From positions 2,480,001 through 2,544,000 of the forward strand of contig NZ_JAIWZC010000001.1 in NCBI RefSeq assembly GCF_020297485.1: a stretch of DNA of 64,000 bases. Direction: 5' to 3'. The position numbers and the translations under genes are program-made. The notes beneath the pieces are model-generated. The model saw nothing but the letters and a program-made list of their open reading frames with translations. It made no database searches and was not told the DNA's origin. Origin of the DNA: Enterocloster clostridioformis. GTDB taxonomy: Bacteria > Bacillota > Clostridia > Lachnospirales > Lachnospiraceae. How positions within the stretch are numbered: position 1 is the stretch's first letter; every line of letters begins with the position of its first letter. Below are positions 1 to 64,000 of this stretch, piece after piece.

Positions 1-1138
1 TGCTGCGGACATCGCTGGGCTGCATATCGCTGTTGATATAGTTGGAGAAGTAGGGCGTTCCGTACTTGGATGTCATCTCAAACAAAAGCCGGTTGTTCTC
101 TGTATCTGACCAGTCAAACTCATTGGTAATGGAATACGTGGGGATGGGGTACTGGAATCCCCGTCCATTGGCATCGCCTTCAATCATGGTCTCGATGAAC
201 GCCTTGTTAATCATGTCCATTTCCTTCTTGCAGTCTTTATACTTGAAGTCCATCTCCCTGCCGCCTACAATGGCATTCATCTCTGCCATGTCATTTGGAA
301 CAGTCCAGTCCAGGGTGATATTTGAGAAGGGCGCCTGGGTGCCCCAGCGGCTGGGGGTGTTCACTCCGTAGATAAAGGACTCAATGCACTTTTTTACCTC
401 CGGGTAGGTTAAATTATCTGCCTTCACAAAGGGAGCAAGGTATGTATCAAAGGAAGAAAATGCCTGGGCTCCGGCCCATTCATTCTGCATGATTCCCAGG
501 AAGTTAACCATCTGGTTACAGAGTACGGACAGGTGCTTTGCCGGCGAGGAGGTGATCTTTCCCGTGATGCCTCCCAGGCCCTCCATAAGGAGCTGCTTTA
601 AGGACCAGCCCGCACAGTATCCTGTGAGCATGGACAAATCGTGGATGTGGATGTCCGCGTTGCGGTGTGCCTCCGCTATCTCCTGGTCGTAAATCTCGCT
701 GAGCCAATAGTTGGCTGTCACGGCGCCTGAGTTGCTGAGAATCAGCCCTCCCACAGAATAGGTAACCGTGGAATTCTCCTTCACGCGCCAGTCCTCCACC
801 TTCACATAGCTGTTCACCACATCCTTGTAATCCAGAATCGTGCTGTTCATGTTCCGTATCTTTTCCCGCTGCTTCCTATATAAAATGTAGGCCTTCGCCA
901 CATCTGTATATCCGGTCTGTTCAAGAACGTGCTCCACGCTGTCCTGGATTTCTTCCACAGAAATCTTTCCATCCTTCATCTTATTCTGAAAATCCGCAGT
1001 CACCCTCAAGGATAATAACTCCAGAATCTCATTGTTGTAATCTTTGGAGGTTGCCCTGAATGCCTTCTTGATGGCCTCTGTTATCTTATTCAGACTAAAC
1101 TCGGCAACTTCCCCATCCCTTTTAACTACCTGAATCAT
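1..1138 (-). CDS. nrdD: Anaerobic ribonucleoside-triphosphate reductase (class III), N-terminal 379 residues; cut by window edge
   Basis: Reduces ribonucleoside triphosphates to deoxyribonucleotides under anaerobiosis with a glycyl radical. The reading frame is open from the ATG at 1138 to the window edge, so the C-terminal glycyl-radical site is not visible. An ATP-cone begins at residue 1 (MIQVVKRDGEVAEFSLNKI). The catalytic-domain start follows, with typical segments such as NADIHIHDLSM and YGVNTPSRWG. An AAAGGAG ribosome site lies just upstream of the ATG. Upstream is a sigma-70 type promoter overlapped by NrdR-like boxes, which fits family regulation. The nrdG activase gene would be expected beyond the edge. 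Confidence 0.95.
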   Translation of the reverse strand, partial: MIQVVKRDGEVAEFSLNKITEAIKKAFRATSKDYNNEILELLSLRVTADFQNKMKDGKISVEEIQDSVEHVLEQTGYTDVAKAYILYRKQREKIRNMNSTILDYKDVVNSYVKVEDWRVKENSTVTYSVGGLILSNSGAVTANYWLSEIYDQEIAEAHRNADIHIHDLSMLTGYCAGWSLKQLLMEGLGGITGKITSSPAKHLSVLCNQMVNFLGIMQNEWAGAQAFSSFDTYLAPFVKADNLTYPEVKKCIESFIYGVNTPSRWGTQAPFSNITLDWTVPNDMAEMNAIVGGREMDFKYKDCKKEMDMINKAFIETMIEGDANGRGFQYPIPTYSITNEFDWSDTENNRLLFEMTSKYGTPYFSNYINSDMQPSDVRS

Positions 1139-1270
1139 GCCACTTGCTCCTTTCAACCCACGTACACTTTATTCAACTCTTTTTCCGCGTCTCTTAAACC
1201 CGGAATGACACAGCTGTCTCACGGCTGTGAAAACGCAGGGCCCGCCCCATATGGAGCGAGCTACGCACTC

Positions 1271-1299
1271 ATTATAGCAGATGGAAATGCAAAACACAA
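1271..1299 (-). promoter_or_regulatory. nrdD promoter (-35 TTGTGT, -10 TATAAT, 17-bp spacer)
   Basis: On the minus strand TTGTGT (1294-1299) and a perfect TATAAT (1271-1276) are separated by 17 bp and point at nrdD. The leader would be about 125 nt. The -35 hexamer lies inside the proximal NrdR box, so a bound repressor would block RNA polymerase. Confidence 0.75.
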
Positions 1300-1339
1300 T
1301 ATCTATGAATAACATTTTATATTATCCCAGATATTGTGT
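1294..1339. promoter_or_regulatory. Paired NrdR boxes upstream of nrdD
   Basis: Two 16-bp boxes close to the NrdR consensus (ACACWATATMTWGTGT) lie at 1294-1309 and 1324-1339, 30 bp apart start to start. Each has one near-perfect half. The strong halves face away from each other and form a perfect 11-bp inverted repeat: ACACAATATCT at 1294-1304 and AGATATTGTGT at 1329-1339. NrdR is a nucleotide-sensing repressor of nrd operons. The assignment rests on consensus and on position over the -35. Confidence 0.8.
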
Positions 1340-1440
1340 CTTATTAACTGTACTTATAACCACTTTTCCCAGATCCCCGCAAAGTCGCATACCTGCGTGG
1401 TTTTCCGGACAGGGGGCATTTTAATTAAATTCCACTCAAT

Positions 1441-2721
1441 TCAGTCGGAATAAAGCTTTCCAAAAAGCTCTGCCGGCACATATGCCTTTACCGCGATTCC
1501 GTCCTCCTGGTATTCCTCCTCCAGAAGCTGGCCATACTTACGGATGGTCTGAATGCGTCCGGCCCGGCTGTATGGGAATACCTTTTCCAGCAGAATCCGT
1601 CTGCTGCGTATAATGGCCTGGAGCACCTTCTGCAGCTCTTCCATCCCCTCTCCGGTCCTGGCTGAAATCCGCACCTGGTAGTCCGATAAGAAATCCCTGG
1701 GTATCTGCATGACACTGCTGTCCCCCATGGCCTCCAGCTCACGGAACCGGTCCACCTTGTTGAACACAGTGACTATGGTCTTATCCACAATCTCCAGTTC
1801 CTTCAGCGTCTCCTTCACCACATGCATCTGCATGTCCATCTGGGGATTGGAGCAATCCACCACATGCAGGACGATATCGCTGTAGCGCGCCTCCTCCAAT
1901 GTACTCTTAAAGGCCTCAATCAGATGATGGGGAAGCTTGCGGATAAATCCTACGGTGTCTGTAAGCAGTATCTGCTGTCCATCCTCCAGGGTATAGCTTC
2001 TGGTCGTGGGGTCCAGCGTGGCGAAAAGCTTATCCTCCGCCAGGATTCCCGCTCCGGTCAGACGGTTGAGCAGGGTGGACTTTCCCGCATTGGTATAGCC
2101 CACAATCGCTGCGGAAAGAGCAAAATTCTTCTCTCTCTGCTGCCTGGTCACCTCCCGGTGGCGCTTCACGTCCGCCAGCTCTTCCTTAAGCTGCCCGATT
2201 CGCTGGTGGATAAGCCTGCGGTCTGTTTCCAGTTTTTTCTCGCCGGGCCCTCTGGTGCCTATGCCGCCTCCCAGACGGGACAGGGAATTACGCATGCCCA
2301 CCAGACGCACGGCTCTGTATTTTAACTGGGCCAGCTCCACCTGAATCTTACCCTCCCTTGTACTGGCCCGGGAAGCAAAGATATCCAGTATGACCATGGT
2401 CCTGTCCATAACCTTGGTGTCCAGGGCATCTTCCAGGTTCCTGAGCTGGGCCGGTGACAACTCATCGTCGCAGATGACGCCTGTGGCCCGGGTATCCCAT
2501 AACAGCTCTCTCACCTCGTCTATCTTTCCCTTCCCCAGGTAAGTACCCGGATGGACCTTTTCCCGGTTCTGGATGATTCTGGCCACAGTCACGGCTCCGG
2601 CCGTGGAGGCCAGCTCCTCCAGCTCGTCCAGGGAAGCAGGCGTGTCCTCCTCCTCAGCAGTGCTCACCGCCACCAGTATTACCTTTTCCTGAAATTCACT
2701 CAAATCAATTAATTCCGCCAT
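1441..2721 (-). CDS. hflX: GTPase HflX
   Basis: Ribosome-associated GTPase that rescues or splits stalled ribosomes under stress. The 426-residue length matches the family. The N-terminal HflX domain contains VHPGTYLGKGKIDEV (about 55-70), followed by a coiled coil with the GIGTRGPGEKKLE motif (about 152-164). The G domain carries the P-loop GYTNAGKST (about 208), the DTVGFI switch II region and NKVD (G4). The start is 2 nt after the TPR gene stop, with an AGGTAGG-like ribosome site, so it is the last gene of a dut-TPR-hflX operon. The gene is intact. Confidence 0.96.
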   Translation of the reverse strand: MAELIDLSEFQEKVILVAVSTAEEEDTPASLDELEELASTAGAVTVARIIQNREKVHPGTYLGKGKIDEVRELLWDTRATGVICDDELSPAQLRNLEDALDTKVMDRTMVILDIFASRASTREGKIQVELAQLKYRAVRLVGMRNSLSRLGGGIGTRGPGEKKLETDRRLIHQRIGQLKEELADVKRHREVTRQQREKNFALSAAIVGYTNAGKSTLLNRLTGAGILAEDKLFATLDPTTRSYTLEDGQQILLTDTVGFIRKLPHHLIEAFKSTLEEARYSDIVLHVVDCSNPQMDMQMHVVKETLKELEIVDKTIVTVFNKVDRFRELEAMGDSSVMQIPRDFLSDYQVRISARTGEGMEELQKVLQAIIRSRRILLEKVFPYSRAGRIQTIRKYGQLLEEEYQEDGIAVKAYVPAELFGKLYSD

Positions 2722-2723
2722 TC

Positions 2724-3797
2724 CTACCTCGTCTTCAAAAATGCAATCTCATGCTCCGCGTCTTCATCGGAACCAAACTCCTTCACAAAGTCCTCAAACA
2801 TTGCCAGGGCTTTATCATACTGCTGTAAGTGTTCGCAGGCAACGGCCCGGTTATACGAAAGCTCCTTCAAAAGTTCCCTGGAACCGTCCGCCTGCGCCAC
2901 TCCTGCCGGCGCGCTTTCCCCGTTTACCGTTTCTCCGCTTTGCGTTGTCCCGGCGTCCCCATCCTTTGTTTCTTTTTTGTCAGTCTCTTTGCCTGTTTTC
3001 CGGTCTTTCTCCTGGAGAGCCGAAGCCTGGGCAGCAGCCGCTACCTGGTACCCTTTGTCAAATGAATCATAAGCACTCTGGTAATCCTGCGCAGCCATCT
3101 GGCATAGACCCATTTGATTATAGATTTCACCATGTTCCATCCCATCCTTAAGTGCATTTTCATAAAGCGCCATGGCCTTATCGTATTCCTTCGCATCCAC
3201 GCAGGCGCTTCCGGCGGCCAGAAGGGCCTCCTGCCTGCCGGGCACCGGCTTGTCCTTCTTATCCAGCGCTTCCGCCTCCTGATAGCGCTTAATGGCATTA
3301 TCCGTATCTCCCAGCCGGGCATGGCAGCTGCTCTGCCTGTACATATACTCCGGTGTGTCCGGCCTCATCTCCAGGAGAAGATCATAGGTGTGGATAGCCG
3401 CATTATAATCCTTTAACAGGAACTCTGCGTCCGCCCTGTATAAGAGCACATCCCGGTTAAACTCCTCTGCTCCCTTGCCGGACTTTTCAAGGGCCGTATC
3501 AAAGGATCCGATGGCACCTGCATAGTCCCCTGCATCCAGCTTCTCTATGCCCTCTGCGCGGAACTGGCGTTTCCTGGAGGTGGTCATGTGTGCCACCAGC
3601 CGGAATGTTCCCACTGCAATCAGCCCCACGAGAAAGATGCAGATTGCCCATGCAATGACTGCCCTGATAATCCGGTTTTTCCTGCGGCGCCTGCGGGCTG
3701 CGTTAGAGACCGGCCTTTTGCCTCCGTATCCAGGGTGCTGCCCCTTTGGCTGGGGCTTTCGCCCGCTGCTGTATGACCTCTGTCCACGACTTCCCAT
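2724..3797 (-). CDS. Membrane-anchored tetratricopeptide-repeat protein
   Basis: A 357-residue protein of unknown specific role. A basic Arg/Gly/Ser-rich cytoplasmic N-terminus (1-43) precedes one transmembrane helix (about 44-68, IRAVIAWAICIFLVGLIAVG). Then come about six TPR units, for example AIGSFDTALEKSG, AIHTYDLLLEMRP and AMALYENALKDG. A charged low-complexity insert rich in Lys, Asp and Gly (about 265-300) separates the last repeat. TPRs bind partner proteins; no partner can be read from sequence. It sits 9 nt after the dUTPase gene and 2 nt before hflX, so it is probably cotranscribed with them. Confidence 0.85.
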   Translation of the reverse strand: MGSRGQRSYSSGRKPQPKGQHPGYGGKRPVSNAARRRRRKNRIIRAVIAWAICIFLVGLIAVGTFRLVAHMTTSRKRQFRAEGIEKLDAGDYAGAIGSFDTALEKSGKGAEEFNRDVLLYRADAEFLLKDYNAAIHTYDLLLEMRPDTPEYMYRQSSCHARLGDTDNAIKRYQEAEALDKKDKPVPGRQEALLAAGSACVDAKEYDKAMALYENALKDGMEHGEIYNQMGLCQMAAQDYQSAYDSFDKGYQVAAAAQASALQEKDRKTGKETDKKETKDGDAGTTQSGETVNGESAPAGVAQADGSRELLKELSYNRAVACEHLQQYDKALAMFEDFVKEFGSDEDAEHEIAFLKTR

Positions 3798-3806
3798 ATA
3801 TTCTAC

Positions 3807-4322
3807 CTACCTTGCATCCGTACTTCCAAAACCGCCGTTGCGCACATCACTGCATTCATCGTCCACGGTGATGCCGTAGGGAATGAAAATTCCCTGGGCG
3901 AATCCCACGCCCTGTCCCAATTCCACGGTCTTTCCCTCCCTGGAATCATTGGTTACCTTAATGAACATATGACCTTCATTATCTGAATAAAAATAGTCGC
4001 TGTCAATGATTCCCACCGTGTTGTTCAGCTGGAGCCTGAATTTAAATCCCAGGCTGCTGCGGGGAAAAATCTGAAGCACCCAGCCCGCGTCAATCTCTGC
4101 CCTGATGCCGGTGGGGACCTTCATGTTCTCACCAGGAGCCAGGGTAAGGGGGACCGGGGTAAAGAAATCATATCCGGCGGAGCCGGACGTGGCCCTGGCC
4201 GGAAGCCGGATTCCTTCATAAATATGTATTATCTCTTCCTCCGGCGTATCCGGGAAGGTATCGGCCCAATCTGCCTTAAACTGTTCAAAACTAACTTTAT
4301 GAAATTTCGCGATTCTCTGCAT
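3807..4322 (-). CDS. dut: dUTP diphosphatase family protein
   Basis: Likely hydrolyses dUTP to dUMP and pyrophosphate, keeping uracil out of DNA. The trimeric dUTPase motifs are in order: AGYDFF (motif 1), PRSSLGFK (motif 2), NTVGIIDSDY (motif 3), GQGVGFAQGIF (motif 4) and RNGGFGSTD (motif 5). At 171 residues it carries an N-terminal extension of about 40 residues. Motif 3 contains an insertion (FYSDNEGH) compared with the usual DYRGE, so dCTP deaminase-like activity or altered specificity is possible. The ribosome site is AGGAGA before the ATG at 4322. It is the first gene of the dut-TPR-hflX operon. Confidence 0.9.
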   Translation of the reverse strand: MQRIAKFHKVSFEQFKADWADTFPDTPEEEIIHIYEGIRLPARATSGSAGYDFFTPVPLTLAPGENMKVPTGIRAEIDAGWVLQIFPRSSLGFKFRLQLNNTVGIIDSDYFYSDNEGHMFIKVTNDSREGKTVELGQGVGFAQGIFIPYGITVDDECSDVRNGGFGSTDAR

Positions 4323-4489
4323 AATTTTCTCCTGTCTCTTTCATACTTTTACAAGTCTATCATAATCCCATGGAATTTTCTACTTTATTTTTTATTCCTT
4401 CTTTATTAGAAACTTTGATATATTCATTTTCATTACAATCATATAGGAACTTCACTTTTAGAAGTATTACACCGAACAGAGGGACATCT

Positions 4490-4753
4490 ATGAAAATTTC
4501 CTACAATTCCCAGCCACAGAGAAATCTGATTGGCAATCAGATTTTTAAGCTGCGCAAGAGCAAAAAACTATCCCAGAAGGAAATGGCTGCCCAGCTCCAG
4601 GTGCAGGGCTATTATTTCAGCGAACTGACCATCCTCAGAATTGAGAAAGGCAAACGCCTTGTGACGGACATTGAGCTCAAGATACTTTGCGACTATTTCC
4701 ATATCACCCCCAACGACCTGCTGGGATACGGAGATGACGGCCGTCTGGTATAG
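4490..4753 (+). CDS. Small XRE-family transcriptional regulator
   Basis: An 87-residue protein consisting of one lambda-repressor-like helix-turn-helix: NQIFKLRKSKKLSQKEMAAQL followed by the recognition helix region SELTILRIEKGKR. The frame is open further upstream to 4370, but that extension (FFIPSLLETLIY) is unlike the family and lacks a ribosome site. The ATG at 4490 has AGAGGG about 6 nt upstream. Target unknown. It is divergent from the dut operon and followed by a second small XRE gene. Confidence 0.8.
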   Translation: MKISYNSQPQRNLIGNQIFKLRKSKKLSQKEMAAQLQVQGYYFSELTILRIEKGKRLVTDIELKILCDYFHITPNDLLGYGDDGRLV

Positions 4754-4887
4754 CAATGCACTGTACGTGTATTTATGCATTATATAGTGAATTCCCCCAC
4801 TACTACATTTCAGCCTAATGTTTTTTTTACCTCTGGGATACAATAATACAAAAGATTTTGTAGATAATAGACAATGGTGGTGAAAAC

Positions 4888-5217
4888 ATGATGAGTTATG
4901 AACTGGAGCGCATAGAAGAACTTTGCAGAGAGCGTGGGTGGAGTCATTACCGCCTGGCACTGGAGATGGATACTTCCCCTAACAATATAGGCAACCTGTT
5001 CAGACGTACCACGGTTCCCAGTATACCGACCATACGGCGTATCTGCGAAGTCATGGGGATAACCATGGCCCAGTTCTACAGCACCGATGGCGTACAGGTT
5101 ACCCTGAACGAACAGCAGAGGCGGATTATGGACCTGTATGATAAATTGGACCCTTTGGATAAATCAAAGGCAGAAGCCTACATGGAAGGACTGTCGGCCA
5201 AGGCAAAGGATATATAG
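4888..5217 (+). CDS. XRE-family transcriptional regulator
   Basis: A 109-residue protein with an N-terminal helix-turn-helix (IEELCRERGWSHYRLALEMDTSPNNIGNLFRR, about 8-40) and a C-terminal helical tail (LNEQQRRIMDLYDKLDPLDKSKAEAYMEGL) common in small Clostridia regulators. The first ATG follows a GGTGGTGAAAAC leader; the next Met is one codon later. A strong hairpin terminator follows directly, so it is transcribed alone or with the upstream XRE gene. Target unknown. Confidence 0.85.
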   Translation: MMSYELERIEELCRERGWSHYRLALEMDTSPNNIGNLFRRTTVPSIPTIRRICEVMGITMAQFYSTDGVQVTLNEQQRRIMDLYDKLDPLDKSKAEAYMEGLSAKAKDI

Positions 5218-5233
5218 CGGTAAAACGGCAGTC

Positions 5234-5291
5234 AAAAGCAGCCCCGGACCGGCGTATGGGAATTCCCCCATGCCGGCTGGGCTGCTTTTTT
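5234..5291 (+). terminator. Rho-independent terminator after the XRE gene
   Basis: AAAAGCAGCCC (from 5235) pairs with GGGCTGCTTTTT (ending about 5291), with an inner CCGGCGTATGGG/CCCCATGCCGG stem and a T6 tract. Confidence 0.85.
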
Positions 5292-5454
5292 CGTGTTTTA
5301 TATGTTTTTTTGCACTTTAGCTTCGTTTTTCTGTTTTCCTTACCTGTCTTTCTCACTGGTAAAATCATGGTAATATATCCATAAATCGGCAAATAATCAG
5401 GATAAAACACATCATGGGGCACGGTCCAAAAACATCCTCAGCCATCCCGCCGCG

Positions 5455-6081
5455 TCAAGGAAGGACCTTCATCAGAGCCAGGGCCATCAGCAGAACGCCG
5501 CTAATCCATGACAGGTCGCACCGGAAACGTGAAGCCACCTTGCGCCCCAGCCACAGGCCGCCGTACATCATACAAACTCCCACGGCAAAGGACAGAGCCA
5601 GGGTTGCGGCCACGGGAATATCCAACAGAGCCGCCATGGTTCCGGCCACCAGACTGTCAATGGACATGGCCAGAGCCAGGAATACGGTCTCCTTCCACCC
5701 AAGGGACTGGGAGCCGTCCACGTCCGCTGCCATGGGGTCTCCGTAAATATTTACTATAACCTTCAGTCCTGACAGGGAAAAGCTGAGATTACGGCGGATA
5801 CAGCAATGGCGGTTGATATAGGCCTTGATGCTGTAATCCAGGAACTTGATGAATCCCAGCAGAAACAGGCTTACAAAGCAGATGATCCTGGTCACATCCC
5901 CCGGAAGGACAGAACTTATAACGCTGCCCAGCCCCAGAGCCAGGCCCAGGCATCCGCTGCATATACCATTTAACAAAACTACCTTTCCCCAGCCCACATG
6001 GACCCGGTTGGCTCCATATGCGAGGCTGGCCACACAGGTATCTGTACAGAGAGCAAATACTAAAATCAGACTTCCAAGCAT
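5455..6081 (-). CDS. ytaF: YtaF-like sporulation membrane protein (MntP-type fold)
   Basis: A 208-residue polytopic membrane protein with two homologous halves of three helices. Half one has SLILVFALCTDTCVASLAYGAN; half two has LALAMSIDSLVAGTMAALL. The Asp residues within helices (TDT and SID) match the MntP/YtaF family. YtaF is annotated as a sporulation membrane protein in Bacillus and Clostridia; the transported substrate is unknown, and MntP relatives export Mn2+. The longer linker and 208-residue length favour YtaF over MntP (about 185). The ribosome site before the ATG is weak. Confidence 0.8.
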   Translation of the reverse strand: MLGSLILVFALCTDTCVASLAYGANRVHVGWGKVVLLNGICSGCLGLALGLGSVISSVLPGDVTRIICFVSLFLLGFIKFLDYSIKAYINRHCCIRRNLSFSLSGLKVIVNIYGDPMAADVDGSQSLGWKETVFLALAMSIDSLVAGTMAALLDIPVAATLALSFAVGVCMMYGGLWLGRKVASRFRCDLSWISGVLLMALALMKVLP

Positions 6082-6176
6082 GATATCAACTTTTTCTTTT
6101 TATTTTAGTATATTCCTCATGTACTGCTTTGGGAATCTCCTCCGTGTACAAACACGGGGTATCATACATTCAGACT

Positions 6177-6995
6177 TCAGACTTCCTCTGCTGTCACGGC
6201 AGCCTCCTCTGACGCTTCCCCTGACGCTCCCTCCAATCCTTTTGCAGCCTCAGCCGTCAGCTCCTCCAGCTTAAGCTGCAACTCCTCTTCCACCTCTGCC
6301 TTGATTTCCGCTTCCTGCTCAGGACCCAGGTCCGGCAAATCCTGGACCGATCCCACGCCGAACCTGCGCAGAAATTCCTCTGTGGTGGCAAAAAGGGCCG
6401 GCCGGCCCGGCGCGTCCAGACGGCCCGCCTCGTAGACCAGATTATATTCCACCAAACGGTTTACCGCATGGTCAGACTTGACGCCGCGTATCTTCTCAAT
6501 CTCCATCTTGGTTACAGGCTGCTTATAAGCAATGATGGACAGGGTCTCCAGCACCACTTCCGTCAACACCTGCTTCTTAGGGGCGGACGCCACCCGTATC
6601 AGGTTTTCATAGTAGGCTGCCTTGGTACACATCTGGTAGCTGTCCTCCAGCTGGGTTATCTCCATGCCGCTTCTGGCTGACCGGTACCGTTTTATCAGGC
6701 GTTCCACCGCCTTCCTGGCCACTTCCTCCGGCTGGCCGATGGCTGCGGCCAGCTGACGAAGCTCCACCGACCTTCCCATGGTAAAGAGCACAGCCTCTAT
6801 GACTGCCTCCTGCTCTTTTTCATCCTCTGTGGGGGGAAAGGCAAGCTCCATCTTCCCTTCCTTCTCCTTTGCTTCTCTTTTCTCACTTCCGGCCAGCTTT
6901 CCGGTTCGGGTTTCAACCACACCGGCCCCGGCCTCCAGTGCCTCTATTCTGTCTTGACCTCTCATACGCTTCCATCCATCATCCTTCAAAATCAC
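6177..6995 (-). CDS. scpB: Segregation and condensation protein B
   Basis: Subunit of the SMC-ScpA-ScpB condensin that organises and segregates the chromosome. Two winged-helix domains are visible: VIEAVLFTMGRSVELRQLAAAIG and a second with TEVVLETLSIIAYKQPVTKMEIEKIRGV, then the conserved GRPALFATTEEFLRRFG. The C-terminal tail is Glu/Ala rich. The longest frame overlaps scpA by 17 bp. The first 48 residues look non-conserved, and an ATG at 6851 preceded by GGAAGGG would give a more usual 224 residues. The true start may therefore be 6851 or 6965. Confidence 0.93.
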   Translation of the reverse strand: MILKDDGWKRMRGQDRIEALEAGAGVVETRTGKLAGSEKREAKEKEGKMELAFPPTEDEKEQEAVIEAVLFTMGRSVELRQLAAAIGQPEEVARKAVERLIKRYRSARSGMEITQLEDSYQMCTKAAYYENLIRVASAPKKQVLTEVVLETLSIIAYKQPVTKMEIEKIRGVKSDHAVNRLVEYNLVYEAGRLDAPGRPALFATTEEFLRRFGVGSVQDLPDLGPEQEAEIKAEVEEELQLKLEELTAEAAKGLEGASGEASEEAAVTAEEV

Positions 6996-7779
6996 CCAGC
7001 TGGGCCAAATCCAGCTCCTCTTCCTCGCCTTCCTGCTCCAGCGTCTCTATGTCCATATCCCCAAAGGTCTCCTCCTGGCTCAGATGAATCTTTCCTATCT
7101 TCATCAGCTCCAGCACTGCCAGGAAGGTGACCACCACCTCCAGCTTGTCCGGCTGGCCCTCCATGAGTTCCCTGAAGCTGAATCTGCGCTTCCTCCTGGC
7201 GTAGCTCAGTACGTTGCCTATCTTCTGTTCCAGGCTTACGGGTTCCCTGTGTATGGTTCCGAAATTGCTTCGGATAGGGTCTATCTTATCCTCCTTGCGC
7301 TTCATTACCTGCTCAAAGATTCTCTGAAGCTTAGCCAGCGTAAGCCCGTCCAAAAGCTTGTCCAGGTCCACCGGAGGCTCGTATTTCGCCACCTCAGGCG
7401 GCAGGGTGGATGGCTTGTAGAGATGCTTCAGGGCCCCATCCTCCCGGTCAGCCAGTTCATCTGCCATCAGCCTGTATTTCTTATATTCCAGCAGGCGCAT
7501 AACCAGCTCTGCCCTGGGATCTATTTCCTCTCCTTCCTCATCCACTTCCTTGGGAAGGAGCATCTTGGCCTTGATGTCAAGCAGAGTGGCCGCCATCACC
7601 AGGAACTCGCTGACAATGTTTAAGTCCTCTCGCTCCATATGGCGCACATAATCCAGATACTGGGCCGTGATTTCCACAATAGGAATATCGTATATGTTTA
7701 TCTTATTTTTCTCAATGAGATGGAGCAGCAGGTCCAGAGGACCTTCAAAATGCTCCAGCTTATAGGATATGGTTTCCAT
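6979..7779 (-). CDS. scpA: Segregation and condensation protein A
   Basis: Kleisin subunit of the SMC complex. The N-terminal signature SYKLEHFEGPLDLLLHLIEKNKINIYDIPI is followed by the helical region LVMAATLLDIKAKMLLP. The C-terminal winged helix includes VVTFLAVLELMKIGKI. At 266 residues it has normal length. The acidic C-terminus overlaps the longest scpB frame, which fits translational coupling. Confidence 0.96.
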   Translation of the reverse strand: METISYKLEHFEGPLDLLLHLIEKNKINIYDIPIVEITAQYLDYVRHMEREDLNIVSEFLVMAATLLDIKAKMLLPKEVDEEGEEIDPRAELVMRLLEYKKYRLMADELADREDGALKHLYKPSTLPPEVAKYEPPVDLDKLLDGLTLAKLQRIFEQVMKRKEDKIDPIRSNFGTIHREPVSLEQKIGNVLSYARRKRRFSFRELMEGQPDKLEVVVTFLAVLELMKIGKIHLSQEETFGDMDIETLEQEGEEEELDLAQLGDFEG

Positions 7780-7822
7780 TCTTTCACCTGTCAGTGGTAT
7801 TCATTTTATGGTATTATGCCTG

Positions 7823-8704
7823 TCACGCCCTTCTCAAACGGATTAACACCAGCTGGGGCCTGTTGTTCAGGCGGATGTTGATGGAGTGGGTTCCCAGTCC
7901 CCGGCTGACAATCATCCGCTTCCCGTTCCGTTCAAAATCCCCGGCGCACCAGGGTAAAAAGAACTGGTACTGGGGCGTCATGACTCCCCCCAGCCCCGGT
8001 ATGCGGATAGTGCCTCCGTGAAAATGCCCGGCCAGGGTCAAATCCGCTCCCCAGCGGACATAGGAATCAAAATACAGGGGGGAATGGGCCAGAAGTATGG
8101 TAAAGGGCTCCTCTTTGCAGACAGAAGGTCCTTTGCCCAGTTTCCGTTCCATATAGCCCTCAGGCATGAGAGGCGCCTTCTGGTACAGGGCCTTCCGGTA
8201 GAAACAGGGCGACAGATCCAGACCGGCAATCCTCAGGTCCCTTCCCAGGAAGGCGAAACTGTCCTCCAGATAATGAACGCCCATGGCAGTCATGGCATCC
8301 CTGTACTCCTCGTAAAGGTCCCCGTATAAGCTGCGCTCCCACACCATGCGGTTCTCATGGTTTCCGTTGCCGCAGTAAACCGGATAGCTGGCCGCCAGCT
8401 GACGGAACAGCTTTAGCGGGACCTTTATGTCCCGCTTTCCCTTGCAGACCATCATGTCTCCGCCGGATAATACCGCGTCCGGATGCAGACGGTGAATCGC
8501 CGCCACCAATTCCCCGTTGTCCCGGCCGAACTCGTTGTTGTGAAGGTCGGACAGGAATACCAGGTTCCTGTCCTTTTCCAGTTTAGGGGAAATGATTTCT
8601 GTCACTTCCACTGAAAAATGTTTTTTTTCGTACTCAGACCGCAGCACACAGGCAGCGCCTGCCGCCGCGGCCAGGGAAACAGCTTCTTTCCACATATCGT
8701 TCAT
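7823..8704 (-). CDS. Calcineurin-like metallophosphoesterase (YkuE/YaeI type)
   Basis: A 293-residue phosphoesterase. The metal-binding motifs are in order: FLSDLHNNEFG (DxH), GGDMM (GD), GNGNHEN (GNHE), LLAHSP and GHFHGG (GHxH). A hydrophobic N-terminus (AVSLAAAAGAACVL) could anchor it in the membrane, as in YkuE-type enzymes, which are linked to envelope or lipid phosphoesters. The substrate is not readable from sequence. It lies between scpA and a HAD phosphatase on the same strand, with gaps of 43 and 35 bp. Confidence 0.9.
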   Translation of the reverse strand: MNDMWKEAVSLAAAAGAACVLRSEYEKKHFSVEVTEIISPKLEKDRNLVFLSDLHNNEFGRDNGELVAAIHRLHPDAVLSGGDMMVCKGKRDIKVPLKLFRQLAASYPVYCGNGNHENRMVWERSLYGDLYEEYRDAMTAMGVHYLEDSFAFLGRDLRIAGLDLSPCFYRKALYQKAPLMPEGYMERKLGKGPSVCKEEPFTILLAHSPLYFDSYVRWGADLTLAGHFHGGTIRIPGLGGVMTPQYQFFLPWCAGDFERNGKRMIVSRGLGTHSINIRLNNRPQLVLIRLRRA

Positions 8705-8739
8705 TCCTTTATCAGATGACAGCTTCTTTCATAGGGCTG

Positions 8740-9426
8740 CTACGGCTGTTGCAATGAAAGCCTTCCGGTCTCAAAGAGGCCGATGACATCTGTAAGACTG
8801 TCACAGCAGGCAGTGAGCAGCTTGCGGATTTCTTCATCCGGCTGGTCCTGGTCAGGAATCATCACAGGATTAAAACCGCCTGCCGCGGCCGCTTTGATTC
8901 CGTTAAAGCTGTCTTCCAGGACAACGCATGCCTCCGGCTCCACCCCCAGCCGCCGGGCTGCCAGCAGGAAGATGGCCGGGTTTGGCTTTGCTTCCTTTAC
9001 CATGTCCCCGTATATGTAATCGTCGAAATAGTTTTCCACCCCGGCTCCCCTGACATTGCCCTGGGTCCAGCTTTCACTGCTGGCCGTGGCCACGGCCGTC
9101 TTAATGTTGTGGCCCTTCAGGTATATAAGCAGTTCCTTAAGGCCCTTTTTTACCGGGACACCGTGCTGTGCAATCCAGCGGTAGGAGTATTGGCGCTTTT
9201 CTTCCCGGAAACGGTCATAGTCCTTCATGGCGTCCTCACCGAACTGCTGCGTGCAGACCTGTTTTACCTTGTCTGGTTTGCATCCCCGGATTCCCCGAAG
9301 GAAATTGCCGTCCACATGGATTCCGTATTTAGGTCCTACCTCAAACCAGGAGGTGGCGGCCAGACTTTCCGTGTCAAACATAAGTCCGTCCTGGTCGAAA
9401 ATGACTGCTTGAATTGGTTTTGGCAT
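8740..9426 (-). CDS. HAD-superfamily sugar-phosphatase or beta-phosphoglucomutase-like hydrolase
   Basis: A 228-residue HAD protein. Motif I is FDQDGLMFDTE (nucleophile Asp plus acid/base Asp), motif II the Thr/Ser in VATASSESW, motif III a Lys in KEAKPNPAIF, and motif IV VLEDSFNGIKAA. The DxDGxxxDTE form and the helical cap place it in the subgroup with beta-phosphoglucomutase and small sugar phosphatases. Exact substrate unknown. The ribosome site is AAGGAGAA before the ATG at 9426. Confidence 0.9.
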   Translation of the reverse strand: MPKPIQAVIFDQDGLMFDTESLAATSWFEVGPKYGIHVDGNFLRGIRGCKPDKVKQVCTQQFGEDAMKDYDRFREEKRQYSYRWIAQHGVPVKKGLKELLIYLKGHNIKTAVATASSESWTQGNVRGAGVENYFDDYIYGDMVKEAKPNPAIFLLAARRLGVEPEACVVLEDSFNGIKAAAAGGFNPVMIPDQDQPDEEIRKLLTACCDSLTDVIGLFETGRLSLQQP

Positions 9427-9486
9427 TTATCTGTTCTCCTTAATAGGTGATAATCAGTCTTCCGTCTCATTTGCCAAGGCGCGGCC

Positions 9487-9517
9487 GGCCCTGATTTGGC
9501 TGTGTTCCATCAGGGCC
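9487..9517. other. Stem-loop between rubrerythrin and HAD genes
   Basis: GGCCCTGAT and ATCAGGGCC form a perfect 9-bp stem with a 13-nt loop, 70 bp downstream of the rubrerythrin stop on the minus strand. No T tract follows on either strand, so intrinsic termination is doubtful. Confidence 0.4.
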
Positions 9518-9588
9518 CCGGGCTTTGCCTGCGTGGACATTATACCACCCACTCACCCTCTTTGTAAAATCTTATTTTGCCTGTCCCC

Positions 9589-10203
9589 CTACTTTGACCG
9601 ATTATTCTCCTTCAAATACCATGGCGCCAGCTCCCTGCGGGCAAAATAGCCCTGGTCGTGGCGGCAGACCGGACAGTACTGAGGGGGTTCTTCTCCTTCA
9701 TATATATATCCGCAGTTGGTGCAGATCCAGGTCTCCTTCTGCTGGCTGACATACAGGTTCCCGGCTCCCAGCAGGTCTGCCAGATACCGGAAACGCTCTC
9801 CGTGGGTCTTCTCAATCTCCGCAATCATACGGAAGGTGGCTGCAATCTGGGAAAATCCTTCCTTCTGCGCAATGTCCCCAAAGGATTTGTACACCACGTC
9901 ATGCTCCTCGTATTCGTTGTGGGCCGCCGCATTCAGCTGGGCCAGGGTGTTCTTTTCCAAATCCACCGGATAACCTCCGTCTATGAATATGGTTTCCTTA
10001 TCCAGCGGCTTCAGATAATCATAAAATATTTCCGCATGCTCCTTTTCCTGGTCCGCGGTGTAGGAAAATACCGCCTCCACCATGGGCATCTTCTGCTCCT
10101 TTGCCAGCCCCGCCGCAAAGGTATAGCGGTTTCTGGCCTGGCTCTCTCCGGCAAAGGCTCTCATAAGGTTTTTAGCTGTCTCGCTGGTTTTAAAATCAGT
10201 CAT
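9589..10203 (-). CDS. rbr: Rubrerythrin
   Basis: Non-haem iron peroxidase that reduces H2O2 in anaerobes. The N-terminal ferritin-like di-iron domain has AFAGESQARNRYTFAA and the Glu/His helices EKEHAEIFYDYL and IAEIEKTHGERF. The C-terminal rubredoxin domain has CTNCGYIYEGEEPPQYCPVC, four Cys for one iron. The start is the ATG at 10203, which has a strong AGGAGGA site; the frame is open 31 codons further upstream but without family similarity. 204 residues. Confidence 0.95.
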   Translation of the reverse strand: MTDFKTSETAKNLMRAFAGESQARNRYTFAAGLAKEQKMPMVEAVFSYTADQEKEHAEIFYDYLKPLDKETIFIDGGYPVDLEKNTLAQLNAAAHNEYEEHDVVYKSFGDIAQKEGFSQIAATFRMIAEIEKTHGERFRYLADLLGAGNLYVSQQKETWICTNCGYIYEGEEPPQYCPVCRHDQGYFARRELAPWYLKENNRSK

Positions 10204-10302
10204 GGATTCTCCTCCTAAATTATATATGAAAACAGTGTGACATATGGTCATTCCTACTATTCCCATTTTCCTCTCTTTTATTCCCATTTCTGCCAATAGT
10301 CC

Positions 10303-10331
10303 TTGTATTTATGCCTGCTTCATGGTATAAT
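10303..10331 (+). promoter_or_regulatory. Promoter of the Lys-tailed XRE gene
   Basis: TTGTAT (10303-10308), 17-bp spacer, perfect TATAAT (10326-10331). Transcription would start near 10338, about 63 nt before the ATG at 10401. Confidence 0.7.
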
Positions 10332-10400
10332 CCATTTACTGATAATATCCATCAAAAAGCCCGGTTTTACGGACTCTAAAAGCCAAAAGGAGGATAAGCC

Positions 10401-10811
10401 ATGATACGCTATGACCGGCTGTGGGCAACCATGCAGGCCCAGGGCATGACACAGTACAGACTGATCAAACACTACAATTTCAGTGCGGGCCAGATAGGAC
10501 GGCTGAAAAAAAACATGCATGTATCCACCCACACCCTGGATACCCTCTGCACACTGCTGGGCTGTGATATCAGCGATATCATAGAGTACATCCCGGAGGG
10601 GCAGCCCGCCCCGGAGGAACAGCCAGTCTCCGAAGTTGCCTCCGCAGAAAAGGAAGCTTCCTCCAAATCCAGGAAATCAGACTCTCCCAAAGGCGATAAA
10701 CCCAAGAAATCCGAACCAAAAAAATCCTCAAAATCAAAAAAGAGCGATAAAAAGGCTGCAAAAGACGGGAAAGAGGGCAAGAAGGGGAAGGAAGGCAAGA
10801 AAAACAAGTAA
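10401..10811 (+). CDS. XRE-family HTH protein with a long Lys/Ser-rich tail
   Basis: 136 residues. Residues 1-65 form a typical small XRE domain (MIRYDRLWATMQAQGMTQYR, then GQIGRLKKN and LCTLLGCDISDIIEY). Residues 66-136 are low complexity: a short Pro/Glu stretch, then Lys/Ser/Gly-rich sequence like histone H1-type tails. The ribosome site AAAAGGAGG precedes the ATG. The tail could add non-specific DNA or RNA binding; that is inference. Divergent from rubrerythrin. Confidence 0.85.
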   Translation: MIRYDRLWATMQAQGMTQYRLIKHYNFSAGQIGRLKKNMHVSTHTLDTLCTLLGCDISDIIEYIPEGQPAPEEQPVSEVASAEKEASSKSRKSDSPKGDKPKKSEPKKSSKSKKSDKKAAKDGKEGKKGKEGKKNK

Positions 10812-10826
10812 ACATTCAGCTATATC

Positions 10827-10869
10827 AACAGATGGAGCGGAAATTTTCAATCATTTCACTCCGTCTGTT
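10827..10869 (+). terminator. Probable terminator after the Lys-tailed XRE gene
   Basis: AACAGATGGAG (10827-10837) pairs with CTCCGTCTGTT (10859-10869) over 11 bp with one wobble. The loop is 21 nt, and a T-rich tail (ATTTATTTT) follows. Confidence 0.6.
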
Positions 10870-10986
10870 ATTTATTTTCCACCTTTTTGTGAGATTGTCG
10901 GATTTACTTTCCCCACCCAAATGCTAAAATTAAGTTATGAAAAACGTGGCGCAGCAAAAAAATATGTTTAAGGGAGGAATGTTCAT

Positions 10987-12117
10987 ATGAGAAAATTTCA
11001 AAAGGCAACCGCAGTCATCATGGCAGCAGCCCTGGCAGCCACCGGCTGCAGCGCAGGCGGAACAAAGACCAGCGCCCCGCAGCAGCCTTCCGGCACAGAG
11101 GCAGCCAAGACAGAGGCAGCAGCCGGCGCTGATAAGACAGAGGCTGCCAAGGATACTGCTTCCGGTGAAGAGGAGCCTGTGCTGGTGGTCTATACAGCCA
11201 GAAGCGAGGCCCTGAACAACGCCGTGATTCCTGAATTTGAGAAGGATACGGGAATCAAGGTAGAGGTGGTGGTGGCAGGCACCGGCGAGCTGTTAAAGAG
11301 AGCCCAGTCTGAAAAGGATAACCCCCTGGGCGATATCTTCTGGGTAGCTGACCAGACCATGCTCTCCTCCTCCAAAGAACTGTTTATGGAGTATTTTTCC
11401 CCTGAGGATGAAAACATGCTGGATGCGTTCCGCAATACCACCGGCTATTTCACCCCTGCATTTGCAGACCCAACGGTCATGATTGTCAATAAGGACTTAA
11501 AGGGTGACATGAAAATTGACGGCTTTGAGGATTTGCTGAACCCTGAGTTAAAGGGCAAGATTGCATTCGGCGACCCTGTAAACTCCAGTTCCGCCTTCCA
11601 GTCCCTGTTAGCCATGCTCTATGGCATGGGCAAGGACGGAGACCCGTTATCTGACCAGGCATGGGATTATGTGGACCAGTTCATCGCAAACCTGGACGGC
11701 AAGATGGCCAACAGCTCCAGCCAGGTATATAAGGGCGTTGCGGAGGGCGAGTATGTGGTGGGCCTGACCTGGGAAGATCCGGCTGCCAACTATGTGAAGG
11801 AAGGCGCCGCGGTTGAGGTGGTATTCCCCAAAGAGGGCGCCATATTCCCCGGCGAGTCCGTACAAATTTTAAAGGACTGCAAGCATCCTGAAAATGCAAA
11901 GAAATTTGTGGACTATATGCTCTCCGAGAAGATTCAGAACGCAGTGGGCTCCAACCTGACTGTAAGGCCCCTCAGAAAGGATGCCAAGCTGGCTGACTAC
12001 ATGACGCCTCAGTCTGAAATCAAACTGTTTGATAGCTACGACGAGGGCTGGGTGGCTGAGCACAAGACGGAAATTACCAACCTCTTCAGCGAGCATATGG
12101 AGACATCCATGGACTAA
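10987..12117 (+). CDS. ABC transporter substrate-binding lipoprotein (AfuA/FbpA type), locus 1
   Basis: 376 residues. A lipoprotein signal (AAALAATGCSAGG, Cys about 21) is followed by an Ala/Glu/Thr-rich linker. The mature type II binding protein begins VLVVYTARSEALNNAVIPEFEKDTGI. GELLKRAQSEKDNPLGDIFW and FGDPVNSSSAF are typical of the Fe3+/AfuA-like family. First gene of an SBP-ATPase-permease-HK-RR cluster. The family includes ferric-iron binders and hexose-phosphate binders (AfuA, HptA). The linked YesM/YesN system favours a sugar phosphate or other organic phosphate, but that is inference. Confidence 0.9.
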   Translation: MRKFQKATAVIMAAALAATGCSAGGTKTSAPQQPSGTEAAKTEAAAGADKTEAAKDTASGEEEPVLVVYTARSEALNNAVIPEFEKDTGIKVEVVVAGTGELLKRAQSEKDNPLGDIFWVADQTMLSSSKELFMEYFSPEDENMLDAFRNTTGYFTPAFADPTVMIVNKDLKGDMKIDGFEDLLNPELKGKIAFGDPVNSSSAFQSLLAMLYGMGKDGDPLSDQAWDYVDQFIANLDGKMANSSSQVYKGVAEGEYVVGLTWEDPAANYVKEGAAVEVVFPKEGAIFPGESVQILKDCKHPENAKKFVDYMLSEKIQNAVGSNLTVRPLRKDAKLADYMTPQSEIKLFDSYDEGWVAEHKTEITNLFSEHMETSMD

Positions 12118-12170
12118 CTCTTTGCCCGCCCATCTGACAGAACACACGGCACCGGCATGACCATGCCTCC

Positions 12171-12261
12171 AAAGGACTGCCCATTACGCTGACCACATGA
12201 TTCCATCACCGCGCATCACCTCTTGGCGGTCTGAAACGGTCAGATACGGCAGTCCTTTTTT
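12171..12261 (+). terminator. Large two-tier hairpin between SBP and ATPase genes
   Basis: AAAGGACTGCC (12171-12181) is perfectly complementary to GGCAGTCCTTT (12248-12258), followed by more T. Inside, CTGACC (12189-12194) pairs with GGTCAG (12238-12243). The layout fits partial termination after the SBP gene, giving more SBP than transporter mRNA. Confidence 0.7.
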
Positions 12262-12298
12262 CTTCGCAAAAACAAAAAAACAAGGAGGGTTACAAACC

Positions 12299-13399
12299 AT
12301 GAGTGTAGCTATCAGCATTGAAAATGTAATCAAACGGTTCGGAAAGGATACCATTATAAACGGCCTGTCCTTAGACATAAGGCCCGGTGAATTCTTCACC
12401 CTCTTAGGGCCTTCCGGATGCGGCAAAACCACCCTGCTGCGCATGATTATCGGATTCAATTCCATTGAGGGCGGTGAAATCAAGATTGACGGCAAGGTCA
12501 TCAACAACATCCCCACCAACAAGAGAAACATGGGCATGGTGTTCCAGAACTACGCCATTTTCCCCCACATGTCAGTCCGGGACAATGTAGCCTTCGGCCT
12601 TAAGAACCGCAAGGTTCCCCAGGACCAGATCGAGTCCCAGGTGGACGAAATCCTGAAGGTGGTAAAGATTGACCACCTGAAAAAGCGAATGCCCTCCAAG
12701 CTGTCCGGCGGCCAGCAGCAGCGTGTGGCCCTGGCCAGAGCCATTGTCATCCACCCGGAGGTGCTGCTCATGGACGAACCCCTGTCCAACCTGGACGCAA
12801 AGCTGAGGGTTGAGATGAGGAACGCCATCAAGCGCATCCAGCAGCAGGTGGGCATCACCACCATATATGTGACCCATGACCAGGAGGAGGCCCTGGCTGT
12901 GTCGGACCGCATCGCGGTCATGAACGGCGGCGTCATACAGCAGATTGACACCCCCAAAAACGTATACCAGCGGCCCTCCAACATCTTCGTGTCCACCTTC
13001 ATCGGACTGTCCAACATCATGGACGGGCGCATTGAGGCAAAGGACGGACAGACATTTCTTCACATCGGGGATTACAGCGTGCCCATGGAGAACCTTTCCC
13101 GCAGCGCGGACGACGGCCAGGCCGTGAAGGTGTCCATCCGGCCGGAGGAATTCATCATCAACCGGGAGGGCAGCGACGGCATACCTGCCGTTGTGCGAAG
13201 CAGCGTATTCCTCGGCATCACCACCCACTACTTTGTGGAGACCGCAGACGGCAGGGAGATGGAGGTTATACAAAACTCCGATATCTGGGATATCATCCCG
13301 GACCACACCCCCATTCGTCTGGGCGTACAGCCCCATAAAATCAACGTGTTCACTGAGGACGGAAGTCATAGCCTTATTGTCAGGAGGGACCATTCATGA
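12299..13399 (+). CDS. ABC transporter ATP-binding protein (PotA/FbpC/AfuC type), locus 1
   Basis: Energises import through the permease encoded next. 366 residues with Walker A GPSGCGKTT, Q-loop NYAIF, signature LSGGQQQR, Walker B VLLMDEP, the LSNLDAKLR D-loop and switch H in YVTHDQEEAL. A TOBE-like C-terminal regulatory domain follows (VKVSIRPEEFIIN). The start at 12299 has a consensus AAGGAGGG; the frame is open further upstream, but that part runs through the intergenic hairpin. The stop overlaps the permease start by 4 bp (ATGA). Confidence 0.95.
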   Translation: MSVAISIENVIKRFGKDTIINGLSLDIRPGEFFTLLGPSGCGKTTLLRMIIGFNSIEGGEIKIDGKVINNIPTNKRNMGMVFQNYAIFPHMSVRDNVAFGLKNRKVPQDQIESQVDEILKVVKIDHLKKRMPSKLSGGQQQRVALARAIVIHPEVLLMDEPLSNLDAKLRVEMRNAIKRIQQQVGITTIYVTHDQEEALAVSDRIAVMNGGVIQQIDTPKNVYQRPSNIFVSTFIGLSNIMDGRIEAKDGQTFLHIGDYSVPMENLSRSADDGQAVKVSIRPEEFIINREGSDGIPAVVRSSVFLGITTHYFVETADGREMEVIQNSDIWDIIPDHTPIRLGVQPHKINVFTEDGSHSLIVRRDHS

Positions 13400-15060
13400 G
13401 ATATGCGGGAGAGAAAAAATTAAATATATGGGTTGCAATGGCACTGGGAATCCTGGCCCTGTTCCTTCTCTTCGTGGTCTATCCCCTGGTGCTGGTGCTC
13501 TATAAAAGCGTCCTTTCTGAGGACGGAAACTTAAGCTTTGCCTATTTCACCAAATTCTTCGCAAGAAAATACTACTGGAGCACCCTGGTGAACAGCTTCA
13601 AGGTCACCATTGTCTCCACCCTGGTGGCCGCCGTTCTGGGACTGGCCATGGCCTATGTGCTGAGGAGCGTGCAGATTAAGGGAAGCAAATACCTGAACAT
13701 CCTGATTGTCATTTCCTACCTGTCTCCGCCTTTCATCGGGGCCTATGCCTGGATTCAGCTGTTAGGGCGGAACGGATTCTTCACCAAAATACTCAACAGC
13801 CTCTTTCACATAAAGCTGGGCGGCATCTATGGTTTTGCGGGCATCGTGCTGGTATTCTCCCTCCAGTCCTTCCCTCTGGTGTACATGTACATATCCGGCG
13901 CCCTGAAGAACCTGGACAATTCCCTGAACGAGGCAGCCGAAAGCCTTGGCTGTACCGCATTCCAGAGGGTGACGCGGATCATCGTCCCGCTGGTGATGCC
14001 CACTATGCTGGCCAGCTCCCTGCTGGTGTTCATGCGCGTGTTCTCTGACTTTGGTACTCCCATGCTCATCGGAGAGGGCTATAAGACCTTTCCGGTGCTG
14101 ATTTACAGTCAGTTCATGGGGGAGGTCAGCACGGACGACCATTTTGCCGCCGCACTCTGCGTCATTGTCATCGGCATTACTCTGGTCCTGTTCTTCCTCC
14201 AGCGCTATCTGGGCAGCCGCTTCACCTATTCCATGACTGCCTTAAAGCCCATGGCGGCGGAAAAATGCACCGGCACCCGCAACATCCTGTCCCACCTGTT
14301 CGTGTATGCGGTGGTGCTCATCGCCATCCTGCCACAGATTACGGTCATTGTCACATCCTTCCTGGCAACAGGCGGCGGAACGGTATACACCGGGGGCTTT
14401 TCCCTGGAAAACTACAGAAACACCCTGTTCTCCAAGAACAATAACACAGCTATCTTCAACACGTACCTGTTCGGAATATGCGCCATCGCCATCGTGGTGG
14501 TGTTTGGTATCCTCATATCCTATCTGACCGTCAGGAAGAGATCCTTCCTCACGGGCATCCTGGACACGGTGACCATGTTCCCCTACATCATCCCCGGCTC
14601 TGTCCTGGGTATCTCCTTCCTGTATGCGTTTAACAGCAAGCCCCTGCTGCTCAGCGGCACTGCCATTATCATCATCATATCCCTGTCCATACGGCGGATG
14701 CCCTACACCATACGTTCCAGCACCGCAATCATCGGCCAGATCAGTCCCAGCGTGGAGGAGGCAGCCATAAGCCTGGGATGCACCGAGACCAAATCCTTTG
14801 TGAAGGTGACGGTGCCCATGATGATGTCCGGCGTGCTCTCCGGGGCCATCATGAGCTGGATTACCCTGATCAGCGAGCTCAGTTCCTCCATTATCCTGTA
14901 TACCAGCAGAACCCAAACCCTGACAGTGGCCATCTACGCGGAGGTCATCCGGAGCAACTTCGGCAATGCCGCAGCCTACTCCACCATCCTGACCCTGACC
15001 AGTATCCTGTCCCTTCTGGTGTTCTTTAAAGTTACCGGCAGCAACGACATCAGCATTTAG
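13396..15060 (+). CDS. ABC transporter permease, fused double domain (FbpB/AfuB type), locus 1
   Basis: 554 residues with about 12 membrane helices in two homologous halves. Each half has an EAA loop contacting the ATPase: LNEAAESLGCTAFQRVTRIIVPLV and VEEAAISLGCTETKSFVKVTVPMM. Fused permeases of this kind are typical of Fe3+ and AfuB-like importers. Coupled to the ATPase gene by a 4-bp overlap. The downstream kinase gene starts 75 bp later. Confidence 0.95.
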   Translation: MRYAGEKKLNIWVAMALGILALFLLFVVYPLVLVLYKSVLSEDGNLSFAYFTKFFARKYYWSTLVNSFKVTIVSTLVAAVLGLAMAYVLRSVQIKGSKYLNILIVISYLSPPFIGAYAWIQLLGRNGFFTKILNSLFHIKLGGIYGFAGIVLVFSLQSFPLVYMYISGALKNLDNSLNEAAESLGCTAFQRVTRIIVPLVMPTMLASSLLVFMRVFSDFGTPMLIGEGYKTFPVLIYSQFMGEVSTDDHFAAALCVIVIGITLVLFFLQRYLGSRFTYSMTALKPMAAEKCTGTRNILSHLFVYAVVLIAILPQITVIVTSFLATGGGTVYTGGFSLENYRNTLFSKNNNTAIFNTYLFGICAIAIVVVFGILISYLTVRKRSFLTGILDTVTMFPYIIPGSVLGISFLYAFNSKPLLLSGTAIIIIISLSIRRMPYTIRSSTAIIGQISPSVEEAAISLGCTETKSFVKVTVPMMMSGVLSGAIMSWITLISELSSSIILYTSRTQTLTVAIYAEVIRSNFGNAAAYSTILTLTSILSLLVFFKVTGSNDISI

Positions 15061-15084
15061 TCTCTATCTATGATATAATAGGAG

Positions 15085-15109
15085 GTACAGTGTCCAAAGG
15101 GCACTGTAC
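15085..15109 (+). other. Stem-loop between permease and kinase genes
   Basis: GTACAGTGTCC (15085-15095) pairs with GGGCACTGTAC (15099-15109) around an AAA loop. No T tract follows, so it may be an mRNA processing or stability element rather than a terminator. A GGGAGG ribosome site follows at about 15122. Confidence 0.55.
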
Positions 15110-15135
15110 TTCACTACTTCCGGGAGGTACCCGCC

Positions 15136-16863
15136 ATGGCAGGCAACCAGTACAGGGATTATATCAAGCGTTCTTTCTTTAAATACGCAATCTCCATCAT
15201 CTCACTGCTCTTTGTGCTGATGGGGCTGTTTCTGTTCATCAATGTCCAGTGGATCAGCGTGGGAAGTAACCGTAAGAACAACGCCCTCCTGGCATCCATC
15301 CTGGACAGCCAGGTGACATCATATAAGGAAGGTTTGGAACACTTTTCCACGGATTACCGCTTTTGGGATGCCCTGAAGCAGGAAAATACAGATGCAGCCA
15401 CCCAGGTCAACCGGCTGCTCTACGGCTTTACCACGTCCCAGCCCATACGGAGTACCTTTGCCCTTACGGATACAGAGGGACGCATAGTGAGCTCCAGCCT
15501 TTTCGAGGGCAACCGCGCTATCTTCCTGAACAGCGCTGTCTATAAGAGCCTGGTGGAAAAAATGCAGGAAGCGCCTGCCCTGACCCACACCATGCCCAGC
15601 CGCCTGAATTTTGCCCACGGACAGGCCGGGGATCTGCTTTTGGCCCACTCCCTCGCGGACGCGGACGGTATCTGCGGATACCTGTTTTTCGATCTGATGG
15701 ACGAACAGATTTATGAGGCGGTGCGGGAATACCCCCTGGACGACGTGGTCATCACAGACCGGTACGACAACCTGATTTTTGCAGTGGGAAGGCAGAACGC
15801 AGATCCCATGGAGAAATATCCTGCCGGCAAATACAGGATGGACTGGCAGAAGGGTAATATTGTGAAGGTCAACAACAAGCATTACCATATACACAAGGAA
15901 GCCCTTCCTGAGAGCTCCCTGATTCTATACACACTGGTATCCATGGAATTCCAGCGCAGCCTTGTGACCTACGGCATTCTGTTTCTGGGGCTGGCCGGAA
16001 TTCTAATGGTCATCATGATTCCGCCCCTGACCCTGCGCATCACAAAAAAGAACCTGCAGGCCATTGACGAACTCCAGTCCTCGGTGGAGGAAATGGGGCG
16101 GGGAAATATGGACTACCGCTTAAAGAGCCAGGTTTTCGACGAATTCCAGATGCTCAACGACGCGTTCCGCAACATGGTGATTCAGCGCGAGGAGCTGATG
16201 CTTCACAACAACGAGCTGGCGGAGCGCAAGCGCATCATGGAAATCAAACAGCTGGAGGAACAGTTTAACCCTCATTTTATTTTCAATGTATTGGAAACAC
16301 TCCGCTATGAGATTGCCATTGACTCTCAGAAGGCCTCGGAAATGGTCATGGCCTTTGCCAACCTGATGCGCTACAGCATATATTACGGGAGCACCATCGT
16401 GCCCCTGCAGACCGACGTCGAATACATCAACGACTATCTCCTGCTCCAGAAGATGCGCTATAACCGCAGGCTGAATTACCATATCGACATCCCTGAGGAG
16501 CTGATGGATTTAAGGATTCCAAAGCTGCTCCTTCAGCCGGTGGTGGAGAATTCCCTGGTCCACGGAATGAAGGATAAGCACAGTGTATCCGTTACCATCA
16601 CGGCCCGTATGGAGGACAGTACCCTGGTGCTGTGCGTGGAGGACAACGGCAGCGGCATCAGCCGGGAAAAACTGACGGAGCTGCGGGAAGCCCTGGAGCA
16701 GGAGGATATTTACAGGGAACATATCGGATTATATAATTCCCACCGGGTGGTGCGGCTCCTCTACGGCCCTTCCTACGGCCTGACCATTGAGAGCTCCCCC
16801 GGAAACGGAACGCGGGTGAGCGTCACACTTCCCGCGGATATGGAGGAGGATACATATGTATAA
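15136..16863 (+). CDS. YesM/LytS-type sensor histidine kinase, locus 1
   Basis: 575 residues. A first membrane helix (about 14-37, FFKYAISIISLLFVLMGLFL) precedes an extracytoplasmic sensor of about 240 residues, a second helix (about 277-303) and a HAMP-like linker with ELQSSVEEMGRGNMDYRL. The His_kinase domain has EEQFNPHFIFNVLETLRYEI (phosphoacceptor His). The ATPase domain has QPVVENSLVHG (N box), VEDNGSGIS (G1) and GNGTRVSVTLP (G2). The stop overlaps the response regulator start by 8 bp. It probably senses the state of the linked importer or its binding protein. Confidence 0.93.
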   Translation: MAGNQYRDYIKRSFFKYAISIISLLFVLMGLFLFINVQWISVGSNRKNNALLASILDSQVTSYKEGLEHFSTDYRFWDALKQENTDAATQVNRLLYGFTTSQPIRSTFALTDTEGRIVSSSLFEGNRAIFLNSAVYKSLVEKMQEAPALTHTMPSRLNFAHGQAGDLLLAHSLADADGICGYLFFDLMDEQIYEAVREYPLDDVVITDRYDNLIFAVGRQNADPMEKYPAGKYRMDWQKGNIVKVNNKHYHIHKEALPESSLILYTLVSMEFQRSLVTYGILFLGLAGILMVIMIPPLTLRITKKNLQAIDELQSSVEEMGRGNMDYRLKSQVFDEFQMLNDAFRNMVIQREELMLHNNELAERKRIMEIKQLEEQFNPHFIFNVLETLRYEIAIDSQKASEMVMAFANLMRYSIYYGSTIVPLQTDVEYINDYLLLQKMRYNRRLNYHIDIPEELMDLRIPKLLLQPVVENSLVHGMKDKHSVSVTITARMEDSTLVLCVEDNGSGISREKLTELREALEQEDIYREHIGLYNSHRVVRLLYGPSYGLTIESSPGNGTRVSVTLPADMEEDTYV

Positions 16864-17653
16864 AGTCCTGATTGTGGAGGACGAGGACATCATACGCAAA
16901 GGCCTGCTGTTCATGGTAAACTGGCAGGACGCGGACTGCGTGGTGGTAGGGGAGGCAGCGGACGGACTGGAGGGACTGGAAAAAATCCGGGATACCAGCC
17001 CGGATATCGTGGTGGTGGACATCAACATGCCTGTAAAGGACGGCCTTTCCATGCTGGAGGACAGCATAGAAGAATACGGCTATGACGCCATCATCGTGTC
17101 CGGCTACAGCGATTTTGAGTACGCCAGGAAGGCTATCCGCCTGGGAGTCACGGAATACCTACTTAAGCCTGTGAATTTTAACGAGCTCTATGACGCTCTC
17201 GGAAAGATTAAAGCCAAGCAGCTGGCAGCGGCCAGGCTCAGGCATGAGATGAAGCAGCTGGACATGGAAAAACGGAAGTTAGGCATACTGGACGAGCCGG
17301 AAACAGGGGACAGCCCCGAAGGAAACCGCCATGTGGATCACATGATGGACTGCATCCGAAACCACTACAGCTCCCACCTGTCTCTTACGGATATCAGCGA
17401 ACAGTGCGGCATGTCCTGCACCTATCTGAACTCCAAGTTTAAAAGCTTCACCGGCTATACCTTCAACGACTATCTGAACCGCTACCGGATGCAGAAGGCC
17501 GTGGACCTGCTGAAGGAAAATAAATACAAGGTCTACGAAATTGCAGACCTTGTGGGCTTCTCGGATTATAAATATTTCATCAAAGTGTTTAAAAAATATG
17601 TGGGATGCTCTCCGGTCAAGTTCATGGAGGGCGGCGGCGCCGGAGGCTGGTAA
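16856..17653 (+). CDS. YesN-type response regulator (REC plus AraC HTH), locus 1
   Basis: 265 residues. The receiver domain has acidic pocket VEDEDI, phospho-acceptor Asp in DIVVVDINMPVKDG, Thr/Ser in VSGYSD and Lys in LLKPVN. A short linker leads to a C-terminal AraC-type double helix-turn-helix (SLTDISEQCGMSCTYLNSKF and VYEIADLVGFSDYKYFIKVFKKYVGCSP). The short REC-HTH form matches HptR/YesN-like regulators. The likely target is its own transporter operon. Confidence 0.93.
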   Translation: MYKVLIVEDEDIIRKGLLFMVNWQDADCVVVGEAADGLEGLEKIRDTSPDIVVVDINMPVKDGLSMLEDSIEEYGYDAIIVSGYSDFEYARKAIRLGVTEYLLKPVNFNELYDALGKIKAKQLAAARLRHEMKQLDMEKRKLGILDEPETGDSPEGNRHVDHMMDCIRNHYSSHLSLTDISEQCGMSCTYLNSKFKSFTGYTFNDYLNRYRMQKAVDLLKENKYKVYEIADLVGFSDYKYFIKVFKKYVGCSPVKFMEGGGAGGW

Positions 17654-17738
17654 TCAGGCGAATGGGCCGGTATTCCTCTTCCAGAATACCGCTGTTGAGC
17701 TGGCTTACATTATATTATCTGGTAAATCCATTGTCTAT

Positions 17739-18572
17739 TTAAGGATTTATTACTTTATTCCCTACCGGCACCATAACCTTGACTATATACTGTTCATACG
17801 CCTTCACCGTCAGCTCGTCCAGCATCAAATCCTCATACCATATCTTCCCCAGCCGGATTCCCCGCTCCCCTGCAAAGGCGGTGATGAGACGGTAGGACTT
17901 TTCCATGTTCCACAGATGGCCCCTGCTGTACAACTCCACGTAGGTTCCCTCCGGCCGATTCTGAACCCGGTGGGAGACAGTTTTCTTGTCCAGCCTGGTA
18001 TACACCTTCACGCAGCGGTCATATATGCCACGTTCCAGGTCCTCTCCCAGATAAATGGATCCCACTGCGCCCACTGCGCCGTTGTACTTTTCCTGCATTC
18101 TGACATGCTCCGCAATCTCCACCGCGGCCTTCCGCTCCGATCCCGCGCTGATGTCCGACACCAGCAGATATTCCCTGTCCCTCTCCACCAGCCTTGGCTC
18201 GTCCAACGCGGTGTTCATGGCCAGCCTCACCGACTCTTCCTCATGAAGGATAAAGCGCTTCATATTCTTCAGACGCCGTATCTCCTCGTCAATCTGGCGC
18301 TTCTTTCCGTCTATCATGGACATGAACCGCTCCGGGGAACGGTTTTCCATATACTCCTTGATTTCCCCCAGGGACATTCCCAATTTCTGCAGGGCGCGAA
18401 TGACCTCGAACGTGTCCATCTGCCATACAAAATAATACCTGTATCCGTTCTCCTCCTTGATGGCCGGGGAAAAAAGGCCTATTTCGTCGTAGTGAAATAA
18501 AGTGTGCTTCCCGACCCCCAGTATTCTGGCGAATTCCCCGGTGGTAAAATATAGTTCCGACTGTTTTTCCAT
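17739..18572 (-). CDS. MerR-family regulator with effector-binding domain (BmrR-like)
   Basis: 277 residues. The N-terminal MerR HTH is [29 protein letters not shown], with the GYRYY wing, then a long coiled-coil linker. The C-terminal domain of about 150 residues resembles GyrI-like/BmrR effector-binding domains (ending [12 protein letters not shown]). Such proteins bind organic cations or drugs and activate efflux genes. It is divergent from a MATE pump gene whose promoter has a 19-bp spacer with an internal dyad, so it very likely controls that pump. AGAGGAGA precedes the ATG. Confidence 0.9.
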
Positions 18573-18588
18573 TTTCGCTAATCTCCTC

Positions 18589-18619
18589 TTGACTATCGGG
18601 TTACCCTATAGCATATGAT
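18589..18619 (+). promoter_or_regulatory. MerR-type promoter and operator of the MATE gene
   Basis: TTGACT (-35, 18589-18594) and TATGAT (-10, 18614-18619) are 19 bp apart, the long spacer typical of MerR-activated promoters. A 19-bp near-perfect dyad fills the spacer: CTAT-C-GGGT-T-ACCC-T-ATAG, 18593-18611. Confidence 0.85.
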
Positions 18620-18688
18620 AATACCTGCAGCTGAAATTATCAAGTTCCAACCATACTTAACTTATTGAATTAAAACAGGAGTGTTAAC

Positions 18689-20017
18689 ATGAGTCATTCA
18701 TTATCCAAAAAATTTACATTCGGGTCTCTGCTGCTGTTTGCGCTGCCCACCACTGTCATGATGGTGGTGATGTCCCTGTACACCATTGTGGACGGGGTTT
18801 TCGTATCCCGGTTCGTCAGCACCAACGCTCTTTCATCCGTCAATATCGTCTACCCTGTGATTAACATCGTGCTGGGCATCTCCGTCATGCTGTCCATGGG
18901 AAGCAATGCCATTGTGGCAAAAAAAATGGGAGAAGGCCGGCCTGACAGCGCCAGGGAAACCTTCACCGCCATTATTCTGCTGAATATCATAATCGGACTG
19001 GCCTTTGCAATCATCGGGAACCTGACGGCAGTGCCCCTTTCCCGTATGCTGGGAGCCAGCGACCTGCTCCTAGAGGACTGCGTCACCTACCTGCGCTGGC
19101 AGCTGGCTTTTGCTCCCTCCCTCATGCTTCAGATCCAATTTCAGATGTATTTTGTCACGGAGGGGAAGCCAGGCATCGGACTGTTCCTCACCCTTCTGGC
19201 AGGCATTGCCAACGCAGCGCTGGATTATGTGCTGATTGTACCCATGGGAATGGGGATTGCCGGGGCAGCCATTGCCACGGTCACCGGCTACACCATACCG
19301 GCCCTAATCGGCCTCATCTACTTTGCCGCCGCCAGACAGAGCCTGTGGTTCGTACGGCCCCGCTTCGTAAAAAAGGAGCTGGGAGAAGCCTGTCTCAACG
19401 GCTCCTCCGAGATGGTGACGAACCTTTCCTCCGGCGTCATCACCTTCCTGTTCAATCTGCTGATGATGCATTTTGCAGGTGAGGACGGGGTGGCTGCCAT
19501 CACCATCATCCAGTATTCCCAGTTCCTGTTAAACGCATTGTTTATGGGATTTTCCCAGGGCGTGTCTCCGGTCATAAGCTTTAACTACGGAAGCCGGAAC
19601 CATAAACAGCTCAGGCAGGTATTTAAAACCTCCCTCATTTTCACGGCAGCCTCATCCCTGGCTGTTTTCCTCATGGCCCAGCTGGGCGGCAGTCTGGTGG
19701 TGGAAATTTTCGCCCGCAGGGGAACGCCGGTCTATGAACTGGCAAGGCACGGATTCATGATATTTGCATGCAGCTTCCTCTTTTCCGGCTTCACCATCTT
19801 TTCCTCCGCCCTGTTCACGGCCCTGTCCGACGGACGGATATCCGCTATCATCTCCTTCGTGCGCACCTTTGGCCTGATTATCACCAGCCTGCTGGTGCTG
19901 CCCTTCATCATCGGGATGGACGGCGTGTGGCTGGCCATTCCCATAGCAGAATTCGGCGGTATCCTGCTGTGCCTTTATTTTCTGCGCAAATACAAGACCA
20001 GATATCACTATGCCTGA
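18689..20017 (+). CDS. MATE-family multidrug efflux transporter
   Basis: 442 residues with about 12 membrane helices in two halves. The N-terminal signature is LPTTVMMVVMSLYTIVDGVFVSRF, and the second half has FMGFSQGVSPVISFNYG. MATE pumps expel drugs or metabolites in exchange for Na+ or H+. Divergent from merR and driven by the 19-bp-spacer promoter, so expression is probably inducible by the ligand of that regulator. Confidence 0.92.
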   Translation: MSHSLSKKFTFGSLLLFALPTTVMMVVMSLYTIVDGVFVSRFVSTNALSSVNIVYPVINIVLGISVMLSMGSNAIVAKKMGEGRPDSARETFTAIILLNIIIGLAFAIIGNLTAVPLSRMLGASDLLLEDCVTYLRWQLAFAPSLMLQIQFQMYFVTEGKPGIGLFLTLLAGIANAALDYVLIVPMGMGIAGAAIATVTGYTIPALIGLIYFAAARQSLWFVRPRFVKKELGEACLNGSSEMVTNLSSGVITFLFNLLMMHFAGEDGVAAITIIQYSQFLLNALFMGFSQGVSPVISFNYGSRNHKQLRQVFKTSLIFTAASSLAVFLMAQLGGSLVVEIFARRGTPVYELARHGFMIFACSFLFSGFTIFSSALFTALSDGRISAIISFVRTFGLIITSLLVLPFIIGMDGVWLAIPIAEFGGILLCLYFLRKYKTRYHYA

Positions 20018-20034
20018 TGGTTTAACTGCCCCGT

Positions 20035-20080
20035 AAAAAAGTGGTTGGCCCGGCGCTTTGATACAAAGCAGTCCGGGCCA
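20035..20080 (-). terminator. Terminator of the locus 2 operon (minus strand)
   Basis: TGGCCCGG (20046-20053) plus GCTTTG pairs with CAAAGC plus CCGGGCCA (20073-20080), loop ATA. On the minus strand a T6 run (20035-20040) lies 5 nt after the stem. It also separates the convergent MATE gene. Confidence 0.8.
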
Positions 20081-20176
20081 GCGTCATTTCTGACATATCC
20101 AGCATAAACCATGGAGCCGCTCTAAGGTCAAGGCAATTTCATCCATGGAGATAATTGTAAGGTTTCTTACGAAATT

Positions 20177-20956
20177 TCACGACACTCCTTTGATAAACTT
20201 GGTGGGAGATTTGGAGGTATATTTTTTGAACACGGAGCAAAAATGCTTGTAGTCCGTAAATCCGGTGGCCTCTGATATCTCACTGATTCTGTACTGTCTG
20301 GTGCCCAGCATCACGATGGCCTGCTGTACCCTGTATTTATTGAGAAAGTCCAGGAAGGTCTGCCCCGTGACCTCCTTGAATTTCCTGCTCAGATAGCTGG
20401 CGCTGACCCCCAGGTCATCTGAGATGGATTCTATGCTCAGCTTCCTGGCAAAATCCTCCCGTATGGCCTTTATGGCCCTGGATACATACTGGTTCTCCGA
20501 CAAATCCAGCTGCATGTAGTACTCCAGGTTCAGGTTGCCCCCCTCTATCTCCGCCTGCTCCATCACATGCTCCACCTGGCGGCTGTTCACGATTTCCTCC
20601 CCCAGCCGTTCCATGATATCTGCCAGGGCTTCCTCGTCCACAGGTTTTAGCAGGTACTCGCAGACCCTGGCCTCGATGGCGCGCCTGGCATACTCAAAAT
20701 CCGCGTAGCTGGTCAGGAGGATGCTCTTAAACCTTACCTGCTCCGAGGCTTTCTTTATCATCTCTATGCCGTCCATAAAGGGCATGCAGATATCCGTTAT
20801 GACCACATCCGGCCTGTATTCCAGAATCTTTTCATATCCGTCCCGGCCGTCGGCGGCCTCCGCCACCACCACGCAGTCCATGGACAGCCAGTCCGTGGTA
20901 TAGACCAGCCCCTTTCGTATCATCTCTTCGTCTTCCGCAATCAACACACGCAACAT
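20177..20956 (-). CDS. YesN/HptR-type response regulator, locus 2
   Basis: 259 residues. The receiver domain has AEDEEM, phospho-acceptor Asp in PDVVITDICMPFMDG, and Lys in LLKPVDEE. The C-terminal AraC HTH has SIESISDDLGVSASYLSRKF and ISEISEATGFTDYKHFCSVFKKYTSKSP. Overlaps the kinase gene by 16 bp. Last gene of the SBP-permease-ATPase-SBP-HK-RR operon. Its length and order match the HptR part of the staphylococcal HptRSA hexose-phosphate sensor, from family memory only. Confidence 0.93.
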   Translation of the reverse strand: MLRVLIAEDEEMIRKGLVYTTDWLSMDCVVVAEAADGRDGYEKILEYRPDVVITDICMPFMDGIEMIKKASEQVRFKSILLTSYADFEYARRAIEARVCEYLLKPVDEEALADIMERLGEEIVNSRQVEHVMEQAEIEGGNLNLEYYMQLDLSENQYVSRAIKAIREDFARKLSIESISDDLGVSASYLSRKFKEVTGQTFLDFLNKYRVQQAIVMLGTRQYRISEISEATGFTDYKHFCSVFKKYTSKSPTKFIKGVS

Positions 20957-22653
20957 CCGTCTGATTCCTCTCTTTTCACCGGCAGGGTCACCACCAGGGT
21001 GGTGCCGTGCCCCTCCGCGCTTCTGATCTCCACCCCGTAGGGGCGTCCGTACAGGATATCGATTCTTCTGTGAATATTATACAGTCCCGAATGCCTTCTG
21101 GGATTTTCCTTCTGTTCCAGCAGGGCTGTCAGCTCGCTTAAGGTGCACTGTGGGATTCCCACCCCGTCGTCCCGGCATATCATGATTAATTTTCCCTTAT
21201 GGATATAGGCTTTCAGCTCCACGGTCAGGTTAAGCTGCTTTCCAAACCCGTATTTCACTGCATTCTCAATCATGGGCTGGAGCACCAGCTTGGGAATCCG
21301 CAGGTCCATGGTCTCCGGCTCCACGTCAATCCTGCACCGGAACCGTTCCCCAAACCTGCGCTTTAATATGGTCAGATAGGATTCCAGATGCTCTAAGTCC
21401 TCCTTTAACGTCACCTCTGCCTTGCTGCCGTCCAGGCTGTAGCGCAGAAGATTGGACAGGCTGAACACCATCCTCTCCGCTGTTGCAGGCTCCAGCTTGC
21501 ACATGTACCGGATGTTCTCCAGGGTATTGTACAGGAAATGGGGATTGAACTGGGATTCCAGCTGCTTGTTCTGGGCCATGGACACCAGCTCCGCCATCTT
21601 CCGGTTGTTCTCCATCTGGATTCTCAGGCTCTGTATGGTCTCGTTATAGGCGTCGGCAATGATTTTGAATTCATTGTCGCTCTGTATCCGTATGACACCT
21701 TCCAGGTCTCCGTCCCTGGCATTCTCCATCACATCCAGAATTTTATAGAAATCCTCTGTTTTTTTCTCCGTCACCTTCCTGGAGTTGAGAAGCATCCACA
21801 GGGTCATGAGCACCAGGGCCGTGATGACCAGGCCGCTGCCCAGGCCCAGTGAAATGACAATGTTCTGGATATCGGAGATGGAATACACGGCAAACCCTCC
21901 CCTGGAAACCCGCTGCCTGGAGACCAGATACATCTGTTTCTTTTGGCTCAAATACCTGCCCGACTCCATGAGGACCTTCATGACCTGGTTGCTGCTGTTT
22001 AAGAAGCTGTAATTACTGCTGACATAGGCCCAGCCAAAGGGATCCGCGATAATGGTCTGGATATCCGGCTTGTCCACAAGTGCCTTAAACTGGCTGCTGG
22101 GAATGGAACACAGTATATAGCCCTGCTTTTTGTTCCCATCCATCACGCTCCGCCCTATGACAATCGTACTGCCGCCGTTTTTCCATCCTTCCGCCAGCTT
22201 AAGAGCCGTCCTGTTGGGCTCCCGGTCCATATCGTCAAATATGCCCCAGGACACGCCCTCCGGCACATCCAGGAACGGAGGGAGGTCACTGCGGCTGGAC
22301 AGAAGGATGCTCCTGCTGCTGTCCATGACAAACAAATCACCCTCCAGTCCCAGACTGTTGGTGATGCCGTAAAATTTCCCAGACAGCTCAGCCTTTCCGT
22401 CCTGGTCGCGGACTCTGTCAAAGAGGCCGGGCTGGGAAGCCATTTCCTCCACACCATCCTCATACCGCGCCAGCACGTTGTCCAGCAGACCGGCCACATA
22501 CCGGTTGTGCTCAATATTGCCGCTCTTTTTCCCGTGGAGCAGCACCGTCATAAAGAGCAGGCCGCACACCAGGGTAAATACAACCGCCGGGACAATGGCG
22601 TAGGCGATAAACATGCGCTCCAGTTCATGGCGGAAATACCGTTCTTTCTTCAC
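20941..22653 (-). CDS. YesM/HptS-type sensor histidine kinase, locus 2
   Basis: 570 residues. Helix 1 (about 12-36, MFIAYAIVPAVVFTLVCGLLFM) is followed by an extracytoplasmic sensor of about 240 residues and helix 2 (about 270-290, LGLGSGLVITALVLMTLWML). The kinase core has ESQFNPHFLYNTLENIRYMC, QPMIENAVKYG (N box), CRDDGVGIP and GHGTTLVVTLP. The start overlaps the stop of the upstream SBP gene by 4 bp (ATGA), the strongest hint that this SBP delivers the signal to the kinase. Confidence 0.93.
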   Translation of the reverse strand: MKKERYFRHELERMFIAYAIVPAVVFTLVCGLLFMTVLLHGKKSGNIEHNRYVAGLLDNVLARYEDGVEEMASQPGLFDRVRDQDGKAELSGKFYGITNSLGLEGDLFVMDSSRSILLSSRSDLPPFLDVPEGVSWGIFDDMDREPNRTALKLAEGWKNGGSTIVIGRSVMDGNKKQGYILCSIPSSQFKALVDKPDIQTIIADPFGWAYVSSNYSFLNSSNQVMKVLMESGRYLSQKKQMYLVSRQRVSRGGFAVYSISDIQNIVISLGLGSGLVITALVLMTLWMLLNSRKVTEKKTEDFYKILDVMENARDGDLEGVIRIQSDNEFKIIADAYNETIQSLRIQMENNRKMAELVSMAQNKQLESQFNPHFLYNTLENIRYMCKLEPATAERMVFSLSNLLRYSLDGSKAEVTLKEDLEHLESYLTILKRRFGERFRCRIDVEPETMDLRIPKLVLQPMIENAVKYGFGKQLNLTVELKAYIHKGKLIMICRDDGVGIPQCTLSELTALLEQKENPRRHSGLYNIHRRIDILYGRPYGVEIRSAEGHGTTLVVTLPVKREESDGCCVC

Positions 22654-23777
22654 TGGCTCCCCACCTCCCCGGATATGCCTGCGTCCTCCTCAAGCACCCT
22701 GTTGTAAATAGAGGCAAAATGCTCCAGCCACGTCCCCTTTCTGGAATTCACCTCCTCCTCCCTGCTGTATATGATGTGGATATCCTCCTTATCCGGCAGG
22801 TAGGAAGGTTCCTCCACATCCTTTCTCACGGAACGGCGGTCCAGCCTCATGGAGATAACGGTCTGGGCGTCCTTACCCGTTACAAAGTCCACAAAATCCC
22901 TGGCCTCCTCCACATGGCGGCTGCCCTTTACGATACAGACGCTGTCCGGCGTGGAGATAACCCCCTCCTTCATATACACCAGCTTTACCGGCCCCTTGTC
23001 CGCCACATAGTGGGCGGCCGCCTCCTCAAAGGTAAGGCCCACGGCGTATTTTCCACGGGCCACCCCCTGGTACACCTCCCCGGATCCGCCTAACAGGATA
23101 CCGTCCAGATTCCGGCAGAAGTCCTCCACGTAATCCCAGCCCTGCTCCGGCTCCCCGTCCCCCATGGCATAAAGCATATTGATGAGATGTTCGTAGGCCG
23201 AGGACGACGTGGCAGGGTCGCACATGGCAATTCTGCCTTTCAGCTCCGGCTTTAACAGATCCCCGTAGCCCTCCACCTCCACATCACCAATCAGGTTTGT
23301 ATTCACCATGATTACGCTGGGAATATCCGTGAACCGGCTCATATTGCCTTCCCTGTTCTTAAACTCATCCCGCACCATATCCTCATTGCGGCTTATGTAG
23401 GGCTCAAACAGCTCCCTCTTGGGACTGGTAGTGGAAAGGGAACCGCCCCAGAAGATGTCGCAGGGAGGATCGCTCCCCTCCTCCGCCATCTTAAGTAGCT
23501 CCCCCGTGCCTCCGGTCTGGACAAAGACCCGTATTCCGGTCCGTCCCTCAAATTCCGACACAATGGGGTTGATGAACTCAAGGGGATGAGGGCAGTAAAT
23601 CACCAGCTCCTCATCCCCTGCATGGTCCCCGCCTGCCGCATAATCCGCACCTGTCACATGGTCCCCGCCTGCCGCATGGCCCGCAGCCGCAGAAGTCCCG
23701 CTGCCTGCGCAGCCGGCCAGGCAGAGGGACATCCCTATCACTGTAATATATTTGTTCCAACTCTTCTTCATACCCAT
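22650..23777 (-). CDS. Sensor-linked extracytoplasmic binding lipoprotein (HptA/AfuA type), locus 2
   Basis: About 375 residues from the ATG at 23777. The frame opens at 23876, but the lipoprotein signal (ITVIGMSLCLAGCAGSG) begins near 23777, where AGGAATCAG precedes the ATG. The linker is Ala/Gly/Asp rich with repeats such as AGGDH. The mature domain runs ELVIYCPHPLEFINPIVSEFEGRTGI, with GELLKMAEEGSDPPCDIFWG and MCDPATSSSAYEHL, homologous to the locus 1 SBP. It is the second SBP of this operon and overlaps the kinase gene, so a co-sensor role is likely. The ligand may be a sugar phosphate by analogy with HptA. Confidence 0.88.
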   Translation of the reverse strand: MGMKKSWNKYITVIGMSLCLAGCAGSGTSAAAGHAAGGDHVTGADYAAGGDHAGDEELVIYCPHPLEFINPIVSEFEGRTGIRVFVQTGGTGELLKMAEEGSDPPCDIFWGGSLSTTSPKRELFEPYISRNEDMVRDEFKNREGNMSRFTDIPSVIMVNTNLIGDVEVEGYGDLLKPELKGRIAMCDPATSSSAYEHLINMLYAMGDGEPEQGWDYVEDFCRNLDGILLGGSGEVYQGVARGKYAVGLTFEEAAAHYVADKGPVKLVYMKEGVISTPDSVCIVKGSRHVEEARDFVDFVTGKDAQTVISMRLDRRSVRKDVEEPSYLPDKEDIHIIYSREEEVNSRKGTWLEHFASIYNRVLEEDAGISGEVGSQ

Positions 23778-23918
23778 CTGATTCCTCATACTGCCTGCCA
23801 AACCACATCCTCCGGCCATGCTGTCCGGGGGGCGCATGGCCCGGCAGCCGACCTTCTTCCGGCCATCCGGAACCAAACCGGCCCGGGCATTATACCTTTC
23901 GACATTATACCAATGTGT

Positions 23919-24995
23919 CTACAGGATGTAAACCCCCTTGGGATCGAAATCCAGGTATGCCTTCTCCCCCACCTCGTATATCCTGCGGTTCACGGGATTG
24001 TAATCCGTAATCTGAATCTCCATGTTCCCCACCATGACCTGATAGTACTGATAGGATCCCATGAAGGTGGACAGGGTGACAGTGCCTTCCAAAAGCCCCT
24101 GCTCCGCCAGGGTTGCCCCCTCGGGCCGGATAACCAGCACGGCGTCATCCCCCGGCCCCGCCTTTGCAAAATTGTTGACCGTAAGCTCCTGTCCCACAAC
24201 GTCGATAACCGCCTTTTCACCGCTTGCGGACCTGACCTTAGCCTCCAGAAAATTGGCCTCACCGATGAAGTCTGCCACGAACCTGGAATTGGGATGGTAG
24301 TAAATCTCCCTGGGCGTCCCAATCTGCTCCACCTTTCCCTTGCTCATGATAATGATTTTATCGGAAATGCTCATGGCCTCGGACTGGTCATGTGTCACAT
24401 AGATGGCCGTAATGCCCACCTTCTGCTGGATTTTACGGATTTCCGTCCTCATAGTGACCCTCAGCTTGGCGTCCAGGTTGCTTAAGGGCTCGTCAAAGAG
24501 CAGTACGCTGGGCTCGATGACAAGGGCCCTGGCCAGTGCCACGCGCTGCTGCTGGCCGCCGGAGAGCTGGTTGGTCATGCGGGACTCCATGCCCTCCATC
24601 TCCACCAGCTTGAGGATGCTCATGACCCTCTCATAAATCTCCTCCTTGGGGAGCTTGCGTATCTTAAGGCCATAGGCCACATTGTCAAATACATTATAAT
24701 GGGGCAGAAGGGCGTAGCTCTGAAACACCATGGCCGTATCCCTCTTATTGGGCGTCAGAGCATTGATGGCCTCATCCCCCAGGTAAATATCCCCCTCATC
24801 CGGGCTCTCAAATCCCGCGATCATGCGCAGGGTAGTGGTCTTGCCGCATCCCGAAGGCCCCAGAAGTGTCACAAAGCTGCCGGGCTCAATATCCAGGGTG
24901 GTATCCTGCACTGCATAGAATTCCTTCCCTGTCTTTGGATCTGTATATATTTTGGAAATGTGTTCCAGACGAACACCTTTTTTCTGTTTATCCAT
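23919..24995 (-). CDS. ABC transporter ATP-binding protein (PotA/FbpC/AfuC type), locus 2
   Basis: 358 residues with Walker A GPSGCGKTTT, signature LSGGQQQR, Walker B VLLFDEP, LSNLDAKLR and the switch His in YVTHDQSEAM. A C-terminal TOBE-like domain follows (VLVIRPEGATL, ending DFDPKGVYIL). The start at 24995 is chosen for its GAGGAGG site; the frame is open 9 codons upstream. It follows the permease gene across an intergenic repeat pair. Energises import through the locus 2 permease. Confidence 0.94.
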   Translation of the reverse strand: MDKQKKGVRLEHISKIYTDPKTGKEFYAVQDTTLDIEPGSFVTLLGPSGCGKTTTLRMIAGFESPDEGDIYLGDEAINALTPNKRDTAMVFQSYALLPHYNVFDNVAYGLKIRKLPKEEIYERVMSILKLVEMEGMESRMTNQLSGGQQQRVALARALVIEPSVLLFDEPLSNLDAKLRVTMRTEIRKIQQKVGITAIYVTHDQSEAMSISDKIIIMSKGKVEQIGTPREIYYHPNSRFVADFIGEANFLEAKVRSASGEKAVIDVVGQELTVNNFAKAGPGDDAVLVIRPEGATLAEQGLLEGTVTLSTFMGSYQYYQVMVGNMEIQITDYNPVNRRIYEVGEKAYLDFDPKGVYIL

Positions 24996-25010
24996 ATCAA
25001 CTTTCCTCCT

Positions 25011-25072
25011 CGCTATGAGCACTTAGCGTCTGTCTTTTAGACGCTTACGTGCGATGCATGCCACTGGCGCTT
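25011..25072. repeat. Intergenic direct repeat, copy 1 (62 bp)
   Basis: Starts CGCTATGAGCACTTAGCG and ends ATGCATGCCACTGGCGCTT. It contains the small hairpin GCGTCT/AGACGC. Nearly identical to 25107-25168 (3 differences). Confidence 0.85.
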
Positions 25073-25106
25073 GGCGGGCGTCCTTTGACCGCTTAGCGCA
25101 GCGGCC

Positions 25107-25168
25107 CGCTATGAGCACTTAGCGCCTGTCCTTCAGACGCTTACGTGCGATGCATGCCACTGGCGCTT
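25107..25168. repeat. Intergenic direct repeat, copy 2 (62 bp)
   Basis: Second copy, 96 bp downstream, between the ATPase and permease genes of locus 2. Two of the three differences fall in the hairpin, which is weakened. The repeat touches the permease stop codon. Confidence 0.85.
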
Positions 25169-26873
25169 ACTCCTGCTTTATCTTCCTGCTGACTCCGAAG
25201 AACTTCATCAGGGTATTCATGATAAGTACCGCGCCGTAGGTTATGATAATCAGTACGGTTGCATAGGCGCATGCCACGCCGTAATTGCCCTTCTCAGCCT
25301 GCTCATTGATCTGGCAGGTGATGAGTAAGAAGTCAGGCGTCACCAGAAGAATGATGGCCGAAATTGCCGTGATGCTCCGCACAAAGGCCGTCACCAGGCC
25401 GCTGAAAAAGGAATCCTTAATCAGAGGAAGCGTTACGGTCATAAACACCTTGGCGGAGTTAGCGCCCATATCGTAGGCGGATTCCTCGATGGACTTGTCA
25501 ATCTGGCGCAGGGCTGAGATACCGCTCCTGGTGCCGGTGGGAAGGCTTCGCACGATGAATACGATAATCAGGATAAGGCCGGTTCCGTAGAGGCCGCTCA
25601 TGACGCCGGTCCTGAACAGGCCATTGGCATAACCCCTGATATATCCGATACCCAGCACGGTGCCGGGCACCGCCATAGCCAGCATGGATACGAATTCGAT
25701 AAATCCCTTGGCCTTAAACCGTTTCTTTACCACCAGGTAAGAGATGACCATGGACAGGAAGGCTGTCAGGGGAGCTGCAATCAGGGACAGGACAAAGGAG
25801 TCCTTAAAAGCCTTAAGTCCGCTGGTCTTAAACATGTACTGGAACCATTTAAGGCTCAGGCTGTAATCCCTGCCCCAAAGGGTGAACAGCGCGCCAAAGG
25901 GCACCATAATGTACATCAGCATGACAAAGACTGACACGGCGCCGCAGAAAATGGTCAGGGGAACCGTTACGCTCTTATCCTCTATGAGCATCCTCATGCG
26001 GGAAGCCTTTCCCGTAAGGGTGGCTGCGGTTTTCTTCTCCAGATAATACTTCTGGATCAGGAACAGGACCACGGTCAGGGACAAAAGCACTACGGACATG
26101 GCCGCGGCTCCGGTGGAGTCATAGGCTCCTGTCACCTGCAGATAGATGGTGGTGGCCAGTGTGTCGTAGGAACCTCCAATCAGCATGGGGTTGGCAAAAT
26201 CCGCCACAGACTCGATAAAGGTTACCAGGAATGCATTGCCCAGTCCGGGAAGAAGAAGGGGAAATGTAACGCTGGTAAACACCTTCCACCGGGTAGCTCC
26301 CATGTCCCTGGTCGCCTCTTCCAGGGAGGGATCGATATTCTTTAAGAGTCCCTTAAGCATCAGATAGCATACGGGGAAAAAGGTCAGCGTCTGCACAATG
26401 GCGATTCCCTTAAGCCCGTATACATTGGAATCATAGATTCCCAACAGGGATCGGGTGATGATGCCGCTTCGTCCAAACAGCATAATCATGGACAGTGACA
26501 GCACAAAAGGAGGGGAAACCACGGGAAGCATGGAAACCATGGCAAACAGCTTCTCAAGCACCTTTGTCTTAAGCTTTACATACACCTCCACATAGGCGAA
26601 CAGCAGACCGATGGCAGTGGATGCGATTCCCGTAATCATGCCTAACACCAGGGTGTTTTTAAAAGCCTTCTGGAACCGCTCCAGGCTCAGCACCCTCCCG
26701 AATACCTCCAGGGTAATCTTACCTTCCGAATAAAAGCTGTCTACCAGCAGCATCAGAAGGGGGTACAGGATGAACAATGCCAGGAATACCAGCAGTACCA
26801 CAATCATGCTTACCAGTATGGGGTCTGAAAAAAATTTCTTGCGCTCCAGATCAGCGCTCTGTTTTCTGGCCAC
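25167..26873 (-). CDS. ABC transporter permease, fused double domain (FbpB/AfuB type), locus 2
   Basis: 568 residues with about 12 helices in two halves. EAA loops are LEEATRDMGATRWKVFTSVTFPLL and IEESAYDMGANSAKVFMTVTLPLI. Related to the locus 1 permease but with a different gene order (permease before ATPase). The upstream gap of 180 bp to the SBP gene holds a strong hairpin. Imports the ligand of the dedicated SBP at 27054-28256. Confidence 0.94.
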   Translation of the reverse strand: MARKQSADLERKKFFSDPILVSMIVVLLVFLALFILYPLLMLLVDSFYSEGKITLEVFGRVLSLERFQKAFKNTLVLGMITGIASTAIGLLFAYVEVYVKLKTKVLEKLFAMVSMLPVVSPPFVLSLSMIMLFGRSGIITRSLLGIYDSNVYGLKGIAIVQTLTFFPVCYLMLKGLLKNIDPSLEEATRDMGATRWKVFTSVTFPLLLPGLGNAFLVTFIESVADFANPMLIGGSYDTLATTIYLQVTGAYDSTGAAAMSVVLLSLTVVLFLIQKYYLEKKTAATLTGKASRMRMLIEDKSVTVPLTIFCGAVSVFVMLMYIMVPFGALFTLWGRDYSLSLKWFQYMFKTSGLKAFKDSFVLSLIAAPLTAFLSMVISYLVVKKRFKAKGFIEFVSMLAMAVPGTVLGIGYIRGYANGLFRTGVMSGLYGTGLILIIVFIVRSLPTGTRSGISALRQIDKSIEESAYDMGANSAKVFMTVTLPLIKDSFFSGLVTAFVRSITAISAIILLVTPDFLLITCQINEQAEKGNYGVACAYATVLIIITYGAVLIMNTLMKFFGVSRKIKQE

Positions 26874-26956
26874 AATGAGGCCCCCTTTCCCGAGGAATTC
26901 TTTCCTCTTGATTTCTTACAGTCCTTTCTGCCAAGCCAGGACCATAATGTAACAAA

Positions 26957-26992
26957 TGCTGCGTAATGAATGATGACAACCATTACGCAGCA
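26957..26992 (-). terminator. Perfect 12-bp hairpin between SBP and permease genes (attenuator or 3' stabiliser)
   Basis: TGCTGCGTAATG (26957-26968) and CATTACGCAGCA (26981-26992) form a perfect stem with a 12-nt loop. On the minus strand it is followed by TTTGTTA, a weak T tract. The position suits partial termination after the SBP gene. Confidence 0.65.
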
Positions 26993-27053
26993 CCCGTTTG
27001 CAAGCTCACACTACATTACGTTTCCAAGTGCCGGACACCGGCAGGAGCCCTGC

Positions 27054-28256
27054 CTATTCTGTCAAGAAACGGCTGGAGTCCGCGCTGTCGGAGGAGCTTC
27101 CAAGAGCTGCGAAGAAGTCCTCTACATACTTGGCACTGTTTTCCTTTGCATCCTCAAAATCATAGTCAATGGTATTGTTCATATCCAGACCAAATTTCGT
27201 AGCTTCCTCAGGCTGGGTGGCATTGCTTAATACCAGGAACTGATAGGAGCCGTTCTCCTTGGCGTGGTCCACACAGTCAGGAGACAAAGCATATTCAATC
27301 CACAGCTTGGCTGCGTTTGGATGTGCGCATCCGTTGAAGATGGCGGTAGCGCCTACCTCAAAGGAGGTTCCGTCCTCAGGAACGATCAGCTGGATATTGT
27401 CATAGCCCTGAAGAATCTGGTAAATGCCGTCATGAAGGAATCCGATACCGATTACGCACTCGCCCGGGCCTACCATCTTGGATGGGCCGGAACCGGACTT
27501 GGTGTACTGGGAAATGTTCTTGTCCAGGACCTTGAAATACTCCATGGCCTCGTCATGTCCCTTCATCTGAACCATGGTGTTGATGAGCAGTTTTGCCGTA
27601 CCGGCCGTGTTGGGGTTGGACAGCATGATGAGTCCCTTGTACTCTTCCTTGGTCAGGTCATCCCATGTCTTGGGCGCCTCCAGGCCCAGGCGGTCCAGTT
27701 CTTCCGTATTGACCATGAAGCCCAGGATGCCCTTGTAGATGCCGTACCAGCAGTTGGTCGGATCCTTGTACTGGTCGCCAATCAGGTTCTTGGCATTGAT
27801 GGCGTCATACTCCATCAGAAGGCCGTCAGCTACTGCCTCGTTATAGGGGTCTGTGGTTCCGCCGAACCATACGTCGGCAGATGGTTTGCCGGCTTCCTCG
27901 GATATCTTGGTATAAACCTCTGATGTGGAAAGTCTCTGGTATTTTGTCTTGATTCCGTACAGCTTCTCAAAATTCTGGCAGGCGGCAGACAGATATTCCT
28001 CCTCGCAGGAACCGTATACAGTCAGTTCGCCTTCGGCCTTGGCCGCCTTGATGAGGGCATCCATATCCCCGCCCGCAGCCTCAGCCGCCGTGGTTTCTGC
28101 CGCGTCATCCCTGCTCTCCTCCTTTGCAGCCTCCGTAGCAGCTGCCGTGGTGGTCTCAGGCGCGGCCGTGGTTTCTGCCGCCTTGTTACCGCCTCCGCAG
28201 GCAGTAAGGCTTAAAGCCATGGAGCATGCCAACAAAAGTGCCAGTTTTTTCTTCAT
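27054..28256 (-). CDS. ABC transporter substrate-binding lipoprotein (AfuA/FbpA type), locus 2 importer
   Basis: 400 residues. The lipoprotein signal ends in MALSLTACGGGNKA (Cys about 20), then an Ala/Glu/Thr-rich linker. The mature domain begins ELTVYGSCEEEYLSAACQNFEKLYGI, with EEAGKPSADVWFGGTTDPYNEA and MLSNPNTAGTAKLLIN. It is the first gene of the locus 2 operon and the likely transport SBP, while the second SBP sits with the kinase. A long hairpin covers its ribosome-binding site. Confidence 0.9.
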   Translation of the reverse strand: MKKKLALLLACSMALSLTACGGGNKAAETTAAPETTTAAATEAAKEESRDDAAETTAAEAAGGDMDALIKAAKAEGELTVYGSCEEEYLSAACQNFEKLYGIKTKYQRLSTSEVYTKISEEAGKPSADVWFGGTTDPYNEAVADGLLMEYDAINAKNLIGDQYKDPTNCWYGIYKGILGFMVNTEELDRLGLEAPKTWDDLTKEEYKGLIMLSNPNTAGTAKLLINTMVQMKGHDEAMEYFKVLDKNISQYTKSGSGPSKMVGPGECVIGIGFLHDGIYQILQGYDNIQLIVPEDGTSFEVGATAIFNGCAHPNAAKLWIEYALSPDCVDHAKENGSYQFLVLSNATQPEEATKFGLDMNNTIDYDFEDAKENSAKYVEDFFAALGSSSDSADSSRFLTE

Positions 28257-28262
28257 AATAAT

Positions 28263-28313
28263 ACCCTCCTTCTCATTTCTGATGATTTCATCATAGCAGA
28301 AAAGAAGGAGGGT
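28263..28313 (-). promoter_or_regulatory. Long hairpin sequestering the ribosome site of the locus 2 SBP gene
   Basis: ACCCTCCTTCT (28263-28273) is perfectly complementary to AGAAGGAGGGT (28303-28313). The stem continues as TTTCTG/CAGAAA and ATGAT/ATCAT with two small bulges. On the mRNA the 3' arm is the AGAAGGAGGGT Shine-Dalgarno, 6 nt before the ATG at 28256. It could control translation. A TATGAT sits at 28290-28295 on the minus strand, so it might instead be an operator over a -10. Confidence 0.7.
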
Positions 28314-28395
28314 AAAAACCGCATTTCAAGTAATTTTGTCGTGATTTCTGAACATGTCTACTGTTTTTTTATCTAATATACACAACCATATCTAT

Positions 28396-28710
28396 TTACA
28401 GACAGGCATCCAGCATTCCCAGCAGCTCCAGGGCGCTTCTGCCCATACGGCGGGCATATTCCTCACTTACGGACTCCGCAAAGGAAAGGGGGAAGAATTC
28501 GCCCTCCTCCTGAAAATCAGCGGGCGCGGAGGCGTGAATGGAAGTCACTTTAAACCCTTCCGACGTGCGGACACAGGTGGATGTAAAGCGCACTCCCATG
28601 GCAAAGTTCCTGCCGTCGGGAAGTGTGCGCACCACAGTAAGCCTGCCCTGCATGACGCCGCAGGCAGCCCTTTGCGTGTATTGTTCCGATATATAAAAAC
28701 ATTCTAACAC
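28396..28710 (-). pseudogene. Remnant of an NTF2/SnoaL-like sensor domain
   Basis: 104 residues from a GTG at 28710. GRLTVVRTLPDGRNFAMGVRFTSTC, then GFKVTSIHASAPADFQEEGEFFPLSFAE resembles, from memory, the SnoaL-like sensory domain that precedes GGDEF or HTH output domains in Clostridia proteins. The output domain and the N-terminus are absent. It starts 15 bp after the terminator of the RR-HK operon, with only a weak ribosome site (AACAGGA). It could still be a short expressed protein; a truncated remnant is more likely. Confidence 0.45.
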
Positions 28711-28724
28711 ATTCCTGTTAAAAT

Positions 28725-28751
28725 AAAAAGGAGAATACCATTCCCCTTTTT
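28725..28751 (-). terminator. Terminator of the OmpR-type RR-HK operon
   Basis: AAAAAGGAGAAT (28725-28736) pairs with ATTCCCCTTTTT (28740-28751) with a 3-nt loop. On the minus strand it is followed by a T-rich tract. Lies 13 bp after the kinase stop and can work on both strands. Confidence 0.8.
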
Positions 28752-28763
28752 AATACCACTCTT

Positions 28764-29984
28764 TTACGCTCTCTTCCTTTTCACCGTCACATAAAAGCAG
28801 TTCATCCCATCCCTGTACTCCACTCCAATCCTGGCCCTGTGGCTCCTGGCTGTCTCTGCCGCTATGGCCAGTCCCAGGCCATAACCGTTTGTGCTGCTCC
28901 TGGCGCTGTCGTCCCTGTAAAACCTTCGGAAAATTAACGTGCGCTTATCTTCAGGTATAGGTTCTCCCTGGCTGCACACCCACAGCCTGGCCCTGTTCCG
29001 GCCGGCCGGCTCCAGCCTTACCTCCGCCCGCCCCCTTGGCACGGAATATTTCACCGCGTTGTCCATAAGAGCCTTGATTAACTGTCCCATCCGGGATGGG
29101 TTACCCATCATCAGCACATCATCCTCTATCTTATATTCCAGCACCTTCTCCTCCTGATAAAACACAGGTTCAAAGATCAGTATCTTCTCCATAACCAAAT
29201 CGCTCAGGCTGAACCGGGTAAATTCCCCCTTCCCCGGTACACAGGAATCGTTCCTGGCCAGAAGCAGGAGACTTTCCACCAGGGATCGCATTTCCCTGCA
29301 CTCCTGGTTCACATGCTCCATCCACTTATCCGCTTCCGCCGATATGCCGGCATACCGCTCCTGCAAAAGCTCCGCATTGGCCGTAATCACGGTCAGCGGT
29401 GTCTTTAGCTCGTGGGAAGCGTCCGCCACGAACTGCTTCTGCATGCGGACAGACTCCTCCACCGGCTTCACGGCCCACCGGGAAAAGAAATAGGACAGCG
29501 CGAAGAATCCCAGCCAGATAGCCACACAGGCCATGGCGCCGTATTTCATGACTCCGTTTCTCAATGAATCCTCATAGGTGGTATCTGCAAATGCAATCAT
29601 ATGACCTGCGGGCTGGCTGATCCTTAAATATCTCAGATGATACGCGTCCAGTATCCCCATGTCCTCCTCCCCGGTCATGCCCAGCACAGCCATCTGCTCC
29701 AGGTATTCCGGTTCCCAGTAAGCATCGTATCCTTCCCCCAGCGTCACCGCGCCGTCCTCCCCCACCAGAACAGTGACGAACGGAATCCTGGCCGGAGACA
29801 TGGCGGCAAATATCAGGGACTGCTCCTCCCCGGACACCACCCTGGACAGGGCCAGGCTTCCCTGGTCATTTACCCTGTGCTTCACCACAGAGGTCACCGC
29901 ACAGAAGGTTATCCCTATGACCGCTGTCACCACCAGCATATTATAAATAATAAACTTAAGCCGAAGCCTGCCTATTTCCCTCAT
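28764..29984 (-). CDS. Sensor histidine kinase (HisKA type)
   Basis: 406 residues. Two membrane helices (about 10-30 and 151-170) flank a short extracytoplasmic sensor of about 115 residues. HisKA box QFVADASHELKTPLTVITANAELL (His about 189), N box LIKALMDNAVKYS, then VCSQGEPIPEDKRTLIFRRFYR (F box) and GYGLGLAIAAETAR (G2). The G1 box reads VCSQGEPIP instead of DNGPGI, a common variant. Start overlaps the RR stop (TAATG). Partner of the adjacent OmpR-type regulator. Confidence 0.93.
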   Translation of the reverse strand: MREIGRLRLKFIIYNMLVVTAVIGITFCAVTSVVKHRVNDQGSLALSRVVSGEEQSLIFAAMSPARIPFVTVLVGEDGAVTLGEGYDAYWEPEYLEQMAVLGMTGEEDMGILDAYHLRYLRISQPAGHMIAFADTTYEDSLRNGVMKYGAMACVAIWLGFFALSYFFSRWAVKPVEESVRMQKQFVADASHELKTPLTVITANAELLQERYAGISAEADKWMEHVNQECREMRSLVESLLLLARNDSCVPGKGEFTRFSLSDLVMEKILIFEPVFYQEEKVLEYKIEDDVLMMGNPSRMGQLIKALMDNAVKYSVPRGRAEVRLEPAGRNRARLWVCSQGEPIPEDKRTLIFRRFYRDDSARSSTNGYGLGLAIAAETARSHRARIGVEYRDGMNCFYVTVKRKRA

Positions 29985-30670
29985 TACAGCACCTCCCTGC
30001 TGTTCTTTTCCACTATCCTGTATCCCAGCTTGCGTATGGTGACAATCATCACATCCGCCTTGAGGAAATCCAGCTTCTTTCTCAGAAACGATATGTAAAT
30101 CTCCACATTGTTCTCCACTGCCTCCGCGTCATTTCCCCATACCCTGGACAGAAGGGTTTCCTTGGAAACCACCATATCCCGGTTCACCATCAGAATACGC
30201 ATGATGTCGTACTCCTTTTTTCCCAGCTGTATGCTTTTTCCAGGCCCTCTTAAGGTATAGTCCGCCTGGCTTAAGGATATGTTTCCCAGGTTCAGGCTTT
30301 CGGGTATCATCTCCCCCCTGCGCCTTAAGATGGTCTTCATCACAGCCAGAAGCTCCTGCATGTCAAAGGGCTTTGTCAAATAATAATCAGCGCCGCTTTC
30401 CAGCCCCGTCACCCTGTCCTCCAGCTCGCTTTTCGCTGTCAGTATCAGAACGGGAACCTGGCATCCCATTTTTCTGGCTTCCCTTAACAGGGTAATTCCG
30501 TCCATTCCCGGCAGCATCAGGTCCAGGACAGCGGCGTCGTAGCCGCCGTCCTTTAGGAGCCAGCAGCCGGTAGTTCCATCCCCGCAGATATCGCAGTCAT
30601 ACCAGTGCTTCAATATATCACGGATGGACTCTGCCAGCCGCCTGTTATCCTCCACAATCAAGACCCGCAT
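29984..30670 (-). CDS. OmpR-family response regulator
   Basis: 228 residues. The receiver has VEDNRR, phospho-acceptor Asp in AAVLDLMLPGMDG, Thr in ILTAKSE and Lys in YLTKPFD. The winged-helix output domain has LGKKEYDIMRILMVNRDMVVSKETLLSRVWG and ends TIRKLGYRIV. Translationally coupled to the kinase gene. It lies downstream of the NEW3/ABC-2 genes, whose promoter region carries an 11-bp-spaced direct repeat of the kind this family binds. Confidence 0.94.
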   Translation of the reverse strand: MRVLIVEDNRRLAESIRDILKHWYDCDICGDGTTGCWLLKDGGYDAAVLDLMLPGMDGITLLREARKMGCQVPVLILTAKSELEDRVTGLESGADYYLTKPFDMQELLAVMKTILRRRGEMIPESLNLGNISLSQADYTLRGPGKSIQLGKKEYDIMRILMVNRDMVVSKETLLSRVWGNDAEAVENNVEIYISFLRKKLDFLKADVMIVTIRKLGYRIVEKNSREVL

Positions 30671-30703
30671 CTATATCCTCTCCCTGTTTTGAGTCATGTC
30701 TGA

Positions 30704-30764
30704 AAAATCCACCTGTATTCTCTCTCAATTCGGTACGAACCGCAAGAGAACAGAGGTGGATTTC
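30704..30764 (-). terminator. Terminator or attenuator between ABC-2 permease and RR genes
   Basis: AAATCCACCT (30706-30715) and AGGTGGATTT (30755-30764) form a perfect 10-bp outer stem. The stem extends through TCTCT/AGAGA-type pairs, with an inner CGGT-ACGA-ACCG hairpin. On the minus strand it runs into T5. The RR start lies 34 nt further on. Confidence 0.7.
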
Positions 30765-30793
30765 ACAGATAATTCACAAACCCGTATGCGCTT

Positions 30794-31837
30794 TTACCTG
30801 CTGCGTATCTCCCTTCTCATGAAGCTGATGTAGGAAGCGGCGAACACCACAGCCGTCAGCGCCAGCAGGCCCGTCAGATGGGGCCACACTAACAGGCAGC
30901 TCTGTCCCAGTGACAGATATCCGGTGATGGCGCCCGACAGCTGCTGGGGCAGGATGATGTTGGTGGAGCGCACCATGGGATTCATGATGGTGGAAACCGC
31001 CTCACTGTACAGGTAATAGGGCGACAAACGGTTCAGGCTCATCTGGCAGCTGTAATTGTCCAGAATCTGCCCTGCCGACGCGGTCTGCCCCATGGGAAAC
31101 AGGGCATTGGCCACAATGCTCACCACCAGCGTCATAAACAGCGCAAAGAAGATCCACAACGCAATCACGATCATGGCTGAGGTAGCTGCATGGCGGCACA
31201 GCACGGAACATAGGATGGACAGAGCCAGCCAGAAGCAGATGTAGACAGAGGTGAAAAACAGCAGCACCAGCACCCGCCCCGCTTCCTCGGCAGCAGGCGG
31301 CACCCCGGTGGCCAAAAGCCCCACGGCGCCTGCGATAAGTCCCATGGAAAAGACCATGATAAAGATGATTGTGGCGCCGGCCAGGAATTTCCCGTTTATA
31401 ACCGCATCCCGGTAAACGGGCTGCGCCACCAGGCGGTTTAACGTGCCCTCAGAACGCTCGCTGTTGATGGCGTCAAACCCCAGGCTCAGCCCCACAAAAG
31501 GCCCCAGCAGAGCAATGAAGGAGGTAAAAGACGGGATGGAGCTTCCGCTCAGGGTGAACAGCTTCAGGAAAATGTAGCTGGCATCAGACGCAATGGCGTC
31601 CGAAAGGCTGGTCAGAGCCCCGTATATGCTGGCGCAGCTGGTCAGCAGAATCAGTCCCAGCACAATCAGGAACCGCTTGCTGCGTATGTGGTCCGACATC
31701 TCCTTGCGGTACAGGGCCGTCATGCCGCCCATACCCTTACATGGTCTCACCCGCGCACCTCCATCTGACATATTCTTACCGCTGTTCCCTTCCGAAAGAA
31801 AGGAATCCTTTATTTTTCTTTTGATTGAGACCACCAT
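30794..31837 (-). CDS. ABC-2 type transporter permease
   Basis: 347 residues from the ATG at 31837, which has a perfect AAAGGAGA site inside the 3' end of the ATPase gene (62-bp overlap). The frame is open to 31888 without such a site. A cytoplasmic lead is followed by six helices: RFLIVLGLILLTSCASIYGAL, SFIALLGPFVGLSLGFDAIN with the conserved NSERSEGTLNRLVAQP loop, and four more. Partner of the upstream ATPase. Exported substrate unknown; antimicrobial resistance or polysaccharide/lipid export are both possible. Confidence 0.9.
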   Translation of the reverse strand: MVVSIKRKIKDSFLSEGNSGKNMSDGGARVRPCKGMGGMTALYRKEMSDHIRSKRFLIVLGLILLTSCASIYGALTSLSDAIASDASYIFLKLFTLSGSSIPSFTSFIALLGPFVGLSLGFDAINSERSEGTLNRLVAQPVYRDAVINGKFLAGATIIFIMVFSMGLIAGAVGLLATGVPPAAEEAGRVLVLLFFTSVYICFWLALSILCSVLCRHAATSAMIVIALWIFFALFMTLVVSIVANALFPMGQTASAGQILDNYSCQMSLNRLSPYYLYSEAVSTIMNPMVRSTNIILPQQLSGAITGYLSLGQSCLLVWPHLTGLLALTAVVFAASYISFMRREIRSR

Positions 31838-32789
31838 TTTTCTGCTCTCCTTTCTCAAAATATCTGCGGTAAATTTCATCCAGGTCATTCCCCCTCTGTC
31901 TTAAGTGGCGCAGGGTGTAGCCCTTCTCCAGTGCCCTGCGGTTTAATTCCCTGCACAGGTCTGCTCTGGAATGGACCACGTAGAAATCGCCGGACCGCTC
32001 CACCTGCTCCACATTGCCAAGGCTTCTTAACAGCTCCTCGAATCCGCTGTCATCGGGAAAGGCAGCTGCCTCCAGGGCATAATGCCCTTCACGGCGTATC
32101 TGCCCTGCCAGCTCGTCAATTCTTCCGCAGGCAATGAGCCTGCCCTCCACGAAAAGCCCCACCCGGTCGCAAATCTGCTGAATCTGATAAAGCTGGTGGG
32201 ATGATATGAGAATGGTCCTTTTATCATCCTCCGCCAGGCCGCGTATCAGGGTCATAAGCTCTCTCATTCCTTCCGGGTCGATTCCCAGAGTAGGTTCATC
32301 CATGATGACCACCTTCGGGTCCTTCATCAGAACATCAGCGATTCCCAGCCGCTGCCGCATGCCCCGCGAATAGGTTCCCGCCTTCTGGTCGGCTGCCTCC
32401 GTCATCCCCACCTTTTCCAGCAGTTCCTCTATCCGCCTGTCTGTCACATCGCCGGGCAGGCCGTTTAGCTGGCCTGTAAACCGAAGATTCTCCCGACCCG
32501 TCATGTCGGAATAAAACCCCACATTATCCGGCAGATACCCCACCATCCGTTTGACCTCGATGGCCTGCCTGGCGCAGTCCTTTCCGTCTATGTACGCACT
32601 GCCGCCGGTGGGCTCCGTCAGCCCCAGCAGCATAAGGGTGGTGGTGGTCTTTCCGGCTCCGTTTGGTCCCAGCAGCCCGAATATCTCTCCCCGCCGGATT
32701 TCCAGTGTCAAATCACAGACCGCTTCCTTCTCCCCGTAGGATTTGGACAGGTGTTCAGTCCATATCATCATTTCTTCCTCATTATCCAT
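31776..32789 (-). CDS. ABC-2 type transporter ATP-binding protein
   Basis: 337 residues with Walker A GPNGAGKTTT, signature YSRGMRQRLGIADVL, Walker B VVIMDEPTLGIDPEG and switch His in ISSHQLYQI. The C-terminal extension (YALEAAAFPDDSGFEELLRSLG...LRHLRQRGNDLDEIYRRYF) is typical of CcmA/DrrA-type exporter ATPases. AAAGGGGG precedes the ATG. Located between the NEW3 protein gene and the permease gene. Confidence 0.94.
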   Translation of the reverse strand: MDNEEEMMIWTEHLSKSYGEKEAVCDLTLEIRRGEIFGLLGPNGAGKTTTTLMLLGLTEPTGGSAYIDGKDCARQAIEVKRMVGYLPDNVGFYSDMTGRENLRFTGQLNGLPGDVTDRRIEELLEKVGMTEAADQKAGTYSRGMRQRLGIADVLMKDPKVVIMDEPTLGIDPEGMRELMTLIRGLAEDDKRTILISSHQLYQIQQICDRVGLFVEGRLIACGRIDELAGQIRREGHYALEAAAFPDDSGFEELLRSLGNVEQVERSGDFYVVHSRADLCRELNRRALEKGYTLRHLRQRGNDLDEIYRRYFEKGEQKNGGLNQKKNKGFLSFGREQR

Positions 32790-32825
32790 AACAATGCCCC
32801 CTTTCCAGCGAACGATCCATAAGGA

Positions 32826-34034
32826 CTACCTTCTGCCATATTTGCGGAACACATAGCCCAGGCCTCCGGCCGTACCCAGTATGATGATGACTGCCACCAC
32901 GCCCCAGACCGTCTTTGTCTTAACCGATACCCTGAAGTCGGCGTTTGACTGGGTCTGCTCGCAGGCTGCCGTAAATGTGTTCACATAGTCCCCCGTGATT
33001 GCTTCCGAGGAGGGCTTTACATGGGCAATGACTTCCGTGGTGCTTCCGGCCGGAATGGACGTGATGACGTTGTTCTCCGTATTGTAGGTCACGGTCCAGC
33101 CAGTGGGCAGGGATGAGTTAAGGGTCACATTTTCCAGATCCACGTTGCCGGTATTGGTGATGTTAAGCGTCACATCCGAGGTCCGGCCCGCATAGGCGTC
33201 AAAGCTCAGGCGGCCATCCGGGGTGGAAACCTTAAGGCCGTAGCTGCCTGTAATGACCACCTTCAGGCTGGTGTCCAATGTCTCCTCTGCCGACACAGCG
33301 CTGCAGGATATGTCATATTCCCCTGCCGCAACCCCTTCCGGCGGCGTCACCGACACAGTCATGCCCTTGCTGGCGCCGGACTCCACCTCCAGGGCAGCCA
33401 CCTTGGCAGTCTCACCGGTGGGGGTAAAGCTTACTCCCCAGCCGGACGGCGCATTGGATGACAAGCTGTAGGACTGTGTCTTAAGCCCGTTGTTAATCAG
33501 AGTGGTGCTGAAAGAAAAATTAGTGCCCGTGGTTCCCTCCTGCTGGGGGTACTCCGAAGTAAAGCTTCCCTTTCCCGCATTCATCTCATTTACCATAAAC
33601 GAGATAGGCAGACTGGCTGTAAGGCCCTCTCCCGCTGACGCCTTCACCTCCACTGTATAGGTTCCCTCTGTCAGCTCCTTTGGAACCGTTACATGAAGGG
33701 TCACCTGGGAGCCGTCGTCTCCGTTCTTTACATGGATGCGGCTTACCTGATAGCTGCCGCCCTGGAGATAACCCTCCCATCCCTCAGGCATGGCAGAGAC
33801 CTCCAGATCCGCATCCAGACTGGCCCCTGTGTGGTTCTCCAGCGTGATGGGAATATTCAGGTTGTCTCCCGGCTTCACGGATATGCCCGGATAGTCCGTA
33901 TTCAGGTCCAGGCCGCCGGCCCCGTAAACCGTATGAGCACCCATAAATACCAGGAACACAGCCGCCATGAGGACCGCCAGAAGTCCAAACCGCTTACCTG
34001 TCCCGCCCTTTCTGATTACCATTGCTTCCTCCAT
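32826..34034 (-). CDS. NEW3-domain membrane protein (COG1470-like)
   Basis: 402 residues. An N-terminal signal/anchor (GLLAVLMAAVFLVFMGAHTVYG) is followed by tandem Ig-like beta-sandwich repeats of NEW3 type: SVKPGDNLNIPITLENHTGASLDADLEVS, ATTLINNGLKTQSYSL-like, and DVTLNITNTGNVDLENVTLNSSLPTGW. A C-terminal helix (VWGVVAVIIILGTAGGLGYVF) and a basic tail (RKYGRR) anchor it, so the repeats lie outside the cell. Members often accompany ABC-2 exporters. AAAGGAGG precedes the ATG. First gene of the NEW3-ATPase-permease operon. Confidence 0.87.
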   Translation of the reverse strand: MEEAMVIRKGGTGKRFGLLAVLMAAVFLVFMGAHTVYGAGGLDLNTDYPGISVKPGDNLNIPITLENHTGASLDADLEVSAMPEGWEGYLQGGSYQVSRIHVKNGDDGSQVTLHVTVPKELTEGTYTVEVKASAGEGLTASLPISFMVNEMNAGKGSFTSEYPQQEGTTGTNFSFSTTLINNGLKTQSYSLSSNAPSGWGVSFTPTGETAKVAALEVESGASKGMTVSVTPPEGVAAGEYDISCSAVSAEETLDTSLKVVITGSYGLKVSTPDGRLSFDAYAGRTSDVTLNITNTGNVDLENVTLNSSLPTGWTVTYNTENNVITSIPAGSTTEVIAHVKPSSEAITGDYVNTFTAACEQTQSNADFRVSVKTKTVWGVVAVIIILGTAGGLGYVFRKYGRR

Positions 34035-34081
34035 AATTTCCTCCTTTTGCCCGGTACGGGCATCTGTATTTTCTACCAGCT

Positions 34082-34113
34082 ATCATAACGGAGAAACCTT
34101 TAGCCAACCTTTA
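34082..34113 (-). promoter_or_regulatory. Putative OmpR-family operator and -10 of the NEW3/ABC-2 operon
   Basis: AACCTTTA occurs at 34095-34102 and again at 34106-34113, exactly 11 bp apart. TATGAT lies at 34082-34087 on the minus strand, so the repeats replace the -35 region, as at promoters activated by OmpR/PhoB-type regulators. The RR at 29984-30670 is the natural candidate. Confidence 0.6.
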
Positions 34114-34461
34114 ATAAGTTTGAAAATACTGTGAAAAAGCATGGGAACCATGATTCTTCCGAACGCGCCAAAAAGGAGCCCTGCGGTAAGCGCGGCCCCT
34201 TATGTACTGGAATGACTGATATATCTTTGTTCTGTACCTGGGTAAATTACGGCTGAATGTCTGATAAAAATGATGGTGTGTATTGATAAGTCCGGGATAT
34301 ATCACCATATTAGATGCGTCAATCACATCCTCCGCTGTCTCCTGTCCGATTCCGCCAATGACTCCGTCCCGGATTAATACGCCCGCACCGTCAGGCAGTC
34401 TGTCATCCCCGTCACATGTAACAAGATGCTTAACGTTCTTTACGAGTAAGGTTCCCTTCAT
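34111..34461 (-). pseudogene. Truncated amidohydrolase (8-oxoguanine deaminase / SsnA-like), N-terminal stub
   Basis: From the ATG at 34461 (CAGGAGG site) about 80 residues match the N-terminus of the amidohydrolase family: LLVKNVKHLVTCDGDDRLPDGAGVLIRDGVIGGIG and the metal motif YPGLINTHHHFYQTFSRNLP (HxH). After that the sequence becomes unrelated (YRTKIYQSFQYIRGRAYRR) and stops at 34111. More than 300 residues of the TIM barrel with the other metal ligands are missing, so it cannot be active. A terminator hairpin lies inside the unrelated tail, so the deletion joined the stub to foreign downstream sequence. Confidence 0.85.
34170..34201 (-). terminator. Terminator inside the amidohydrolase stub
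   Basis: AAGGAGCC (34173-34180) pairs with GGCCCCTT (34194-34201), with an inner GCG/CGC. On the minus strand a T5 follows. Confidence 0.75.
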
Positions 34462-34577
34462 GATTACCTCCTGATGTAAATTCATAAACAATCTTTGTCT
34501 CATAGACTATATGACTGGTATACTGCCGGCGGCACGGATGTCCACGATGCACCCTCATACGGGTTCAGTATATATGA

Positions 34578-35297
34578 TACCTGGATGCCAAGAATAAATA
34601 CGGCTCCCCGCTTCTCATCGACCTGGACCATTTCCGTGAAATTATCAATAAATTCGGTTACAGCTTTGGAGACAATGTCCTCTACCGCTTCAGCCGGAAG
34701 CTTAAGCTCCTGTGCGGACCGGACCGCGGTGTCTACCGTCTGGAGGGAGACGAGTTTATCATCCAGTCTCCCGGCGGTTCCAGAAAGGACACCGAATCCC
34801 TCTTTGAAGAAATCATCCGGCAACTGGAATACAGCGGAGATATACATGTGGTAGGGCGTTTCATCGTAGACCAGGTATTCCAAAAAGCCAGAAAGTGGCA
34901 GACCGATTTTCCGGAACTGATGGCTGGTTTCAATGTATCCTATCTTCAGTTTAAGGATTCGGGGTTTGTGGATTACCTGATTCAGAAAGCCAATGAATAT
35001 GAGCTGAATCCCGGATATCTCTGCATTGAACTGACAAAGAGTTCAAGGGCAGACGATTTCGACACCCTGGCCGGGTGTTTTGAGAAACTGCGGTCATTTG
35101 GTTTTCGCATTTCCCTGGATGATTTCGGGATTGCCTACTCCATACTGCTGTTGATCCGAAACCTACCCGTGGGTTCCGTAAAGCTTGACCACTCCTTTAC
35201 CCTGCTTCAGGGTTATTTCTTTGACCGGCCCATGCCGGCCATCCGCCGCTTGATCTTCAGAGCTTATCCTAGTACAGCATTGCTTAAATATCAGTGA
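34578..35297 (+). pseudogene. Decayed GGDEF-EAL protein (c-di-GMP type), truncated at both ends
   Basis: One open frame runs from the stop at 34575-34577 to 35297 with no plausible start. A GGDEF-like part begins LDAKNKYGSPLLIDLDHFREIINKFGYSFGDNVL and continues to YRLEGDEFIIQSP, where EGDEF replaces GGDEF. The EAL-like part has YLCIELTKSS, FGFRISLDDFGIAYSILLLIRNLPVGSVKLDHSF, then jumps directly to LQGYFFDRPMPA, so roughly 60-75 residues carrying late EAL catalytic positions are deleted. The last codons read into the IS630-like element. Not functional as an enzyme. Confidence 0.8.
35272..35283 (+). repeat. IS630 left terminal inverted repeat
   Basis: GTACAGCATTGC, next to the TA at 35270-35271. 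Confidence 0.85.
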
Positions 35298-36547
35298 TTA
35301 AATTACTAATGGTATCCCGGCATATGTCCACTTAAATGGGTGTGCTGTAAGATTGTATTGTTCAATAAAGCGCAGGATGCTTGCTTCCAGTTCTTCTATT
35401 GATAGGTAGCTTTTCCGCTTCAGCAGCTTCCGGTTAATGATGCCAAACCATATCTCAATCTGGTTCATCCAGGAACTGTGTTTCGGAGTATAGACAAAGC
35501 GGATCCGGTGGGAAGGGTCATGCAGGAAATCCGCTCGGCTTTCCATACTTTTAAGGATCCCTGTTTTCCCTTTTTTGCCCAGTTCCACGCCAAGGGCACA
35601 GGCTTCTGCCACAAAGCGGACAAGGGCTTCCGATTTATGGGTGTTTAGGCCATCGCATATAAATGTCCATGGGGCTTGCGGGTCTGTCCCTACCAATGCT
35701 TTCACGGCTTCCACAAAATCCTCTTCTGTGCGTGTGGAGTTTAAATACGGCATTTCCATACGGCCCGTTGCAACATCAAAGAACCCGATGAGGCTGGTCG
35801 TGCCATGGCGGATATACTCAAACTCCATTTTGGCGCACTGGCCGGGTAATGGGAGCTTGTCAGGATATTTATGTTCCAGCGCTTGTACCCCGGTCATTTC
35901 ATCCGTGGAAACAATGTGTGCACCTTCCCGGCTTTGTTCCTGGGCACTCTGGTACAGGCCGCAGATTTCGTTTACTTTCCGCGCAAAAGATTCCGGGGCT
36001 TCCGTCTTTTCCGAAGAATGAAGCCAGTAACGGATTTTGTGGGGATGTAAATCTACCTCATTTTTAAAAAACGGCTGACAGATTTCTCAGAAATCTGTTC
36101 AGCGATCCCCTGCTTTTTAATTTCTGCCACTAACAGCGGGAGACTCCACTGGCTTACTTCGTACCCAAAATCATTTGGGCTGCTGCAGGCAAGGTCGATG
36201 ATCCGCATGATCTGGTCCGGCGTAAAAACAGACGGGGCACCGGGGCGTTTTTTATCGGACAGGACTGCCCGTATCTCATCTTCAAGCTTTTTCGGGTCGT
36301 CCATTTCAATCCTCCGCAAGGCTGGGAGCGCCGCGAGGAACCGACTGCGCCAGGTGGCAACATTATTATAATGAAGCCCGACCTGTGGTGCAATATTCTG
36401 GTTGAGTTCCCCCTGTGACGCAAGCAGGACAATGCTGGCTCTTTTGACCAGTCCTGACGGAAGGGAGCGGCTTTTTGAAAAAGCAGATAATATGTTTTTC
36501 ATGGCATCAGATAAAACCGGGATAGTATCAATTGTTTTCCTTCGCAT
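35298..36547 (-). CDS. IS630-family transposase made by -1 frameshift (orfA 36547-36053, orfB to 35298)
   Basis: orfA, from the ATG at 36547, encodes helix-turn-helix DNA-binding segments (SLPSGLVKRASIVLLASQG, APQVGLHYNNVATWRSRF) and stops at 36053 after SRFLKMR. orfB in the -1 frame is open from 36062 and encodes the DDE catalytic domain: IVSTDEMTG (first Asp), FICDGLNTHKS (second Asp), WMNQIEIWFGIINRKLL (Glu). The first Asp lies upstream of the first ATG of orfB, so only a fusion protein (about 416 residues) has the full triad. A canonical T TTA AAA heptamer in the correct phase sits at 36062-36068. Confidence 0.85.
36062..36068 (-). promoter_or_regulatory. -1 ribosomal frameshift slippery heptamer
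   Basis: On the minus strand the codons TTT TTA AAA ATG contain T TTA AAA in the X XXY YYZ phase. Slipping one base back gives AAT GAG GTA and enters the catalytic frame. A near-perfect hairpin (36074-36103) lies just upstream on the mRNA. Confidence 0.75.
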
Positions 36548-36628
36548 AATAACCCATCCATTCTTTAGTGATAGAATTATTATGCACCGACTACAATAAA
36601 AAAGCAACGTCTATTCATTATTATTTTG

Positions 36629-36640
36629 GCAATGCTGTAC
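36629..36640 (-). repeat. IS630 right terminal inverted repeat
   Basis: GCAATGCTGTAC, next to the TA at 36641-36642. Confidence 0.85.
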
Positions 36641-36724
36641 TAGTCTGTCAACAGGCAGGTACCGGTGGAAATAGAAGATACCTCTGTAAAAGCCTGTCTT
36701 TCAAGCAAGAAATAATAATACAAA

Positions 36725-36769
36725 AAGCCCTGCGCGGCCTGCCCTTTTAAGGCAGCCCATGCAGGACTT
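36725..36769 (-). terminator. Terminator of the dctPQM operon
   Basis: AAGCCCTGC...GGCCTGCC pairs with GGCAGCCC...GCAGGACTT. On the minus strand it runs into T5. Located 14 bp after the dctM stop. Confidence 0.85.
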
Positions 36770-36782
36770 ATAAAACAACGGA

Positions 36783-38072
36783 TTACATACCCGTACCATA
36801 AATCATATTCGGCAGGAACAGCACCAAATCCGGGAAGAATACGCAGATAGCCAGCGTTGCCAGGATAGCTATGAACAACGGCAGCGAATACTTCGTGGTC
36901 TCCTGCACCGAACAGTCCATGATATTGGAACAGGTGTACAGTGCAACTCCAACCGGAGGCGTGGAACAGCCCATGGTAACAATGGTCATCATGATGATGC
37001 CGAAGTGAACCGGGTCAATGCCGTACTGTGTGATAATTGGAATCAGTATCGGGGTAACGATCAGGGTGATGACCGTAGTCTCCATAAACATACCGAACAC
37101 AGTCAGCATAATTAAAATCAGTAGCAGAAGCACGTATTTATTGCTGGTCAGACCTACCAGCAGAGTTGTCAAAGTCTTTGGCAGCTGGTCAAATACAACG
37201 CCGTAGCTGAATATGCCGGAGAAAGCCAGAATCATGGTAATCACGGATAAATCCTTTACGCTGTCCACGATACACTTCTTAAACTTCTCAAGGTTCAGTT
37301 CCTTATAAATGAAGATACCTACAAACAGTGCATAGAACACGGCAAAGGCACCGGATTCCGACGGGGTCATGACGCCGAAACGAATCAGCACAATCAGCAG
37401 GATTGGGAACATAAGCGCCCATATACTCTCAAAACAGGACTTGATGATAACCCCTGGAGGTGATGGCTTATCATGGTCCGGCTGATATCCGTAGTGGCGC
37501 GCGGACCAGGAGGTGGCAAGCATCATGAAGATACACATAATGATACCTGGAAGGAATCCGGCTACGAACAGGCGTCCAATGGAAACCTCGCCCACGGTTC
37601 CGTACAGAATCAGGCCCATGGACGGCGGAATTGTGGCTACAATCAGTCCTGACAGACAGTTGATTGCAGCGGCCCAGCCCGGTGCATAGCCTCTCTTTGT
37701 CATCTCAGGCCCAAGGATACGGCATTCCATGGCTGCATCCGCAACCGCGGAACCGGATACGCCGCCCATCAGGGTTGAGAGAACCACGGAAACCTGTCCA
37801 ATGGAACCGTACATATGGCCGGTCAGCACGTTTGCCAGCTTTACCAGACGGGATGTGATGCCGGTGTTGTTCATCAGGTTACCGGCAAAAATGAACAGCG
37901 GAATCGCAAGCATGGTAAAGGACTGGGTGGTGGACAGGGATTTCTGCACCAGAATGGTCCACGGAATCTCCGGCCTCATTAGGAAGAAGGAAAATCCGGA
38001 CACCGCTATCGCAAAGGCCACCGGCATTCCAAGGAACAGGAGAATTAAGAAAAATCCAACCGCACTTAACAC
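36783..38072 (-). CDS. dctM: TRAP transporter large permease (DctM family)
   Basis: 429 residues with about 12 helices. It carries out Na+-coupled secondary uptake of the ligand delivered by DctP. Family motifs: LFLGMPVAFAIAVSG near the N-terminus, AIPLFIFAGNLMNNTGIT, LMGGVSGSAVADAAM, AAINCLSGLIVATIPPSMGLILYG, and TMGCSTPPVGVALYTCSNI near the C-terminus. It overlaps the dctQ stop by 1 nt. Last gene of dctP-dctQ-dctM. Confidence 0.96.
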   Translation of the reverse strand: MLSAVGFFLILLFLGMPVAFAIAVSGFSFFLMRPEIPWTILVQKSLSTTQSFTMLAIPLFIFAGNLMNNTGITSRLVKLANVLTGHMYGSIGQVSVVLSTLMGGVSGSAVADAAMECRILGPEMTKRGYAPGWAAAINCLSGLIVATIPPSMGLILYGTVGEVSIGRLFVAGFLPGIIMCIFMMLATSWSARHYGYQPDHDKPSPPGVIIKSCFESIWALMFPILLIVLIRFGVMTPSESGAFAVFYALFVGIFIYKELNLEKFKKCIVDSVKDLSVITMILAFSGIFSYGVVFDQLPKTLTTLLVGLTSNKYVLLLLILIMLTVFGMFMETTVITLIVTPILIPIITQYGIDPVHFGIIMMTIVTMGCSTPPVGVALYTCSNIMDCSVQETTKYSLPLFIAILATLAICVFFPDLVLFLPNMIYGTGM

Positions 38073-38554
38073 TAATTAACCCCCCATTCTTTCATTGGTT
38101 TCCTGATATCACCGAGCACCTTGCCTATCATGCTGAAAAACATCAGTAGGGAGCCCACCGGTACCGCCAGGGTACACCAGGCATAGCTCATCTTCAGGGT
38201 ATTAAAGGTACGGTTCCAGCTCTGGGACACCAGCAGGAATCCGTAAACAATCAGAATCAATAAAAACAGCAGCATGAAAAAGTCAAACACCAGCATCAGA
38301 GTCTTCTGGACCGCCTTGGGGAACCGGTTGGACAGCATGTCGATTCGAATCAGGCCGCCGCTCTTGATGATGATATCAGAGCCGATAAAGGTCAGCCATC
38401 CAAATGCCAGCAGCGAAACATCCTGGGCCCAGTTCACCGGCATTCCGATGGTTCTGGCCACTGCGGACCAGAACACCAGAACGGCAATCATGCATAACAT
38501 TGCACCGGCCAGAAGCTCCTCTGTCTTTAAAATAACAGCAGAAATTTTTTTCAT
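38072..38554 (-). CDS. dctQ: TRAP transporter small permease (DctQ family)
   Basis: 160 residues with four helices. The DctQ signature is visible in VFWSAVARTIGMPVNWAQDVSLLAFGWLTFIGSDIIIKSGGLIRIDML. It forms the membrane complex with DctM. It lies 40 bp after dctP and is coupled to dctM. Confidence 0.94.
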   Translation of the reverse strand: MKKISAVILKTEELLAGAMLCMIAVLVFWSAVARTIGMPVNWAQDVSLLAFGWLTFIGSDIIIKSGGLIRIDMLSNRFPKAVQKTLMLVFDFFMLLFLLILIVYGFLLVSQSWNRTFNTLKMSYAWCTLAVPVGSLLMFFSMIGKVLGDIRKPMKEWGVN

Positions 38555-38594
38555 TTAAAAGCTTCCTTTCTGTATTGCGGAAAGTACCCGGGGA

Positions 38595-39656
38595 TTAATT
38601 GGTCTTACCAATCTCCTTGTACAGTTTATCTCTCAGTTCAGCATAGCCAAGTTTCTCATATACAGGATCAACGGCTGCCTTAAATGGCGCAAGGTCCGGC
38701 TCTACGATGGTCATTCCTGCCTCAACCATTGCCTTCTCAGCCTCGTCAGCCTCTGTCATTACGTCAGCAGCTGTTTCCTGGCCAACCTCGATGGAGGTCT
38801 CAACCAGCAGTGTCTGTAAATCTTCCGGCAGGCTCTCAAACCAGCTCTGGCCGCAGATTAATCCCTGCATCAGCTGGAAATGTCCTGTCTTGGACTGATA
38901 CTTACACACTTCATACAGTCTGGATGGATATGTAGATGTGTTCTGTGCCTCGCAGCCCTCCAATGCCTTGGACTGGATTCCGTTGTAAACCTCGCCCCAT
39001 GACATGGAAATCGGAGTGGCGCCCATGGCCTGGATCGTCTCGGTACATACTTCCTGTCCGATGGTACGGATTCTCATGCCCTTCAGGTCATCCGGCGTAT
39101 TGATTGGCTTGTTGGTCATGAAATGACGCGGGCCGTCGTAGAATGTAAAGGACAGGATTTTAATTCCGTGATCCTTGGACAGGGAATCTGTCCAGCCCTT
39201 AAATGTATCGGTCTGTGTTATCTTATAGCACTCATCGTAGTTATCTGCGAAGTAGCCCATCATCAGAATGGAGAAATCCTTCACATACTGTCCCATGCGG
39301 GAAGCATCGGTGTTAACAGCCACATTGGCGCCCTGGATGGCCTGCTCCAGCACGTCCTCGTCACTGCCAAGCTGACCGGACGGGAACACGGTTACCTTCA
39401 GCCTGCCGCCTGATTTCTCATTTAACACATCAGCCAGCTTCTGGTAGTTCCTGGTAATCAGGGCCTGCTCTGTCTGGGAAGTGGAAATCTTTAACTCATA
39501 TACCTTGTCATCACTTGCGGCAGCCTCACTGCTGTCCCCTCCCCGGGCCTGTGTTGCAGCTGGCTGAGTATTTCCCATACCCGGCATGCCGTTGCATGCA
39601 GTCATTGCCATCATTGCCGCGGTAAGAACACCTGCTAATAATACTATCTTTTTCAT
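38595..39656 (-). CDS. dctP: TRAP transporter substrate-binding lipoprotein (DctP family)
   Basis: 353 residues. The lipoprotein signal MKKIVLLAGVLTAAMMAMTAC has Cys at about 21. The binding domain contains SGGRLKVTVFPSGQLGSDEDVLEQAIQGAN and DLKGMRIRTIGQEVCTETIQAMGATPISMSWGEVYNGIQSKALEG. The Arg in MRIR is the usual carboxylate-binding residue of the family, so an organic acid or sugar acid is the likely ligand. First gene of the operon; its promoter is covered by LacI-type operators. Confidence 0.94.
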   Translation of the reverse strand: MKKIVLLAGVLTAAMMAMTACNGMPGMGNTQPAATQARGGDSSEAAASDDKVYELKISTSQTEQALITRNYQKLADVLNEKSGGRLKVTVFPSGQLGSDEDVLEQAIQGANVAVNTDASRMGQYVKDFSILMMGYFADNYDECYKITQTDTFKGWTDSLSKDHGIKILSFTFYDGPRHFMTNKPINTPDDLKGMRIRTIGQEVCTETIQAMGATPISMSWGEVYNGIQSKALEGCEAQNTSTYPSRLYEVCKYQSKTGHFQLMQGLICGQSWFESLPEDLQTLLVETSIEVGQETAADVMTEADEAEKAMVEAGMTIVEPDLAPFKAAVDPVYEKLGYAELRDKLYKEIGKTN

Positions 39657-39699
39657 TGTTATCCCCTTTCCTTAAGTTGTCCAGCGTAACAGCTTTCGC

Positions 39700-39754
39700 T
39701 AAACGTTTACATATTTTCCTCATTTAGTATAAACGTTTACATATTTTCCATCAA
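39700..39754 (-). promoter_or_regulatory. dctPQM promoter with two tandem LacI-family operators
   Basis: On the minus strand TTGATG (39749-39754) and TATACT (39726-39731) are 17 bp apart. The palindrome TAAACGTTTA occurs at 39730-39739 (touching the -10) and 39700-39709 (downstream). Both sit within a longer direct repeat TAAACGTTTACATATTTTCC with a 30-bp period. Confidence 0.85.
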
Positions 39755-39857
39755 GCATTTTCTGCAAAAAAGTTTAACAGAATTTTAACGTTATTTTTAT
39801 GCAGTATTCACAATTCAAATTATTTTTTAAAAGTTCCCGCTTTTTTTCCGCTTTCAT

Positions 39858-39886
39858 TTTGACATTATTTCAAGAAACCTTTACAA
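39858..39886 (+). promoter_or_regulatory. lacI-type regulator promoter
   Basis: Consensus TTGACA (39858-39863), 17-bp spacer, TACAAT (39881-39886). Transcription would start near 39893. This rules out the earlier in-frame Met at 39799 and supports the ATG at 39934. Confidence 0.8.
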
Positions 39887-39933
39887 TAGCTGTGTATACA
39901 TTTTCAGAGAATCACAGGGAGGTGGACCGGAAT

Positions 39934-40944
39934 ATGGTAACAATCAAAGACGTGGCAAAAAAATGCGGCTATTCCGTCTGCACGGTATCCCGCGCCCTTT
40001 CCGGCAAAGGATACCTGAAAGAAGAGACAAAACAGAAAATACTGGAAACAGTTGCAGAACTGGGATACCGCCCCAACACCCTGGCCGTCAACCTGAAGAC
40101 CGGACGCCGACAGGCCCTGGCCCTGGTCCTGCCTTCCCTGACCAATATCTACTACACCAAGCTGGAACAGTACCTGGAGTCCTGCGCGTCAGAAAAAGGC
40201 TATATCATTTACCTGAACAACACGGAATACAGTCTGGAAAAAGAAAAACAGATATTAGAAAATTTAATCGGAATGGACATAGCGGGGGTCATCATTACCC
40301 CTGTCACCAGCCAGCATGACCATATCATGAACCTGGCAAAGTATGACATCCCCTATGTGTATTTAAACCGTTCTTACGAGGATGACATGGAACACTGTCT
40401 CCGCCTGGACAACAAAAAAGCCGCCTACGAGGCGGTTTCCTACATGATTAAGCTGGGGCACAAAAATATCGGCGGCATCTTCCAGAGCTTTGACAACCTC
40501 ACCTACCGGGAACGCTATGACGGCATGGCCCAGGCCCTCCGGGAGCACGGGCTGGACTGCCGTCCCGGCCACATGCTCTTTGACGTTAACCCGGAGGATA
40601 TGGGGACTACTCCCGGCCGGATCCTGCAGCTGCTCCAAAAACCCGACCGCCCTGAGGGGATCTTTGCCTGCAATGACATGACCGCCTTCAATATCTACCG
40701 GGCCTGTTATATACTTGGGCTGCGGATTCCGGACCATTTGTCCGTATTCGGCTACGATGACTGTATCATGGCCAATTTTGTGACGCCGCCCCTGTCAACG
40801 GTCAGCGTCCCTGTCCGCAAGCTGGCGGGAACCGCCATTGACTTCATCCATGGTTATCTGGAATCCGGCGTCCGGGCAGAGCTTCCCATATTAAAAGCTT
40901 CCCTGATTATCCGCAATTCCGTGCGCAACCTGAATTTGGATTAG
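39934..40944 (+). CDS. LacI-family transcriptional regulator
   Basis: 336 residues. The N-terminal HTH is VTIKDVAKKCGYSVCTVSRALSGKGYLKEETKQKI, with the hinge GYRPNTLAVNLKTGR. The periplasmic-binding-like effector domain has ALVLPSLTNIYYTKLEQYLE, GVIITPVTS and FGYDDCIMANFVTPPLSTV. It is divergent from dctPQM, whose promoter carries two TAAACGTTTA operators, so it is the likely repressor of that transporter. Effector unknown, probably a sugar or sugar acid. AGGGAGG precedes the ATG. Confidence 0.94.
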   Translation: MVTIKDVAKKCGYSVCTVSRALSGKGYLKEETKQKILETVAELGYRPNTLAVNLKTGRRQALALVLPSLTNIYYTKLEQYLESCASEKGYIIYLNNTEYSLEKEKQILENLIGMDIAGVIITPVTSQHDHIMNLAKYDIPYVYLNRSYEDDMEHCLRLDNKKAAYEAVSYMIKLGHKNIGGIFQSFDNLTYRERYDGMAQALREHGLDCRPGHMLFDVNPEDMGTTPGRILQLLQKPDRPEGIFACNDMTAFNIYRACYILGLRIPDHLSVFGYDDCIMANFVTPPLSTVSVPVRKLAGTAIDFIHGYLESGVRAELPILKASLIIRNSVRNLNLD

Positions 40945-42029
40945 AGCGTGTTCATATCCTTTCCCGGATACACCATCACCAGCTGGGCGCTGCCTTCCGG
41001 CCGGATTTGGTATGTCTCCACCCCGGCTGCAATCAGGAAGCTGTCCCCTGCCTTCAGACTGAGCACCTGTCCATTCTGTTCCATGGCGCAGCTTCCGGCA
41101 CACACCACACCCAGATTGAATTTTTGGTTATATCTTACCAAAGCCGGTGCGGTCACCTCCAGTTTTTCCACAAAGAAGCAGGAGGTCAGGGTTTCATCCA
41201 CCAGGCGCACCCGCCGGAAGGCGTCTGTTTCCTCCAGTACCCGGGGCTCTATCCTGCATTTTTCCATGATTTCTTCTTTGGAATACTCTGTATAATCAAA
41301 AATATCCAGGCAAAAATCCAGCCCCCGTCCCATGAACCGGCCGTCCTCCGGCACAACGATTCCCTCACGTTCAAATTCGCACCGCACCACCAAATCAGAT
41401 GGCTCCATAATTTCCAGCATGGTAATTCCCTCGCCTATGGCATGAGGCATTCCGCCCGGAATATACCAGACCTCCCCCACCTGTACCGGAATCTTCTCAA
41501 AGCAGCCGTCCATTCGGGCCTTGTCCTGTTTCTCCACAATCTCCCTCCAGCCGTCCCTTCCGGGCGTATGCTGGAATCCCAGGCGGATGTATGGACTGAT
41601 GCCCTCCCTTACATTGAGAATATAGTAGCACTCAAGCTTTCCATAGGGCATTCCCATCACTTCATTGGCAAACCGGGTGGCGGGATGGGCCTGTACGTGG
41701 AGCCGCATGGCTGAATCCAGAATTTTAAACAGGAAGCTGAGGCGCCAGCCTCCCTCCCCGCAGGCGGCAGTGCCCAGGTAAAACTCCCGGTCATCGTCTA
41801 TTATGTCCCGCAGGAATCTGGGTCCATCCGCGGTCTCCACCACGGCCAGTCCCTCGTGTGCTATGGGTTCCATTCCCGGATTGGAGGCTTCCACCATGGA
41901 GCCCACCCATTCCTCCGGCATATTGTTGTCCGCCCACCGGGCTTTTCCATGGAGCCGGTCAATTCCCGCTCCCCCTGTGTAATTTCTCCGTACCCTGTTT
42001 TCGGGCAGTTTCATAAGTCCTGTTGCCAT
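40941..42029 (-). CDS. manA: Class I mannose-6-phosphate isomerase-like protein
   Basis: 362 residues. A cupin enzyme that interconverts mannose-6-phosphate and fructose-6-phosphate, or a relative. The Zn-site segments are visible: LHVQAHPATRF, GKLECYYIL and PGGMPHAIGEGITMLEIMEPSD. The start at 42029 has AGGAGGA; the frame opens 19 codons earlier without similarity. Its 3' end overlaps the convergent LacI gene by 4 bp. Last gene of the HK-RR-DctP-manA unit, which links this TRAP-type sensor to hexose metabolism. Confidence 0.88.
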   Translation of the reverse strand: MATGLMKLPENRVRRNYTGGAGIDRLHGKARWADNNMPEEWVGSMVEASNPGMEPIAHEGLAVVETADGPRFLRDIIDDDREFYLGTAACGEGGWRLSFLFKILDSAMRLHVQAHPATRFANEVMGMPYGKLECYYILNVREGISPYIRLGFQHTPGRDGWREIVEKQDKARMDGCFEKIPVQVGEVWYIPGGMPHAIGEGITMLEIMEPSDLVVRCEFEREGIVVPEDGRFMGRGLDFCLDIFDYTEYSKEEIMEKCRIEPRVLEETDAFRRVRLVDETLTSCFFVEKLEVTAPALVRYNQKFNLGVVCAGSCAMEQNGQVLSLKAGDSFLIAAGVETYQIRPEGSAQLVMVYPGKDMNTL

Positions 42030-42060
42030 CGCGGCCTTCCTCCTGTCATAGTGTATGTGT

Positions 42061-43104
42061 CTATCGTATCTGCCGGATCTTTTCAATCAGGTCCAGATAT
42101 TCCCCTCCGTATTTCCGGTATACCGGCTCCATTGCCTGGATCCAGGCCTGCGGATCCTCGGGCTCAAGAATGATGACCCCCTCCTTCTCCAGCGCCTCAT
42201 ATGCCTTCCGGTCCGCTTCCTCTATGGCTGTCCTGTTATACTCCTGGGTCTCCTTTGCAGCCTGTACCAGCGCGTCCTGATATTCCTCCTTAAGATTTTT
42301 CCAGGTGATTTTGCTCACCAGAATCACTCCGGGCGTATAGGTATGCCTGTCCTTCACATAATAAGGGGCAACCTTATAAAACTTATTATAATAATAGCTC
42401 ACCGGCGGGTTCTCCGCCCCGTCAATGGTCCCTGACTCCAGGGCCGTATAGAGCTCCGCATAGGCAATGGGCACTGCCTCCGCCCCCAGCGCTTCCACGG
42501 TGTCGCCCATCATGGACGCCACCTGGACCCGGATTTTCAGTCCCTTCATATCCTCCAGTCTGCGGACCGGCCTGTCGGTGGTAAAGAAGTTCCTGGCCCC
42601 TTCATCCAGATAAGCCAGGCCAATCATTCCTGTACAGTCCTGGATATTATCCAGTATTTCCCTGCCCAGGTCACTGCCGCACACCTTCCAGAAGTGGTCC
42701 CTGTCCCGGAAAACATAGGGCAGCACCAGGGCAGACATCATGGGATTCCCGCTGTCCGCCAGAGACATGCTGTTGCCCCGGTACAAATCCAAAGCTCCCA
42801 TCTCCATGGACTGGTAACAGCGCGCATCGTCCCCCAGCTGGCCGGAGGGATAGATTTCAACCATCACCCTGCCGCCTGTGAGTTCACTGACCCTGTCAGC
42901 AAAATACTGGGCCGAATCTGTCAGCACATGGCCTTCCGGATTCACCTCGCCGTAGCAGAGCACGATCTCCGGTTCATTGTCCGCTCCCGCGGCTCCCTTA
43001 TTTCCCAAAATCCCATAGCCGCCCGCCAGTCCTGCAATCAGCACAGCAGCCGCGGCCCCTATCAACAACTGTTTTTTCAACTCGTTCCTCCTGACCCGGG
43101 CCAA
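42061..43104 (-). CDS. DctP-family binding protein, membrane anchored, linked to a two-component system
   Basis: 347 residues. An N-terminal helix (QLLIGAAAAVLIAGLAGGYGIL) has no lipobox Cys, so it is a signal anchor or signal peptide. The binding domain has GGRVMVEIYPSGQLGDDARCYQSMEMGALDLYRG and DMKGLKIRVQVASMMGDTVEALGAEAVPIAYAELYTALESGTIDGAENP, with the ligand-binding Arg in KIRV. No DctQ/DctM genes accompany it. It follows HK and RR genes at 24 bp, so it may be the extracytoplasmic co-sensor, or it may share the DctQM pair encoded at 36.8-38.6 kb. Confidence 0.88.
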   Translation of the reverse strand: MARVRRNELKKQLLIGAAAAVLIAGLAGGYGILGNKGAAGADNEPEIVLCYGEVNPEGHVLTDSAQYFADRVSELTGGRVMVEIYPSGQLGDDARCYQSMEMGALDLYRGNSMSLADSGNPMMSALVLPYVFRDRDHFWKVCGSDLGREILDNIQDCTGMIGLAYLDEGARNFFTTDRPVRRLEDMKGLKIRVQVASMMGDTVEALGAEAVPIAYAELYTALESGTIDGAENPPVSYYYNKFYKVAPYYVKDRHTYTPGVILVSKITWKNLKEEYQDALVQAAKETQEYNRTAIEEADRKAYEALEKEGVIILEPEDPQAWIQAMEPVYRKYGGEYLDLIEKIRQIR

Positions 43105-43128
43105 TCATTTCCTGATTCTTCCAAAACA

Positions 43129-44358
43129 TCATTCCCTCTGAATCTTCATTTCTGAAAAATAGTCCACATGATACTTTAAATTATCCCCGTTAAAATTCAG
43201 CTGTCCCAGCTTTTCAAAACGTCTGGCTGCCTCTGAGGTCTTGACCCGTATACCCGGTATCTGGTTAATTCCCCGGATAATGGTCATCAGGCTGCGGCCA
43301 AAATTCAGCTTTACCGAAACATCCTGATATCCTAAAAGCGTCTCCAGCTCCTCAATCATCTCTGTAAGAAGATCGCTGGTCTGGCTCTGGTTCTCCCTTG
43401 ACAGGGACCGGATAATCCGTTCCTCCAGGCCGCAGATCCGTTTCATGCCCTTCGTCATGCTGTCAAAGGCAAGGCGCGCCTCCTGCGCGGAATATTCCCT
43501 GATAAAGGACGCAGCCTCCCCATAAGCCTGCGTCAGCCGTTCCATGCCTTCATAAGCGCCGCTGACACCGCAGGCCACAGGAATCTTCCTCTCCTCTGCC
43601 AGGTAATCCCTGGCGCGGGTAATACAGCCGGTCAGCTCCGTAAACGCATCCTGCTGCTGTGAATAGAGGCAGATAACCATCTGGTCCATCCAGATGCTAT
43701 TAAGCACAGTCACCCCTGCCATGTGAAAATAATTTTTCAGCACCTCCTGGGAAAATCCTCCCATGTTAATCAGGGCCGGACTGGAAATCAGCACTACCTT
43801 AAACCACCCGGCTCCCACCCCCCACATGGCAAACTCTTTTTCCAGCTTATCCCTGTCCCTTCGGCCAAAGAACACATCCCACAGCAAATCCTTTTCCAAA
43901 TCCCGGTAGAAATCAAAAGCCGCCTCTCCATCCTCCGCCAGATAATTGGAATAGGACAGCATGGATAAGGTGTCCTCCCGTTCCCTTACCCGTGCAATGA
44001 CCTTATCCAGTGTCTCTCTCAGCTCTGAGTCCAAATAGGGTTTCAGCAGATAATCCGTCACCCCCAGCTTGATTGCCTGTTTTGCAAAGGAGAAATCACT
44101 GTAGGCGGATATCAGCACAATCTGGATATCCGGATACCTTTTGCGCACCTCCTCCGCTGTCTTAAGCCCGTCCATCCGCGGCATCTTGATGTCCAAAAGC
44201 ACAATCTGGGGCTTGCACTCCTCCAGCTTCTCCAGCAAATCCATACCATCCACTGCCTTGCAGACAATCTCCAGCAGACCGGGATAACTCTCCTTTATGA
44301 CCTTCTCCAGATAATTCCGCTCGTACTGCTCGTCATCTGCCAATATTACACGCAACAT
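43129..44358 (-). CDS. YesN-like response regulator lacking the AraC DNA-binding domain
   Basis: 409 residues. The receiver domain is intact: ADDEQYE, phospho-acceptor Asp in PQIVLLDIKMPRMDG, Ser in LISAYSD, Lys in YLLKPYLD. Residues about 130-400 match the middle region of large YesN regulators (for example FFGRRDRDKLEKEFAMWGVG and LEERIIRSLSRENQSQTSDLLTEM). The protein ends YFSEMKIQRE with TGA, where family members continue into two AraC-type HTH motifs. No HTH is encoded in the 24 bp before the next gene. Either the output domain was lost by deletion or it works by protein contacts. Confidence 0.85.
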   Translation of the reverse strand: MLRVILADDEQYERNYLEKVIKESYPGLLEIVCKAVDGMDLLEKLEECKPQIVLLDIKMPRMDGLKTAEEVRKRYPDIQIVLISAYSDFSFAKQAIKLGVTDYLLKPYLDSELRETLDKVIARVREREDTLSMLSYSNYLAEDGEAAFDFYRDLEKDLLWDVFFGRRDRDKLEKEFAMWGVGAGWFKVVLISSPALINMGGFSQEVLKNYFHMAGVTVLNSIWMDQMVICLYSQQQDAFTELTGCITRARDYLAEERKIPVACGVSGAYEGMERLTQAYGEAASFIREYSAQEARLAFDSMTKGMKRICGLEERIIRSLSRENQSQTSDLLTEMIEELETLLGYQDVSVKLNFGRSLMTIIRGINQIPGIRVKTSEAARRFEKLGQLNFNGDNLKYHVDYFSEMKIQRE

Positions 44359-44370
44359 AACCCTTTCCTC

Positions 44371-45774
44371 CTAATGCCTGTCTGATTTATAAAGCTTCAG
44401 CGTAATCTTCGTAATTCCCTCCGTCCTCTCAATCTGCAGCACGTCCTCTTTCCGATAAAATAACCTTAACCGTTCCTCCACGTTTTTCAGTCCGATGGAG
44501 GTTTTGGGGATGGGCGTCTCCCGGAGCGAGGGCTGGTCCGGGTTCTTCGGAAATCCCACGCCGTTGTCCGCCACCACAGCCTCAATATAATCAGGCTTCT
44601 CAGTAATCAGTATATCCACCTTCCCCCCGCTGACCCGGTCCTTCAGCCCGTGCTGGATACTGTTTTCCACCAGAGGCTGGATTGTCAGCGGCGGAATCAT
44701 CACATCCTCGCCCATAAATGACTTGCGAACATCCAGACAGAAGGTCACCCGTCCCTTTAAATGCAGCTTCTGTATATACAGGTATGACTGAAGCAGCTCA
44801 ATCTCCTCGTCCAGCGGGATGGATACCGTATTGATCTCAATGCTGCTTCGCAGGATTTTGGAGATGGCCTTGACCAGCTGGATGGAGGTATCCCGTTCTC
44901 CCAGCTGGATACTGCGGATTACCAGGCTCAGGGTATTAAACAGGAAATGGGGATTCATCTGCATCTGCAGCTCCCGTATCTTCGCCTCAGCCAGCCGTTC
45001 CTTCATCTGGTGGGTCTCATGTAATTCCGTAATCATGGTCCTGATCTGCCGCTTCATCTGGTCAAATGTGGCGGATACCTGGTTCAGCTCCGCATAAGGC
45101 GTCTCCTCAATATCCGCTGCCTCCAGATTATTGTTCATAATTTCCCTGGCCGCGTCCGTCAGCCGCTTGATGGAATTCAGGATACTGGTACTCATCTGAT
45201 GGTTCAGCACCATGCCAAAGAGGCTGGCTGCCATGAAAAACACGATCAGTATACTGTTTGTAAGTCCCAGCGTCCTGCTGTGGCTGGCAAAGGCAGTGTT
45301 CAGGTACTCCAGGTACTGGCTCATCAACTGGTTCAGGCACCGCTCAATCTCCAAATCCACCTCGTCCAAATCAGCCATCAGGCTGGGATAATAGTCCCCG
45401 TCAGGCCGGATGTAGGACTCCGCCATCTCCCGCCTGTACTCAGCTACCTGACCCACAATCCGGTACATCATCTTGCACTTCCGGTCATTCTGCATCTTAT
45501 CATCCAGTCCCCGCAGCTGGCTGTCAAACAACCCGCACTCGTCGTAATACTGCTTAAGCGTTCCCTCGTCGTGGCTCTTGCTGTACAGCTTAAAATAGGT
45601 CTGTCTCCTGTTATTGACTGCCAGCAGCCCGTTTACCTGCTGGTAATCCTGTAAAAGCCCGTTGTAGCGGCGGGAGGAGTCCACATTCACAAGGGCATTG
45701 GAGGCTATGAAGATAAAGGCCACCAGCAGCAGAATCAGATGGTTCCTTGTTATTTCTTTTCGTATGGATTTCAT
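44371..45774 (-). CDS. YesM/LytS-type sensor histidine kinase
   Basis: 467 residues. Helix 1 (about 11-30, NHLILLLVAFIFIASNALVN), an extracytoplasmic all-helical sensor (about 30-170), helix 2 (about 172-192, LTNSILIVFFMAASLFGMVL) and a HAMP-like region. The kinase core has MQMNPHFLFNTLSLVIRSI, QPLVENSIQHGL (N box), VADNGVGFP (G1) and IGLKNVEERLRLFY. First gene of the HK-RR-DctP-manA unit. It probably responds to the linked DctP protein. Confidence 0.93.
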   Translation of the reverse strand: MKSIRKEITRNHLILLLVAFIFIASNALVNVDSSRRYNGLLQDYQQVNGLLAVNNRRQTYFKLYSKSHDEGTLKQYYDECGLFDSQLRGLDDKMQNDRKCKMMYRIVGQVAEYRREMAESYIRPDGDYYPSLMADLDEVDLEIERCLNQLMSQYLEYLNTAFASHSRTLGLTNSILIVFFMAASLFGMVLNHQMSTSILNSIKRLTDAAREIMNNNLEAADIEETPYAELNQVSATFDQMKRQIRTMITELHETHQMKERLAEAKIRELQMQMNPHFLFNTLSLVIRSIQLGERDTSIQLVKAISKILRSSIEINTVSIPLDEEIELLQSYLYIQKLHLKGRVTFCLDVRKSFMGEDVMIPPLTIQPLVENSIQHGLKDRVSGGKVDILITEKPDYIEAVVADNGVGFPKNPDQPSLRETPIPKTSIGLKNVEERLRLFYRKEDVLQIERTEGITKITLKLYKSDRH

Positions 45775-45852
45775 GAATCTTTTCTCACTTTTCTGTAGGG
45801 GATTTTTTCTTGGGAGATTTTTCTTCTGAGGTTATTCTACAACGGGAGTGGA

Positions 45853-45884
45853 AGAAAAACAAGTCAGACTGAGTCTGACTTGTT
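45853..45884 (-). terminator. Terminator upstream of the kinase operon (minus strand)
   Basis: AACAAGTCAGAC (45858-45869) and GTCTGACTTGTT (45873-45884) form a perfect 12-bp stem with a TGA loop. On the minus strand a T5 follows. It closes the decayed gene at 45917-46420. Confidence 0.85.
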
Positions 45885-45916
45885 GGCGGCTTGCCGGCGG
45901 ACATGAATATCCGGCT

Positions 45917-46420
45917 TCATACTATTTTGTCTTTTGCAATCTCCATCTCATAAGGCTGAGTCCAGTAAAACGCCGCCCCATGGAATTTCAGTGTTATCTT
46001 CGTTCACGTTCCCATCCGCCCCCGCTTAACTTTCTCTGGCAGAGCAGACCCTTTAACGCAAGCTCCTTATCTTCATGCGCTGCCGTCACATCGATGTATA
46101 CCGCCGGCCTGTCCCCCACTTTAGCATTTCCCTGTCCCTTCCGGTTTTCCGCCGTCTGGGGCTCCTATATCTGGTGATGCCCAGTATACGCACAGAACCG
46201 TCTCTCCACGGAATGGTTTCGCTTAATTCTTTATAATCCTCCGGAACAGGCAGAGTGACGGGCGCGGATTCCTCACTGTCCAAAAACGTGATTCCTGGAA
46301 TATAAATCCGAGCAGAACTATATTTTGTACGATGCTGTACTTCCGATTTTCCCTCAGTACATCATAATTGAAAAATTCGGCAGATGACTTTTCAACCATC
46401 TACCGCACATATAATCATAG
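45917..46420 (-). pseudogene. Frameshifted relic of an unidentified protein
   Basis: Protein-like segments appear on the minus strand in different frames and in collinear order. They are IYIPGITFLDSEESAPVTLP continuing to ETIPWRDGSVRILGITRYRS (about 46310-46160), then VGDRPAVYIDVTAAHEDKEL, then KFHGAAFYWTQPYEMEI ending with TGA at 45917. The relic is followed 33 bp later by an intact terminator. I do not recognise the family with confidence; the pattern fits a C-terminal region broken by at least two frameshifts. Confidence 0.5.
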
Positions 46421-46433
46421 TAATATATAAAGT

Positions 46434-48047
46434 CTACTGCACCCACGCCCCGCTCTCATCCACCCGCGATCCATCCGGTGTGGTTGTATTGGTCAGCATG
46501 GCGCCGTCCGCGCCCAGATAGAACCACTGGCCGTTTTCTTCCACCTTTTCCCACTGGTTCTTGGCCATGGCTCCGTTGGAGCGCAGGAAATACCATTTGC
46601 CATTTACCTGGCGCCATCCCTTGGCCATATATGTATTGGAATCAATCCAGTAGGAAACTCCGTCTACCGTAACCCACTCATTGGCGGCCTTGGCTCCATT
46701 ATCCTTCACATAGTACCATCCGTTGCTGTCCTGTACCCAGCCCTTGGCTGAGGATGTTCCCGGACCGGCATTTCCCGTGCCGGAAGAACTGCCCGTCGTG
46801 CCCGCGTTATTTGAACTGCCTGTACTGCTTCCGCTGCCGCTTAAAGCACCTGCCTTCACCAGTTCATATCCGTAATCGAACAATGCCTTCGTATCCGTAT
46901 AATGAGTTGATTTGCTCTTCATGATGACGGCAATCAATCTGACTCCGTCCTTCTCCACTGCCGTCACCAGTGTATTTCCCGCTTTGGACGTATAACCGGT
47001 CTTTCCTCCGATAACGCCCGGATAATACCTGGCGTCGTTGGGGTTCAGCATCTTGTGTCCGATGGTCACGGTCAGCCCGGAAGGATTCTTTATGGTAGCA
47101 GGCAGCGTATATGTACGCGTGGACGCCACCGTCTTCACCACATCATTCTGAAACGCTGCCCTTGCAATCAGAGCCATATCATGGGGTGTGGTGTAATGGT
47201 TGGAGTCATTGAGGCCGTGAGGATTTGTAAAATGTGTATTGGTACATCCCAAGGCCGCTGCCTTGGCGTTCATCATCTCCGCAAATTTGGCGTTGCTGCC
47301 AGCCACATGTTCCGCAAGAGCATTTCCCACTTCATTAGCTGATTTGAGAAGCAGGGCATAAAGACACTGGCGCACAGTCATCACATCCCCTGCCGTCATA
47401 TTGATGGATACAGCGCCCGCTTCCAGGTTCGTGGTAGCTGTTGCTGAAAATGTGACCTTGTCATCCAGATTGCAGTTCTCCGCCACCAGCAGGGCTGTCA
47501 TCAGCTTGGTGATACTTGCGGGATAGAACTGTTTGTCCCCGTTCTTGGAAAACAGGACGGTTCCCGCGGCAGCATCCATTAGCACGGCTCCCTCCGAAGC
47601 TATCTCCGGCTTCTGCACGGAAGCCGCGGCTGTCTGGTCAAAAGTCCCGGACGCTGTTCCTGCCGTTTCTCCAGGTGATACAGCACCCCCGCTGTTCCCC
47701 CCGGCAGCCTGGCCAGCTGTCGGATTCCGCGACGGACTTCCGGATAAAGACGGACTCCCTGACGGAGACGGGCTTCCGGTTGGGGACGGACTTCCGGATG
47801 GGGACGGACTTCCGGCCGAGGATGGCCCGTCAGATGAAATGACCCCTCCATCACTTCCGGATTCCGAACCCGGTCCCTGGGACGAAACCGCTGCCTGGTC
47901 ATAGGTCTGGTTCCCGGACTGAAAGGAAGATACCTGACTTTCTTCCAAAGGCGTGATGGCGGCCGGATTAGCTGAAGCTGCTGTACTCATTAACAGGGTG
48001 CAGCTGGTGCATATACATAAAAATGATTTCCATTTCTTAAGTCTCAT
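46434..48047 (-). CDS. D-alanyl-D-alanine carboxypeptidase (S11) with C-terminal cell-wall-binding repeats
   Basis: 537 residues. A signal peptide (SFLCICTSCTLLMSTAASA) precedes a Ser/Gly/Pro-rich linker with tandem SPSGSP-type hexapeptides (about 75-105). The S11 penicillin-binding domain has the SxxK motif in ASITKLMTALL, SxN in KSANEVGN and KTG in GGKTGYTSKAGN. The C-terminus holds about four choline-binding-like repeats (GWVQDSNGWYYVKDNG, GWRQVNGKWYFLRSNGAMAKNQW). It trims peptidoglycan stem peptides and is held at the wall by the repeats. Confidence 0.94.
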   Translation of the reverse strand: MRLKKWKSFLCICTSCTLLMSTAASANPAAITPLEESQVSSFQSGNQTYDQAAVSSQGPGSESGSDGGVISSDGPSSAGSPSPSGSPSPTGSPSPSGSPSLSGSPSRNPTAGQAAGGNSGGAVSPGETAGTASGTFDQTAAASVQKPEIASEGAVLMDAAAGTVLFSKNGDKQFYPASITKLMTALLVAENCNLDDKVTFSATATTNLEAGAVSINMTAGDVMTVRQCLYALLLKSANEVGNALAEHVAGSNAKFAEMMNAKAAALGCTNTHFTNPHGLNDSNHYTTPHDMALIARAAFQNDVVKTVASTRTYTLPATIKNPSGLTVTIGHKMLNPNDARYYPGVIGGKTGYTSKAGNTLVTAVEKDGVRLIAVIMKSKSTHYTDTKALFDYGYELVKAGALSGSGSSTGSSNNAGTTGSSSGTGNAGPGTSSAKGWVQDSNGWYYVKDNGAKAANEWVTVDGVSYWIDSNTYMAKGWRQVNGKWYFLRSNGAMAKNQWEKVEENGQWFYLGADGAMLTNTTTPDGSRVDESGAWVQ

Positions 48048-48318
48048 AATATCTCTCCCATATAGCAGGTCATTCTGAACAAAACTAGAGATATTATACC
48101 ATACTTCATGGTTACAAAAAACATCTATTTCTGACGATAAACTTACGATATATATATTTTTTCTTTAATTGCACAGGCAGATATTTTTCTTTCCATCCTC
48201 CCACATTCCGTTATACAGTGGTTCCCCATGTCTTCATTCCATTGTTTCGTTATGCCTTATCCTGCCCTCCTGCCGGAATGTGTTTCATAACCGCTCCGGA
48301 GCATAGCACAGACATGCC
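48048..48318. other. Intergenic region without a visible gene
   Basis: 271 bp. A TATAAT-like -10 for the carboxypeptidase lies on the minus strand near 48095, without a convincing -35. The remainder shows no coding signal or strong hairpin. Confidence 0.5.
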
Positions 48319-48498
48319 TTAGTTCACGGATGTCATATCTCTATAAAAGTCTATGTATCCGCATTCCCTGCATACATGTGCGACTGTTGGCCCCAGCTGG
48401 TTTTTGGAATCGGAAATACGGTCCGGTTCATCCACCCATACAAGGTGTGTTCTGATTCGGTTTATTTCCATCTGGCCTGAACATTTTGGACATCGCAT
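48319..48498 (-). CDS. Small zinc-ribbon protein
   Basis: 59 residues from the ATG at 48498, which has AAAGGAGG 8 nt upstream; a GTG two codons earlier is an alternative. Two CxxC knuckles, CPKCSGQM near the N-terminus and CRECGYIDFY near the C-terminus, suggest one zinc. Such small proteins occur in many Clostridia; the function is unknown. Confidence 0.8.
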   Translation of the reverse strand: MRCPKCSGQMEINRIRTHLVWVDEPDRISDSKNQLGPTVAHVCRECGYIDFYRDMTSVN

Positions 48499-48609
48499 CT
48501 GCACTTACCTCCTTTGTGTTTTTTTCATTATACGACGGTTTAGGTGAAAATAAACTCCCCTCGGCGGTATGCCTAATGTCCATTCGCGCTCCCTGTATCC
48601 TGTTATCTA

Positions 48610-49644
48610 CTATTTCTCCTGGCTCCGGCACAAATACCGTTCAATCATCTCCAGTTCATCCAGATATATACAATTGGGAATCCCGTGATTTTTCACCGCC
48701 TCCACACACTGGCCAAGTTCCATCCACATGACGCTCTCCACCTCTTCCTTCTGAAGGGTAAGCTGGTCCGCGTCCACCGTTTTCCTGTACACATACACAG
48801 CACTGACTTCACTGTCCCTGAACATATTTCCGTAAAACATGTCTTCCATATATCCCTTGTGAAACCCCGCAAATTCCAGGTCCTCCTCCCTGGCCTCAAT
48901 CCCCAGCTCCTCCTTCAGTTCCCTGATGGCGGACGGCAGGAATTCATCTCCGGCCTGCACATGGCCTGCCGAGGAAATGTCATAACATCCCGGGTAGGAA
49001 TCCTTTCCCCGGCTCCGCTTCTGCAACAGAAGGTCGTATGTTTTATCCTCATTTTTCCTCACAACCCATATATGGGCGGTCCCGCGGGGAACCCCGTCCA
49101 TGTGGACCAGGCTCCGTTCCCGTACCACTCCTGTTTTCTTTCCGTCCTCATCCAGAACATCAAACAGCTCCATCTGTTTTCCGTTCAGGACAGCCTCAGT
49201 CAGCCGGTCTCCCTTATAAGCCAGCTTCAGTGAAAAAAAGGGGGCATCCTCATTCAGCAGCTTAAAAAAGATTTTATCCCCCTCCCACAGATTCAGTGAC
49301 AGCACATCCTCCTTCCTCACCCACTCCAGCGTCCCCTCGTTGCAGGTAATCATCTCTCCCTCATATTTGTCCGCTGTATACAGACACATGTATTCTGTAT
49401 CCCAGCCCTCAGCCTTGAAGGTTACCAACCCCCTGAACCGCCAGGAGGTAAGGGTGAGGCCTGTCTCCTCCCTCACTTCCCTGAGCAGGCAGTCCTCCGG
49501 ACTCTCGTCCCCTTCAAAATGCCCGCCTACTCCAATCCACTTATCCTTATTCACATCGTTCTTTTTGCTGATTCTGTGGAGCATCAGATATGCCCCCTCA
49601 TTTTCTATATAGCAAAGCGTTGTCAGCCTGCTTTTTTGTTCCAT
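48610..49644 (-). CDS. Double-Nudix hydrolase (MutT-like plus IPP-isomerase-like domains)
   Basis: 344 residues with two Nudix domains. The N-terminal domain (about 1-155) has a perfect Nudix box, GGHFEGDESPEDCLLREVREETGL, like MutT/8-oxo-dGTP phosphatases. The C-terminal domain (about 160-340) resembles IPP-isomerase-type Nudix proteins: LFDVLDEDGKKTGVVRERSLVHMDG and box AGHVQAGDEFLPSAIRELKEELGI. In the second box the first Glu is replaced by Asp. The domains are separate proteins in many bacteria, so a fusion is likely. Substrates unknown. Confidence 0.9.
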   Translation of the reverse strand: MEQKSRLTTLCYIENEGAYLMLHRISKKNDVNKDKWIGVGGHFEGDESPEDCLLREVREETGLTLTSWRFRGLVTFKAEGWDTEYMCLYTADKYEGEMITCNEGTLEWVRKEDVLSLNLWEGDKIFFKLLNEDAPFFSLKLAYKGDRLTEAVLNGKQMELFDVLDEDGKKTGVVRERSLVHMDGVPRGTAHIWVVRKNEDKTYDLLLQKRSRGKDSYPGCYDISSAGHVQAGDEFLPSAIRELKEELGIEAREEDLEFAGFHKGYMEDMFYGNMFRDSEVSAVYVYRKTVDADQLTLQKEEVESVMWMELGQCVEAVKNHGIPNCIYLDELEMIERYLCRSQEK

Positions 49645-49685
49645 ATGCCTGTCCTCCCGTTAGAGTCCGCCCATACCGGCGATCT

Positions 49686-49717
49686 AAAATACCCGTCGGA
49701 GCAGTTTCGACGGGTAT
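49686..49717 (-). terminator. guaB terminator
   Basis: ATACCCGTCG (49689-49698) pairs with CGACGGGTAT (49708-49717), 9-nt loop. On the minus strand it is followed by T4. Lies 48 bp after the guaB stop. Confidence 0.85.
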
Positions 49718-49764
49718 CATTATAAACCTATTCTCCTTACGCTTCGATCTTTATTCCCACATCC

Positions 49765-51297
<1,533 letters not shown>

Positions 51298-51310
51298 TTA
51301 TTAGTATCTT

Positions 51311-51339
51311 ATACTAGCAAATTTTATCTGGCTTGTCAA
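51311..51339 (-). promoter_or_regulatory. guaB promoter
   Basis: Consensus TTGACA (51334-51339 on the minus strand), 17-bp spacer, TAGTAT (51311-51316). The leader is about 85 nt, with an AGAGAGGAAA ribosome site. No purine riboswitch was recognised in it. Confidence 0.8.
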
Positions 51340-51423
51340 ACCAAAACAGAGAGAAATATTCATTGATTTTACTAATAGGGTTCCATCAGCCATTCTAATA
51401 TCCTCCCACGGAACCGCTCCGGG

Positions 51424-51477
51424 GATATCTCCATCAAAGAGGGCATCTCCGTCAAAGAAGGCATCTCCGCCAAAGAC
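51424..51477. repeat. Three tandem 18-bp units
   Basis: Units begin GATATCTCCATCAAAGAG, GGCATCTCCGTCAAAGAA and GGCATCTCCGCCAAAGAC. In one minus-strand frame they read SLAEMP, SLTEMP, SLMEIS. They lie in non-functional sequence downstream of the etfB relic. Confidence 0.8.
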
Positions 51478-51478
51478 A

Positions 51479-51935
51479 CTACAGCCAGGCCGCCTCCAGG
51501 ATGACTCCGAAGCGGCTGCACAGGATACCGGCAGTTATAATGACAAACATCACTGCTATCTGTGTCAGGGTTGTACAGGCCAGATCCATATCCATGGTAA
51601 TCAGACATGGCAAATCCATGGCCTGTATCTGTTCATATCCATCCAGGTCCTGTCTCCCTGATTTCCAGGACATTGGATGCATGGGGTATTCCCAGCCACT
51701 GGGCCACCTCCGGCCCAACCCGCGCCGTATCCCCATCCGTGGTCTGTTTGCCGCAGAGAATCAGATCATACTCCCCCATCCTGCGCTCTTTCATCCCAAG
51801 AGAAGATTCCATGGCATAAAGATCATATGGATTCAGCTTTGACTGGGCTCCGTCCCGCTTAAGCACTCCGGTCACCGGGTCCACCTCCACATTGGCGGTA
51901 TCCGGCACCTGCTTAACGCACACTTCACATTTCGT
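51479..51935 (-). pseudogene. etfB: Relic of electron-transfer flavoprotein beta subunit, internally deleted and frameshifted
   Basis: The segment [37 protein letters not shown] matches the EtfB N-terminus. It then jumps to [32 protein letters not shown], omitting roughly 60 residues. After ETGPGWI the frame breaks; [20 protein letters not shown] in another frame matches the following EtfB part. The end (TQIAVMFVIITAGILCSRFG) resembles the start of an AEC-type permease, so the relic may be joined to another truncated gene. An AAGGAGAGGG ribosome site is retained but no good start codon. Confidence 0.8.
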
Positions 51936-51949
51936 AAATCCCTCTCCTT

Positions 51950-51994
51950 AAAAAATCGGTACATGTATCACCTGTTTCCAATACATGCACCGAT
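51950..51994 (-). terminator. Terminator retained after the dapA-like relic
   Basis: ATCGGTACATGTAT (51955-51968) pairs with ATACATGCACCGAT (51981-51994), one wobble, 12-nt loop. On the minus strand a T6 follows. Confidence 0.85.
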
Positions 51995-52030
51995 ATCATA
52001 AATGACCGTACCCTATTACATTTTCGTCAA

Positions 52031-52490
52031 TTACTCCATGTCTGCAAGTAATTTCTCGATCTTTTTCTTATTGGCGTCATCCAGTTCGCCCAATGGCTTG
52101 CGGGGCAGACCTACATCCAGGCCCTGTGCCTGTAATGTGTACTTGCAGATTTCCTGCCAGTGGGGAACCCCGTTGACCTTATCATAGAAGAAATAATCAA
52201 TGTATGGCTAAATATTGTTCTGGGCTGCGATGGCTGCATCCACATCTTTTGCGAAGCAGGCATTCTGGAGTCTGCGGCACTGTTTTGGAAGTACGGCCGG
52301 GAAGCCTGACAGCCAGCCGTCTTCTCCGGCTAAGAGGCCTTCCATGGCAGCATAGTCATGTCCGTAGAATACAGTCAGGTCATCCTTGCAGTGGTAGTTC
52401 AGTTCATGTACCCTGTTGGGATCGCCGTGAGCTGCCTTGATGCACTGTATGGTACCGTCATCCACCAGCTCCTTTGCTCGTACTATCATT
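52031..52490 (-). pseudogene. Truncated dihydrodipicolinate synthase-family gene with an internal amber stop
   Basis: The C-terminal half of a DapA-like aldolase is visible: VRAKELVDDGTIQCIKAAHGDPNRV, then VFYGHDYAAMEGLLAGEDGWLSGFPAVLP. An in-frame TAG at 52206-52208 follows AAIAAQNNI, and the frame then continues PYIDYFFYDKVNGVPHWQEICKYTLQ to a natural-looking end LLADME at 52031. The N-terminal half, including the active-site Tyr and Lys region, is missing next to an IS110 relic. Not functional. Confidence 0.82.
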
Positions 52491-52570
52491 ATAAAGGATA
52501 GGTTGAAAAATATAACTTTTGCTCTTAAAAAAGGGCGCACTAATACAAGGTATCCTACAAACTGAAAATT

Positions 52571-53640
52571 TCAAACTGCTGTTGGTATGGATTCAGAAGA
52601 AATCACTCCTTCTGATACGAGCAGTTTCAGGGCTTGTTTTACAGCTTTGGCTTTCTGCTTATCCTGCATTTTCTGCGGCATATCAGTTTTATATAAATCG
52701 CATGGATTCCATGTTTCTCCAGTTGAAAGCATCTGGTAAACAGCAGTCAGGAGCATCCTTGCGATGGCGATTTTTGCTCTCTTTTTACCTCTTCTTTTGG
52801 CAATGCGTTCGCATTTGTTTTTGTAGTAAGGAGTAGTCGTGGATTTTACGGCAGCATGGACACATTGCACCAGTGCTGGTTTGAGGTAGACTCCGGCACG
52901 TGTAATCCGAACAGACTTCTTCTTACCGGCAGATTCATTGTTGCCGGGCGTCAGGCCCGCCCAGCAGCATAACCGCTCGGAAGAGTTAAACTGTGTCATA
53001 TCAGTACCAATCTCGGAAATGATGGTAATGGCGGAAGCCCTGTCAATTCCGGGAATGGTACAGAGCAAGGAAATAGCATTTTCATAAGGAGCAACCAACT
53101 CATCCAGTTTGGAGTCCAGGGAATCAATGGACTGCTGCACAAAAGCAAGATGAGAACGCACCATGAGCATACGTTCCTTTTGGGAAGGGGTCATCTGGTA
53201 ACCTTCAATGGGGTTCGACCACGGCATTGGCTTTCTTCTTTAAGGATTTCTGAAGAAAAGATTTACACGTATCAGGGTCAAATTCATCAGAAGTGATCAA
53301 ATAATCAGTAATAGCAGATGCAGATTTGCCAAACATATCGGTAACAACTGCATCAAGAGCAACATTACAGACGGTAAAAGCGTTTTGGAAACGGTTCTTT
53401 TCGCTGCGTTTGCAGCAGGTCAGCTTAAAGCGGTAGCGGGTGTATTCGCGGAGGATACGGATGTCCTTACAGGGAATAAAACTGCCGGGGACAAGGCCGA
53501 GCCGGAAAAGATCGCCGATCCATTTGGAATCCTTGGTATCATCCTTGTTGCCTTTTACGGCTTTAACCCACTTAGGGTTGGCAATGGTGACATTGATCCG
53601 GTCACAATTCTTAGGTTGCGGACTCGAAGTACCACTTATT
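52571..53640 (-). pseudogene. IS110-family transposase relic, 5' truncated and frameshifted
   Basis: The C-terminal transposase_20 part is intact in 53227-52571: LLCTIPGIDRASAITIISEIGTDM, RLCCWAGLTPGNNESAGKKKS, ARMLLTAVYQMLSTGE. The preceding part is in another frame up to about 53640: ANPKWVKAVKGNKDDTKDSKWIGDLFRLGLVPGSF, to QKSLKKKANAVVEP. The frames separate near 53215. The first part of the DEDD domain with its leading catalytic residues is missing. Confidence 0.85.
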
Positions 53641-54062
53641 TGTGCTTGAAAGATATGACTTACACTGATTAGATTGCTGATTTAATCCCTGAAAGAAAGC
53701 CTTCGACTCACCTCACCGTGCTTTGTAGTGTAGCTCCTGTAACAATTATAAACAAAGTGGTGGAAGACGCACCCCCTTTTTCATGACTATTTGTGCCGCC
53801 AGCGTCAGCGGTGGAATGGATGATAGAATGAAATAATGCAATATTAAATTTTTAATTTATTTTTATTACTAATATACATTCTTCCCTTGTTTATCTCGTT
53901 AATCTTTATTCAATTTGCAAATTGTCATCTTTATTCCGCACTGATATACTGGTCATAATCTATAATCCAGCGCTGTATTGTATGCGTAACAGTGATAAGA
54001 GTGCCTGATATCACCGGAATTCACACAATCCAGTGCGCACCAACAGAAGCGGAGGATTTTGT
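53641..54062. other. Intergenic region: end of the IS110 relic, AT-rich stretch and a promoter
   Basis: No gene recognised. 53830-53960 is strongly AT-rich, and a good plus-strand promoter ends it (53922-53950). Confidence 0.5.
53922..53950 (+). promoter_or_regulatory. Promoter of the 51-residue ORF
   Basis: TTGTCA (53922-53927), 17-bp spacer, TATACT (53945-53950). Predicted leader about 106 nt before the ATG at 54063. Confidence 0.75.
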
Positions 54063-54218
54063 ATGAAACTGGAAATCAAGTCAAAGCTATCCCAGTATCT
54101 TTCCATTGCCAATATGTGTTCCAACGGATATATCAAGGAATTGGAACTAGTGGTTCATGAAAAAGAGGACATGGACCGGCTGATTGAATTCATGTTAAGC
54201 GGTGAAAACCCGAAATAG
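54063..54218 (+). CDS. Small protein of unknown function (51 residues)
   Basis: MKLEIKSKLSQYLSIANMCSNGY, then IKELELVVHEKEDMDRLIEFML: two predicted helices, no membrane segment, no Cys pair. GCGGAGG lies 9 nt before the ATG. A sigma-70 type promoter and a downstream hairpin make it a discrete transcription unit. I do not recognise the family. Confidence 0.65.
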   Translation: MKLEIKSKLSQYLSIANMCSNGYIKELELVVHEKEDMDRLIEFMLSGENPK

Positions 54219-54231
54219 ATTAGAATGTAAT

Positions 54232-54277
54232 ACGGGCCGCCAGGGCAGCCTACATTCCACTGTCCCCGACGGCCCGT
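54232..54277. terminator. Hairpin between convergent genes
   Basis: ACGGGCCG (54232-54239) and CGGCCCGT (54270-54277) form a perfect 8-bp stem with inner CAGGG/CCCC pairing. T tract weak. It separates the small ORF from the convergent two-TM protein gene. Confidence 0.55.
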
Positions 54278-54309
54278 TCTCTCCCGGCCGGTCCCATATG
54301 CCGATTGCA

Positions 54310-54807
54310 TTACATCACAAGCTTCCGCGGAAAGGTCCTGCGCATAGCTCCTATCATTCTCTCATTGGGTTCAATCAACACCTTAAAATGGTCCGTCCCC
54401 TTCTGGTATATGAGGGCGTACACCTTGGCTTCCTTTTTGCCCGACGAAAAATCCTTTACCTTCATGCCCTGCTTCTCATAATCCTTAAGCACAAAGGAAT
54501 CAGCCGGCGCCACGATCTGGATGTCGTCCTTCTCGCAGTCAAATATCTTCTTTCTCTTTGCCCTTCCCAGAATGCGGTCCACCGAAAGACCGCCCTCTGC
54601 AAACAGATATTCAAACTCCACGCTCAGGTTCAGGAACACGAAATAGGTGGCCACACCCGCTATGGTCATGACAATTACTCCAAACACGGTCTGCAGCGCC
54701 GAAAGGACGGAAAATATACAGACCACAATCATGAGTATCTTTACAGGAACGGCATATGCCGGATCTTTTCTCTTCACAAGCCACTCCACATAGTTATCAT
54801 CGTTCAT
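54310..54807 (-). CDS. Two-TM membrane protein (DUF6106-like)
   Basis: 165 residues from the ATG at 54807 (AAAGGAGA site). Two adjacent membrane helices (about 20-62, AVPVKILMIVVCIFSVLSAL and FGVIVMTIAGVATYFVFLNL) are followed by a soluble domain starting SVEFEYLFAEGGLSVDRILGRAKRK. The layout matches, from memory, the DUF6106 family of Lachnospiraceae. Function unknown. It lies just downstream of the DtxR-type regulator, on the same strand, 47 bp apart. Confidence 0.75.
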   Translation of the reverse strand: MNDDNYVEWLVKRKDPAYAVPVKILMIVVCIFSVLSALQTVFGVIVMTIAGVATYFVFLNLSVEFEYLFAEGGLSVDRILGRAKRKKIFDCEKDDIQIVAPADSFVLKDYEKQGMKVKDFSSGKKEAKVYALIYQKGTDHFKVLIEPNERMIGAMRRTFPRKLVM

Positions 54808-54854
54808 AATGTCTCTCCTTTTATCATTTTGCATATTACACATTATACAATACT

Positions 54855-55307
54855 TTATCCCATTTTTCCAGTAATATCATTCTTAGGCCGAAGGAAAGAG
54901 AGCGCCTGCTCCATATTTGCCACCGTCCTGTGATTGATAAAATGTTCAATCTTTTCCACCAGCTCCAGTTCATCCTCCGTATGATTGAGAGTACAGAAAA
55001 AATCCTGGAGCACCTGGTGTCTGTGCAGCAGGTATCTGCCCTCCTCGTACCCCTTTTCCGTGACCATGATGGAACCGTACTTCTTAAAATCAATGTACCC
55101 GGCTTTTTTCAGATTATCTAACATTTTAGAGGCGGATGAGGGCCTCACGTGAAGGCTGGCAGCCAGGGAGCTGACACGGATGGGTTCCCCCTCTTCCTCC
55201 ATTCTGCATACCATCTCCAGATAATCCTCCATGGACGAGGTCATCTCATCGGAGGCAGAGCGTTCATATCCTTTCATGGTATAGAATCCATCTTTATCAG
55301 TAACCAA
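54855..55307 (-). CDS. DtxR/MntR-family metal-dependent regulator
   Basis: 150 residues. The N-terminal winged helix is MEDYLEMVCRMEEEGEPIRVSSLAASLHVRPSSASKMLDNLKKAGYI, then FKKYGSIMVTEKG. The dimerisation and metal-binding domain has the HRHQVLQDFF helix and EDELELVEKIEHFI (His and Glu ligands). No SH3-like third domain. Divergent from feoAB with 74 bp between, so it probably represses ferrous-iron uptake when Fe2+ is plentiful. Confidence 0.9.
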   Translation of the reverse strand: MVTDKDGFYTMKGYERSASDEMTSSMEDYLEMVCRMEEEGEPIRVSSLAASLHVRPSSASKMLDNLKKAGYIDFKKYGSIMVTEKGYEEGRYLLHRHQVLQDFFCTLNHTEDELELVEKIEHFINHRTVANMEQALSFLRPKNDITGKMG

Positions 55308-55381
55308 AGTGTCCCTCCTGTAATACTATAAGAGTAAGAAAAAGTTTCCCTATCCTAAATCTATTGCGAGGTATTGTAATT

Positions 55382-55663
55382 ATGAAAGAATTTCTATGTT
55401 TAAATGATATAAAACCAGGAAAGAGGGCGCGGGTAAAAGAGCTTACTTCCATAGGCAGCATCCGCAGGCGTCTTCTGGATATCGGTCTGGTTGAAAATAC
55501 GGAGGTAGAGTGCCTTGGGCAAAGCCCTCTGGGAGACCCCTGCGCCTACCTGATCCGCGGCGCTGTCATCGCCATACGCTCAGAGGACTGCCGCGGGATT
55601 CTGGTCCAGCCCTGCACTGGTTTCAACGAACAGAAGGTAATGGAGGGCTGCACCAGCCTGTGA
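55382..55663 (+). CDS. feoA: Ferrous iron transport protein A
   Basis: A 93-residue SH3-like cytoplasmic partner of FeoB: LNDIKPGKRARVKELTSIGSIRRRLLDIGLVENTEVECLGQSPLGDPCAYLIRGAVIAIRSEDC. The ATG at 55382 has GAGG about 11 nt upstream; a TTG at 55364 is an alternative. 97 bp before feoB, with a short CATCTGA/TCAGATG hairpin between them. Confidence 0.92.
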   Translation: MKEFLCLNDIKPGKRARVKELTSIGSIRRRLLDIGLVENTEVECLGQSPLGDPCAYLIRGAVIAIRSEDCRGILVQPCTGFNEQKVMEGCTSL

Positions 55664-55698
55664 GGTATCTCCCACAAAACATCTGTCTTAAGAAACAT

Positions 55699-55718
55699 CA
55701 TCTGATTCCGGTCAGATG
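55699..55718 (+). other. Short stem-loop between feoA and feoB
   Basis: CATCTGA (55699-55705) and TCAGATG (55712-55718), 6-nt loop. No T tract follows directly, so its role is unclear. Confidence 0.4.
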
Positions 55719-55760
55719 CAGAATTGCCTAATATAAAATCAAGAAAAAAGGAGTATTAAA

Positions 55761-57905
55761 ATGGGTCTGACCAAACAATCCGTCGGAATGGGGGCTGTGG
55801 ATTCCGGACTGGAGATAAAAAAACAGACACCTGATGATAAAATAATCGCCATAGCAGGCAACCCCAACGTAGGTAAAAGCACCCTTTTCAACAATCTCAC
55901 GGGGATGAACCAGCATACAGGAAACTGGCCGGGAAAAACCGTGACCAATGCCCAGGGCTACTGTAAGACAAGAGAACACAGCTACGTGCTGGTAGATATC
56001 CCCGGCACCTACTCCCTCATGGCCCACTCCACGGAGGAGGAAGTGGCCCGCAACTTCATCTGCTTTGGCGGAAGCGACGGGATTGTGGTGGTTTGCGATG
56101 CCACCTGTCTGGAGCGCAACCTGAACCTGGTGCTTCAGACCATGGAAATATCGGACCGCGTCCTGGTATGTGTGAACCTGATGGACGAAGCCGCACGCAA
56201 GAATATTACCATTGACCTTAAAGGTCTGTCGGAAAAGCTGGGAGTACCCGTGGCCGGCACCATTGCCAGAAAAAAGCAAAGCCTTGACCAGCTGATGAAA
56301 CAGTTGGATGACCTGGTGGAAGGTACCCAAACAGCCTCCCCCTACCAGGTGGAGTATTCCCCCATTATTGAACAGGCCATCGCCATGGCAGAGCCTGCCG
56401 TAAAGGGCAGGGTGGAGGGAAAGGTCAATTCCCGCTGGCTCACCTTAAAGCTTCTGGACAGCGACCCGTCCCTAATGAAGGAATTAAGGGAATATCTGGA
56501 TGAGGACATACTGGAAATGCCTGAGATAAGCCTTGCCCTGTCACAGGCCAGGGAGCATCTGGCCAAATACGGCATTACCAATGAAATCCTAAAGGACCGC
56601 ATCGTGGCTGCCCTGGTGGCATCGGCAGAGAAAATATGCCGTGATACGGTCCAGTTCCACAAAACCGGATACAATGAAGGTGACCGGAAGCTGGATAAGA
56701 TTCTGACCAGCCGTTTCACAGGTTATCCCGTCATGATCGGAATGCTGGCCGTGGTATTCTGGCTGACCATCACAGGCGCCAATTACCCCTCCCAGATGCT
56801 GGCGGACGCCCTGTTCCGCCTCCAGGACCAGCTCACAAAAGCCTTCCTGGCTGTGGGCGCTCCCCCATGGCTTCACGGTCTGCTGATTTTGGGAGTCTAC
56901 CGGGTCCTGGCCTGGGTTGTCTCGGTGATGCTGCCGCCCATGGCTATTTTCTTTCCTCTGTTTACCCTGCTGGAGGACTCGGGTTATCTTCCCAGGATTG
57001 CCTATAATCTGGATAAACCCTTTAAGAGCTGCCATGCCTGCGGCAAACAGGCTTTAACCATGTGTATGGGATTCGGATGCAACGCAGCGGGCATCGTGGG
57101 CTGCCGCATCATTGATTCTCCCAGGGAGCGGCTCATTGCCATGATAACCAACAACTTTGTGCCCTGCAACGGAAGGTTTCCCACCCTCATCGCCATTATC
57201 TCCATGTTTTTTGTGGGCGTATCCGGAGGTGCCTTTGACTCCATGCTGTCAGCCCTGCTCCTGACCCTGTTCATTGTCCTGGGCGTATGCATGACTTTCG
57301 CGGTCTCCAAAGTTCTTTCCATGACCGTGTTAAAGGGAATCCCTTCCTCCTTCACTCTGGAGCTGCCTCCTTACCGGCGTCCGCAGATTGGAAAGGTGAT
57401 TGTCCGTTCCATCTTTGACCGGACCCTGTTCGTTCTGGGAAGGGCCATTGCGGTGGCCGCCCCTGCCGGCCTTTTAATCTGGATTATGGCAAATGTGCAG
57501 CTGGACGGCATCACCCTGTTGGCCCACTTTTCCGGCTTTCTGGATCCCTTTGCAAGGCTTCTTGGAATGGACGGCGTGATTCTTATGGCATTTATCCTGG
57601 GGCTGCCTGCCAATGAGATCGTAATTCCCATCATCATCATGGCCTATATGGCACAGGGAAGCCTTTTGGAGTTTGACAGCCTGGCGCAGCTTAGGGATTT
57701 ACTGGTGAATAACGGCTGGACCTGGATTACCGCTGTCAGCACCATGCTCTTCTCCCTGATGCACTGGCCCTGCACCACCACTCTTCTTACCATCCGCAAG
57801 GAATCAGGCAGCCTTAAATGGACTGTCATGTCCTTCCTGGTGCCTACGGTCTGCGCGGTCGTACTGTGCTTTGCCTTTGCAACAGTGGCCCGGATGTTTG
57901 TATAA
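55761..57905 (+). CDS. feoB: Ferrous iron transport protein B
   Basis: Membrane Fe2+ importer with an N-terminal G protein. 714 residues. G1 GNPNVGKSTLFNNLTG, G2 region HTGNWPGKTV, G3 DIPGTYSL, G4 NLMDE. A helical GDI domain follows to about 310. The membrane part has two Gate domains, with CHACGKQALTMCMGFGCNAAGIVGCRII and SMLFSLMHWPCTTTLLTIRKESGS. About 28 residues precede the G domain, a short extension. AAAAAGGAG precedes the ATG. Confidence 0.96.
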   Translation: MGLTKQSVGMGAVDSGLEIKKQTPDDKIIAIAGNPNVGKSTLFNNLTGMNQHTGNWPGKTVTNAQGYCKTREHSYVLVDIPGTYSLMAHSTEEEVARNFICFGGSDGIVVVCDATCLERNLNLVLQTMEISDRVLVCVNLMDEAARKNITIDLKGLSEKLGVPVAGTIARKKQSLDQLMKQLDDLVEGTQTASPYQVEYSPIIEQAIAMAEPAVKGRVEGKVNSRWLTLKLLDSDPSLMKELREYLDEDILEMPEISLALSQAREHLAKYGITNEILKDRIVAALVASAEKICRDTVQFHKTGYNEGDRKLDKILTSRFTGYPVMIGMLAVVFWLTITGANYPSQMLADALFRLQDQLTKAFLAVGAPPWLHGLLILGVYRVLAWVVSVMLPPMAIFFPLFTLLEDSGYLPRIAYNLDKPFKSCHACGKQALTMCMGFGCNAAGIVGCRIIDSPRERLIAMITNNFVPCNGRFPTLIAIISMFFVGVSGGAFDSMLSALLLTLFIVLGVCMTFAVSKVLSMTVLKGIPSSFTLELPPYRRPQIGKVIVRSIFDRTLFVLGRAIAVAAPAGLLIWIMANVQLDGITLLAHFSGFLDPFARLLGMDGVILMAFILGLPANEIVIPIIIMAYMAQGSLLEFDSLAQLRDLLVNNGWTWITAVSTMLFSLMHWPCTTTLLTIRKESGSLKWTVMSFLVPTVCAVVLCFAFATVARMFV

Positions 57906-57938
57906 GGAAGAACTACCCGGCATGTACGGCAGGAGAGC

Positions 57939-57988
57939 AAAAAGGATGGGACAGCAGCACACATATTCCTGTGCTGTGCCCCATCCTT
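57939..57988. terminator. Bidirectional terminator between feoB and groEL
   Basis: AAGGATGGG plus CAGCAC (57942-57960) pairs with GTGCTG plus CCCATCCTT (57971-57988). On the minus strand T5 follows (groEL side); on the plus strand ATTAT follows. Confidence 0.85.
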
Positions 57989-58024
57989 ATTATGCTTCGT
58001 CAATCAAATACCGTATCCTGCGGA

Positions 58025-59650
<1,626 letters not shown>

Positions 59651-59690
59651 TCATCAACCTCCAATATTCTATGTTCTACTGTTTTATTTA

Positions 59691-59975
59691 TTATTCAACA
59701 ACTGCCAGGATATCGTTTTGCTTTACGATAACGTACTTCTCATCCTCAATCTCTACTTCTGTTCCTGAGTACTTGGAATAGATTACCTTGTCGCCGGCCT
59801 TAACCTGCATGGTTACTTCCTTGCCGTCAATAACTCCGCCTGGTCCCACTGCAATAACCTCTGCCTGCTGTGGCTTCTCCTTGGCAGCCCCCGGAAGGAC
59901 GATGCCGGACTTCGTTGTCTCTTCTGCAACTAACTGCTTTAACACTACCTTGTCAAACAATGGTACTAACTTCAT
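59691..59975 (-). CDS. groES: Co-chaperonin GroES (Hsp10)
   Basis: 94 residues: MKLVPLFDKVVLKQLVAEETTKSGIVLPGAAKEKPQQAEVIAVGPGG, with the mobile loop TKSGIVLPG, and YSKYSGTEVEIEDEKYVIVKQNDILAV. AAGGAGGAATTCA precedes the ATG. First gene of groES-groEL. Confidence 0.98.
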   Translation of the reverse strand: MKLVPLFDKVVLKQLVAEETTKSGIVLPGAAKEKPQQAEVIAVGPGGVIDGKEVTMQVKAGDKVIYSKYSGTEVEIEDEKYVIVKQNDILAVVE

Positions 59976-60057
59976 GATTGAATTCCTCCTTGCGCGATAT
60001 TCTGATTTTTCTTTCTTGTTTTCATTTTCTTACTGCTTTCTTTTGCTCACATGATAT

Positions 60058-60086
60058 GTTATATCACCAGTTATTAGCACTGTCAA
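60058..60086 (-). promoter_or_regulatory. groES-groEL promoter
   Basis: On the minus strand consensus TTGACA (60081-60086), 17-bp spacer, TATAAC (60058-60063). Confidence 0.85.
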
Positions 60087-60100
60087 GAGTTGAGTGCTAA
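60074..60100. promoter_or_regulatory. CIRCE element (HrcA operator)
   Basis: TTAGCACTG-N9-GAGTGCTAA matches the CIRCE consensus TTAGCACTC-N9-GAGTGCTAA with one mismatch (G for C at the ninth base of the left arm). It covers the -35 of the groES promoter. Confidence 0.93.
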
Positions 60101-60238
60101 TTTCTTTTAAATTTATTGTTTTTTTACAATTAGCTGTTTCTTTTTTTTTCCATTCGTATTACAATAATAACAATAAGGCATAATATGACCCATAGGGGAG
60201 CTTTTATGCATCACCATTACAAGAAAGGGGTTTTTGGC

Positions 60239-60865
60239 ATGGCAAAGAAAGGTTGGGGTAAATTCGTAGCATTTGCAGCAGTAACCGGTGCTGTGGCTGC
60301 CGGCGTTTCCTACGTACTTCAGTATAAGACATACCACAGGGAGCTGGAAAAGGATTTCCGGGAATTCGAGGATGGCGGCGAGGACAGAACCGACGAGGAC
60401 GGCACGGAGCGCACCATTGATGCACGCAGCCTGGACCGCAATTACATCTCTCTTTCCTCCAGCAAGGACGAATTCAAGGTAGCTGCCAAAGATATGGCCC
60501 AGGCAACGAAGAATGTCCTTAAGGATGCCGGAAGCCTGTTGTCGGACACTGCCCACGAGGCTGTTTCCGCTGCCGTGGACACGGCTCAGATTGCACTGCA
60601 GACCGTGAAGACAAAGAAAGCGGATTTCATGGATGAGCACTCCAGGGATAAGGCTGATGATTCTGATTTGTTCGAAGATGAGGGCTTCCTGGACGACGAC
60701 TATGTGGACGAGGACGACCTCTATGATTACCGCCGTATGGACGGCAGTTCCTCCTATGATTCTGGAGATCTTACAGAAGATGATTACGATGACAGCAGTG
60801 AGGAGCCTGAGAAACAGGAAGCAGGCCCCTCTACCGCCATCATCGAGGAAGATACACTGGAATAA
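60239..60865 (+). CDS. Acidic membrane-anchored protein of unknown function
   Basis: 208 residues from the ATG at 60239 (AGAAAGGGG upstream); an ATG at 60206 with AGGGGAG is an alternative. MAKKGWGKFVAFAAVTGAVAAGVSYVL gives one N-terminal membrane helix. A helical Ala-rich middle follows (VAAKDMAQATKNVLKDAGSLLSDTAHEAVSAAVDTAQIAL), then a very acidic tail rich in Asp/Glu. Similar short proteins occur in Lachnospiraceae; I know no function. The middle resembles apolipoprotein- or YtxH-like amphipathic helices. Confidence 0.75.
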   Translation: MAKKGWGKFVAFAAVTGAVAAGVSYVLQYKTYHRELEKDFREFEDGGEDRTDEDGTERTIDARSLDRNYISLSSSKDEFKVAAKDMAQATKNVLKDAGSLLSDTAHEAVSAAVDTAQIALQTVKTKKADFMDEHSRDKADDSDLFEDEGFLDDDYVDEDDLYDYRRMDGSSSYDSGDLTEDDYDDSSEEPEKQEAGPSTAIIEEDTLE

Positions 60866-60905
60866 CACAGCGGCTTAATACCAGGCGAACTATCCAAAAC
60901 AGTGT

Positions 60906-60966
60906 AAAAAGCGGAAAGGCTTGGGGAACATAAGGATTTCGTATTCCCGGAGCCTTTCTGCTTTTT
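60906..60966. terminator. Bidirectional terminator
   Basis: AAAAAGCGGAAAGGCT (60906-60921) pairs with AGCCTTTCTGCTTTTT (60951-60966). The inner GGAA/TTCC extends the stem. Between the convergent acidic-protein and MORN-like genes. Confidence 0.85.
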
Positions 60967-60995
60967 ATATTTTATTCTGTATTTCATTCATCCTT

Positions 60996-61946
60996 TTATT
61001 CCTCCCAGGCCAGAAGGTTAATCCACACAGGCTGTCCGGCCAGCTTCTCGTCCATGATATAGGCGTGGCTGTCATCCTCCTGGGACATGAGCTGATACTC
61101 CCCACGCTCCTCTATATGAATCCAACGGTCATCCAGCTGTACCGTACCGTCCTTTACTTCCAGCTTCCAGGTGGATGTCTCTCCCTCCTGGTTCAGGGTG
61201 GTATAGGTCACCTCCCCCTCCAGCCTGTCACCGGTAAATCTCCCGGTCTTGCACACATCCCTGGCTTCCCCCTGGGGGCTGTTCTCATAATAGCAGTATC
61301 CTGTATGGCCATCGCCCTCCATTTTACCATCCTTCCACAATCCCTGGGAGTAATCATACCTGGGGGCATCCAGTTCAACCACCTGAAGGGCCGTACAATC
61401 TCCTTCCGGCCTGCCGGCCTTAAAGGCGCCGTAATACAGTGTCTTAGGCATGGTGAGCACCAGCCCCTTACCCTCTATGGACAGGCTGAATGACTGGCCG
61501 TCATAGAGATACCGCGTTCCGTCCATGACCTCATAAAACAGCGTAAGAAGCTCCTCCTCACCGCGGTCCATGACCCGCGCGGCAGACTCCAGATCCTGCG
61601 CCTCTAATGCCTCCAAGATTTCGTCCAGAACCGCCTTCTGGGATTCTGTCACGTCCGGAAGTATCTCTGCGTCTTCCCCTCCGGGCCGGGCCGGGTTCTC
61701 CCCTGGGCCCTCCGCCGCCTGTACAGCTCCCGCGGTATCCGGATAAGCGTCAGCCTTGCTCACGGGATTTCCATTTTCATCCTCCGGACCTGCCTGTTCA
61801 TACATCCGGCCATAGGCGCTGCCCGTCCGGCCATGGGCCTGGTCATAGGCCCTGTCATGCTGCCCCCAAAAGGCGCTGATTCCCAGTACCACCGCAAACG
61901 CGGCGGCAGCAGCCATATCTGTCCGTGTGTCATTCCTGCCCTTCAT
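60996..61946 (-). CDS. Membrane-anchored protein with MORN-like repeats
   Basis: 316 residues. A N-terminal helix (AAAAAFAVVLGISAFWG) anchors it outside the cell. A Gly/Glu/Pro-rich linker, then a helical segment (SQKAVLDEILEALEAQDLESAARVMDRGEEELLTLFYEVMDG), then MORN-like hairpins: TLYYGAFKAGRPEGDCTALQVV, YSQGLWKDGKMEGDGHTGYCYY, CKTGRFTGDRLEGEVTY. Role unknown; MORN hairpins in bacterial surface proteins usually act in binding. Confidence 0.75.
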   Translation of the reverse strand: MKGRNDTRTDMAAAAAFAVVLGISAFWGQHDRAYDQAHGRTGSAYGRMYEQAGPEDENGNPVSKADAYPDTAGAVQAAEGPGENPARPGGEDAEILPDVTESQKAVLDEILEALEAQDLESAARVMDRGEEELLTLFYEVMDGTRYLYDGQSFSLSIEGKGLVLTMPKTLYYGAFKAGRPEGDCTALQVVELDAPRYDYSQGLWKDGKMEGDGHTGYCYYENSPQGEARDVCKTGRFTGDRLEGEVTYTTLNQEGETSTWKLEVKDGTVQLDDRWIHIEERGEYQLMSQEDDSHAYIMDEKLAGQPVWINLLAWEE

Positions 61947-62065
61947 GGTATACCATTCCTTTCATGTTGACCTGCTCATTATCTTCGCTATCTTATCTTC
62001 TGCAGCCAATAAAACATATTTTCCGTCAGACACACCCTTTATGCCTTTAGCATCCCAACAGCGTC

Positions 62066-63469
62066 TTAGAATGTCCAGGCCTTTGCCAGAAGTTTAGTGC
62101 CTTTCCGGATTTCCTCCTCGCTGAGACTTGCATATCCCAGCATAACGGTTGACCCCAGCAGGTTCGCCTCCGGCTGTATGAAACATCCCGATATTCCATA
62201 GACCTTCACTCCCAGGGCAGCCGCACGGGCCACCAGGCGTTCCTCCGCCTCCCCCTGCCTGTGGGTCAGCAGCACATGCAGTCCCGCATATTCTCCCCTG
62301 ATTAAGAACCGGTCCTCCAGTTCCTTAAGCCCGGTCATCAGCGCATCATGTTTTCCCTTATACAGGGCCCTCATGCGGTTTAAATGTCTCTCATAATATC
62401 CCTGGGTTATAAACTGATAGAGAATGTTCTGGTCAATCCTGGACACCGTGGAGAGATAGAAACCGGCCCTTTCCCGGTATGCCTCCAGCAAATGCTCCGG
62501 CAGCACCATGAAGCCCACACGGATAGCCGGAGCTATAGATTTGGATAATGTTCCCATATAAATCACACGGCCTCCCCGGTCCATGCCCTGCAGCGCGGGA
62601 ATGGGTTTCCCCTTATATCGGAATTCACTGTCATAGTCATCTTCAATCAGATACCTGTCCGCACCGCTGTAGGCCCAGGCCAGCAGCTCCTGCCGCCGCT
62701 TCACAGGCATGACGATCCCTGTGGGATACTGATGGGAAGGCATCACATATGCCACATCCGCGCCGCTACAGGCAAGGCGCTCCACATCCATTCCGTACCG
62801 GTCCATATCCACGGGAATCACAGGGTATCCCTCCCCCCTAAGCACTCTGTATGCCTGCTTGTATGTGGGGTTTTCCATGGCAATTTTCCTTCCATTTCCC
62901 AAAATCTGGGGCAGAAGCATCAGCAGGTACTCGCTTCCCGCGCCAATGAGAATCTGTTCCGGCCTGCAGTCCACCCCCCTGGCAGAATGGAGGTAAGCTC
63001 CTATGGCAGTTCTGAGAGCTCTCTCTCCCTGAGGGTCCCCTGCCGCAAACATCTCCTTGTTATCATCTACCAGTGTATTCCTGCTGATTTTCCTCCACGT
63101 ATTAAAGGGAAAGCTGTCCAAATCAATTCCTCTGGGAGAAAAATCCACCTCGTAACGGTCTTTCCCGGTATCTCCCGGCTCTACAAAGGAGCCTCCGCCC
63201 TTTTGCCGTACCTCCACCAGTTCCTCTATCTTACAGACAAAATAGCCTTTGCATGGCAGTGCCTCGATATATCCTTCGGACAGCAGCTGGTCATAGGCCA
63301 TCTGGGTGGTACTGCGGCTCAGCCTCAGGTTCCTGGCCAGTATGCGGGTGGAGGGCAGACGGCTTCCCGCCTCCAGCTTTCCCCGGCGGATTTCATTTTT
63401 TATGTACTGGTAAATCTGTTCATAGAGAGGACTGTCCGACTGGCTGTCAAAAGGTATTATCAGTTCCAT
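62066..63469 (-). CDS. MocR-type regulator (GntR HTH fused to a class I aminotransferase fold)
   Basis: 467 residues from the ATG at 63469 (AGGAAGGGG). The GntR winged helix has SPLYEQIYQYIKNEIRRGKLEAGSRLPSTRILARNLRLSRSTTQMAYDQLLSEGYI. The PLP-binding aminotransferase-like domain contains YVMPSHQYPTGIVMP, LIEDDYDSEFRYKGKPIPALQGMD and the Lys in YMGTLSKSIAPAIRVGFMVLP. Such regulators (PdxR, GabR, TauR) sense PLP or amino compounds. Divergent from the following membrane-protein gene, a possible target. Confidence 0.92.
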   Translation of the reverse strand: MELIIPFDSQSDSPLYEQIYQYIKNEIRRGKLEAGSRLPSTRILARNLRLSRSTTQMAYDQLLSEGYIEALPCKGYFVCKIEELVEVRQKGGGSFVEPGDTGKDRYEVDFSPRGIDLDSFPFNTWRKISRNTLVDDNKEMFAAGDPQGERALRTAIGAYLHSARGVDCRPEQILIGAGSEYLLMLLPQILGNGRKIAMENPTYKQAYRVLRGEGYPVIPVDMDRYGMDVERLACSGADVAYVMPSHQYPTGIVMPVKRRQELLAWAYSGADRYLIEDDYDSEFRYKGKPIPALQGMDRGGRVIYMGTLSKSIAPAIRVGFMVLPEHLLEAYRERAGFYLSTVSRIDQNILYQFITQGYYERHLNRMRALYKGKHDALMTGLKELEDRFLIRGEYAGLHVLLTHRQGEAEERLVARAAALGVKVYGISGCFIQPEANLLGSTVMLGYASLSEEEIRKGTKLLAKAWTF

Positions 63470-63649
63470 TTTCCGCCCCTTCCTGCCGCAAGCTGGCATT
63501 ACCATTCATATTTGAAACAAACATTTTAATCATACCAGTCCCACAGGGATATGTCAATATTTTCTCACATTTGTTCAGTTAACTAATACTCTTTTCGCAA
63601 AATACAAAGATTATTTCACGATAATATACTCTTTTTTCTGATTTGTACA

Positions 63650-63678
63650 TTGTAATCATCGCGGTATGGAATTATAAT
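63650..63678 (+). promoter_or_regulatory. Promoter of the gene at 63729
   Basis: TTGTAA (63650-63655), 17-bp spacer, perfect TATAAT (63673-63678). Confidence 0.75.
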
Positions 63679-63728
63679 AAAAGTAGAAAGAGAACCCAAT
63701 AAAATCAGTTGAGAAAGGATGGATGGAC

Positions 63729-64000
63729 ATGAGCGAACAGACTCTGAATATGTTAAAGAAACTATCTCCCAAAAAAGAACATTCACTGGCTTTCCGCTGT
63801 TTCATAGGAGCTGCGGCCATTGTGCTGCTGACCGTGTCTGTGCACATCCTGGTATTCACAGCCATAGAGAGACACAGCGCGGTAAGGGACTTTCCGGAAT
63901 GGTACCAGCTCCTTGCAGCCCTGTCTGTGGATGCGCTTTACCCGCTGTTCATAGTGTCCCTGGTATCCATCATCAAGCGGGTATTCCGCATACCGGTGCA
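63729..64000 (+). CDS. Membrane protein, 5' part (cut by window edge)
   Basis: The frame is open from the ATG at 63729 to the window end (90 residues seen), with AAAGGAT 9 nt upstream; an ATG two codons earlier is too close to that site. Two membrane helices are visible: CFIGAAAIVLLTVSVHILVF and LLAALSVDALYPLFIVSLVS. Not recognised. Divergent from the MocR regulator gene. Confidence 0.65.
   Translation, partial: MSEQTLNMLKKLSPKKEHSLAFRCFIGAAAIVLLTVSVHILVFTAIERHSAVRDFPEWYQLLAALSVDALYPLFIVSLVSIIKRVFRIPV

Follow-up and report, generated by a model that had tools for sequence, protein, structure and literature searches.

An AfuABC-type importer with its substrate-binding protein (SBP1) was found to be encoded together with an HptA-type binding protein (SBP2), a histidine kinase (HK) and a response regulator (RR) in the window, the whole 64,000 nt stretch of Enterocloster clostridioformis DNA that was analysed. 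In the reading that we consider probable, SBP2 no longer docks on the permease and acts only as the sensor of the kinase, and the RR is likely to switch the importer on via a box located before SBP1.

Organization, recurrence and predicted control of the locus

The six ORFs were confirmed at the place, in the order (SBP1, permease, ATPase, SBP2, HK, RR) and on the minus strand given in the preliminary description. SBP1 (27054–28256) is an AfuA-type lipoprotein and the predicted transport SBP. The AfuB-type permease (25167–26873; PF00528) is fused, a single chain carrying two BPD_transp_1 stretches, and the ABC ATPase (23919–24995; PF00005) has a TOBE_2 domain (PF08402); the ORF of the latter opens at 25022 and contains an ATG at 24995 with the ribosome-binding site AGGAGG ahead. 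SBP2 (22650–23777; ORF 22650–23876), the predicted sensor SBP, is an HptA-type lipoprotein with a lipoprotein-type leader and a likely start at ATG 23777. The HK (20941–22653) comprises His_kinase (PF06580) and HATPase_c domains, a dCache-like outer domain, two transmembrane helices and a HAMP-like linker, the helices and the linker being read from the helices of the predicted model without a profile match, and the RR (20177–20956) consists of a receiver and an AraC-type HTH domain according to the profile search. The 16 bp overlap of HK and RR (20941–20956) was as described earlier; the SBP2 stop also overlaps the HK start, but the letters are GTGA rather than ATGA, the HK start being GTG. 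A strong hairpin with a 19 bp outer stem was obtained by folding between SBP1 and the permease (26951–26998, minus strand). Judged by eye, a comparable hairpin was present in five of the seven other loci folded (L044, L036, L039, L040 and L025) and absent between SBP1 and permease in L041 and L038.

Among the matches listed, for which the locus comparison kept 80 of 539 confirmed relatives, the same gene order recurred in at least 10 further loci and is therefore not due to chance. Seven of these were complete (L036, L037, L039, L040, L041, L044 and L025); in L038 several ORFs were fragmented, in L035 SBP1 was split in two pieces and the contig ended behind HK, and in L087 the contig ended inside SBP2. 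A sensor-first version of the gene order was found in at least three loci. In the family sample of 150 genomes, 11 had a match at E values up to 1e-60.

The predicted RR operator, GTTCAGAAATCACGACAAAATTAC, is a 24 bp box at 28330–28353 (minus strand), 74–97 nt upstream of the SBP1 ATG. The box was conserved among loci of the present layout and was the sole match in the 5.87 Mb genome at three mismatches or fewer, a control pattern giving none. Relatives of the box stand before importers, and the family pattern GTTCA-N8-GAYA-N4-TRC gave 35 matches in 1,587,973 bases, compared with 0, 0 and 0 for three controls. The exact box pattern was absent from L087, from all three sensor-first loci and, in single-SBP operons, from 20 of 30 class B and 15 of 25 class C loci; before SBP1 of the sensor-first locus L032 there was a degenerate site scoring 20.8 bits, compared with 23.5–37.0 bits for the nine training sites. 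The RR is predicted to bind the box at 28330–28353. The predicted −10 element of the SBP1 promoter (TATGAT, 28290–28295, minus strand) is overlapped by an imperfect inverted repeat (28277–28301).

A single transcript had been proposed for all six genes and received only partial support. Between ATPase and SBP2 there is a conserved promoter-like element (TTTACA-17-TATAAT, 23904–23932, minus strand) with TG before the −10 and 11 of 12 matches. The motif TG-R-TANAAT occurred 6–7 nt behind the ATPase stop in nine of 10 loci of the layout (chance approximately 0.004 per locus), and the sensor genes therefore probably also have their own promoter and transcript. Such a promoter strengthens the reading of SBP2-HK-RR as a sensor, though it would count against the one transcript, for which the preliminary description had named separate transcription of these three genes as contrary evidence. 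The predicted 24 bp box before SBP1 and the conserved, putative promoter before SBP2 are new here.

Predicted ligands of the two binding proteins

The top PDB match of SBP1 was AfuA (4r72, E 3.7e-61), and by alignment SBP1 keeps equivalents of the AfuA sugar triad H205/D206/E229, residues found to be essential in AfuA (PMC4546632). Among SBP1s, the H205 and D206 equivalents were present in 14 of 14 sequences and that of E229 in all 13 that were long enough; some other AfuA contacts differ in the SBP1 of the present locus (T11 to E, I186 to S and Q269 to L). The AfuABC-like half of the cluster, as proposed earlier, was thus upheld, and SBP1 would supply the permease with a phosphorylated hexose or heptose.

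SBP2 had HptA as its top PDB matches (6lki, E 2.5e-38; 6lkg, E 5.2e-38), and Foldseek with the predicted structure also returned HptA 6lkg as the best match. Together with the LytS-type HK, its dCache/double-PDC-like outer domain and the AraC-type RR, this bore out the HptRSA-like half. The best PDB match of the HK was the GanS kinase domain; HptS was not among the matches of the HK sequence and fold searches, an absence that says nothing on kinship. The preliminary description had suggested a comparison with the ligand residues of AfuA and HptA, and the outcome was mixed: the triad is kept in SBP1 and the phosphate-site residues are present in both proteins, but SBP2 does not keep the AfuA sugar triad. 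As the ring-contact positions of SBP2 differ from those of AfuA, and mostly from those of HptA too, SBP2 may sense a phosphorylated compound other than those bound by AfuA and HptA.

It seems unlikely that SBP1 carries a different ligand, such as pyridoxal phosphate, a phosphonate or Fe3+, in which case the cluster would be no sugar-phosphate system. The altered AfuA contacts favour this alternative, as does the near relative P5PA, which binds pyridoxal phosphate (PMC8427247); as far as that source goes, however, P5PA lacks or does not use the D206 and E229 equivalents, which SBP1 keeps. The best NCBIfam matches were the phosphonate-transporter models phnS2, PhnU2 and PhnT2, but SBP1 and SBP2 scored 177.1 and 95.1 bits with PhnS2 (TIGR03261), and phosphonate import was set aside because these scores lie under the curated cut-off of 392.75. 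Ferric-binding proteins of the FbpA family have adjacent tyrosines as iron ligands. No such pair was found in the alignment of SBP1, whose FLHD lies near the position of TYY in cFbpA, or in SBP2, which by eye and alignment has TFEE there. Classical tyrosine ligands for Fe3+ in both SBPs had been named beforehand as evidence against a sugar-phosphate system; with the pair absent from the alignments and the AfuA triad present, iron import was set aside.

Evolutionary pace of SBP2 and its probable loss of permease docking

In PotD, mutation of the triplet that includes E222 weakens binding to PotABC (PMC11414716). PotD E220-G221-E222 was aligned with SBP2 residues 241–243 (R-G-K; codons at 23049–23057, minus strand) by four MAFFT modes and by hhalign. 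The E222 position was occupied by glutamate in all 48 importer-coupled SBPs, in five of five SBP1s tested, in AfuA and in PotD. It was not glutamate in the SBP2s of the present layout (8/8), in those of the sensor-first loci (3/3) or in HptA, and both HptA and SBP2 have a basic residue there. A second sensor SBP in the same genome (L010), which appears to have lost the glutamate separately, has arginine at this position and its importer partner has glutamate; a common origin of the L010 protein and the SBP2-type sensors was rejected (AU, P = 0.0067) on a tree that has long branches and few independent origins and was built without HptA, AfuA, L029 (which duplicates L089) and 16 of the 21 rows of class C. 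Read with the same long branches and few origins in mind, this tree indicates that such predicted sensor SBPs descend from importer-serving SBPs. In a further sensor group, with SBP2-HK-RR beside another importer, the glutamate was kept in three of four distinct SBPs (four of five rows, one being a duplicate). The columns lost did not cluster along the SBP2 sequence (permutation P 0.14–0.55) and were modestly enriched for PotD-contact columns (Fisher, 0.0017–0.029, on related sequences). SBP2 has likely given up permease docking, and the loss of the docking glutamate in predicted sensor SBPs of this family is new here.

If instead both SBPs fed the importer, the locus would encode a multi-SBP transporter with a wider substrate range, and the HK would sense via either SBP or its own dCache domain. 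Importers of the same family with two to four SBPs ahead of one ATPase-permease pair do exist in Brachyspira, and the HK outer domain resembles a ligand-binding dCache. This arrangement is nevertheless improbable here: all 11 SBP copies in four such Brachyspira loci, which served as a positive control, kept the glutamate that the SBP2s of the present layout do not have, SBP2 is tied to the HK by the 4 bp overlap, and its evolution is unlike that of the importer.

The last point concerns rates. Over the eight two-SBP loci, distances relative to the permease were 5.49 for SBP2 and 5.80 for HK, compared with 1.76 for SBP1 and 1.52 for the ATPase. In single-SBP operons the corresponding SBP values were 1.14 (class B, 15 of 16 loci) and 1.27 (class C, 18 of 21), after removal of loci that lacked a component or had one outside the set range of lengths, and those of the HK were 2.26 and 5.22, respectively. 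The dN/dS ratios for three pairs were 0.086, 0.103 and 0.160 for SBP2, 0.105, 0.096 and 0.188 for HK, and 0.025, 0.007 and 0.019 for SBP1. A sibling operon with one SBP (SBP-ATPase-permease-HK-RR, 10987–17653, plus strand) served as comparator and matched control: between the present genome and [Clostridium] citroniae, differing residues numbered 71/311 in SBP2, 10/316 in the sibling SBP and 10/340 in SBP1 (Fisher, 2e-14), and a second matched genome pair gave a non-significant 21/318 vs 10/316 (P = 0.064). In the five usable class B pairs (permease dS within 0.05–1.6), the dN/dS medians of SBP (0.113), permease (0.126) and HK (0.146) lay close together, so that class C, the matched pair and the distances carry the rate contrast. 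The SBP of single-SBP relatives evolves at about the pace of the permease and SBP2 at about that of the kinase, which is a new observation. That SBP2 is a dedicated sensor, as proposed earlier on other grounds, is thus backed additionally by evolutionary rates and by the loss of the docking glutamate.

Changes several times faster than in SBP1 could also mean that SBP2 is under relaxed selection and heading for loss, with the HK alone acting as sensor; indeed, Ruminiclostridium CuaSR without CuaD is reported still to perceive cellobiose, less efficiently (PMC10384115). This appears very improbable, as the dN/dS of SBP2 still denotes strong purifying selection, its ligand core (e.g. G90, T91, S191, S193, E251, G272 and R315) was invariant in a 35-row alignment, and the gene was retained in all eight complete loci, the present one included.

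With SBP2 taken as a dedicated sensor, we tentatively propose that loss of the one acidic residue equivalent to PotD E222 could mark the change from a dual importer/kinase SBP to a pure receptor, at least twice in this family, and could free the SBP to co-evolve with the kinase. If this is true, a one-residue sequence test would be available for telling sensor and transport SBPs apart, applicable to thousands of SBP-HK-RR operons that are still unassigned.

Proposed mechanism and comparison with known systems

Once loaded with ligand, SBP2 would act on the HK at its outer dCache domain, in the way that HptA acts on HptS (PMC8774646). The HK would then phosphorylate the RR, which would bind the box and raise transcription of SBP1, permease and ATPase; SBP2-HK-RR would be held at a basal level by their own promoter, to which read-through may add.

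The importer resembles AfuABC of Actinobacillus and Citrobacter, a hexose/heptose-phosphate importer (PMC4546632), in the top match and sugar triad of SBP1, the fused permease and the single ATPase, which are neighbours and of the AfuABC type. It differs in being joined to a three-component sensor, and sugar-phosphate transport is here a prediction. The same source reports sugar phosphate as a nutrient in the mouse gut and, near afuABC in the EHEC island OI-20, a fucose-sensing two-component system, the available part naming no HptA-type SBP cassette. In the open-access literature searched, no paper was found that describes the pairing of an AfuABC importer with a sensor of the HptA type; with the present locus, an anaerobe would have an importer of the AfuABC type and, next to it, a probably dedicated sensor of sugar phosphates.

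HptRSA of Staphylococcus aureus (PMC8774646, PMC8534201, PMC6291074) shares the order and types of SBP, HK and RR, including an HptA-clade SBP, the basic docking residue, a LytS-type kinase with a double-PDC-like outer domain and the AraC-type RR. HptRSA is described as controlling the antiporter UhpT, whereas the present sensor adjoins an ABC importer and no neighbouring uhpT, so it is named HptRSA-like rather than HptRSA; SBP2 also differs from HptA at ring-contact positions.

In CuaABC/CuaDSR of Ruminiclostridium cellulolyticum (PMC10384115), two SBPs likewise have split jobs and an AraC-type RR induces the importer; the sensor operon, to which the present sensor genes may be likened, is reported to be expressed apart and constitutively. 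It differs in its substrate, cellobiose, in its SBP family and in having two separate operons, and binding of CuaS by CuaD and not by CuaA was measured there, the equivalent for SBP2 and SBP1 being predicted here. By sequence signs, separate transport and sensor SBPs are likewise present in one cluster here. XylFII-LytS-YesN of Clostridium beijerinckii and the Geobacillus galactan system with GanS also place a sensor SBP beside a transport SBP and use a LytS-type kinase, and they deal with xylose or galactan-derived sugars through other SBP families.

Single-SBP operons, such as the sibling operon, L142, L143 and those of many Clostridia and Selenomonadales, have SBP, HK and RR families in common with the present locus but differ in having one SBP beside importer and kinase, which keeps the docking glutamate and the pace of the permease. 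Most Clostridia genomes have several SBP-HK-RR clusters, and the SBP of each may belong to a transporter, work as a sensor or do both. In the present genome the two states appear to coexist within one protein family, separated by a change at a loop for which a role in docking was measured in PotD. How a transport protein becomes a receptor can therefore be tested directly, two purified SBPs and one permease being sufficient. Two-SBP importer/sensor systems are already known (Cua, XylFII and Gan), and the present one is a hexose-phosphate-type variant of them.

Gene orders in the SBP2 family

In the two-SBP operon (20177–28256, minus strand), SBP1, the predicted transport protein of AfuA type, and SBP2, the predicted sensor of HptA type, stand in the order SBP1-permease-ATPase-SBP2-HK-RR. 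Scanning 84,980 species genomes gave at least 539 relatives, of which 80 were kept, and there were eight SBP2 matches in the window's genome. The order above (class A) was found at eight loci among the 80 listed plus L087, which is cut off at a contig end, and additionally at L025 and in the window; in class A' (L110, L112 and additionally L032) the sensor genes come first and an AfuABC-type importer follows. Single-SBP orders were SBP-ATPase-permease-HK-RR (class B) and ATPase-permease-SBP-HK-RR (class C, Selenomonadales), and class D comprised importers with no kinase seen adjoining. In class E (L089, the same locus as L029; L090, L091 and L103), SBP-HK-RR adjoins an importer with a protein of 449–455 residues in the SBP place; L090 ends before the importer would show. 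Of the 10 other genomes with a match in a family sample, one had class A, one A', one E, five B, and two the order HK-RR-SBP-ATPase-permease.

The sibling operon (10987–17653, plus strand), which points toward the two-SBP operon, is a one-SBP case of the same family (SBP-ATPase-permease-HK-RR); between them lie a MerR-type regulator gene (17739–18572) and a MATE-like efflux ORF (18689–20017, called by eye). A second two-SBP arrangement in this genome (L010, 6517–17015) runs SBP-ATPase-permease-phosphoglucomutase and, further on, SBP-HK-RR, the parts being separated by an opposite-strand gene without a Pfam match. The third operon of the family (L009, 7736–14563; G000:C1, about 4.48 Mb) has kept SBP and ATPase, but its permease ORF is just 359 residues long and the 16 kb examined showed no HK-RR; its relatives L142 and L143 have a full permease, HK and RR. 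Four Brachyspira loci (L095, L096, L105 and L106) carry two to four SBPs of the family in a row ahead of one importer, with no kinase of the family seen adjoining.

Within the two-SBP operon, a strong hairpin (26951–26998) lies between SBP1 and the permease, as does a similar one, with different stem letters, in five of seven other loci folded. A repeat between permease and ATPase (25011–25167) is present as two direct copies, and its 27-base core has four genome sites at ≤2 mismatches.

Ligand residues of SBP1 and SBP2

His205, Asp206 and Glu229 of AfuA are reported as essential for sugar-phosphate binding (PMC4546632). Equivalents of His205 and Asp206 were present in 14/14 SBP1s of the two AfuABC-linked layouts (A and A'), and of Glu229 in all 13 long enough to reach the position, the L035 SBP1 being a fragment and hence not counted; the triad was incomplete or absent in two paralogues in the window's genome (L011 and L012). 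SBP2 lacks the triad, having E252, A253 and T276 at those positions. Its T91, G112, S191 and S193 align with the AfuA phosphate contacts S37, G59, S148 and T150, and are invariant in 48 importer-coupled relatives and eight class A SBP2s. Because these contact positions are kept, the SBP2 ligand is likely to be a phosphorylated compound. At L027 and L028, the two one-SBP loci tested, RR is followed by a Cof-type HAD hydrolase gene (PF08282, also PF05116); behind the L010 importer lies a phosphoglucomutase/phosphomannomutase gene. These neighbours of relatives may be metabolic hints.

Divergence of SBP2 from importer-coupled proteins

Mean distances relative to the permease at eight class A loci were 1.76 for SBP1, 1.52 for the ATPase, 5.49 for SBP2, 5.80 for HK and 2.97 for RR; corresponding values for SBP and HK were 1.14 and 2.26 in class B (15/16 given loci) and 1.27 and 5.22 in class C (18/21 loci). 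Within each class A pair, dS was alike across all six genes, except for RR in window/L036. In three pairs dN/dS was 0.086, 0.103 and 0.160 for SBP2, 0.105, 0.096 and 0.188 for HK, and 0.025, 0.007 and 0.019 for SBP1; SBP2 tracks HK, not SBP1. As a matched control, the sibling one-SBP operon was compared with the two-SBP operon in the same genome pair (window and [Clostridium] citroniae): dN/dS was 0.020 for the sibling SBP versus 0.160 for SBP2, with 10/316 versus 71/311 residues differing (Fisher 2e-14). A second matched pair gave 10/316 versus 21/318 (p 0.064). Median dN/dS values for SBP, permease and HK were 0.040, 0.052 and 0.220 in class C (63 non-independent pairs) and 0.113, 0.126 and 0.146 in class B (five pairs), where the contrast is weak.

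PotD D212–E222 is located between PotB and PotC, and E220A/G221A/E222A results in weak PotABC binding (PMC11414716). SBP2 241–243 aligned to E220-G221-E222 in four MAFFT modes and hhalign. Glu occupies the E222 position in classes B (22/22), C (21/21) and D (5/5), in 5/5 SBP1s tested, in AfuA and PotD, and in 11/11 SBP copies from the four multi-SBP Brachyspira loci (copies <281 residues left out). Class A SBP2s have K (two), Q (three) or R (three), class A' sensor SBPs K, T and T, and HptA K; at L010 the sensor SBP has R and its importer partner E. Class E retains Glu in 4/5 rows (3/4 distinct), which counts against a simple docking-Glu rule. Of 131 columns ≥93 % conserved in importer-coupled SBPs, 11 coincide with PotD contact positions; those lost in A and A' comprised 5/11 contact columns versus 13/120 others (Fisher 0.0077), and with E added 6/11 versus 14/120 (Fisher 0.0017). 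No clustering of lost columns along the sequence was significant (p 0.14–0.55). Going beyond the preliminary description, the rates and the docking loop argue for a predicted departure of SBP2 from the importer.

In a careful tree of 53 rows, rooted by our choice on the L010 importer SBP, the A, A' and E sensor SBPs formed one clade (95/97) nested among importer-coupled SBPs. HptA grouped with them in a quick tree (SH-aLRT 99; long branch). The L010 sensor SBP fell outside this clade in the 53-row tree, and a single clade including it was rejected (AU p 0.0067), both with long-branch warnings.

Predicted control and relation to known systems

A 24-bp box at 28330–28353 (minus strand), 74–97 nt upstream of the SBP1 ATG, is a candidate RR operator with no other genome match at ≤3 mismatches. 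Its relaxed form, GTTCA-N8-GAYA-N4-TRC, had 35 matches in 94 loci (1,587,973 bases), all 35 on the operon strand, and three control patterns had none each in the same loci. In 31 cases a called start lies 59–140 nt downstream, either that of the importer's first gene or, in class E, that of the 449–455-residue protein. The L037 match is 98 nt upstream of a re-called start, at L072 the ORF start was called too early, within 400 nt of the L046 match no start was called, and the ORF behind the L090 match is truncated where the contig ends. By class, matches were found in A (9/10), B (10/30), C (10/25) and E (4/4), with two unclassed, and none in D (0/8) or A' (0/3). In classes A and E, where the sensor stands apart from the importer, the box precedes the importer and not SBP2.

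Between ATPase and SBP2, 6–7 nt past the ATPase stop, TG-R-TANAAT occurs in 9/10 class A loci (the exception being L040), against 0.004 per locus expected by chance from its density; in the window it forms, with TTTACA within the last ATPase codons, an 11/12 promoter match. The predicted box and internal promoter would fit an importer under regulation and a sensor expressed at a basal level. A possible second operator is the imperfect inverted repeat TTCTG..CAGAA (28277–28301), overlapping the −10 element predicted for SBP1; L039 and L041 have the cleaner form TCTGATA..TATCAGA.

On sequence grounds, the two-SBP operon is a variant of two-SBP importer/sensor systems already known; what is new is the pairing of an AfuABC-type importer with an HptRSA-like sensor. 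In the cellobiose pair described in PMC10384115, cuaABC is regulated and cuaDSR basally expressed, the same split between importer and sensor as that predicted here.
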